Below are positions 1 to 36,800 of a stretch of 36,800 nt of DNA, one piece after another; the first letter of the stretch is position 1, and each line of letters begins with the position of its first letter. The stretch lies in contig JAUZOM010000019.1 of assembly GCA_030706465.1 (NCBI GenBank), positions 1 through 36,800 on the forward strand, read 5' to 3'. Below the pieces are notes generated by a model, which saw only the letters and a list, made by a program, of their open reading frames with translations, searched no databases and was not told where the DNA came from. A program made the position numbers and the translations under genes. The stretch is from Bacteroidota bacterium (GTDB lineage Bacteria > Bacteroidota > Bacteroidia > Bacteroidales > Paludibacteraceae).

Positions 1-787
1 CTGTATTAACTTCTTTGGTGTCAATTACATCGTCAAAGAAATTAACCAATTTACCTTCGTATTTATCCCCATCGCACGAAAGACTTTGGATAATGGTCCA
101 GGATTTTTTATCAATCTTTTGTTCCAATAAGGGTTGGTATTTCCCTATTTCCCGTTGGGTGGTCTTGTTTCCGTTAAAATCTTCCACCACCACTGAAAAA
201 TCATATAATTTAGGGTCTATCCCTCTGATCATGATCGATGCGGAATCGATATTGGACGATAAAATACGCTGGGTTACTTTTCCTCCCAAACTGTAGTAAA
301 CATTTACGAATACCGTTTTAGATGCGGGGTTTAACCATTTCACGCGTACACCGCCTAAATCCTCTTTCATGGTAAGACTTTCAAGGACCGTATATATAAA
401 CGACTTAAGTGGAACAACTTCGATTACAGCAGCTTCGGATTGATTGTTACTATTGTCTACTGCATATAATCTCACTTGCTTAGGTGTTTCATCATTAAAG
501 CCATCAATTTCGATCGAGTCATTGTAGTGGCTGGTTACTTTAAAAACTTCCTTCCCCAATGAATTGACATAAACTGCCTTTACATATAATAAGTCGTTGT
601 CACTAGGTGCATCAAAGGTTATGATAGCACCACCACTTGTCGCTTTGTAGCTTACATTGGTAACCTTTCCCGGAGGAATAGTATCTTTCACATCGGCTTC
701 TTTACAACTTTGAAGCGCTGTTGTAAAGAATAAACCTGCAATAAATAGTCTTGCTGCGATATTGAATAATTTTTGTTGTATGTTCAT
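1..787 (-). CDS. DUF4959-type surface lipoprotein of a Sus operon (3' end outside the window)
   Basis: This open frame runs from an ATG at 787 to the window edge, so only the first 262 residues are visible. The N-terminus has a hydrophobic stretch ending in LQSC (Cys28), a plausible lipobox for export and lipidation. Residues from about 35 look like fibronectin-like beta sandwiches (IPPGKVTNVSYKATSGGAII, VRLYAVDNSNNQSEAAVIEV), matching the DUF4959 domain followed by a DUF5126-like module; a C-terminal DUF5000 discoidin-like domain would be expected beyond the edge. Such proteins sit next to SusD in Bacteroidetes glycan loci and are thought to bind glycan at the cell surface. It begins 28 bp after the SusD stop, on the same strand, so it is very likely co-transcribed with susCD. 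The family call is from remembered patterns; the truncation is simply the window border. Confidence 0.8.
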   Translation of the reverse strand, partial: MNIQQKLFNIAARLFIAGLFFTTALQSCKEADVKDTIPPGKVTNVSYKATSGGAIITFDAPSDNDLLYVKAVYVNSLGKEVFKVTSHYNDSIEIDGFNDETPKQVRLYAVDNSNNQSEAAVIEVVPLKSFIYTVLESLTMKEDLGGVRVKWLNPASKTVFVNVYYSLGGKVTQRILSSNIDSASIMIRGIDPKLYDFSVVVEDFNGNKTTQREIGKYQPLLEQKIDKKSWTIIQSLSCDGDKYEGKLVNFFDDVIDTKEVNT

Positions 788-815
788 TGTTTGACTTTAT
801 TAAATGATTAAGGAA

Positions 816-2735
816 TTACCATCCAGGATTTTGCACTAAGTTAGAATTAACCACCATTTCGCTGTATTTAATGGGATGCAAATAATCACGGGGTGTAATA
901 AACGAACGTTGCCCGACTGTCTTTACCACATAGAAAGTATTGGTTGTTGATCCATCTACACTCCAACCGGTTACAGGGCGGTTGAAATACTTGTCAGCTT
1001 CTTTCCAACGACGCACATCAAAATTACGGTGTCCCTCAAATGCCAGTTCTATTTGACGTTCTTGTTGGATGATTTGCCGCAATCCATCCTTTGTTTTATG
1101 CTTATTCAGGGTTTTAGCAAAAAGAGGATTCTCCCATGCCTGTTCAACTGTCGGTACACCTGAACGTACCCGTATTTTATTGAGTGCATCATACACTTTC
1201 TGATCGGGTCCGTAGTATTCGTTATAGGCTTCGGCGTAATTTAAGTACAATTCAGCTAACCGGATCAGCGGCCAGGGATAAACGATTAATTTGGAATACG
1301 CATCGCCCTCTGAATTCGGATGACATACTTTTTTCAGGACATAGCCGGTGATAACATAATCGTTGGTATTTCCCCGACGACCGTATATTTCTCCTTTCTT
1401 CATTTCCAGATTCCATTTTTTACCCCAGGTGCGATAGATGCCTTTATCGAAGCCGATAGAAGCATAAAAACGCGGTTCACGACCTAAATGTAAATTCGGG
1501 ATCATAATTGTTGAACCTGTTGTTGCATGGTACTTGTCTGCATCACTAACACGCGCCAGGCTATAGCGGTTGGCATATTTGAAGGTAAGATCCTCATCGA
1601 TCGGTAATCCGTTTTTGGTATAATAAGCTTCAACGACCTGGATAGTAGGTGAAACCCATTGCCAGGCTGCGGCTTGTGCCGAGGCAGCCGGGTTGATCAT
1701 CATCGAAGCGGCCTGTAATGACCACCAGTCGCCATTATTAACCGGTGAAGAGTTACCCCATATCAATTCGGAATTCCATTTATCCACAAACATATACCGG
1801 TAATTATAGAGAGCTTTTACTTCCGGCTGTTGGTAGTCCAGCGAATCAAAGGTTGGAACTGCACCTGAGTATTCGTACATTTTCAACCCATTAGCTGTTG
1901 CCAGGTTAATGGCAGTTTCAGCTGCATCAAGTGCACTTTTCCATTTCTCTTTATCGTAGGTAGTATTAAAGAACTTGTTGCCATCCTTATCCACGAATGT
2001 GTCATAATATTCAGCATTTCCATTAAAAAGGGGACTTGCTGCGTACAACAACACCCTTGATTTGATTGAATAGGCAATTACCTGATCAATTCGACCTAAG
2101 TCATTGGACGAAGTAATGCGTAGCGGTAGGTTTGCAATGGATTTATCAATGGTGGAAACGATATACTTGATTACTTCGTCAACAGGTTGCCTTTTGACCC
2201 GAACGTCGTTAACTGATGCTGTAATCGGTAAGTTTACGTCCACAATTGGAATCGGACCATATTGACGGAAAAGCAAAAAGTGATAATATGCTTTTAGGAA
2301 CATGGCCTCTGATTTCCAGGACTCCTTTTCAGTATCGGTCATATCCATGACCAGATGAATATTTTCAATAAAAGTATTGCAGCAACGTATTGCTTTGAAA
2401 AGTGATTCCTGGGTACGTCCGCTAGGATAGGTATCATCCCACAAACCCATTAAGGGGTTGGCAGCTGTCTGCTTTCCTCGCATAAGTTCTACTCCGGGTG
2501 TCTCTTTAGCTACTGGAGTGGTCAGTTCGTCTGATGCAAATGCATAAGTTGAGTAAACTCCATCTTCTTGTGGAAGATAATGATAACAGGTTGCCAATGC
2601 ATTATAAGCTGCCTGGCGACGTTGAAACAACAGGCTGATGTCCTGCGTTTTATCAGGAACTATATCCAGATAGTTCGAACAACCGGATAGCAGGAGTAGC
2701 GAAAACAGAAAGAAATATAGAAGTAAGTTTTTCAT
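816..2735 (-). CDS. SusD/RagB family nutrient-binding outer membrane lipoprotein
   Basis: A 639-residue protein, a little longer than a typical SusD. The signal peptide ends in LLLSGC, so Cys19 is the predicted lipidation site. The following segment (SNYLDIVPDKTQDI) is the classic start of mature SusD proteins. The C-terminal part has the family's IRLAELYLNYAEAYNE and IRVRSGVP segments, then a QERQIELAFEGHRNFDVRRW block and a closing region ending in NPGW. SusD proteins form the lid on a SusC transporter and bind oligosaccharides at the cell surface. The gene starts 17 bp after the SusC stop and is followed after 28 bp by a DUF4959 lipoprotein, so the order susC-susD-susE-like is standard. 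The glycan cannot be read from SusD itself; the adjacent GH5 enzyme suggests a beta-linked polysaccharide (inference). Confidence 0.97.
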   Translation of the reverse strand: MKNLLLYFFLFSLLLLSGCSNYLDIVPDKTQDISLLFQRRQAAYNALATCYHYLPQEDGVYSTYAFASDELTTPVAKETPGVELMRGKQTAANPLMGLWDDTYPSGRTQESLFKAIRCCNTFIENIHLVMDMTDTEKESWKSEAMFLKAYYHFLLFRQYGPIPIVDVNLPITASVNDVRVKRQPVDEVIKYIVSTIDKSIANLPLRITSSNDLGRIDQVIAYSIKSRVLLYAASPLFNGNAEYYDTFVDKDGNKFFNTTYDKEKWKSALDAAETAINLATANGLKMYEYSGAVPTFDSLDYQQPEVKALYNYRYMFVDKWNSELIWGNSSPVNNGDWWSLQAASMMINPAASAQAAAWQWVSPTIQVVEAYYTKNGLPIDEDLTFKYANRYSLARVSDADKYHATTGSTIMIPNLHLGREPRFYASIGFDKGIYRTWGKKWNLEMKKGEIYGRRGNTNDYVITGYVLKKVCHPNSEGDAYSKLIVYPWPLIRLAELYLNYAEAYNEYYGPDQKVYDALNKIRVRSGVPTVEQAWENPLFAKTLNKHKTKDGLRQIIQQERQIELAFEGHRNFDVRRWKEADKYFNRPVTGWSVDGSTTNTFYVVKTVGQRSFITPRDYLHPIKYSEMVVNSNLVQNPGW

Positions 2736-2752
2736 TTTTGCAATTTATTGAA

Positions 2753-5700
2753 TTAGAAATTAAGATTTACACCGATGTTGAATATCTTTTGTGGTGGATA
2801 GCCCAATCCCTGGCCACCCATCTCAGGATCCCAAAGTTTAAATTTGCTAATCACCAATAAGTTCGTTCCTGATGCATAAAACCTTACTTTGTCGATTTGC
2901 ATTTTCTTTAATAATCTGACAGGCAGCGAGTATCCTACTTCAATGCTCTTTAGCCGTAAAAAGGATCCATCTCTTAACCACCAGGTAGAAGGTTTTTCAT
3001 TGTTGGCAATAGAATTTACCGACAACCGTGGCCAGAAAGCTTTCGGATCGGGATTATCGTCAGACCAATGGTTGTTTGCTATGATTTGCAGGGCATTTCG
3101 TTCATTGACAAAAGGTGAAATGGCAGTAGGATCAATCAGGAATGACGAACGTGCCGATCCCTGGAAAAAGAATGAAACATCAATACTTTTGTAACCTGTT
3201 GAGGCACCAAAACCGTATACAATTTCAGGAATCGTCGGATAACCAATAGCTACCATATCCGCATCGTCAATTTTCCCATCCTTGTTTACATCCACGTATT
3301 TTATATCACCGGCCATGTAACCTGAATTGGTTCCGGTACCTGTTTGATTATATTGCGGAGGTGAATTTTGTACATCCTTTTGATCTACAAACAAACGTTC
3401 AGCTACCAATCCCCATTGTTGGTTGATAGGATGCCCCACACGACTCATGTAAGGATACTGATATTGAGGTTCGCCATTTTCTGTCAGTTTATTGGTTGAA
3501 TACGTAAAGTTTACACGTGATGTAATCCAGAGATCCTTGTTTACACTCACTTTATAGTCCATAGAGCCATCTATGCCATGTGATTTTGCTTTACCAAGAT
3601 TACTGGAGATCGCAGCGGTGAGTCCCATGCTGGTAGGAATATATTGCCATGGCATGTATATGCTTGACCGGTTTTCAGTGAAATAATCCACCTGAATGTT
3701 CAAATTGTCAAACAAGCCAAGTTCAATTCCTAAGTTGGATTTTTCGGCAACCTCCCAGGTGACGCTTGGATTGGAATAACGTGAGATACTATAACCGTTA
3801 TAAGTATTCGAGAATGATTGGCCGAACGAATAGGATTTTGAAGCATCGCTTACATTCACGTTCGACAGGTAGAAGAACCGGTCGGATGGATCGGAGATGG
3901 CATCATTCCCAACCAAACCGTAAGTAGCTTTGAACTTAAGCAAGGATATAACCTTTTTCAGTTCCGATGAAAAGAAATGTTCGTTTGAAACAGCCCAACC
4001 TAATCCTGTCGAAGGAAAGAATCCAAAACGGTGGTCGGCTGCGAATTTCTCTGAACCATTGTATCCAAAATTAAACTCTGTCATATACCTGCTGTCGTAA
4101 GCGTATGTTAACCTTCCCGAAACTCCCTCGTTACGCGATGGCAGGGTGGCTAGTGCTGATCCCCCGATTGTATTAAGCGACTCTTTGGCTGTAAATACCA
4201 GCAGTCCGCCTATATCATGCTTTTCTTTGAAAACCCTGTTATATTGCCCGACTATTTCAAAATAGAAACTACTGTTTGCGGTGTTGATTACAGTGGGATT
4301 ATTTAAGTATTCTGTTCCCTCAGATATTTGGTACAAGGAATGGACTACTCCGGCTTCGGTATCCTCTTCTTTCATTCCATACAAAAAAGGAGTATATTGA
4401 CGGGAGTTGCTGTTCATTCCATACGAACTTAATGAAGCCATTCCACGCAGTTTTAACCCCTGTGTAATCAGGCTTAAATCTTGTTCCAATTGGAATTGAG
4501 CCATGGTAGTGGACGAAAATTGGTTTTGGTACCCTTTTACCATATCTGCATACGGGTTAGGATAGCTCCCATTCCCCTTATTTCCAAATAAAATATGATT
4601 TACGTATTGATTATTTGCGTCTTTTTGATAGTACATCGGGAAGTTTACCGGATTGGCATTCATCACCGATTGATAAATGGAACTGGCATCATTAACCGGA
4701 CCGTTGTATTTCTCAATTAACGAATTTATTTTTACAGCAGCACTGGTTGTTTTGGATAGTTTGATGTCAATATTTGCCCGCATAGCGTAGCGTTGTATGT
4801 CGATGTTATTGTTGAAGTTGTTCAGTTTATCCACGTTTAACAGTCCTTTTTCATCGTTAAACGAAACAGAAAGGAAGTATTGAGCTACTTCCCCGCCACC
4901 GCTTACATTTAGATTTGCCTTCTGGTTTTGAACGGAATTACGAAATAGTGATTTATACCAGTCCACATCCGGATATATTTGTGGATCCTGTCCAAGGCGG
5001 GTTCCTTCAATTTTGTCCTTTGAATAGTAAAGTAAAGCATTCGGATCGCGGGTACGGAGCGCATTATTATAGAGTTCCATGTAATCCACTCCGTTCAGGA
5101 ATTTGGTGGTCATGGTGGGTGCTGAGATAGAATTGTCAAACCTGACCGACACGGCTGCTTTCCCTTTCTTTCCAACTTTGGTGGTAATCAGGATCACCCC
5201 GTTGGCTCCACGTGCCCCGTACAAGGCGGTAGCCGTAGCATCTTTCATAATTGAAAAACTGGCAATGTTATCCGGTTCGGTTCGAGCCAGGTCATCCGCT
5301 GTCACTTCCAGCCCGTCTATTAAAATCAGCGGACTGTTTTTATATCCAAATGAAGTAACACCCCGAATAAAAAACTCTGAATTGTCTTTTCCAGGCTCGC
5401 CTGAGCGTTGGTATGAAACTAAACCGGCTATTTTACCTGCCAGCGCATTGGTCAGATTTGAGGGGGCAATCTTTAACTCGCCGGGATTGATCGTATTGAT
5501 TGAACCAATAACACTATTCTTTTTTTGAGTTTGAAAAGCTACTACCTGAACTTCTGCCAAGGCGCTTGACGACTCTTTTAATACAACATTGATGATGGTT
5601 TGTTTGCCTACCGGCCTTTTCTCGTTTTTGTAGCCGACATAGGTAAACCGAAGAGTATCCTTCTCACTTAAATTGTTCAGTGAGTACTTCCCTTCAATGG

Positions 5701-5878
5701 AGGTGATACTTCCGTTTGTGGAGCCGATTTTTAAAACCGATACTCCCGGCAAGGGATTTCCCTCAGAATCAATTACCACTCCTGATACTCCTATCGTCTG
5801 AGCAAAACTAAACTGATAGACCACTAAAAGGAATAAGAGTAAAAGATAATTACGAAGTGTTTTTTTCATTTTCTTCAA
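2753..5878 (-). CDS. SusC/RagA family TonB-linked outer membrane transporter
   Basis: A 1041-residue protein with a signal peptide (about residues 1-26, ending SFAQ). A carboxypeptidase-regulatory-like beta-sandwich follows (about 30-102: VSGVVIDSEGNPLPGVSV, FTYVGYKNEK), then a TonB plug (about 115-235) containing the SusC signatures FFIRGVTSF, LILIDGLEV and DATATALYGARGANGVILIT. The rest is a 22-stranded-type barrel ending in a terminal beta strand with aromatic Phe (NIGVNLNF). There is no N-terminal STN domain, so it does not look like an anti-sigma-coupled transducer. The family imports oligosaccharides into the periplasm using TonB energy. It lies between the GH5 enzyme (80 bp upstream) and SusD (17 bp downstream), all on the minus strand. 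A second ATG three codons downstream (MKKMKK) could be the true start; I kept the longer form. Confidence 0.97.
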   Translation of the reverse strand: MKKMKKTLRNYLLLLFLLVVYQFSFAQTIGVSGVVIDSEGNPLPGVSVLKIGSTNGSITSIEGKYSLNNLSEKDTLRFTYVGYKNEKRPVGKQTIINVVLKESSSALAEVQVVAFQTQKKNSVIGSINTINPGELKIAPSNLTNALAGKIAGLVSYQRSGEPGKDNSEFFIRGVTSFGYKNSPLILIDGLEVTADDLARTEPDNIASFSIMKDATATALYGARGANGVILITTKVGKKGKAAVSVRFDNSISAPTMTTKFLNGVDYMELYNNALRTRDPNALLYYSKDKIEGTRLGQDPQIYPDVDWYKSLFRNSVQNQKANLNVSGGGEVAQYFLSVSFNDEKGLLNVDKLNNFNNNIDIQRYAMRANIDIKLSKTTSAAVKINSLIEKYNGPVNDASSIYQSVMNANPVNFPMYYQKDANNQYVNHILFGNKGNGSYPNPYADMVKGYQNQFSSTTMAQFQLEQDLSLITQGLKLRGMASLSSYGMNSNSRQYTPFLYGMKEEDTEAGVVHSLYQISEGTEYLNNPTVINTANSSFYFEIVGQYNRVFKEKHDIGGLLVFTAKESLNTIGGSALATLPSRNEGVSGRLTYAYDSRYMTEFNFGYNGSEKFAADHRFGFFPSTGLGWAVSNEHFFSSELKKVISLLKFKATYGLVGNDAISDPSDRFFYLSNVNVSDASKSYSFGQSFSNTYNGYSISRYSNPSVTWEVAEKSNLGIELGLFDNLNIQVDYFTENRSSIYMPWQYIPTSMGLTAAISSNLGKAKSHGIDGSMDYKVSVNKDLWITSRVNFTYSTNKLTENGEPQYQYPYMSRVGHPINQQWGLVAERLFVDQKDVQNSPPQYNQTGTGTNSGYMAGDIKYVDVNKDGKIDDADMVAIGYPTIPEIVYGFGASTGYKSIDVSFFFQGSARSSFLIDPTAISPFVNERNALQIIANNHWSDDNPDPKAFWPRLSVNSIANNEKPSTWWLRDGSFLRLKSIEVGYSLPVRLLKKMQIDKVRFYASGTNLLVISKFKLWDPEMGGQGLGYPPQKIFNIGVNLNF

Positions 5879-5958
5879 TTGATAAATATTAAATAAAAGA
5901 TTAATTGTGACGTTTGATATTTTTTGTACTAAATGAGCTTCTCGACGCTGGGTCGCAA

Positions 5959-8643
5959 TTATTGAATCTGCAGTTTTTGGGTAATCGCATTTTCAGAAGT
6001 TACAATTTTGACTATATAAATTCCTTTATTTAGGTCCTTTGTATTGATTTCAGTCTTTAGTTCTCTGCTGTGGATTTGAGAGAGTACCCGACCTTGTAAA
6101 TCAATCAGCTCAATCGATCTTAGTTGTTCATCGCTAAATTTCAAAAACAAATAGTCGTGAGCTGGATTTGGATACAATGAAAAATTATCTGCCGTTGGTC
6201 TGTTTACCGGTGTCGGTTGGGAAAATTGAAACCAGTTTAAGTTGTAGCCATCTGTACGGGATAAAAGACGAAGAATGTTTTTGCCTGCAGTTAGGAACAC
6301 TGTTGTGCTTTGAGTTTGCCATTTTTGCCAACCACCTGTTTGAGTGAATGAAATGGTTTTAACCGGAATCATGCTTCCGTTTTGATCTTTCAGTAAAGCA
6401 ATCTGAGCGGAAGTTGAATTAACCGAAACCCTGAAATCCAATTTGTAATCTCCTGAATTTTGTACATATACAAAATAATCCGCATACATGTCTTTGGCAG
6501 AATAGGATAAATCCTGACCACCCCCTGTGTCAGTACATGTTTCAAGGGAGAATCCGTTATTATTAATGAAATTTTCTGCTTCGATCCTGCCTGGAATGCT
6601 TTGTTGTTGCAGGGTGAGGTTTTGAACATTCGCGTCTGCCAGAGCTGCCAGGTTTTGTGTGCCGGTCATACAGCCTGTGCCGGTATAGTTCACTTTTAAA
6701 ACACTCCCGTACAAAATGTCTTCTGATGTTTTCAGAATAATAGTCTGATTGTCTGTTGCAGATATTTCACTGGAAAGAATTGTTGCCTCTTTTCCATCAA
6801 TTGAAACAGAAAATGGATTACCAATCAGGGTGTCAGCCGGCTTATTAAGTTTTAAATAAATGGTATTCTCCAGCTTATCAGTTTCGGCATTCAGAACCTC
6901 AAATGTCGTATTTTCAATTGCTTTGGGATTCCGTAATTGAAAATAATTAAAATTAGCTCCTCCATTTTCGAAAATAATTTTTATCTTCACGTTTCCACGT
7001 GGAATAATTACATTCGTGATAGCTACAGTCCGCCATGTCGACCAACTTCCAGTGGGTGTAAGTGCAATACTTTTAGAAGCTCTTCTTCCATTCACTTCTA
7101 CGTACACTTTTGCCTGCCTGGATTCGCCGGCATACCGGAATAATAAATTATAGGCCATGGCTTCAGCCGATTGAATCGTGTATTGCATCCAATCCCCCGT
7201 TTCGACCCATTGCACACAATACCCATTCGTGGCAGCATCATCATTGCAGGTCCCAATATCAACCCCATCGCTTCGATAAGCCCAACCGTTATTCCAGGCA
7301 GTATAATTAGTATTACTTAAGTGATAATCTGCATCCAGGCTATCGCTGTAAGCATACCCGGCCTGCCCATAGTCGTAATCAACGCCATAAATTGTGTTCG
7401 AAGTTGTATTTGCTTTGTAAGGGAGCGTTTCAGTGGTCTGAGGTTGACGAATCATGGCATCGATTACGTCATGTTGTATGGTGCAGTTTTCCAGTTTCTG
7501 GTTGTCCGCGAATTTCATAACTGCCTGAAAGGCCTGATCTACCGTAGGCTTCGGAGCATTTCCATTCCAATAATTGATTAGATTCGTATAATCGGCATTG
7601 GTTGTCACTTTCAGGATATTGTTGATACCCGGCTTCTTGACCGGCCAGAACGACCATCCAATATTGTTTTTCTCCATTAATGCAATGCAATCCGTAAACC
7701 AACGGTTTGAATTTTCTCCCGATTCGCCGAGCCATATGGGGCAATTCGTGTTGTTTCGCAAGTCTAATACCCATTTGATTACGCCGGCATCGTTATTCGT
7801 CCAGTATTTATGGAAGCTGTATGCCATGTTGGTATCCCAGGCTGGTGTTAACCCTGAATAATCATTCGCAAACCAGTTTCCTTCGATGACGATCATGTGA
7901 TTGGGGTCAACTTCACGTATTGCGGAGGTAACCCTGCCATACAATGCACGTAGTTGGGAATTGTTGCCTTCGGGGAAAGTCCAGTTCGTTTCGTTTAAGA
8001 GGTCATAGCCTGCAATCCATTTATTTGAAGCGTATCTTTCGGCAATTTTCCGCCAAAGAGCCACATATTTTGATTTATTTGCTTCGCTTTCCCACAGTGA
8101 AGATTTTGAAGGGTCATAATCCGAAATACTGGCATCTTTCCCTTGTCCACCCGGTGCGGCATGCATATCAAGCATAACATACATTCTGTTGGCAGCACAC
8201 CACGCCATTAAACTATCTAATCGGGCAAAGCCCCCATCGAGCCATGTATTAACACCCTGAACCGGTTCATCCTCGATAGGCAATGTAAATAATTTGTAAT
8301 GCAATGCCGGGCGTACACAATTGAATCCCCAGTGAGCCATAGAGTCCACATCGATACGTCTGAAATGATTATCGAGCCAGGCAGTGTAAAACTGATTCGT
8401 CTTATCAATGCCTATCGTTGCGATGAGTTTCTTTTTAAACTCCCATTGAGTACCTGCCACATCCGAAGTTTGCATCATGTAACCTTCCTGAAGCATCCAG
8501 TTCCCTGTGCCGATTCCTTTAAGTAGTAGATTCCTGCCATTCCCGTCAACAATTTGATTGCCTGATGCATGAACATAACCATTTTGAGCCTGGAGTATAA
8601 ATGGAGAGATGGAGAGTATAAGGAATAAAAATAATCTATTCAT
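5959..8643 (-). CDS. Secreted GH5 glycoside hydrolase with CBM6-like modules and T9SS C-terminal sorting domain
   Basis: An 894-residue multidomain enzyme. After a signal peptide (1-20) comes a GH5-type TIM barrel (about 25-355). The candidate acid/base is Glu218 in YDLLNETNW and the candidate nucleophile is Glu307 in WLGESGEN; the LDMHAAPGGQ strand (158-167) resembles GH5 exo-beta-glucanases and cellulases. Residues of about 410-575 form a CBM6-like jelly roll (GDWMQYTI, NYFQL), followed by a SwmB/Ig-like linker. A second CBM6 unit (IEAENF to NWFQF) follows, and the protein ends in a type A T9SS sorting domain (LYPNPAHDYLFLKF to KLQIQ). The enzyme probably cleaves a beta-glucan or mannan at the cell surface; subfamily and substrate are not resolved. 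It is the first gene of the run GH5-susC-susD-susE-like. Sorting by T9SS rather than by lipidation is less usual for a PUL enzyme. Confidence 0.9.
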   Translation of the reverse strand: MNRLFLFLILSISPFILQAQNGYVHASGNQIVDGNGRNLLLKGIGTGNWMLQEGYMMQTSDVAGTQWEFKKKLIATIGIDKTNQFYTAWLDNHFRRIDVDSMAHWGFNCVRPALHYKLFTLPIEDEPVQGVNTWLDGGFARLDSLMAWCAANRMYVMLDMHAAPGGQGKDASISDYDPSKSSLWESEANKSKYVALWRKIAERYASNKWIAGYDLLNETNWTFPEGNNSQLRALYGRVTSAIREVDPNHMIVIEGNWFANDYSGLTPAWDTNMAYSFHKYWTNNDAGVIKWVLDLRNNTNCPIWLGESGENSNRWFTDCIALMEKNNIGWSFWPVKKPGINNILKVTTNADYTNLINYWNGNAPKPTVDQAFQAVMKFADNQKLENCTIQHDVIDAMIRQPQTTETLPYKANTTSNTIYGVDYDYGQAGYAYSDSLDADYHLSNTNYTAWNNGWAYRSDGVDIGTCNDDAATNGYCVQWVETGDWMQYTIQSAEAMAYNLLFRYAGESRQAKVYVEVNGRRASKSIALTPTGSWSTWRTVAITNVIIPRGNVKIKIIFENGGANFNYFQLRNPKAIENTTFEVLNAETDKLENTIYLKLNKPADTLIGNPFSVSIDGKEATILSSEISATDNQTIILKTSEDILYGSVLKVNYTGTGCMTGTQNLAALADANVQNLTLQQQSIPGRIEAENFINNNGFSLETCTDTGGGQDLSYSAKDMYADYFVYVQNSGDYKLDFRVSVNSTSAQIALLKDQNGSMIPVKTISFTQTGGWQKWQTQSTTVFLTAGKNILRLLSRTDGYNLNWFQFSQPTPVNRPTADNFSLYPNPAHDYLFLKFSDEQLRSIELIDLQGRVLSQIHSRELKTEINTKDLNKGIYIVKIVTSENAITQKLQIQ

Positions 8644-8681
8644 GATAGTATTAGGTTAACAGTAGTGTGATTATGACACAA

Positions 8682-8689
8682 CAAAAGTA
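8682..8689 (-). promoter_or_regulatory. Candidate Bacteroidetes -7 promoter element for the GH5-susCD operon
   Basis: On the minus strand the sequence reads TACTTTTG, an exact match to the Bacteroidetes -7 consensus TAnnTTTG. It lies about 38 bp before the GH5 start codon, which implies a 5' leader of about 30 nt. The -33 element is not clear. The run GH5-susC-susD-susE-like could be transcribed from here. Confidence 0.55.
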
Positions 8690-8968
8690 ACCTATAATAA
8701 CATATTAGATTTCTTTGTAATTAAAAGAGTATGTCGTTTTCAATGAATTATGAATGTAACATATTGATAATAAAAAAGTAAAACGATTCTTATGAAAATA
8801 AAAAAGTAGTATGTGCGCTGGCTTGTTGTGATGAATAAACTAAATTTAATATAGTTTTCGACTTTAAATCCAGTTGATTTTTTGGCTCTATAACGAATAG
8901 AATCGGTAATCCTATGTTGAAATTATGCCGGTGTTTCTTTTTAATTCAACCGTCCGTTATTCGGCTTT

Positions 8969-9009
8969 TAATATGCCTCCGTTCTTGGTATAAAGAGGAT
9001 TCGGAGAGA
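8969..9009 (-). repeat. Dispersed 41-bp intergenic module, copy 1
   Basis: Read on the minus strand this begins TCTCTCCGAATCC, continues CTTTATACCAAGAACGGA and ends GGCATATTA. It aligns without gaps to 14708-14748 (32 of 41 identical by eye) and, more loosely, to 26641-26681. It sits directly beside the palindrome at 9025-9066. Confidence 0.7.
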
Positions 9010-9024
9010 CTTTGTTGGGGAGGT

Positions 9025-9066
9025 CAGATAGGGTTGAGATAGGTAGACCTATCCGGACCCTATCTG
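9025..9066. repeat. 42-nt imperfect palindrome
   Basis: The outer arms CAGATAGGGT and ACCCTATCTG are perfect inverses, as are the inner arms GATAGGT and ACCTATC around a 2-nt centre AG; a symmetric 3x3 mismatch (tga/cgg) separates them. There is no T-tract, so it is not a convincing terminator. The same GATAGGGT wording recurs in the palindrome at 14639-14706. Confidence 0.75.
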
Positions 9067-9435
9067 TGGCAAGAACAAAATACGAAGTAATTTACTCTCG
9101 GTATAGAGCGAGGAATGGATCGATCGGCTAATCGCCCTTTTCAATCCCGGTTGATATTGCCTGAGATCATTGGCTTCCAGTTTTTCAATTGCCCACCCCA
9201 AGCGTTATAGAGGTGATTTTTAGGATGGATTTTATTCAGGTGAATATTTTATGTCTTGTATTCTGATGTCTCGATCTAAGTTTTAAGCGCAAGGAGTTGT
9301 TACAGCTAAAGTATAGTTGTAGAAGGAAAAGGGTGCGACAAATTCGTGGATCTGATTTGCCAGTTATAACTAAAAATGGAAAAAAAGAGCTTTTAGAGCA
9401 ATACCTGATGTGTGCCTCCTAAAAACCCGGTGTTA

Positions 9436-11127
9436 TCAACGAATTTGTAGTATCTTATTGTCAAATTCTTCTTTTGGAAGGTAGGTTCTGTTTTTTGTTT
9501 TTGTCCGGTAATTATAAACGGTCGTTAATGAATATCGCATAAACTGTGAGATCTTACTTCCATCACTTATACCCAGTCGCATAAGTGCTATGATTCGTAA
9601 TTCAGGATTAAGCAATTCTCCCTTCTTCAGAACGAATCGATCATTTTCATTCAATAATTCGTTTACTTTTCCGACAAAGTCAGGGAATAATTGTAAAAAG
9701 GTATTGTCGAAATTGGCATACAACTCATTAAATTCCTCATCCATGATGTCCTGGGATTGTGTCATTAGTTTAGCATCGTTTATTTTCCCATCTTTTATCT
9801 TATTGTGTACCTTCTTACGGAAATCATCTATTTTATTGATGTATGTGGAACAAAGTTCTATAAACCGGCCGATATAAACCTCTTTAATCGTGTTTGATTC
9901 GGACAGTTCGTTGTTCGTTCTGTTTAAAATCTGATTTACCGAGGTCAGCTCATCATTCAGTTTTATTAGTTCGGCGTTTAAATGATTAAGATCGGCATTT
10001 GCAAGTTGCAGATCTCTTTTTGCTGTAGACAAGCGTTTTATTTGTTTATAAATAATAAATAGGGCAAAAACGAGCAAAATCAACAAAGAGCTTGTCAGTA
10101 TTAGATAATATTGCAATTTGGTTTTCTGCTTTTCAATTTTAGCCTGATAGGTTTTATCGATCAATGATAATATTGAGGAGCTTTGCAAACTTCTTAGTTT
10201 GGCATTATAAAACATGGTTGCGTTCCAGGAGAAACGAATATAATTATAAGCCCTGTCGATATCACCTTCTTCATACAATATCTGGGCGAGAATCATCAAA
10301 GAGGCCTGATCTTTTATAGCCGACCGGATATCGGATATGGCAGAAAGCGCAAGATAGTATTTTTGTTTATCCCTGTTTCCCTGCCATTGATAGATCATCG
10401 AACGGCGAAAAGTCACTAACGCATATTTGGGGGTACCGAATGGCGTAGTTGATAGCGAAATCTGATTCAACTTTAACGCTTCATCAAACTTGTGGGCATT
10501 ACGGGCACTATCTTCCTTTAATTGCAAATACAAAGGGTTCTCGGGTGTTATGGCCGCTTTTAAGGAGATTAATTTAGCATCAAAAACTTTCCAATAAATT
10601 TTAGATTCTCTCTTGTCCTGGGTGTAAAATGCAAGTTCACCGTATACCCGAAGGTGGGTGTTGTAATAGTCAATAAGCTTGAGATTCGATAGTCTCGACT
10701 GATCAATGCCCTCTAATAAATCGACAGCTTCTTTGTATAGTCCGATAGACCCCATTAAGTATGCCTGCTCCAGTTTACTTTCATCTTCCCTGTTTTTATC
10801 ATGAAGTCGTATCGCAATTTCTATATTCTTGTTTTGATAAAAGATAGCAGAATCGCAAATATAAGGTTTATACTCTTTGTATAACAGGGAGTTTATTTTA
10901 TATTCGGATATTGAAAAAGGTTTGACCTTACGTAATTCCTTTTTGTAATTTTCGATGCGCTTTTCCCTTTTCTGCGTATATGAGTTGGACTTTTCGATTG
11001 TGCTGTCCAACCTTAATAACAAAGATGGAAAGTCTTCATGTGAAAATAACACATTGGAGAATGAAATGAAAAGAATGAGAATATATATTTTTTTTGACGA
11101 CGTTATCTTTAATGCGCTTGACATCAT
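9436..11127 (-). CDS. DUF6377-type membrane sensor/regulator of the glycan locus
   Basis: A 563-residue protein that does not resemble a hybrid two-component or ECF regulator. A signal sequence or N-terminal membrane segment (about 12-29) is followed by a helical, TPR-like region that should be periplasmic (about 35-340). One membrane helix (YYLILTSSLLILLVFALFII) comes next, then a strong leucine heptad coiled coil (LQLANADLNHLNAELIKLND) and a cytoplasmic C-terminal domain. That domain ends in a helix-turn-helix-like segment (LNPELRIIALMRLGISDGS, then YSLTTVYNYRTKTKNR). This layout matches what I recall for DUF6377 proteins, which sit beside SusCD loci and are presumed transcriptional regulators. 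It is on the same strand, 792 bp upstream of the GH5 gene. It probably senses a glycan signal and controls the locus (inference). Confidence 0.82.
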   Translation of the reverse strand: MMSSALKITSSKKIYILILFISFSNVLFSHEDFPSLLLRLDSTIEKSNSYTQKREKRIENYKKELRKVKPFSISEYKINSLLYKEYKPYICDSAIFYQNKNIEIAIRLHDKNREDESKLEQAYLMGSIGLYKEAVDLLEGIDQSRLSNLKLIDYYNTHLRVYGELAFYTQDKRESKIYWKVFDAKLISLKAAITPENPLYLQLKEDSARNAHKFDEALKLNQISLSTTPFGTPKYALVTFRRSMIYQWQGNRDKQKYYLALSAISDIRSAIKDQASLMILAQILYEEGDIDRAYNYIRFSWNATMFYNAKLRSLQSSSILSLIDKTYQAKIEKQKTKLQYYLILTSSLLILLVFALFIIYKQIKRLSTAKRDLQLANADLNHLNAELIKLNDELTSVNQILNRTNNELSESNTIKEVYIGRFIELCSTYINKIDDFRKKVHNKIKDGKINDAKLMTQSQDIMDEEFNELYANFDNTFLQLFPDFVGKVNELLNENDRFVLKKGELLNPELRIIALMRLGISDGSKISQFMRYSLTTVYNYRTKTKNRTYLPKEEFDNKILQIR

Positions 11128-11234
11128 TTGAAGTTTATTTTTTCAGGTATAAGTGATCTGAATACAGGTTATTATTTGTTATTCGAGCAGACAGGATTTT
11201 CAACAGATAATCAAATTAAACCTTCTACATCTTG

Positions 11235-11242
11235 CAAAGTTA
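11235..11242 (-). promoter_or_regulatory. Candidate -7 promoter element for the DUF6377 regulator
   Basis: The minus strand reads TAACTTTG, an exact TAnnTTTG match about 108 bp before the start codon. A TTG-rich stretch lies about 25 bp further upstream and could serve as the -33 element. Confidence 0.5.
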
Positions 11243-11557
11243 CATAAAGTATGATGATATACAATACAATTAAATAGAAACATTATTTAAGTATAATGAG
11301 TTGCAAAGCCTCAAATGGGAACATTATTTAAGGTTTTGTGATGATAGGATGAAAAAGGAATAGGATGGTCTGAAAATGTCCTGCATCAGCTTTAATCTCG
11401 AAAAGGCCCGGATCATAAGCGGAAGCAACACATCTTCTGCCAACGGATTTTTCAGAAGAACTTCATTCAACTGGATTATGACTCTATCCAGTATTTTATG
11501 TTTTAAATTGACGTATTTTGGGGCTAATATTGATTTACAAACAAAGCGGTGTCTTTA

Positions 11558-11812
11558 AACCCGTAGGGTTAACATGATTGTAGAAATGAAGAGTAACACG
11601 GAATTTGAACCCCGTAGGGATGACATAAAAAGAGCAGGTACATAAAAGTCATGTCATATCACCTGTCGATGTGTAAGCCATCGCAAGGAACAATAAATAT
11701 CGCAAGGAAATAAAAGAAAGAAAAACCGGAAAAGAGATTGAATAATGTTATCCCTACGGGATTCTGAGACATCAGGATGGAGCTAATTACAATCATTGCA
11801 CCCCTACGGGGT
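11558..11812. repeat. REP-like array: four palindromic copies with a CCCCGTAGGGG core
   Basis: Copies lie at about 11558-11577 (AACCCGTAGGGTTAACAT), 11607-11625 (GAACCCCGTAGGGATGACA), 11744-11763 (inverted, ATCCCTACGGGAT) and 11794-11812 (inverted, ACCCCTACGGGGT). The shared consensus is AACCCCGTAGGGRTRACAT. The first two face one way and the last two the other, so the array resembles a BIME-type arrangement of extragenic palindromes. No transposase of the RAYT type is seen in the window. Confidence 0.8.
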
Positions 11813-12044
11813 TAAGAGGCGGTTATGTTATGTTTTATTACAATAATTACTACCTCCTTATTTAGTTCCGGCTTGTCCGGGTTAGGAAACTAGTCGCTAT
11901 ATGGAATGTCTTGTTATGGAACCGGATAAGCTGGTTCGATCTGCTTTTTTTAAAGAATATTTTTCCTGACAACTGTCATACCAATTTCATACCGTTGTTG
12001 TACTCCTGCAATATTCCTGCTGTTACTTTGTAATAAAAAAGAAG

Positions 12045-12905
12045 ATGTACAATCAAAAGTTTTATCCCACCATTGTAATTTCCGATGTCCACCTTGGAAC
12101 CGAATACTCCAAGACCCGGGAATTGGCCGATTTTCTAAAGACGGTGAACTGCAATACCCTTATCCTGAATGGCGACATCATTGATGGCTGGCATATCCAA
12201 AAAGGCGGCAAGGGAAGATGGAAGAAGGAACATACCGATTTCTTCAAGATCATTATGAAAATGATGGAAAACCATAATACAAAAGTCATTTATGTCCGCG
12301 GGAATCATGATGATTTTATCGATTACATAGCCCCGTTGTCCTTTGCCAATATCTCCATTGTAAAGGACTATGTTCATGAGAGGCTTGGCAAACGCTATTA
12401 CGTCGTGCACGGCGACATATTCGATAACGTGACTTCCCGGATGGTTTGGCTGGCCAGGTTAGGTGATGTCGGTTATTCATTTTTGCTTTGGGTAAACAGG
12501 ATATACAATATCCGGCGCTCGAAGAAAGGACTACCTTATTATTCCCTTTCGCAGAGCATAAAGCAGAAAGTCAAATCGGCTGTATCGTATATCTCCAACT
12601 TCGAAGAAGAGCTTGTTTCATTGGCCAGGACACGCCATGCCGACGGGATTATCTGCGGGCATATCCACCAGCCTGCCGACCGGATGATGGATGGCATTCA
12701 CTATCTCAATTCGGGAGATTGGGTGGAAAGCATGTCTGCCTTACTGGAGCATGAAGATGGAACCTGGGAGGTGTACCGGCACAATAATCAGCTATTAAAA
12801 GCGGAAATGGAAGCGGAATCGGAACCGGGATATAGCCATGTTGAATCTTCCGGGAAAGGACTTCGGGTAGCATTTGCCAACAATTTCTTTAATCCTTTTT
12901 TCTAA
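12045..12905 (+). CDS. COG2908/LpxH-like metallophosphoesterase (putative UDP-2,3-diacylglucosamine diphosphatase family)
   Basis: A 286-residue soluble protein with a complete calcineurin-like metal site: DVHLG (Asp14, His16), GDIIDGW (Asp44), RGNHDD (Asn87, His88), VHGD (His122) and GHIHQP (His206, His208). Family members hydrolyse the pyrophosphate of UDP-2,3-diacylglucosamine in lipid A synthesis, but many in this broad COG2908 group are annotated by similarity only, so I leave the symbol blank. There is no signal peptide, which suits a cytosolic or inner-membrane-associated enzyme. A near-consensus -7 motif (TTACTTTG) lies at 12023-12030. A glycosyltransferase follows 209 bp downstream on the same strand, which suggests that the pair works on a glycolipid (inference). 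Confidence 0.87.
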   Translation: MYNQKFYPTIVISDVHLGTEYSKTRELADFLKTVNCNTLILNGDIIDGWHIQKGGKGRWKKEHTDFFKIIMKMMENHNTKVIYVRGNHDDFIDYIAPLSFANISIVKDYVHERLGKRYYVVHGDIFDNVTSRMVWLARLGDVGYSFLLWVNRIYNIRRSKKGLPYYSLSQSIKQKVKSAVSYISNFEEELVSLARTRHADGIICGHIHQPADRMMDGIHYLNSGDWVESMSALLEHEDGTWEVYRHNNQLLKAEMEAESEPGYSHVESSGKGLRVAFANNFFNPFF

Positions 12906-12907
12906 GT

Positions 12908-13097
12908 ATACTTTACCAAAATAAAGAACGAACCACAATAGACACAATAGAAATAATGTTTTCAGTCATCTTCCTGAATTGACAATTTTAAAATGCCGAT
13001 CGATATTTTTTTAGTGTGTTCTTTTTTATTTTGTTTTTGTGTCCTATTGTGACTATTGTGGTTTGAATTAGTTGTGTTTTTTAATTTAGTAAAGTAG
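12908..13097. repeat. Inverted-repeat (MITE-like) intergenic element
   Basis: The left arm AACCACAATAGACACAATAG (12931-12950) is matched by the inverse CTATTGTGACTATTGTGGTT at 13044-13063, 19 of 20 positions. Each arm is itself a near-tandem of a CACAATAG unit. Outside the arms a second, weaker inverted match occurs (CTTTACCAAA at 12911 against TTTAGTAAAG near 13086). The AT-rich centre carries no gene. The structure resembles a miniature inverted-repeat element; no target-site duplication was established. Confidence 0.65.
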
Positions 13098-13114
13098 AAC
13101 TAAATATCGGTTCA

Positions 13115-14218
13115 ATGAAATATTTATTTGTAATACAAGGTGAGGGAAGGGGCCATTTTACACAGGCCCTGAGTTTGAAAGCTATGCTCGAACGTGATGG
13201 TCACGAGGTGGTGGCAGTAATGGTCGGCGGAAGTGCCAAACGTACCTTGCCTGTTTTCTTTGCGCAAAAGATAAGCAGCGAAATCATTCAGTTTCAAAGT
13301 CCTAATTTTTTGCCGACTCCCAAAGGAAAGCACTCCCCCCTGTTAACCAGCATCCTGTACAACCTGTTGCTGTTGCCGGTTTATATGCACAGCCTGCTGA
13401 CAATACGCCGAACAATTCGCAACCACCAACCCGACGTGGTGATAAACTTTTATGAATTGTTGTGCGGCTTTACCTATGGATTGTTTAATCCGGAGCCGCC
13501 CATGATCAATGTGGCTCATCAGTATTATTTCCTGACCCCCGCTTTCCAGTATACCGGGAAGGATAAAGGCCGGTTCGGGTTGCTGAATTTTTACTCAAGG
13601 CTTACGGCCCTGAACTCGACGAAGATACTCGCACTTTCTTTCCGCCCGGATGCTGATTTTCAACAAGGGAAAATAGTGATTGTTCCACCCCTGCTGCGTC
13701 AGGAAGTCCTGCAACAGGAAGTAACCGATGGGGATTATATTCACGGCTATATGCTGAATAGCGGTTTTGCCTCCGAACTGGCAACCTGGAGTGAAAATCA
13801 TCCCCAACAGCCTCTTCGTTTCTTCTGGGATAAAAAAAAAGCCAACGAAACCGAAAAGCTAACGCCTTCACTCACCCTTCATAGACTGAGCGATACGCTT
13901 TTTCTGCGGACTATGGCGGGCTGCAAAGCCTATGCCACTACCGGTGGATTTGAATCGGTCTGCGAAGCGATGTATCTGCAAAAAGCCGTACTGATGGTAC
14001 CCACCCATATTGAGCAGGAATGCAATGTAATGGATGCACTTCGCTCGGGGGCCGGAGTGGCTGGGACCGAATTTAACCTGGACTTGTTGCTCGATTTTAT
14101 TCCAACCTATCGCAAATCCAGGGAGTTCAACTACTGGGTTCGCCAGGCTGGGTCCCTGTTTTTGTCCGAATTAACCGGAATTGAGTGTGAAGGCTCCGAA
14201 GCGGTTGCCTTGCTGTAA
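13115..14218 (+). CDS. GT-B fold glycosyltransferase (MurG/MJ1255-like)
   Basis: A 367-residue protein beginning MKYLFVIQGEGRGHFTQAL, the glycine-rich first strand and loop typical of GT-B glycosyltransferases of the MurG/MGD type; the call GEGRGHFTQA is close to the MJ1255-like family. In the C-terminal half, ATTGGFESVCEAMYLQKAVL followed by PTHIEQECNVMDALRSGAGV matches the nucleotide-sugar-binding segment (Gly-Gly, Glu and the His-Glu-Gln region). There is no signal peptide and only a short hydrophobic stretch (LLTSILYNLLLLPVYMHSLL, about 76-95) that may touch the membrane. The donor and acceptor are unknown. It follows the LpxH-like phosphoesterase, which points to glycolipid or surface-glycan synthesis (inference). 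A strong terminator follows the stop codon. Confidence 0.8.
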   Translation: MKYLFVIQGEGRGHFTQALSLKAMLERDGHEVVAVMVGGSAKRTLPVFFAQKISSEIIQFQSPNFLPTPKGKHSPLLTSILYNLLLLPVYMHSLLTIRRTIRNHQPDVVINFYELLCGFTYGLFNPEPPMINVAHQYYFLTPAFQYTGKDKGRFGLLNFYSRLTALNSTKILALSFRPDADFQQGKIVIVPPLLRQEVLQQEVTDGDYIHGYMLNSGFASELATWSENHPQQPLRFFWDKKKANETEKLTPSLTLHRLSDTLFLRTMAGCKAYATTGGFESVCEAMYLQKAVLMVPTHIEQECNVMDALRSGAGVAGTEFNLDLLLDFIPTYRKSREFNYWVRQAGSLFLSELTGIECEGSEAVALL

Positions 14219-14259
14219 CAAATTTCTTTAATTTTGTTTATTCTTCTTTTTAATTGCGG

Positions 14260-14290
14260 AAGCTGCCTTTTTGTAAAGGCAGCTTTTTTT
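14260..14290 (+). terminator. Intrinsic terminator after the glycosyltransferase gene
   Basis: A perfect 11-bp stem (AAGCTGCCTTT and AAAGGCAGCTT) closes a 4-nt loop and is followed by a run of T. It lies about 40 bp after the stop codon at 14218. Confidence 0.9.
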
Positions 14291-14620
14291 AGAGAACGGG
14301 GTTGAATTCTTACACTTTTTAATTCTACATCCTGGGATGCACTAATTTAAACTTATAAAAAAGATGGTTTTGCCGGATAGCTTGAGGAAGATCGATCATT
14401 CTACTATTAAAGGTCTATGGAATTGGATATTTTATTATCAGCGTCCTCTTTCGGGCGAATATTCCATTCAGCCCATTCGTTGAATGACTCGTAAATTATT
14501 CTTTTTCAAGTCCTTTATATATTATTCTTTTAATCCCGGGTATGGCTCCGCCGACACAATGCTTCCTCGAATCCCTTCCATTGCTTATTCTTAGCGTAGA
14601 GTTACTTTGTTGAGGGTTCA

Positions 14621-14706
14621 GTTAGGGTTCAGATAGGGTTCGGTTAGGGTTTAGATAGGGTTCGGTTAGGTAAACCTATCTGAACCCTAACCGAACCCTA
14701 TCTAAA
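14621..14706. repeat. 22-bp tandem repeat merging into a 68-nt imperfect palindrome
   Basis: Two 22-bp units, GTTAGGGTTCAGATAGGG plus TTCG and the same with one C to T change (14621-14642 and 14643-14664), are followed by a partial third. From there the sequence turns back on itself around AGGTAAACCT (14668-14677). The right arm carries inverted copies of the same words (ACCCTAACCGAACCCTATCT). The stem has a few mismatches and wobble pairs. The TTAGGG words recall telomere repeats, but only by chance in this context. Confidence 0.75.
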
Positions 14707-14707
14707 G

Positions 14708-14748
14708 TCTTTCCAATTTCGCTTTATACCTAAAACGGAAGTATATTA
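14708..14748 (+). repeat. Dispersed 41-bp intergenic module, copy 2
   Basis: Begins TCTTTCCAATTTCG, continues CTTTATACCTAAAACGGA and ends AGTATATTA. It abuts the palindrome at 14639-14706, just as copy 1 lies next to the palindrome at 9025-9066. Confidence 0.7.
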
Positions 14749-15031
14749 AGCTACGTCAGAGGAAGGCTAAAGAAACAAAGAACAAAGATCATGATCCCCT
14801 TTTTCTTTCGTTCATCACCGGTTAATGGTTAGAAGAAAACGAAATGATAGATAGAACGAAATACAAGGAAAAAGGTAGAGAAAAATAGAAAATGATAAAC
14901 TGAAAATGACAGAGGGGTTGCTCCTTGGTTTTGGGCATTTTTAATCCGGTCGGCCGGGCCCGGCAAAACAGAACATTTGGAGTATAAGGAATGTTATAAT
15001 TGTTTTACATTGAATAAATTAGAATGTAGTT

Positions 15032-15523
15032 ATGAACAGGTTGGAATTAGTAAGAACTGAGATTGATTCTATTTTATTGAATCAGGAAAATGTGAATGTG
15101 CGCCCGGAAGGATATATCCATTTGTACGGGGTGGCCCAGAATTGTACGCTGCTGGCTGTTAAAAGGGGACTCGATGTTGAACTATGTACGATCATTGGTT
15201 TATTGCACGATATCTATACTTACAAATATGAGTATGTGAAAGACCATGCGCTGTTGGGAGCTGTTGAAGCGGAAAACCTGTTGAGGGACCTGGAGATTTT
15301 CACCGATGAAGAAATAGAAATTGTGCGCAATGCTATCAGCCATCATAGTGATAAGAAAACAAAGCACGATAAATACAGTGAATTGATAACGGATGCCGAT
15401 CTGTTGCATAACTCACTCTATATGGCTTCATTCGAGATCAAGCACCGGAAAAGGTTAAAGAAGATATTGAAGGGCTTGGGGATAAAGATAAAACTGAAGA
15501 AATTCAACGAAGAAAACGACTAA
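15032..15523 (+). CDS. HD-domain phosphohydrolase-like protein
   Basis: A 163-residue soluble protein with an HD-type metal site: His30 (GYIHLYGVAQ), His59-Asp60 in GLLHDIYTY and a late aspartate in ITDADLLHN (Asp121 or Asp123); HH at 104-105 may also bind metal. HD proteins hydrolyse phosphate bonds in nucleotides or related compounds; the substrate here cannot be told. The C-terminus is rich in lysine (KHRKRLKKILKGLGIKIKLK). A CHAD-domain gene follows after 35 bp on the same strand and is probably co-transcribed. The pairing suggests a role in polyphosphate or nucleotide phosphate metabolism (inference). Confidence 0.8.
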   Translation: MNRLELVRTEIDSILLNQENVNVRPEGYIHLYGVAQNCTLLAVKRGLDVELCTIIGLLHDIYTYKYEYVKDHALLGAVEAENLLRDLEIFTDEEIEIVRNAISHHSDKKTKHDKYSELITDADLLHNSLYMASFEIKHRKRLKKILKGLGIKIKLKKFNEEND

Positions 15524-15558
15524 AGGAATAAGTAAACAGGTTACAATAAAAAAATAAG

Positions 15559-16317
15559 GTGATGAACCAACTTGTCAAAAAATATAATTCATTTGTCCGG
15601 GGATATCGTGAAATCGAGAAAGAGACAACGGAAAATGAAATACACGATAAAAGAGTCACCCTGAGGCGTATTTTCCCGATCCTGGCTGCCTATAGGATAA
15701 AACCGTCGAAGGTAAAAAACGGGGAAGAGGCCTTTCATCTTTTCGGGAAGCTGCGTGACGTTCAGGTTCAGCGATTGAAGTTGGAGCGTATCGACCGGAC
15801 TCCGGAAATAACGGAATATCTTGTATTTTTAAAGAAACGGGAGTTAAAGCTTCAGGGAAAGGTGCGAAAATTCTGCAACAGGAAAAAACTGAAATTCCCT
15901 GTTTTAAAAAAAAAGTCGGACATTGATAACCTGAGGATTGTGGATAAAGCCGGCAAAATGCTCAACAAACTCATTGCCAGGATGCATTCGGGAAGCATTG
16001 ATGATGCCCGGGATATCCACAAAATAAGAATAGAGTTTAAGAAATTCAGGTATGTAGTCGAGATTCTGTCGTATATTGAAAATATTGATGAAGCGAAGCT
16101 GGAAGAAATGAAACTCTATCAGGATCGGCTTGGTGAGATACATGACTATGAGGTGTTGATGGATGGAATCAGAAAGTATTTCAGAAAAGGGAAGCCGAAT
16201 GCGGAAGAAATCATCGAACAGTTTGAAAAAGAACAGGACCGTCTGATTGTGGGCTTTGAGAATGACATAGAAGCTTGCATTGTCCTTTGCCGCGAGGTAC
16301 TCATAAAGAAGGGATAG
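15559..16317 (+). CDS. CHAD-domain protein (candidate polyphosphate binder)
   Basis: A 252-residue all-helical, very basic protein with the two conserved half-repeats of CHAD domains: EIHDKRVTLRRIFPI (His29, Arg32, Arg36, Arg37) and DIHKIRIEFKKFRYVVE (His154, Arg157, Lys161, Lys162, Arg164), each followed by a helical hairpin. A closing LGEIHDYEVL segment (191-200) matches the usual LGDLHD motif. CHAD domains bind polyphosphate through these basic residues and often localise to polyphosphate granules. Unlike many relatives there is no fused CYTH/thiamine-triphosphatase domain. It follows the HD gene closely and ends before a strong terminator, so HD-CHAD looks like a two-gene operon. Confidence 0.88.
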   Translation: MMNQLVKKYNSFVRGYREIEKETTENEIHDKRVTLRRIFPILAAYRIKPSKVKNGEEAFHLFGKLRDVQVQRLKLERIDRTPEITEYLVFLKKRELKLQGKVRKFCNRKKLKFPVLKKKSDIDNLRIVDKAGKMLNKLIARMHSGSIDDARDIHKIRIEFKKFRYVVEILSYIENIDEAKLEEMKLYQDRLGEIHDYEVLMDGIRKYFRKGKPNAEEIIEQFEKEQDRLIVGFENDIEACIVLCREVLIKKG

Positions 16318-16340
16318 TACGGTTTTTATATATCTTTTTT

Positions 16341-16384
16341 GCCTAAACCCATATTCGTGATCAATATGGGTTTAGGCATTTTTT
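16341..16384 (+). terminator. Intrinsic terminator after the HD-CHAD operon
   Basis: A perfect 15-bp stem (GCCTAAACCCATATT and AATATGGGTTTAGGC) with a 7-nt loop is followed by ATTTTTT. It begins 24 bp after the CHAD stop codon. Confidence 0.93.
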
Positions 16385-16622
16385 GTAGCTGTTTTCTCCA
16401 ATATACAAGGAAATATAATTCAAAAACCGGACAATTTAGTTCCTGAGAATAGAGCTTTGTCTAATCGGTTAAAATCATATAAATACCGGGAAACGAATTA
16501 TCGCAACTCCTGATTTCCTTCATTCATAATTCTTTCCGGTTGAATTTAATAATTGTAATATAAATATAATACAGATAGCGGGCATTTAATAGATCTGAAA
16601 TCTATCTGAAACAACTTAATTC

Positions 16623-16630
16623 TACTTTTG
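16623..16630 (+). promoter_or_regulatory. Candidate -7 promoter element for the TonB-receptor cluster
   Basis: TACTTTTG is an exact TAnnTTTG match 21 bp before the receptor start codon. This would leave a leader of only about 15 nt. It is the only good promoter match seen upstream of the four-gene run. Confidence 0.5.
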
Positions 16631-16651
16631 CCACATATATAAACAGGCAGA

Positions 16652-19444
16652 ATGAAGATCTATTTTTACGTTATTGTATTGTTATTTAGTTCACTAAATT
16701 CGTATGGCGGAATTATACAAGGAATTATTAAAGATAGCAAGTCGAATGAAATCCTGATTGGGGCTACCGTGAATATAAAGGAATTAAAATTAGCCATGAT
16801 GACAGGATTGGATGGATCGTTTCGGTTTAAGCAAATACCGCGGGGTAATTATACGTTACAGATTTCCTATGTCGGGTATACTACTATCGAGGAAGAAATT
16901 AATACCCGTGAGTCGGAAAAGGCAGGTCATGCACTGGAAGTTCTTCTTGATCCGGTACAGACCAGGTTAAAAGAGGTAGTGGTATCAGCTCATGGAGATA
17001 AGAGTACGGATGTAAGTGCCAGGACAACTGAGCGCGAAAGTCCTAATCTAATGAATGTAGTAAGTGCCAAAACCATTGAGTTGTCTCCGGATGTGGATGT
17101 TGCAAGTGTTGTCCAACGTATGTCAGGTGTAACGCTCGATAAAAGTTCTTCAGGAAGCGGGGAATATGCTATACTCCGCGGCATGGACAAACGATATAGC
17201 TATACGCTTATAAACGGCATTAAAATGCCTAGCACAAATGATCAACAACGCTACACTTCCCTTGATATTTTTCCTTCCGACCTGGTGGACCGTGTTGAAG
17301 TATCAAAAGTATTGACCCCTGACATGGAAGGCGATGCCATAGCCGGAGCCGTTAACATGTCTATGAAGAATGCTCCTGACCACTTCCTGTTGAAAGCAAA
17401 TGCTGCAATCGGATACAACGCAATATGGGAAGAGAATAAATTTATGACTTTCAATTACCCGATCATAAATTCCCAATCACCGTATGAGTTGAACGGCAAG
17501 ACCTACCAGGCACTCTCACCGGACTTTACCAAATCGAACTTAGACCCGTCTACACTGGCTGTTCCGCTAAACAGATCAGCCGGGTTAACTATCGGAAACC
17601 GGTTTCTGGGGAAAAGATTGGGGTGGATATTGGCAGCCAGTTATAATAACACTTACAAAGGTACACAGAGTCTGATCTTTGGGGAAGACCAGTCGACAGA
17701 TGGGAAGAATCTACCGATACTATCCTCTATGAAACAACGGTTTGATTATAACCATCAACAAAATTACGGCATTCACAATAAGTTTGATGTTACCATTTCA
17801 CCGCATCACTCAATTCATCTTTACCTGGCCTATATGAATTTTGAGTTAATCCAGATCAGGGATGAGGAATCTACCGAATTAGGGAATAACAGTTATGATC
17901 CGGAGCATGGGAGTAAAAATGTTACCCAGTCCGAAAGGAACCGCCTGAATGTTCAGACCTTGTTTAATGCGACCTTACAGGGTAATCATAGTTTAGGCCC
18001 CAAATTCTCAATCCAGTGGAGTGCCGTCTATTCTGTTGCTACAAACCGTACTCCCGATATGTCGACAGTCTCGTACGATAGGACCTATGTAAATTATACA
18101 CTGCAACCCCAATATGTCGATTTTGGGGGAAGCGACCGGCTTTGGTTACATAATTCGGATGCCGATAAAGCAGGTTATCTTAATTTTAAATATAGAACAC
18201 CTGCTTTGTGGGGCAAATTTGAGTTCTCAGCCGGTGGTTTGTACCGCGATAAGACCCGTTCAAGTTTCTACAACGATTATACTTTAATACCCCGGGGACC
18301 GGTTGATGAACATTCGGCAAAAGGGGTGGACTGGAATCGCTATTCGGACATAAACTGGTCGGTCCAGGATCCTCTGGGAGCTGTTAATACCCCGGGAACT
18401 TTTACAGCTTATGAAAAAGAAAGAGCCGGCTACGGAATGTTTCAATACACTATTGCTAAAATCCGGGTTATTGGCGGAGCGCGATACGAGAATTCATACC
18501 AGGGATATGATGAGGTATTCCACAGTGCATTTTTAGATAAGTACAAACCCGGGAACAACCAGAAAAGAGATCACCGGAATGATTATTTACTGCCCAGTAT
18601 CAATTTCGAGTATAATATTAATAATCAAAACAATCTCAAAGCGTCTTATTATACCGCAATAAATAAGCCCGGATTTCTAGAGATAGTTCCATATCTGGAT
18701 AATACGGGCGATTATCCGAAAACGGGTAATCCCGATCTAAAAAATGCAGTGGCATATAACTATGATGTCCGGTATGAATTTTTCCCCAACCAATTGGATC
18801 AGGCTCTGGCCGGAATCTTTTACAAGAAGATGAATAATGCTATTGAAGAGGGTTTTATGACCGACGGTCATGGAAATTACAACCTTTCCTTTTCTAATTC
18901 CAATGCGGTAAATTATGGTTTTGAGGCCGATGTTATTAAATACTTTAGTGAGTTTGGCTTTAAAGCAAATTATACCTGGACACATTCGCGAACAAGCTCT
19001 TTCAAAAGGAGTCAGGTAAATGGCGTCCTGAATAATGATTCCACGGTAAGCAGCCTACAATATCGTCCTTTATGCGGACAAGCCGAGCACGTCGGGAATA
19101 TATCCCTCCTTTATAAAGGAGCCTCCAATGGATATAATGCGCAATTAGCCTTATCCTATACCGGCGACCGGATTTATAAGGTATCACCGGATATAAACGG
19201 GGATTTATGGCAGAAAGGTTTTTTACAGATGGATTTATCAGCCGAAAAGAAATTTAAATCCGGCATAGGGATATATATCAAAGCCCGAAACCTGCTGAAT
19301 ACCCATGTAAATGTGTATCTCAAGGAAGCAAATTCCACTAACAGTCAGTTTCCCTGCCATAGTGTTTCCGATAAAACGACGGCACTACGCGATGAATATT
19401 CGGACCCATCTTATTTGATTGGACTCAGATACAATTTCAGGTAA
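16652..19444 (+). CDS. TonB-dependent outer membrane receptor (not SusC type)
   Basis: A 930-residue protein with a signal peptide (about 1-19). It has a carboxypeptidase-regulatory-like domain (about 21-100: IIQGIIKDSKSNEILIGATV, ISYVGY), a TonB plug (about 120-238) and a C-terminal barrel ending in Phe-Arg (LIGLRYNFR). In the plug, LRGMDKRYSYTLINGIKMPS and DIFPSDLVDRVEVSKVLTPD are the typical motifs of a receptor rather than of SusC, and there is no SusD partner. Such receptors import a metal complex, vitamin, peptide or organophosphate. The ligand is unknown. The downstream propeller and acid phosphatase raise the idea of phosphorus uptake (inference). It is followed after 50 bp by the T9SS protein on the same strand. 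Confidence 0.93.
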   Translation: MKIYFYVIVLLFSSLNSYGGIIQGIIKDSKSNEILIGATVNIKELKLAMMTGLDGSFRFKQIPRGNYTLQISYVGYTTIEEEINTRESEKAGHALEVLLDPVQTRLKEVVVSAHGDKSTDVSARTTERESPNLMNVVSAKTIELSPDVDVASVVQRMSGVTLDKSSSGSGEYAILRGMDKRYSYTLINGIKMPSTNDQQRYTSLDIFPSDLVDRVEVSKVLTPDMEGDAIAGAVNMSMKNAPDHFLLKANAAIGYNAIWEENKFMTFNYPIINSQSPYELNGKTYQALSPDFTKSNLDPSTLAVPLNRSAGLTIGNRFLGKRLGWILAASYNNTYKGTQSLIFGEDQSTDGKNLPILSSMKQRFDYNHQQNYGIHNKFDVTISPHHSIHLYLAYMNFELIQIRDEESTELGNNSYDPEHGSKNVTQSERNRLNVQTLFNATLQGNHSLGPKFSIQWSAVYSVATNRTPDMSTVSYDRTYVNYTLQPQYVDFGGSDRLWLHNSDADKAGYLNFKYRTPALWGKFEFSAGGLYRDKTRSSFYNDYTLIPRGPVDEHSAKGVDWNRYSDINWSVQDPLGAVNTPGTFTAYEKERAGYGMFQYTIAKIRVIGGARYENSYQGYDEVFHSAFLDKYKPGNNQKRDHRNDYLLPSINFEYNINNQNNLKASYYTAINKPGFLEIVPYLDNTGDYPKTGNPDLKNAVAYNYDVRYEFFPNQLDQALAGIFYKKMNNAIEEGFMTDGHGNYNLSFSNSNAVNYGFEADVIKYFSEFGFKANYTWTHSRTSSFKRSQVNGVLNNDSTVSSLQYRPLCGQAEHVGNISLLYKGASNGYNAQLALSYTGDRIYKVSPDINGDLWQKGFLQMDLSAEKKFKSGIGIYIKARNLLNTHVNVYLKEANSTNSQFPCHSVSDKTTALRDEYSDPSYLIGLRYNFR

Positions 19445-19494
19445 CAACATCGATTTAGATTTTAATGAAAAGAACAATTTAAAATTTCAAACAA

Positions 19495-21045
19495 ATGAAA
19501 ACAAGTACTTCAAAAATGAGTTTGCTTTTAGTTATCGGTATGCTACTGGTAACATTCTCTGGTTTTGCAACAAACATTACGGTCGGCACCAAAGGCGGTA
19601 ATGGGGGAGTTGAGGTTAGCGGCACCTGGTCGGCCGGCTCTACGGTAACTGTCTATGACCACATGATTATCCCGGCCGGCCAGTCATTAACAATACAAGA
19701 AGGGGTGAATGTTCAGATAGCTGACACGACTCTGAAGATTGAAATGATTGTTCTGGGTAACTTATATTGCAAGGGAACAGCAGCAAACCCGATTAATATT
19801 ACTGTCCAACCCAATTTAGTTCCATCGACCGTATCAACCACCAGACCCTTTCCAGGTTTATGGGGAAGCATTATTTGCGATGCCACTTGTGAAGAGCTGT
19901 TAATGCTTCATACGAACATTAAGTATTACGGGGCAGCCACAACCAATAACTCTCCATCCGTCATGTTGCATTTATATAAAAATTTATCCGGACAAACAGA
20001 GCCCTACATGAATTTCCGGAATAATGTTAATGGTAAATTAGTAATTGAGTATTGTACTTTCAGTAATGGTATGGATGACGGTATTTATATCGAAGGAGGC
20101 AATGTGATTTATGCATACAATACGCTCTATCAAAATGGATTATCCGGAGGGGATGCCACTAATTTGAAGGCGGGAACCGTAGCTGATTTGGGCTATAATA
20201 TGTATTACAGTCCGAATACCAATGCTTTTAAACTGTCGAATAGCGGATCCCGCTCGCCTCAATGTAATGTTGTTGTATATAACAACACGATTGTCAATGC
20301 GGGTTGGAGAAGGCCTACCGTTAAAGGAGGCAGTATATGGTACGAAGCAGGCGTGGTTGCCAAAACATATAATACACTTTTTGTGAATGATCGTTTTGGT
20401 ATCAAATGCGATGGAACTCAGGATCCAGCCTGTGATGCCGACTATAATTTCTATTATGGATATGGACAAAACTGCGTGAATAATTTCAATGCCCCTACAA
20501 AAGGATTATTCCCCAATGGAGCACATGATATTTATGGTTCTACAGCCGGATCGAATGATCCTCTGTTTGTGAATTACGCCCTATCGACCGATACAATGAA
20601 CTCAAAGCTTGATCCTGCCTGGGATTTCCATTTGAGAGCCGGGTCACCAACAATTGGTGCCGGGACTACCAACATAACCCGCCATTTTGGAACAAGTGGA
20701 TCCGGAATAACAATTGCAGGCGTTGAATACTTATCTCCTGAGCCGTCCACGACTATCGGCGCTTTCGGTATAGAAACGAATGCAGGTCTTATTTCTACAC
20801 AAGAAAGTCGATTTGAAGTTTATCCAAATCCGGTTATTGAGCATCTAAACATCAAATTAAATTCGAATTCTAAAGCTACCAGGGTTCAGGTTTATTCATT
20901 ACTTGGATCGAGAGTCTTTGATGAAGCTGTCCCGGAAGGTTTGGAAACAATAAGCTTACCGGTTGCAAATCTAAGTAACGGAATTTATTATGTTTCTGTA
21001 AAAGAGGGTGCTGATTACAGTGTCCGGAGATTTATCAAAGAATAA
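19495..21045 (+). CDS. Secreted beta-helix-like protein with T9SS C-terminal sorting domain
   Basis: A 516-residue protein with a signal peptide (about 1-26) and a body rich in short beta repeats and Asn/Gly turns (AGQSLTIQEGVNVQIADTTL, VIEYCTFSNGMDDGIYIEGG, VYNNTIVN), which fits a right-handed parallel beta-helix. The last 80 residues (FEVYPNPVIEHLNIKLNS to RRFIKE) form a type A T9SS sorting domain, so it should be secreted and anchored at the cell surface. No catalytic motif is evident and no Asp cluster of a pectate lyase stands out. It lies 50 bp after the TonB receptor and 90 bp before the propeller gene. It may be a surface binding or capture protein for the receptor's ligand (inference). 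Confidence 0.85.
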   Translation: MKTSTSKMSLLLVIGMLLVTFSGFATNITVGTKGGNGGVEVSGTWSAGSTVTVYDHMIIPAGQSLTIQEGVNVQIADTTLKIEMIVLGNLYCKGTAANPINITVQPNLVPSTVSTTRPFPGLWGSIICDATCEELLMLHTNIKYYGAATTNNSPSVMLHLYKNLSGQTEPYMNFRNNVNGKLVIEYCTFSNGMDDGIYIEGGNVIYAYNTLYQNGLSGGDATNLKAGTVADLGYNMYYSPNTNAFKLSNSGSRSPQCNVVVYNNTIVNAGWRRPTVKGGSIWYEAGVVAKTYNTLFVNDRFGIKCDGTQDPACDADYNFYYGYGQNCVNNFNAPTKGLFPNGAHDIYGSTAGSNDPLFVNYALSTDTMNSKLDPAWDFHLRAGSPTIGAGTTNITRHFGTSGSGITIAGVEYLSPEPSTTIGAFGIETNAGLISTQESRFEVYPNPVIEHLNIKLNSNSKATRVQVYSLLGSRVFDEAVPEGLETISLPVANLSNGIYYVSVKEGADYSVRRFIKE

Positions 21046-21135
21046 TTGGGTCGTCTTTTTCGCTGGCAGATTGCTGTTCAGCAGGAGGTAGACCTTTACC
21101 AACAAGAAAGCTTGTATAGTTAACGATTGAAATAA

Positions 21136-22149
21136 ATGAAGAAAATAACAATATTCACGATTGCCTTACTTACGGTTTGTTCGGTTTATTCAGGAGCCGT
21201 ATCAACCGGAAGCTATAAGGTCGTACATAAAATAAGCGTGGAAGGCAATGAAAAGTGGGATTATCTTTTCTCCGACGATCAGGCGGGGCGGCTCTACGTA
21301 TCGCATGGAAGTCAGGTACAGGTGATTGATGAGGTTAGCAGGGAGGCCGTAGGTAAGATCACCGGGTTGAAAGGAGTTCATGGCATTGCCATTGCTCCGG
21401 GATGGAACAAAGGATTTATTAGCAGCGGGAAGGATTCTTCCGTAACGATATTCGATACCAATACCTTAGAGGTTATCAAAAGGGTTGTCGTAACGGGAAT
21501 TAGTCCCGATGCTATTCTTTTCGATGCATTCAGCCAAAAGGTCTTTGTATGTAACGGACATTCGAACAACATGACCGTGATCGATGCTGCAACCAATGAA
21601 ATCGTTTCAACAATTGCTTTAACGGGGAATCCGGAGTTTTCTGTTACGAATGGGAAAGGGATGATTTATATAAACCTTGAAAGTGCCAGCAGCATTGCAG
21701 TTATTAATGCTTCCACGTTTGAAGTGGTAAATGTCTGGCCTATTGCACCGGGAGCTGAACCAACCGGGTTGGCATTGGATAATGAGACTCACCGGTTGTT
21801 CTGCGCATGTACCAATAAACTCATGATGGTGGTCGATGCAGAAACAGGGAAAGTCATCTCAGGTCTTCCTATCGGTGATAAGACCGATGGTGCCGGATTC
21901 GATCCTTTCCTGAAATGTGCTTACAGCTCTAACGGGGATGAAACAATGACGGTAGTGAAAGAAGACGACAATGACCAATACCGTGTGTTGGAAAATGTAA
22001 AAACACAGACAGGGGCACGTACAATAGCCGTAAACAGGGGCACGCATCACCTGTATTTACCGGCCGCCGATTTTGAACCGGCAACTGACGGGCATAAAGG
22101 GAAGATGATTCCCGGAACGTTTGTTATTCTGGAGATTGCTCCGGAGTGA
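21136..22149 (+). CDS. YncE-like secreted beta-propeller protein
   Basis: A 337-residue protein with a signal peptide (about 1-20) and seven-bladed-propeller repeats of the YncE/NHL type, each carrying a v-i-D-x-x-t-x-e-v pattern: VQVIDEVSREAVGKITGLKG, VTIFDTNTLEVIKRVVV, MTVIDAATNEIVSTIALT, IAVINASTFEVVNVWPI, MMVVDAETGKVISGLPI. No enzyme motif is visible. Propellers of this type are often found with TonB receptors and may bind a ligand or hand it on. It lies between the T9SS protein and the phosphatase on the same strand. The family is clear, the function is not. Confidence 0.88.
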   Translation: MKKITIFTIALLTVCSVYSGAVSTGSYKVVHKISVEGNEKWDYLFSDDQAGRLYVSHGSQVQVIDEVSREAVGKITGLKGVHGIAIAPGWNKGFISSGKDSSVTIFDTNTLEVIKRVVVTGISPDAILFDAFSQKVFVCNGHSNNMTVIDAATNEIVSTIALTGNPEFSVTNGKGMIYINLESASSIAVINASTFEVVNVWPIAPGAEPTGLALDNETHRLFCACTNKLMMVVDAETGKVISGLPIGDKTDGAGFDPFLKCAYSSNGDETMTVVKEDDNDQYRVLENVKTQTGARTIAVNRGTHHLYLPAADFEPATDGHKGKMIPGTFVILEIAPE

Positions 22150-22259
22150 TCGGATAAATATATTTTTAAAGTCAGGTTGATAGTAACACCTCAGGCAGGC
22201 AAGTGAAAGCACAAGTCAAGGGTGTTATTCATCTTTATTCAAATAAAAAATTCAAATCA

Positions 22260-23231
22260 ATGAAAAAAAACAGATTTATTATAGTAGTGTTCGTTGCTGT
22301 CTTCTCCGTGATATCTTTTGCAGCAACACAAAAAAAAACAAAACCCGAAAATCAGAAAAACGATCTAGCAGTCAAGAGCGACAAGAAAGCATTGAATTTT
22401 TTTGTTATCAGCGACTGGGGCTGGAATGGATTCAAGGACCAACAAATAGTAGCGGACCAGATGGGATTACAAGCCGATAAAATTCATCCGCAATTCATTG
22501 TTTCCTGTGGCGATAACTTTCAGGTAGCCGGAGTGGCCTCTACACAAGATCCGCTTTGGACGAATAGTTTTGAAAACGTATATAAGAGTTTATCGTTGAT
22601 GGTCGATTGGTATCCTGTATTGGGGAATCATGACTACAAAGGCAATACCCAGGCCGAAATAGACTATTCCCATATCAGCCGCAGATGGCGAATGAAAGAT
22701 CATTATTATACCTTTGCGCGGAAAATCAATGATTCTATTTCCGCCCGTTTTATATTTTTGGACACCCCTCCTCTCGTTGAAGAATACCACAAAGGAAACG
22801 GCTATCCTGATGTCGCAGTACAGGATACGGCCAAACAAATCCAATGGCTCAATGATGTATTGGCCAACTCAACCGAACAGTGGAAGCTGGTCTTTGGACA
22901 CCATCCTGTTTACTCAGCCAGCAAAACACATGGCAATACCCCTGAAATGATCCAAAAAGTGAAGCCATTGCTTGAAAAGTACCATGCTCAGTTTTATTTC
23001 TGCGGTCATGACCACGACTTTCAGCACTTACGCGAAAAAGGGAAGGATGTGGATTATGTAGTGACCGGCACGGGGGGTGAACCCAGACCATGTTCTATGG
23101 ATGAACATTCGATCTACAGTCATTCTGCAGCAGGCTTTTCGGAAGTTACTTTCCATGCTGATAGTATACGCGTAATTTTTATGGGTGCTAGCGGTGAAGC
23201 TCAATATGCCATTGAACGGGCTTACAGATAA
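22260..23231 (+). CDS. Secreted metallophosphoesterase, acid-phosphatase-like
   Basis: A 323-residue protein whose metal site is complete: SDWGW (Asp52), CGDNF (Asp85, Asn86), LGNHDY (123-126), FGHHPVYS (His214, His215) and CGHDHDFQHL (His250, His252). The order and spacing resemble tartrate-resistant (purple) acid phosphatases. I start at the ATG at 22260 because it gives a clean signal peptide (MKKNRFIIVVFVAVFSVISF); an in-frame GTG at 22203 would add 19 residues before it. A basic linker with several lysines (TQKKTKPENQKNDL) precedes the domain. It probably releases phosphate from an organic phosphate in the periplasm. It is the last gene of the receptor cluster, and a shared bidirectional terminator follows. 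Confidence 0.9.
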   Translation: MKKNRFIIVVFVAVFSVISFAATQKKTKPENQKNDLAVKSDKKALNFFVISDWGWNGFKDQQIVADQMGLQADKIHPQFIVSCGDNFQVAGVASTQDPLWTNSFENVYKSLSLMVDWYPVLGNHDYKGNTQAEIDYSHISRRWRMKDHYYTFARKINDSISARFIFLDTPPLVEEYHKGNGYPDVAVQDTAKQIQWLNDVLANSTEQWKLVFGHHPVYSASKTHGNTPEMIQKVKPLLEKYHAQFYFCGHDHDFQHLREKGKDVDYVVTGTGGEPRPCSMDEHSIYSHSAAGFSEVTFHADSIRVIFMGASGEAQYAIERAYR

Positions 23232-23368
23232 ATAAAATGTAAAAGATTTAGAACAATCGTATTGTTGAGATTCTTTTACTAACAAACAGGTATTGAATGC
23301 AAATAGTCAAATGTTCTTTTAATCATGTAAAAAAAAATTTGCGGGTGTGTAATCTCCTTGATGAAAAT

Positions 23369-23405
23369 AAAAGAGAGGTTGTTTGTTACAGGCAACCTCT
23401 CTTTT
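23369..23405. terminator. Bidirectional terminator between convergent genes
   Basis: A 13-bp perfect stem (AAAAGAGAGGTTG and CAACCTCTCTTTT) with an 11-nt loop lies between the acid phosphatase (plus) and the patatin (minus). Its right arm overlaps the patatin stop codon. The A-rich and T-rich flanks on each side suit both directions. Confidence 0.85.
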
Positions 23406-25692
23406 ATTCCGTAAATTTGGGGTTGAAAAGTAAGATTCCGATATTCAGTCCGACGTTCCAGTGGTCTGTATTGTAGTTTGCGAAAAGACCGGCAGAAGCC
23501 AGCCTGAAATTATATACCAACGCTGTTTCGTATATAAACCGGGATGTGGAAAACGGAGCTGAATACGTGGCTGAATTGTCGGGAGCACGCCTGAAGGTTT
23601 GATAGGGAACAAACCAATAGGCTTCCCCGCGCAGGTGAAGTTGATCGGTTATATGATACACGGGTTTTAACCCAAAGGCAACAAACTGATTGGCGCTGAA
23701 TGCTTCATTAAAGACAGTCCTGCTGTAAGGGGTCGGTTGAAAGGCGGGAGCTTGTATCAGTGTGATTGTGTAATTATGCAATAATTCCCGGGTGGAATAT
23801 TCCAATTCGCCATAAGTACCCACTGTAAAGCGGGAAGAGATGCGGAAATACCGATCAAACCGGACGCAATATTGCATCCATAAATCCGCTTTCTTCGCCA
23901 AGCTGACAGATGTTGGATTTGCCGGGTTGAAATCCTCTTTCCCATTAAATAATTGAATGGATGCTGAATAATTAAACCCTTTAGTCGGATACATGACGTT
24001 ATTCAACGTGTTACTTTCAATCCGGCTAAACAGATTAGCCATTGAAAATGTACTTTTATCATTTTCGATGGTTGGGTTAAAAAGGATACCGCTTTGATTG
24101 TAAAAGTCGGTCAGCATGCCATACCCAACCCCCAGTTCCATTCGGCCTTTCCTGGTGAGCGGAACCCCAACGCTTAGTTTACTGTAAACTTCGTTCAGAC
24201 TGAAGTTCGCCGTTCGGTCATTCTCATAAAATAAACTGTTCCCTGTAAAATAATCAAACCGATGCATGATAAGGGCCAATTTTAGATATACCTCTTTTTG
24301 AGAGGGTATATCTATACGCGTCCCAACTCCCAACCCATTATAAAACTTGCCGAACTGAGCATCTATCCAGACAGTCTGGGCACAATCCGTCAGGTTCTGA
24401 AACATGAATCCCAGATACGCCTGATTGGATATGCCGGAGGAGATATTCCCTCCCAACATTACTTTCAGTTGCTCTGCTGTTTTTACATTCAGATTCAGAT
24501 CAAACAGCCCGGTGGCGGAATTATAAACTGCATGGGGGATGACTTCCGAAATTTTATCATCCGAAATCAATTTAAAATAAGATTGTTTGAATTTATTCGA
24601 ACTAAACACGTTCTTTTTAAGCTGGAATGTTCGTTTTATGTATTGCTTTTGCAGGCTGTCAACTCCGGTTACTTCAACATGTTGGAATTTTAGCTCAGGA
24701 AATCTATTCCGGAAGTCTTTTCGCCGTTGGCTGATTTCTTCAGCAGTAACCCGCCGGGTGACCTTGGCCTTGATTTTATCCAACTGTTTCATAACCGAAT
24801 CATAACCCATTTGAACCAGTTCATCCACCCTGGAGAAATCGAAGACGTTTATTTTTTCGAGATTAAATTTGAGCAACAACCCATCTGAAGAAGGAAGTGA
24901 ATAATCGGTACGGGTAATAATCATATTCTGAAGTTGCATCAAGAGGTCATTTTCATCTGCCTTGGGCGGATTATAAGCGACAACACTACCGATGATATAA
25001 TCGGGCTTATAATCGTTAATCATGATGTCTACCGGAAAATTATTGAAGATACCCCCATCAAATAATAACTTATTATCAATGCTGATAGGTTTGAACACAA
25101 AGGGGTACGTCATGGATGCGCGAATGGCATCGCCCAATACACCACGACGAAATACAACCGCTTGTTTGTTATAAACATCCGAGGCGACACAGCGGAATGG
25201 AACCATCAATTTATCAAAGTCCCCTCCCGCAGCAGCATTGGCTTGGGCACATAAAGGCACGAAAGCATAATTTATCTGACCCGGAGGAACAAAATTTGTT
25301 GGCAAAAACCGGGTCTTGAAATTAATGGATTTCTGCTTGTTAATCTGAATACGCAAATCAATTATTCGGGGTTTCGGATCGGAATATCGATAATAATAGA
25401 TATCTTCCGGTTCAACTTCTCCAGACATCCAGTTTTTAAAATCGTTCGATTTAATGAGCCTGATCATTTCATCAGGTGTCATTCCCATAGCATACATGCC
25501 CCCCACAATAGCTCCTATGGAAGTTCCGGCAATATAATCAATCGGGATATGATTTTCTTCCAGGGCTTTAATAATTCCAATATGTGCCATTCCCGGAGCT
25601 CCGCCACCACTTAAAACAAGACCGATTTTCTGAGCATTTAAACATGAAATGATACTCATCCAACCGATTATCATCAATATTGTTTTCTTCAT
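23404..25692 (-). CDS. Patatin-like phospholipase fused to a BamA-type outer membrane barrel (PlpD-like)
   Basis: A 762-residue protein with a signal peptide (about 1-20). The patatin domain (about 22-260) has the oxyanion-hole motif [11 protein letters not shown], the nucleophile Ser58 in GTSIG and the catalytic Asp212 in FDGGIFNN, so the Ser-Asp dyad is intact. A POTRA-like stretch follows (about 340-410), with the C-terminal half consisting of amphipathic beta strands of a BamA-type barrel (about 415-762). This is the layout of type Vd autotransporter-like patatins such as PlpD, which place a phospholipase A1 at the cell surface; in Bacteroidetes the domain may instead stay periplasmic. 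It begins 75 bp downstream of the response regulator on the same strand and may be under its control. Confidence 0.93.
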
Positions 25693-25767
25693 TTAATCTC
25701 TTTCGTTTAACCGGGGAGAATTACCGTTTTTTATTTTGTTAGTGTGCTTAATAAAAAGAGGACGGCT

Positions 25768-26451
25768 TTATCCTTCAAAGCAATACCCCAATCCAATCTT
25801 CGTAACAATATTTCTCCCGTAGGGGCCAATTTTTTTACGTATCCGTGTAATGCTTACATCGACGGTCCGATTCAGCACATATGATTCTTCCGGCCAAACC
25901 AGGGTGAGTAAATCTTTTCGTGTAAACAACTGGTTTGTGTTTTCGATGAAAAGCTTAAGTATTTCAAACTCTTTCCTGGTGAATTTGATTTCATCCCCAT
26001 CCAGCATCACTTGTTTATTTGTCAGGTTCATGTGGAGTTTGTCGTATGAAACCTGATTGTTGACAGGTGTTTCTTTTGTGTTTATCCGGTGAATTACAGC
26101 ATTTATCCTGGCAACCAATTCCCTGAGAGAGAAAGGTTTGGTGATATAATCATCAGCCCCCAGGTTAAAACCCGTCAAACGATCGTTTTCATTGTCTCTG
26201 CCCGTCAAAAAAATAATGGGGATAGTCTCGGTTTCCGGGTCGTTGCGGATCATGTGAGCCATTTTAAACCCTGAAATTTTGCCCAATGCCACTTCCAGCA
26301 ACAATAAGTTATAAGCGTGAATATTTTTCGTAAAGGCTTCTTCTGCCGAATAGGCCACATTAACCAGATAGCCTTCATTTGTCAGGTTGAAGCGAAGGAT
26401 TTCACACATATCTTCTTCTGCATCGACCACCAAAATATGATACTTATTCAT
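25768..26451 (-). CDS. OmpR/PhoB-type response regulator with Glu in place of the phosphoacceptor Asp
   Basis: A 227-residue protein with a receiver domain (about 1-122) and a winged-helix DNA-binding domain (about 135-227: FTRKEFEILKLFIEN, TVDVSITRIRKKIGP). In the receiver the switch Thr83 (FLTGRD) and the conserved Lys105 (YITKPFS) are present. The phosphoacceptor position is Glu53 (LLLLEVALG) instead of Asp, and the acidic pocket reads VDAEED, so one of its two acidic residues is Ala11. The codon is GAA at 26293-26295. A Glu here often mimics the phosphorylated state, so this regulator may be active without a kinase (inference). No histidine kinase gene is near. The patatin gene follows after 75 bp on the same strand. 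Confidence 0.92.
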   Translation of the reverse strand: MNKYHILVVDAEEDMCEILRFNLTNEGYLVNVAYSAEEAFTKNIHAYNLLLLEVALGKISGFKMAHMIRNDPETETIPIIFLTGRDNENDRLTGFNLGADDYITKPFSLRELVARINAVIHRINTKETPVNNQVSYDKLHMNLTNKQVMLDGDEIKFTRKEFEILKLFIENTNQLFTRKDLLTLVWPEESYVLNRTVDVSITRIRKKIGPYGRNIVTKIGLGYCFEG

Positions 26452-26476
26452 AACTTGTTGCTGTTGAATTATCCAT

Positions 26477-26484
26477 CAAAATTA
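26477..26484 (-). promoter_or_regulatory. Candidate -7 promoter element for the response regulator-patatin pair
   Basis: The minus strand reads TAATTTTG, an exact TAnnTTTG match 25 bp before the regulator start. The implied leader is about 20 nt. Confidence 0.5.
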
Positions 26485-26640
26485 CAAAGCACATATTACG
26501 GCGTTGTGTGATTTCTATGACAAAATTATGTCTTTGTTTAGTTGGTCTGGAAAAGGTGTGCTAGGGCAATACTCCCCTCATTCCCGAACATTTCCCCGTT
26601 TTTTAGCACTCTCTGATTCTCCAGCCAGCCTTCTCCGAAA

Positions 26641-26681
26641 TCTCTCCGATCTCACTTCTTATCTAAAACGGAACTCTTTTA
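26641..26681 (+). repeat. Dispersed 41-bp intergenic module, copy 3
   Basis: Begins TCTCTCCGATCTCAC, continues TTCTTATCTAAAACGGA and ends ACTCTTTTA. It aligns without gaps with copy 2 (31 of 41 identical by eye). Unlike copies 1 and 2 it has no obvious palindrome beside it. Confidence 0.55.
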
Positions 26682-26906
26682 AGGTTCGTTGGAGTGGAAT
26701 AAAAAAACAATAAAATCATAATACCCTCCTCCTTTTACTGAAATTAATCTTTGATCGCCAATCTGTTTTTCCCTGGTAATCCAGGCCTGTTTCCATCGCC
26801 GATCCGGTAGAGCCTTTCTTAGCGCTAAAAAAGTGAAACAGCCTCCTGTTTCATAACTTTTTATCGAAATTACCTGATAGAATTTTTTATTATTTAAAAT
26901 ATTCAG

Positions 26907-26914
26907 TACATTTG
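26907..26914 (+). promoter_or_regulatory. Candidate -7 promoter element for dnaN
   Basis: TACATTTG is an exact TAnnTTTG match, 40 bp before the dnaN start codon, in an AT-rich stretch. The implied leader is about 35 nt. Confidence 0.55.
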
Positions 26915-26954
26915 CTAAATAATTTTCAAGCGCAAATCCTAAAATAAGAATAAT

Positions 26955-28091
26955 ATGAAATTCATTGTTTCAAGCACCGAGCTTTTGAGCCACTTACAAG
27001 CCATAAGCCGTGTAATAAACAACAAGAACTCACTGCCCATCTTAGATAATTTTTTACTTCAACTGGAAGGAAAAATACTTACCATGACGGCTTCGGACAT
27101 TGAGACAACGTTGATCACTTCGATGGAAGTTGAAACAGCAGATGGAGATGGCAAAGTGGCCGTTGCTTCGCGATTATTGCTTGATACCTTGCGCGAATTT
27201 TCGGAACAACCACTATCGTTTAATATCAATGATGATAATTTGGCCATGGTCATTACATCGGCTAACGGGTCGTATAATTTTATCGGACAAAACGGGGATG
27301 AGTATCCACGGTTACCGCAATTGCAAGATGAAGCCCGGTCGTTGACATTGCCTGTTCCAACACTTTTGGCGGGTATAACTAAAACATTATTTTGTACAGC
27401 CGACGATGAGTTACGTCCGGTAATGAATGGTGTTTTCTTTGATATTACCTCAGAAAACCTGACACTGGTTGCTACGGATGCTCATAAATTAGTGCGGTAT
27501 AAAACATCTTATACGGCAGCTTCCATTCAAGGGGAGGAAACGGTAAACTTCATTTTACCAAAGAAACCTGCCAATATGCTCAAAAACATTCTCCCAAAAG
27601 AAAATGGCGAGGTGGAAGTTCGTTTCGACAGCAAGAACGCGCATTTCAAACTGGCAAACTATACCATGATTTGCCGTCAGGTTGAAGGCCGTTTCCCAAA
27701 CTATAACGGTGTTATTCCAAAGTCTAATCCCTATAAGATAATTATTGATCGTGTTACCTTGCTCAATGCCTTGAAACGTGTTTCCGTCTTTGCAAACCAG
27801 GCCAGTAATCTGGTTAAGCTGGCATTCTCCGGTAACCAGATTCATATTTCGGCGCAGGATATTGATTTCTCCATTTCGGCGGAAGAAACCATTAATTGCC
27901 AGTTTGAAGGGGATCCTATCAAAATAGGCTTTAAATCTTCTTTTTTAATTGAAATCCTTGGCAATATAAATGTTACCGATATTATCTTTGAATTGTCGGA
28001 TGCTTCCCGTGCCGGTTTAATTTTACCCTTTGAAAACGAACCGAACGAAGAAATCCTGATGTTGTTAATGCCCATGTTACTGAACGATTAA
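26955..28091 (+). CDS. dnaN: DNA polymerase III beta subunit (sliding clamp)
   Basis: A 378-residue protein of the length expected for a bacterial beta clamp. It opens with MKFIVSSTELLSHLQAISRV and has the three topologically similar domains of the family, with typical segments NSLPILDNFLLQL, TASDIETTL, LVATDAHKLV and RPVMNGVFFD. It ends in a short C-terminal tail (LMPMLLND) close to the usual M-P-M-R-type ending that lines the peptide-binding pocket. The clamp encircles DNA and holds the replicase and repair enzymes. A good -7 promoter motif lies 40 bp upstream. An exonuclease gene follows 142 bp downstream on the same strand. Confidence 0.98.
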   Translation: MKFIVSSTELLSHLQAISRVINNKNSLPILDNFLLQLEGKILTMTASDIETTLITSMEVETADGDGKVAVASRLLLDTLREFSEQPLSFNINDDNLAMVITSANGSYNFIGQNGDEYPRLPQLQDEARSLTLPVPTLLAGITKTLFCTADDELRPVMNGVFFDITSENLTLVATDAHKLVRYKTSYTAASIQGEETVNFILPKKPANMLKNILPKENGEVEVRFDSKNAHFKLANYTMICRQVEGRFPNYNGVIPKSNPYKIIIDRVTLLNALKRVSVFANQASNLVKLAFSGNQIHISAQDIDFSISAEETINCQFEGDPIKIGFKSSFLIEILGNINVTDIIFELSDASRAGLILPFENEPNEEILMLLMPMLLND

Positions 28092-28113
28092 AGTAAAATA
28101 AGTCTGAAGGTTG

Positions 28114-28146
28114 AGGTCTAAGGTCGCAAGTCTTTAGACCTTTGAC
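28114..28146 (+). terminator. Possible weak terminator after dnaN
   Basis: An 8-bp stem (AGGTCTAA and TTAGACCT) with a 12-nt loop lies 22 bp after the dnaN stop codon. The T-tract is poor and interrupted, so read-through into the exonuclease gene is possible. Confidence 0.35.
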
Positions 28147-28233
28147 TTTTATTGGACGGCATATTTAATATAAAAACAGAACCTGATATCATAAGCCTTC
28201 TGGACTTAAACCCTTTAACTTAGAGAATAAAAA

Positions 28234-29001
28234 ATGAAACTGCAACTTAAGAATCCCATTGTCTTTTTTGACCTTGAAACAACAGGAACTAATATTGTTT
28301 CCGATAGAATCGTCGAAATTTCCTATCATAAAGTCTACCCAAACGGACGCGAAGAAACAAAAACCATACGGATCAATCCCGAAATGAGTATTCCGAAAAC
28401 GGCCTCGGATATACACGGAATAACGGATGCTGATGTAGCCGACTGCCCGACATTTAAAGCGGTAGCAAAAGAAATTGTCCGGGATATTGAAGGATGTGAT
28501 TTGGCCGGGTATAATTCCAATCGTTTTGATATTCCGCTTTTGGCTGAAGAATTGTTGCGTGCTGACGTGGACATTGATTTGATGAAACGTAAGTTTGTTG
28601 ATGTTCAGGTTGTTTTTCATAAAATGGAACAACGTACGCTGGGTGCTGCCTATAAATTTTATTGCGATAAGGATTTAGTTGGTGCCCACGGTGCGGAAGC
28701 TGATACCCTGGCCACTTACGAAGTGCTGAAGGCGCAGTTGGACCGTTATCCGGAGCTTAAGAATGATATTGATTTTTTAGCTAAGTTTACGACTCAAAAC
28801 AATAATGTTGACTTTTCCGGTCGTATAATATACAACGATAAAGGCGAAGAAATCATTAACTTTGGCAAATACAAAGGCCATAAAGTGACGGATGTTTTGA
28901 AGACGGATATGGGTTACTATGGCTGGATGATGAATAGCGATTTTTCACTTCATACAAAAAAAGTGTTGACTAATATCAAGTTGCGGGACTTTAACAAATA
29001 G
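28234..29001 (+). CDS. DnaQ/ExoX-like 3'-5' exonuclease
   Basis: A 255-residue DEDDh-type exonuclease. ExoI is FFDLETTG (Asp13, Glu15), ExoII is AGYNSNRFD (Asp99) and ExoIII is AHGAEADTL (His152, Asp157), so all catalytic residues are in place. The C-terminal part (about 190-255: INFGKYKGHKVTDVL, YYGWMMNSDF) is the small extra domain seen in ExoX-type enzymes and distinguishes it from a bare epsilon subunit. It could be the proofreading exonuclease or a repair enzyme acting on single-stranded 3' ends. It lies next to dnaN and a few kilobases from dnaE. No clear clamp-binding QxxLxF motif was found. Confidence 0.9.
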   Translation: MKLQLKNPIVFFDLETTGTNIVSDRIVEISYHKVYPNGREETKTIRINPEMSIPKTASDIHGITDADVADCPTFKAVAKEIVRDIEGCDLAGYNSNRFDIPLLAEELLRADVDIDLMKRKFVDVQVVFHKMEQRTLGAAYKFYCDKDLVGAHGAEADTLATYEVLKAQLDRYPELKNDIDFLAKFTTQNNNVDFSGRIIYNDKGEEIINFGKYKGHKVTDVLKTDMGYYGWMMNSDFSLHTKKVLTNIKLRDFNK

Positions 29002-29311
29002 TCCATATGCTCTTTTCCAGATATGAGTAAACGGGTGAAAGGGGACGACTTTCTCCCGTTTTTATGTTATGAAAATCTTATCGTGATGTTGAAATGAAAG
29101 ACGGAAATGAAAATCCGGTTAGCAAGGTTAATTCCCAGGTAAAAGCCAACAGCAGCTATGGAATCAGACTCTAATTGGATAATTTTGTTTTAAGTCAGCT
29201 TAATGTTACTCTCAAGTATAGTATTAAAAATTAGTTTTATAGTGTAGTCCGGGTTCTTTTGGCACGGTCATTGTTGCTTTTTTACTTGCTCAAATTGTTA
29301 CTTCTGTCTAT
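29002..29311. other. Intergenic region between the exonuclease and the secreted basic protein
   Basis: 310 bp holding the exonuclease terminator. A 26-codon open frame at 29095-29175 has no supporting evidence. No good promoter motif was found for the downstream gene. Confidence 0.6.
29029..29063 (+). terminator. Intrinsic terminator after the exonuclease gene
   Basis: Nested arms AAACGGG/CCCGTTT and GAAAG/CTTTC around a 7-nt loop, then TTTTT. It starts 28 bp after the stop codon at 29001. Confidence 0.8.
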
Positions 29312-30025
29312 ATGAAATTTTTTAATTTGTTTTTGACTCTTTTCTTTCTGATAAGATTGGTATTTCCAATCTATGGGCAGGAGAATACAGTTGTTCTTAA
29401 ACGGACACCGGAACAAGAGGCGACCAAACAAACCGAAAGACTTCAGCAAGAGCTGAATCTGGACCAGGTGCAGGCCAATCAGATATACGAAATAAATTTA
29501 CGATATGCACGTGAACGCCAGGTTTCAAATAGGCGAAGCGAAGCATTGGAACGCACGAAAAACAAAAATGCAGAAATTAAACAAGTGCTTAGTCAAGAAC
29601 AAAATGAGAGGCTACAATCGAAACGTTTTGAACGAACCTATATCGAAAAGAATACGTTAAATTCCAGTCAATCAATTAATCCATCAGGTTTTATGCCTTC
29701 ATCCGGCACCCGTTCCAATCAATCCGTTCGTATCCAGAATTCAACGAACCTGAATGCGCGGAATAGTTACCGCCCAGTGAATCCTAATTTTCAAACGGGA
29801 AAAGGACTGGATCATTCCACAAGGCGAAGTACAAGTATTACTACAAGAACAAATCTGCATCAATATTATCCGTCTTCGATACATTCTTCTTCGGGTAGTA
29901 TGCTCAAAGCAACAAAAAAAAGTGAAACAGGTATACCTCATTACAATTCATTAAATAATCGCCAAATACTTCCTGGCACTACGTCTCGAAAAGCAGAACC
30001 GACGGTGAATTCCCATAGGAAATAA
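29312..30025 (+). CDS. Secreted basic protein of unknown function with a Spy/LTXXQ-like helical part
   Basis: A 237-residue protein with a signal peptide (about 1-22, ending YGQ). Residues of about 30-100 form a charged amphipathic helical part (TPEQEATKQTERLQQELNLD, QIYEINLRYARERQVSNRRS, LSQEQNERLQ). The pattern E-x-x-x-T-x-x-L-x-x-x-L-x-L-x-x-x-Q-x-x-x-I recalls periplasmic Spy/LTXXQ and DUF4890-like proteins, though I cannot place it firmly. The rest (about 100-237) is low-complexity and rich in Ser, Asn, Arg and Thr, probably disordered. The TrmN6-like gene begins three bases after its stop, so the two are likely co-transcribed. A periplasmic or envelope-stress role is only a guess. Confidence 0.7.
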   Translation: MKFFNLFLTLFFLIRLVFPIYGQENTVVLKRTPEQEATKQTERLQQELNLDQVQANQIYEINLRYARERQVSNRRSEALERTKNKNAEIKQVLSQEQNERLQSKRFERTYIEKNTLNSSQSINPSGFMPSSGTRSNQSVRIQNSTNLNARNSYRPVNPNFQTGKGLDHSTRRSTSITTRTNLHQYYPSSIHSSSGSMLKATKKSETGIPHYNSLNNRQILPGTTSRKAEPTVNSHRK

Positions 30026-30028
30026 TTT

Positions 30029-30742
30029 ATGCCGAACCCTTATTTTAGCTTTAAACAATTTACTGTCTTTCAGGATCGTTGTGCCATGAAAGTCGGAATT
30101 GATGGAGTCTTGTTGGGTGCATGGGCTCCTGTGGAGAATACAAATCACATACTGGATATTGGTACGGGTACCGGCCTGATTGCATTAATGCTTGCTCAAC
30201 GCAGCAGCTCATTGATTGACGCGATTGATATTGATTCCAGTGCTGTTGCGCAGGCTGCCGGAAACATAAAACTTTCACCCTGGGCAACCCGAATAAATGT
30301 ACAGGAGATGTCGCTTCAGGATTTTGCTGCGACAACAACTCAACGTTATGATCTGATTGTTTCAAATCCTCCTTATTTTGTTAATTCATTAAAAGCTCCA
30401 TCCATACACAGGACTATTGCACGTCATACAGACTCATTGACGCATGAAGAATTAATTGTAAATGCATTGCATTTACTAAAACCAACCGGAAGAATTTGCC
30501 TGATTCTTCCGGTTAATGAAGCATTGGATTGTGAGAAATTTGCTTTGAATAACGGATTGTTTTGTACCAGTGAGGTAAAGGTTATTCCAAAACCAAATGC
30601 AGATGTCAAACGAATGTTACTGGAATTCAGTTTGCAATCCTATCAAAAAGAAATATCCGAATTAGTAATAGAGTCGAATGAACGGCATCGTTATTCTGAA
30701 GAGTTTAGTTTATTAGCAAAAGAGTTCTACCTTAAGCTATAA
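30029..30742 (+). CDS. trmN6: tRNA1(Val) (adenine37-N6)-methyltransferase, TrmN6/YfiC-like
   Basis: A 237-residue Rossmann-fold methyltransferase. It has the family's N-terminal segment FKQFTVFQDRCAMKVGIDGV, the SAM-binding motif LDIGTGTGL (42-50), an acidic strand-2 end (IDAIDID) and the catalytic NPPY motif (113-116: VSNPPYFVNS) typical of N6-adenine methyltransferases. Length and motif order match YfiC/TrmN6, which modifies A37 of tRNA1(Val). It follows the secreted basic protein with a 3-bp gap, probably sharing its transcript. It converges on the thioredoxin gene, 85 bp away. Confidence 0.92.
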   Translation: MPNPYFSFKQFTVFQDRCAMKVGIDGVLLGAWAPVENTNHILDIGTGTGLIALMLAQRSSSLIDAIDIDSSAVAQAAGNIKLSPWATRINVQEMSLQDFAATTTQRYDLIVSNPPYFVNSLKAPSIHRTIARHTDSLTHEELIVNALHLLKPTGRICLILPVNEALDCEKFALNNGLFCTSEVKVIPKPNADVKRMLLEFSLQSYQKEISELVIESNERHRYSEEFSLLAKEFYLKL

Positions 30743-30827
30743 ATCACAAAGAAAGTCCAACCAGACAAAAGCAGATCTACTATCCATTCTTGTTCCGGTT
30801 GAACTATGTAAAAGAAGCCAAAATTTC

Positions 30828-31142
30828 TTACAATAAAGCCTGAACTTTGCTGGCTAGAACAGACTTTTGAGTGGCACCTACTTGTTTATCTACTAATTGG
30901 CCGTCTTTGAAGAATAGAATGGTTGGAATGTTACGGATGCCATAAGTTTCGGGTGTTTCTATATTATCATCCACATTCATTTTCCCTATTTCAACTTTTC
31001 CTTCGTACTCTTTTGCTAATTCTTCAACTAAAGGTCCAACCATGCGGCAAGGCCCGCACCATTCTGCCCAAAAGTCAATTACTACCGGTTTTCCACTATT
31101 AATAATATCTTTGATGTTTTCATCCGTGAATTCTGCTGTCAT
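30828..31142 (-). CDS. trxA: Thioredoxin
   Basis: A 104-residue cytosolic thioredoxin with the active site WCGPC (Cys29, Cys32) in [13 protein letters not shown] and the cis-proline region [10 protein letters not shown]. Length and order of secondary structure match the standard single-domain protein, with no signal peptide. It reduces protein disulfides such as those of ribonucleotide reductase and peroxiredoxins. It lies 199 bp downstream of dnaE on the same strand, so read-through from dnaE is possible. No clear promoter of its own was found. Confidence 0.97.
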
Positions 31143-31341
31143 AATGTTTAGTCTTTTTAAATTGTTTTCGTGAAATTGGTTATAAAACAGTTGCCTGTTG
31201 AAATAGTTTTAGTTATAAAATGAATGGGCTTATTTATAATATCTATATGTGTTGTTTGTCTTATCTGATTAAGGATAGATAGGAACACCAGAATATATAT
31301 TGTTGATAATTTGTGATTTTAAGAGCCTTGCTCTATTTTCT

Positions 31342-34300
31342 TTATTGCACATGAAAATCAAGTAACCCTTTGCTTTGCGCATGCTTTAGGGAATGGTACA
31401 CACTTGTATTGATCTGAATCCTATGCTGACGTGAAAATAGCATCACTTTATTAGGAGAATTTTCATCAACAACCTGAATGTAAAGATTCACATTTCCTTT
31501 ATTCTTAACCATTAATTCTGTTAGTTCCACTGCAAAATCTTCGGTTACCTGTTGAACTGGCAAGGTAAGCGTCAATGTGTTGATTAGTTTGTCCTTTATT
31601 TCGGAGAAGACCTCAATCTTCTGAATCTTAAGTTCCAGTTCTTTTGGCATATTTGGATCGGTATTCTCTTGTTTCCGGTATTTATAATCAGCTCCTTTTT
31701 CTTGTACAAGTGCATTGATAAACAAATACAAGTCTTTAATCATATATTTGCCAAACTCAATATAGTTTTTCCCAAATAAAGGGAACTCAAAGGCTCCTGC
31801 ATAATCTTCAAGTGTGAAAATACCATAGGGATTTCCTGCTTTTGAAGTTCCATGGCGGAAATTAGTTACCATTCCGCCTATTTTCAACGGTTTGCCCTGT
31901 AAAGTTGATAAATCTTTTAAATCGAGGGTTGTTGCATTGCAAATATGATTGATTTCAAATTCGTATTCGTCTAATGGATGAGCTGACAGGTACATGCCAA
32001 TTAAATCACGTTCTTTGTTCAGCTTTTCCAGTGGCGACCATTCGGCTGCATACGGAATTTCCGGTTTGGTAATTTCTATAGCATCCAATCCTCCAAAAAG
32101 GGAGTTTTTGGTCATGGCCATATCGCTTTGGAATTTATTTCCATAACGCAGAATGGTTTCCAGTACCTGTTCCCCTTTACTGTTTTCAACAAAGAGTTGT
32201 TCCCGACGGATATCCGAAAAACTATCAAATGCTCCTGACAATGCCAGGCTTTCAATGGCTCTTTTATTACAGGCGGTCAGGTTCACACGTTCAATCAAGT
32301 TGAACATGCCGGCATATTTGCCATTCGTCTTTCGTTCGTTAACAATGGCTTCCACTGCACCTTCACCGACTCCTTTTACCCCTCCTAATCCAAAACGGAT
32401 ATTTCCTTCGGAGTTAACTGTAAAAGTTAAGTCACTTTCGTTTACATCTGGTCCCAGTACATTCATTCCAAGGTTTTTGCACTCGTCCATGAATTTGCCT
32501 ACTTCGGTAATGTCATCTTTGTTGCGCGTTAAGTTGGCAGCCATGAATTCTGCAGGATAATGCGCCTTAAGGTAAGCTGTCTGGTAAGCAATCCAGGTGT
32601 AACAGGTAGCATGCGATTTATTGAAAGCGTACTTGGCAAATTCGGTCCAGTCGCTCCAGATTTGTTCTAGCTTTTCCTTCGGTCCATAGCCGTTTTTCTC
32701 GCAACCATCCATGAATTTCACTTTCAGGTGTTCCATTTTGTCGATGAGCTTTTTACCCATCGCCTTACGTAGTTCGTCAGACTGGCCCCGGGTAAAGCCT
32801 GCCAAATCACGACTCAGAAGCATGACCTGTTCCTGATATACCGTGATGCCGTAAGTGTCCTTCAATCGCTTCTCCATGATCGGGAAAGGATATTCAATCT
32901 TTTCACGACCCTGTTTCCGGTTGATAAATTGAGGTATATATTGCATTGGACCGGGACGATACAACGCATTCATGGCAATCAGATCTTCGAATTTAGTTGG
33001 CTGTAATGCCTGCAAGTGTTTTTGCATTCCAGCCGATTCAAACTGGAATGTTCCGACAGTTAATCCCTTACAAAAAAGATCGTATGTCTCTTTATCGTCG
33101 ATTGGAATGGTAGAAAGATCCAGCTCAATTCCTTTCGATTTTTTGATGTTTGATAATGCTTCTTTTAAGATAGACAGGGTTTTCAGTCCTAAAAAGTCCA
33201 TCTTTATCAATCCTATTTCTTCGATGACAGAACCTTCGTATTGAGTAACCAACATTTCTTCGCCGGTTTCCTTGTCCAGGGCAGTGCTAAGAGGAACCAG
33301 ATACGTCAGATCTGCAGCACCGATAATGACTCCGCAGGCATGAACCCCGGTTTGACGCACTGTACCTTCGAGCATTTCAGCATACTTTAATACACTTGAC
33401 AGGTTCGGGTCGGAAGAGTTCCGGGCCGCCTGTAGTTCAGGTACATATTTCAGGCAATTGGTCAGGTTTACTTTCGGGGCTTTCCCGTCAGATCCTTCCG
33501 GAAATTTATCTGGAATAAGTTTTGTCAACCGGTCAACTTCGGGAAGCGGGATATGTTGGACGCGTGCCACATCCTTGATAGAGGATTTAGTGGCCATGGT
33601 GCCATAAGTAATGATATGCGCTACGCGTTCTTTACCGTATTTTTCGGTTACCCATCGCAGCACCTGTCCACGTCCGTCATCATCAAAATCGATATCAATA
33701 TCGGGCATGGAGATCCGGTCGGGATTGAGGAAACGCTCGAACAGCAAATCGTATTTCAACGGGTCAATGTCGGTAATCTTAAGGCAATAAGCCACCACCG
33801 ATCCGGCAGCTGAACCACGGCCAGGACCAACCGAAACACCCATACTGCGGGCAGCATTTATGAAGTCCTGTACAATGAGGAAGTAACCCGGGAAACCCAT
33901 GGTTTTCATAACATGCAACTCGAATTCAATGCGTTCCATGGTTTCCGTTTCGATATTCTCACCATAACGCTCCTTTGCCCCTTTTAGAGTCAATTCGCTC
34001 AAGTAGTCTGCTTCCAGTTTTACACGCACAGCTTTGTTATACCCTCCGAGACGTTTGAATCCATCGCCAAATTCTTCGTGCAGCATTTCTTCCGTAAACT
34101 TATTGCGGTACTGTTCTTCAGTAGCAAAACTTTCAGGAATAGGGAATACCGGCATCATGGCATTGGAGTCGATGTCATAGAACTCTATTTTGTCGGATAT
34201 TTCCAGCGTATTTTTCATTGCCTCGGGTATATCGGCAAATATCCGTCCCATCTCTTCTGGGGTTTTTAACCACTCCTGCTTGGTATAGCGCATGCGGTTC

Positions 34301-35139
34301 GGATCATCCAAATCTTTCCCTGTGCTTAGACAGATTAATCTTTCGTGTGCTTCACCATGCTCTTCTTCCACAAAGTGCACATCGTTGGTGGCTATAAGCT
34401 TGGTGTTGGTTTTACGCGCAAGCTTGACCAGTTCTATATTTTGAATCTGTTGCTTTTCATAGGTTGAATAGTCGGCGTTAGGTTTATCGGTTTTATGCCG
34501 TTGCAGTTCAATGTAATAATCCTCCCCAAAAACGCGCTTGTACCACAATATCGCTTCTTCTGCTTCCGCCAGGTTACCGCTTTCTATCTTCTTATGGATC
34601 TCGCCTCCCAGGCAAGCCGATGAGGCAATCAATCCTTCGCTGTATTTCTCAAGTAACTGGTGGTCGATTCGCGGACGGTAATACATGCCATCAATCCAGG
34701 AGGTAGAAACCAGTTTACATAAATTCTGATACCCTTTTTTATTTTTGGCAAGCAGCACAAGATGATAACCGCTACGGTCTTCCGTGCCATCTTTCGAAAG
34801 TAGGCCGCGATGAGCCACGTAAGCCTCACAGCCGAAAATTGGTTTGAATATCTTGTGTTTGCTTTCTTCCAGCTCCTTTAACAGCTCTGCTTTTTCATTT
34901 TCTGAAATTCCGTCTGTTGCAAGTTGTTTATTAAGTAAGGATATTTTATCTTTTACTTTGCTGTTTTTCTTTTTGGTATAATTAAAAAGCTCTTTAATTC
35001 CAAACATATTTCCATGGTCGGTAAGTGCCAGGGCGTGCATACCGCTCTTGGTTGCTTTGTCCACTAATCCCGGAATGGTGGACATACCATCCAGTACCGA
35101 ATAGTGGGAGTGGACATGAAGATGAACAAAAGAATCCAT
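31342..35139 (-). CDS. dnaE: DNA polymerase III alpha subunit
   Basis: A 1265-residue replicative polymerase. The PHP domain (about 1-280) opens FVHLHVHSHYSVLDG with an intact first metal motif and has ALTDHGNMFGIKEL. Between that and PIFGCEAYVA (100-108) lies an insertion of about 45 charged coiled-coil residues that I associate with Bacteroidales DnaE. The palm has GPGRGSAAGSVVAY (438-451) and the catalytic SMPDIDIDFDDDGR (Asp480, Asp482 and Asp484 are the candidates). A helix-hairpin-helix region and an OB fold (about 1000-1100: LKIGGMVTNFRHGTS) follow, with a C-terminal tau-binding-like tail. A 9-bp hairpin (35163-35188) lies in the leader. Thioredoxin follows on the same strand. Confidence 0.98.
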   Translation of the reverse strand: MDSFVHLHVHSHYSVLDGMSTIPGLVDKATKSGMHALALTDHGNMFGIKELFNYTKKKNSKVKDKISLLNKQLATDGISENEKAELLKELEESKHKIFKPIFGCEAYVAHRGLLSKDGTEDRSGYHLVLLAKNKKGYQNLCKLVSTSWIDGMYYRPRIDHQLLEKYSEGLIASSACLGGEIHKKIESGNLAEAEEAILWYKRVFGEDYYIELQRHKTDKPNADYSTYEKQQIQNIELVKLARKTNTKLIATNDVHFVEEEHGEAHERLICLSTGKDLDDPNRMRYTKQEWLKTPEEMGRIFADIPEAMKNTLEISDKIEFYDIDSNAMMPVFPIPESFATEEQYRNKFTEEMLHEEFGDGFKRLGGYNKAVRVKLEADYLSELTLKGAKERYGENIETETMERIEFELHVMKTMGFPGYFLIVQDFINAARSMGVSVGPGRGSAAGSVVAYCLKITDIDPLKYDLLFERFLNPDRISMPDIDIDFDDDGRGQVLRWVTEKYGKERVAHIITYGTMATKSSIKDVARVQHIPLPEVDRLTKLIPDKFPEGSDGKAPKVNLTNCLKYVPELQAARNSSDPNLSSVLKYAEMLEGTVRQTGVHACGVIIGAADLTYLVPLSTALDKETGEEMLVTQYEGSVIEEIGLIKMDFLGLKTLSILKEALSNIKKSKGIELDLSTIPIDDKETYDLFCKGLTVGTFQFESAGMQKHLQALQPTKFEDLIAMNALYRPGPMQYIPQFINRKQGREKIEYPFPIMEKRLKDTYGITVYQEQVMLLSRDLAGFTRGQSDELRKAMGKKLIDKMEHLKVKFMDGCEKNGYGPKEKLEQIWSDWTEFAKYAFNKSHATCYTWIAYQTAYLKAHYPAEFMAANLTRNKDDITEVGKFMDECKNLGMNVLGPDVNESDLTFTVNSEGNIRFGLGGVKGVGEGAVEAIVNERKTNGKYAGMFNLIERVNLTACNKRAIESLALSGAFDSFSDIRREQLFVENSKGEQVLETILRYGNKFQSDMAMTKNSLFGGLDAIEITKPEIPYAAEWSPLEKLNKERDLIGMYLSAHPLDEYEFEINHICNATTLDLKDLSTLQGKPLKIGGMVTNFRHGTSKAGNPYGIFTLEDYAGAFEFPLFGKNYIEFGKYMIKDLYLFINALVQEKGADYKYRKQENTDPNMPKELELKIQKIEVFSEIKDKLINTLTLTLPVQQVTEDFAVELTELMVKNKGNVNLYIQVVDENSPNKVMLFSRQHRIQINTSVYHSLKHAQSKGLLDFHVQ

Positions 35140-35162
35140 GTTAAGTGTTTGTTTACAGGTTT

Positions 35163-35188
35163 ATTCAGTTCAAGACATAGAACTGAAT
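35163..35188 (-). promoter_or_regulatory. Hairpin in the dnaE leader
   Basis: ATTCAGTTC and GAACTGAAT form a perfect 9-bp stem with an 8-nt loop, 24 bp before the dnaE start codon. There is no T-tract on the dnaE strand. A near-consensus -7 motif TATCTTTA lies just upstream at 35198-35205, so the hairpin would fall at the very start of the leader. Confidence 0.5.
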
Positions 35189-35424
35189 TTTGGTTGATAA
35201 AGATACAGTATTTTTTGAAAAAAGCTAAAAAAATAATTGTGACATTAATCACTATTTTCATAAAGGTATTCGAATAAATCCTGAAAATTCTGATAAGAAA
35301 GCTGTTTCGGAAATTTATTGAAATTTAAAGGAATGTCCGTTGTAATATGCAATTAAGCCAAAAAGCTGAATATTTCGCAAACAAATACAAAACATCCATT
35401 TTTAAATGAATTTAAAGCAGTACC

Positions 35425-35459
35425 TTGCAAACAAGATGTTATTTTAAAATATATTTTTG
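35425..35459 (+). promoter_or_regulatory. Candidate promoter for the outer-membrane protein
   Basis: A -7 element TATTTTTG (35452-35459, exact TAnnTTTG) and a TTG at 35425-35427, 24 bp upstream, give a good Bacteroidetes -33/-7 pair. The start codon is 25 bp downstream. Confidence 0.6.
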
Positions 35460-35483
35460 CACAATTTTAATAGTGTTCTCTTT

Positions 35484-36398
35484 ATGAAAAGATATTTAAG
35501 TTTCATGTTAGTGATAGGATTAAGTTTATTTCAGGCACTGCAGGTGAATGCAGAGAAACCGGATTCCGTTCAGGTAAAGAAGTCTGGGCTTGTAGTCGGA
35601 CTCAAATATTTATCAAACAATGTTTATCTGGGGAGACTTGATTCGGCAAATATCATGTATCTTGTTCCGTCAATAGGTTATTATCACAAATCAGGTTTAC
35701 ATGTAGAGGCATCATTGTCTTATCAGTTTGATGCCGGAATTAACAGGATAGATGCCTTCACACTCGAAGGAGGGTATGATTTTAGCATAGGCGATAATTT
35801 TAGCGGCGGACTTTCGGCAGAAAAGTCTTTTTATGACTTGAATAGCATGGCCTTAAATTCAGTAAATGACTTTGGAATTTCTTCCAACTTTTCATATGAT
35901 TTTTCTATCGTAACCTTGAATGCCGGAGCGGGTTTAGCTTTTAACGATAAAACGGATGTTATTACTGAGGCGGGATTAAACAGGTCTTTTGAAATTGGTA
36001 AACTCACTATTGAACCGGCCCTAAAGTTGAATGCCGGAACACAGAATTATTACAATTCATACCTGTTGGCTGGCAAATCGCATTTAAACGGCAATAAAGG
36101 ACATGGTAAAGCGAACGGCAGTGCAAAAGGTAAATCTGCAAATAAAGGAGCCTCAACTACTACCGCCACTACCTCCGATATTTATTCGATCTTAGAAGCT
36201 TCAAAATATAAAATCCTGGATTATGAAATAAGTGTCCCTTTTTCTTATAATTTCCATAATTTCAAATTCGATGTCATCCCAACGTATGCTATTCCGGTAA
36301 ATCCTGCCACTATTTTATCCTCGACCGGCACTGTTGAAAAGGAAGCTATCTCGAATCATTTTGTTCTCCAACTGGGAATTACATACAAATTCAATTAA
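35484..36398 (+). CDS. Small outer-membrane beta-barrel-like protein with a Lys/Gly-rich loop
   Basis: A 304-residue protein of no family I can name. I start at the ATG at 35484, which gives a clean signal peptide (about 1-23, ending VNA); the frame extends nine codons upstream only to a TTG. The body has alternating polar/hydrophobic strands separated by turns (LHVEASLSYQFDAG, FTLEGGYDFSIGDNFSGGLS, FGISSNFSYDFSIVTLNAGA), ending VLQLGITYKFN with a terminal aromatic. This suits a barrel. Between about 203 and 235 lies a low-complexity insert rich in Lys, Gly, Ser and Thr (NGNKGHGKANGSAKGKSANK), probably a long exposed loop. It stands alone with its own promoter. Confidence 0.72.
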   Translation: MKRYLSFMLVIGLSLFQALQVNAEKPDSVQVKKSGLVVGLKYLSNNVYLGRLDSANIMYLVPSIGYYHKSGLHVEASLSYQFDAGINRIDAFTLEGGYDFSIGDNFSGGLSAEKSFYDLNSMALNSVNDFGISSNFSYDFSIVTLNAGAGLAFNDKTDVITEAGLNRSFEIGKLTIEPALKLNAGTQNYYNSYLLAGKSHLNGNKGHGKANGSAKGKSANKGASTTTATTSDIYSILEASKYKILDYEISVPFSYNFHNFKFDVIPTYAIPVNPATILSSTGTVEKEAISNHFVLQLGITYKFN

Positions 36399-36492
36399 TA
36401 CATCTGTGATTCTTGATTGCTTGTGTCCGGAATGCTTTTTAGTTTACCGGGAAAACGGGTTGTAGCCGACTCAACTCTTTATTATAAAAAAA

Positions 36493-36541
36493 ACTTCCGG
36501 GATGATATGATAGGTAGATACTATCATATCATCCCGGAAGT
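36493..36541 (-). terminator. Strong terminator of the FabH-like gene
   Basis: A perfect 21-bp stem (36493-36513 and 36521-36541, outer bases ACTTCCGGGATG) with a 7-nt loop. Read on the minus strand it is followed by eight T (36485-36492), so it fits the minus-strand ketoacyl synthase; it may also stop the convergent outer-membrane-protein transcript. Confidence 0.88.
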
Positions 36542-36562
36542 GTATGGAATTTAAAAATGGCG

Positions 36563-36800
36563 TTATGCCATTTTGTAAATAAAAGCATTAATGTTCATTC
36601 CGGCACCAACGGAGGCAAAGACCAGAATATCCCCTTTGTTGATGTTGTGATTTTCCAGGTTGTCTTTCAGGATCAGATCCAGCAAGGTGGGCAAGGTGGC
36701 CACGGAAGTGTTACCCAGTTTATGAACCGTCATGGGCATTACATTGTCAGGAGCCTCGTTGATATTATAAAGAGCATAGAGGCGTTTTAACATGGCATCA
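36563..36800 (-). CDS. 3-oxoacyl-ACP synthase III (FabH-like), C-terminal part only
   Basis: The last 79 residues of a gene that enters from the right edge; the true start lies outside the window, and the reading frame stays open to base 36799. The visible part (KLGNTSVATLPTLLDLILK, KGDILVFASVGAGMNINAFI) matches the C-terminus of ketoacyl-ACP synthase III: the Asn of GNTSV is the catalytic Asn of the Cys-His-Asn triad, and VGAGMNIN is the conserved glycine loop. The Cys and His lie upstream and cannot be checked. The enzyme condenses an acyl-CoA with malonyl-ACP in fatty-acid or related synthesis. A strong hairpin terminator follows at 36493-36541. Confidence 0.85.
   Translation of the reverse strand, partial: DAMLKRLYALYNINEAPDNVMPMTVHKLGNTSVATLPTLLDLILKDNLENHNINKGDILVFASVGAGMNINAFIYKMA

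Follow-up and report, generated by a model that had tools for sequence, protein, structure and literature searches.

A duplicated PhoB regulator in a Paludibacteraceae genome, probably independent of phosphorylation and governed by its own abundance

Results

The phoB2 gene and its product

The window, that is, the whole stretch of 36,800 nucleotides that was analysed, contains on its reverse strand (25768-26451) a gene with an ATG start coding for a 227-residue regulator of the OmpR/PhoB type, in which the Pfam scan recognised a receiver (PF00072, 76.1 bits) and a winged-helix DNA-binding domain. The best NCBIfam match of this protein is the equivalog of Bacteroidota PhoB (NF053854), with 316.9 bits against a curated cut-off of 270. 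The source genome (G000) also encodes a canonical PhoB, 62% identical to the window protein, which has Asp11 and Asp53; the gene next after it reads as a PhoR-type histidine kinase. The window gene is thus a second copy of PhoB, hereafter phoB2, and its product PhoB2.

Inspection of the codons confirmed the four residues of the receiver pointed out in a sequence-only reading of this DNA, all encoded on the reverse strand: Glu53 (GAA, 26293-26295) at the phosphoacceptor position, Ala11 (GCA, 26419-26421), Thr83 (26203-26205) and Lys105 (26137-26139). Ala11 aligns with D10 of Escherichia coli PhoB, which we take to be a Mg2+-ligand position. The same reading had described the acidic pocket as damaged, which holds in part: of the acidic pair, the second member has become Ala, while D10 (26422-26424) and E12 (26416-26418) stay in place, as does Tyr102. 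PhoB2 matches the Pfam Response_reg family with Glu in place of the phosphoacceptor Asp, and so belongs to the aspartate-less receivers, or pseudo-receivers. It shares with the canonical Bacteroidota PhoB a score above the family cut-off and a DNA-recognition helix that is nearly identical, only a few letters apart in the alignment; however, it lacks both the Mg2+ ligand and the phosphoacceptor, no PhoR gene adjoins it, and a patatin gene does. Given Glu53 and Ala11, it is therefore a PhoB paralogue rather than a phosphate-relay PhoB. The structure model of PhoB2 (mean pLDDT 89.3, pTM 0.55) is uninformative on the state of the receiver, because the Foldseek matches are OmpR/PhoB-type regulators, active and inactive alike.

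Genes of the window

A patatin-like phospholipase is encoded 75 bp downstream of phoB2 on the same strand (23404-25692, reverse), and is the probable operon partner of the regulator, judging from this arrangement. Two calcineurin-like phosphoesterases are encoded on the forward strand. One of them (12045-12905; PF12850, 43.7 bits) is preceded by a Pho-box-like repeat (11972-11992) and may be PlcP-like, as its Pfam family and its context suggest. The other (22203-23231), assigned by Pfam with the frame taken from position 22254, is by eye probably exported and possibly a phosphatase; its GTG start adds 19 residues ahead of a likelier ATG at 22260. The forward strand also carries a glycosyltransferase gene (PF13528, 13115-14218), a pair of genes for HD-domain and CHAD-domain proteins (15032-16317) and a gene for a TonB-dependent receptor (16652-19444) with a Pho-box-like repeat upstream (16552-16572). 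Together with a protein carrying a secretion-sorting tail and a weak match to a YncE-like propeller, these two metallophosphoesterases, glycosyltransferase, HD and CHAD proteins, receptor and patatin are encoded in the stretch 12045-26451. Outside it, a DUF6377 protein (9436-11127) is encoded near SusC/SusD and cellulase genes and is possibly a regulator of that locus.

The sequence-only reading had found no histidine kinase nearby, and this was borne out: a PhoR query gave no tblastn match in the window at E<=1e-15, and none of the 21 proteins of the window compared with Pfam, which do not include the small ORFs or the thioredoxin-like one at 30828-31142, has a kinase domain.

The response of Flavobacterium johnsoniae to phosphate starvation is reported to include induction of PlcP and of members of a phoBR cluster, namely a TonB transporter, a lipoprotein and a glycosyltransferase (PMC8115612). 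There PlcP carries pf12850, the family matched by the window gene at 12045, whereas the glycosyltransferase is assigned to pf04101, a different Pfam family from PF13528 of the window enzyme (PMC8115612). By this comparison, the window looks like a phosphate-starvation-type gene cluster.

A clade of PhoB2 proteins with an eroded pocket

The PhoB2 protein was searched against 48 genomes of the genus, which gave matches at E<=1e-60 in 46; from these loci 63 distinct PhoB copies were kept for a tree. The PhoB2 paralogue occurs in seven of the 48 genomes, all in one clade (clade I, support 100/99), in which the window protein and the copy of genome G043, 71% identical, are sisters (100/97). When positions 10, 11, 12, 53, 83 and 105 were masked, a 37-row tree recovered the seven-member clade again (100/100). 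Asp11 and Asp53 are both present in all the other 56 distinct copies of the genus and in 24 of 24 distinct copies read from the same family; this family sample comprised 25 rows, two of them the same gene, from the better-scoring 24 of 63 genomes with a match among 202 same-family genomes searched.

Within clade I the pocket is altered to different degrees. At positions 11, 53 and 83 the window protein has Ala, Glu and Thr, G043 Asn, Glu and Thr, G040 Pro, Glu and Ser, G013 Asn, Gly and Ala, G037 Gly, Asp and Ser, G002 Asp, Asp and Ser, and G044 Asp, Asp and Thr. Asp53 is accordingly lost in four of the seven copies (to Glu in three, to Gly in one) and Asp11 in five. The masked tree requires at least three changes at position 53 and five at position 11, or three each when only loss and no loss are distinguished, counts made less sure by the uncertain placement of the G040 copy on its long branch (1.73 in the masked tree, 2.94 in the tree of 63 copies). 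The most altered pocket is that of G013 (L136:3998-4678), yet its frame is open and adjoins a patatin gene; its Gly53 means that Glu at position 53 is not a need common to the clade.

Conservation of Glu53 and Ala11 among homologues had been raised as a check: Glu53 is present in three of the seven members and Ala11 in the window copy alone. An Asp53 homologue next to a kinase had been named as evidence against a phosphorylation-independent regulator, and on this point the outcome is mixed: one does exist, but it is the canonical paralogue in the same genome. The clade members with Asp53 are those of G002 and G044, with intact pockets, and G037, with Gly11; none of them has PhoR adjoining.

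Further orphan copies of PhoB form a second group (clade II) of nine rows, among them L130, L134, L139, L159, L138, L137, L112 and L128, and all nine keep Asp11 and Asp53. No PhoR was seen beside them; genes reading as TonB-receptor-like, glycosyltransferase or patatin are close to several, and part of the group occurs in clusters similar to that around phoB2. Union of the two groups in a single clade was not rejected (AU p 0.426). A diverged PhoB copy of genome G007 (L137:4001-4687) has an intact pocket and a changed recognition helix, GTIDRNINQLRKK in place of RTIDVNITRLRKK, and perhaps recognises a new DNA target.

Genomic context of phoB2 in the genus

In six of the seven clade I members, patatin starts 22-79 bases downstream of PhoB2 on the same strand; in the seventh, G043, no patatin is encoded in the 954 bases from PhoB2 to the contig end. 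Patatin lies within 1 kb of three of the nine clade II copies and of none of the 47 copies outside both clades. PhoR is encoded within 1 kb downstream of none of the seven and none of the nine, and of 39 of the 47; three of the eight misses among the 47 have fewer than 300 bases of downstream sequence, and two of the nine clade II copies have 188 and 1110. The suggestion that patatin and PhoB2 occur solely together was rejected, as patatin homologues were found in 32 of the 48 genomes, and 25 of these 32 lack a clade I PhoB2. The G043 gene for PhoB2 lies on the opposite side of the dnaE-dnaN block relative to its placement in the window, with no patatin adjoining, and a patatin homologue elsewhere in that genome appears split over two frames.

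With gene names assigned by reading, the canonical phoB stretch of G002 consists of pstS and a porin gene on one strand and pstC, pstA, pstB, phoU, phoB and phoR on the other. PhoB2 is encoded 10.9 kb from PhoR in G040; in the other six genomes its gene and canonical phoB are either on different contigs or separated by some 43 kb or more. In G044, where the pocket of PhoB2 is intact, the assembly shows a TAG codon that interrupts canonical phoB. With names again assigned by reading, the genes for PhoB2 and patatin in G040 adjoin glycosyltransferase, phosphoesterase and pst genes; in G037, PhoB2 is encoded near HD, CHAD and PPK2-like genes, the HD and CHAD genes being homologues of those of the window; and in G044 it is encoded near genes reading as PPX and PPK1. 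Homologues of the window pair formed by the phosphoesterase at 12045 and the glycosyltransferase at 13115 adjoin pst or phoU-phoB-phoR in G002, G037 and G040.

The phoB2 promoter

Upstream of phoB2, on the same strand, lies a Pho-box-like repeat (26503-26535) of three 11-bp units, AAAGACATAAT, TTTGTCATAGA and AATCACACAAC, in the position occupied by the box of canonical phoB. Between the repeat and the gene the sequence TAATTTTG (26477-26484, reverse) resembles the Bacteroidota -7 promoter element, whose consensus we take to be TAnnTTTG. The Pho-box motif, TTTGTCATATCTTTGTAACAG, was built on 54 phoB promoters outside clade I, canonical and clade II, of which 46 gave sites.

The best match to this motif starts at -82 to -85 in all seven PhoB2 promoters, compared with 6 of 144 control promoters from the same loci at -81 to -86. 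Because of their common descent, these seven promoters do not amount to seven separate tests. The match of the window promoter, at -84, scores 8.0 bits, a value reached by none of 500 base shuffles and by 5 of the control promoters, although it is weak beside canonical boxes: among the 54 phoB promoters from outside the clade, the set that trained the motif, 31 have scores of at least 20. In the other members the scores are 17.6 (G040), 7.3 (G002), 5.0 (G044), 2.9 (G037), 2.6 (G043) and -1.8 (G013), reached by 0, 5, 8, 9, 17 and 31 of 500 shuffles, respectively; 22 controls reach the lowest of them. As a check of the motif, the four best of the 144 controls read as pstC in two cases and as the porin of the pst stretch in two, and ranks 5-7 are held by the TonB receptor of the window (9.5), the phosphoesterase of G040 (7.9) and the window phosphoesterase at 12045 (7.2).

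Among the PhoB2 promoters, identity is modestly higher in the box columns (0.72) than in the flanks (0.62), which ranks 15 of 96 windows, and the site may be partly inherited rather than kept. Over the whole window the number of boxes, taken alone, is not significant (four sites of 10 bits or more, shuffle mean 1.9), so weight is placed only on the position of the box and on the scores of individual promoters.

Selection on the receiver and the DNA-binding domain

Substitution rates (Nei-Gojobori) were compared between genomes with both copies, six in number, which gives 15 pairs; the broken canonical frame of G044 kept that genome out of the comparison. Of the two canonical copies of G043, the one that groups with that of G000 in the tree (C265) was used. 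For G000 and G043, the pair with the lowest dS, dN is 0.184 and dS 1.62 for PhoB2 (dN/dS about 0.11), against 0.066 and 1.71 for canonical PhoB, values to be read with the caveat that pairwise dS is near or beyond saturation, and unmeasurably high in many pairs. Separated by domain, dN of this pair is 0.192 for the receiver of PhoB2 and 0.025 for the canonical receiver, a 7.7-fold difference, and 0.158 and 0.105 for the DNA-binding domain, a 1.5-fold difference; this pair is the most extreme of the 15. Across all pairs the excess of PhoB2 over canonical PhoB is 3.2 to 7.7 times in the receiver and 1.5 to 3.7 times in the DNA-binding domain. In 14 of the 15 pairs the receiver shows the greater excess; only G000 with G037 departs from this (about 3.4 versus 3.7). 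The loss of constraint in PhoB2 thus appears to lie mostly in the receiver.

All seven copies have an open reading frame and keep D100, D101, K105, E111 and R115; R91 is present in six (Met in G040), as are R122 (His in G043) and Tyr102 (Phe in G040). Residues of this kind are those that we take to form the alpha4-beta5-alpha5 face. OmpR/PhoB regulators are reported to dimerise through this face (PMC12548384, PMC12632262).

Discussion

Comparison with known regulators

A close counterpart of PhoB2 is an engineered protein. Ala11 and Glu53 align with D10 and D53 of E. coli K-12 PhoB, and the PDB chain 2jb9 (PhoB-CA) differs from wild-type E. coli PhoB only by Ala10 and Glu53, so that the two substitutions are identical, at aligned positions, in the same protein family. 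The D10A/D53E form is reported to be constitutively active and to function without phosphorylation (PMC3978041). It differs from PhoB2 in being engineered rather than natural, in being 37% identical to it over the aligned part, and in the residue preceding the changed one, which is Glu9 in E. coli PhoB and Asp10 in PhoB2.

The combination of Ala11 and Glu53 is typical of aspartate-less receivers rather than unique, since Glu is reported to be the commonest replacement of the Asp (26%) and the second acid to be acidic in only 29% (PMC4395418). Replacement of Asp by Glu alone is described as often insufficient, and swapping that Glu as having changed little in CmrT and ChxR (PMC12548384, PMC12632262, PMC4395418).

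The nearest worked example for the present proposal is CmrT of Clostridioides difficile, an OmpR/PhoB-type regulator with a DGD motif and Glu53, which like PhoB2 has lost the second acid of the DD pair (to Gly) and retains the Thr and Lys. Its authors infer it to be a natural constitutively active case; it is reported to be produced under control of a normal response regulator, and CmrRST is proposed to work by the normal regulator raising the level of the active Glu-type partner (PMC12548384, PMC12632262). CmrT differs in sharing one operon with its kinase and CmrR, whereas PhoB2 is a paralogue of PhoB itself. The pseudo-receiver regulators ChxR of Chlamydia and HP1043 of Helicobacter are reported to form dimers without phosphorylation, and ChxR resembles PhoB2 in being of the OmpR/PhoB type with Glu at the phosphoacceptor site. 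To our knowledge, neither is a recent paralogue of a working PhoB or tied to phosphate. Among the titles and abstract openings listed, a coverage that leaves out most subscription papers, no description of a PhoB paralogue of this kind was found. Glu-type pseudo-receivers are thus already known from CmrT and ChxR, to which PhoB2 adds a graded series within one genus.

Proposed mechanism and its alternatives

PhoB2 probably functions independently of the phosphate signal, with its abundance setting its activity. Phosphorylation independence, the core of the sequence-only reading, is well supported by the sequence: neither key acid remains, the sister protein also has Glu53, and the pair is that engineered in E. 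coli. Control of activity by level, which the same reading had offered as one option, gains some support from the Pho-box-like promoter, nothing was found in favour of its ligand, and as a whole the earlier interpretation is partly supported. The identity as PhoB, the graded erosion within a clade and the phosphate-type gene cluster go beyond it.

We favour, with reasonable though limited confidence, a phosphorylation-independent PhoB whose amount is set by transcription. The observed basis is the sequence, the paralogy, the clade, the erosion of the pocket, the retained recognition helix and dimer residues, the pattern of selection and the position of the box. Phosphate starvation would activate PhoR and canonical PhoB, which would then bind the Pho box before phoB2. 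The duplicated protein would no longer take up phosphate, and Glu53 and Ala11 would hold its receiver in or near the active state, like the D10A/D53E pair of E. coli PhoB. Newly made PhoB2 would dimerise via the retained alpha4-beta5-alpha5 face, bind Pho boxes, and add to or prolong the expression of a gene set that would include the patatin partner and probably nearby phosphate and lipid-remodelling genes.

The main rival, possible but doubtful, is that PhoB2 damps the response, binding Pho boxes or pairing with canonical PhoB but activating poorly, and so limits or splits it. The pocket varies (A/E, N/E, P/E, N/G and G/D at positions 11 and 53) behind a DNA-binding domain and dimer face that are kept, which would suit a competitor indifferent to the letters of its active site; against this, Glu stands at 53 in three of the four copies without Asp, and the pair in the window is a known activating one. 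Gating of a pseudo-receiver by ligand binding, by a partner protein or by some other modification seems unlikely: Pfam finds only the receiver and the winged helix in PhoB2, and the alignment, read by eye, offers no new clade-wide residue pointing to a ligand or redox site. Control by redox and by c-di-GMP is nevertheless known for such proteins (PMC12632262), and the G013 copy, without an acid at 53, must work otherwise if it is functional. The same 2025 review calls the on/off switching of pseudo-receivers a mystery (PMC12632262).

A decaying spare copy on its way to a pseudogene is judged quite unlikely, in spite of the patchy presence in 7 of 48 genomes and of long terminal branches (0.26 for G002, 2.94 for G040 and 0.46 to 0.73 for the remaining five members, with a tree median of 0.15), as all seven frames are open, dN/dS is about 0.11 between G000 and G043 (at a dS of 1.62), and the DNA-binding domain and box position are kept. 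It is highly improbable that Glu53 and Ala11 stem from contamination or from a mistake in sequencing or assembly, which the assembly of 337 contigs with an estimated contamination of 3.05% might suggest. The error at 26293-26295 that had been named as a danger is rejected, because a separate genome, G043, carries the sister protein with Glu53 and Asn11, which makes Glu53 more than chance or a base error; moreover, dnaN and dnaE of the contig share 93% and 87% identity with their G043 counterparts, and the GC content of the window is 0.40, where three stretches elsewhere in the genome give 0.36 to 0.39.

Implications

Under the preferred reading of a PhoB paralogue governed by its dose, clade I brings together unaltered and altered forms of a single regulator from closely related genomes, and E. 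coli PhoB supplies a known engineered counterpart, so that the step from control by phosphorylation to control by dose can be tested with few constructs. Tentatively, the phoB2 duplicate may represent a signalling gene that is leaving phosphorylation with its promoter site kept; if its product is always on and binds its own box, the result would be a self-sustaining loop, a memory of starvation that outlasts the PhoR signal.
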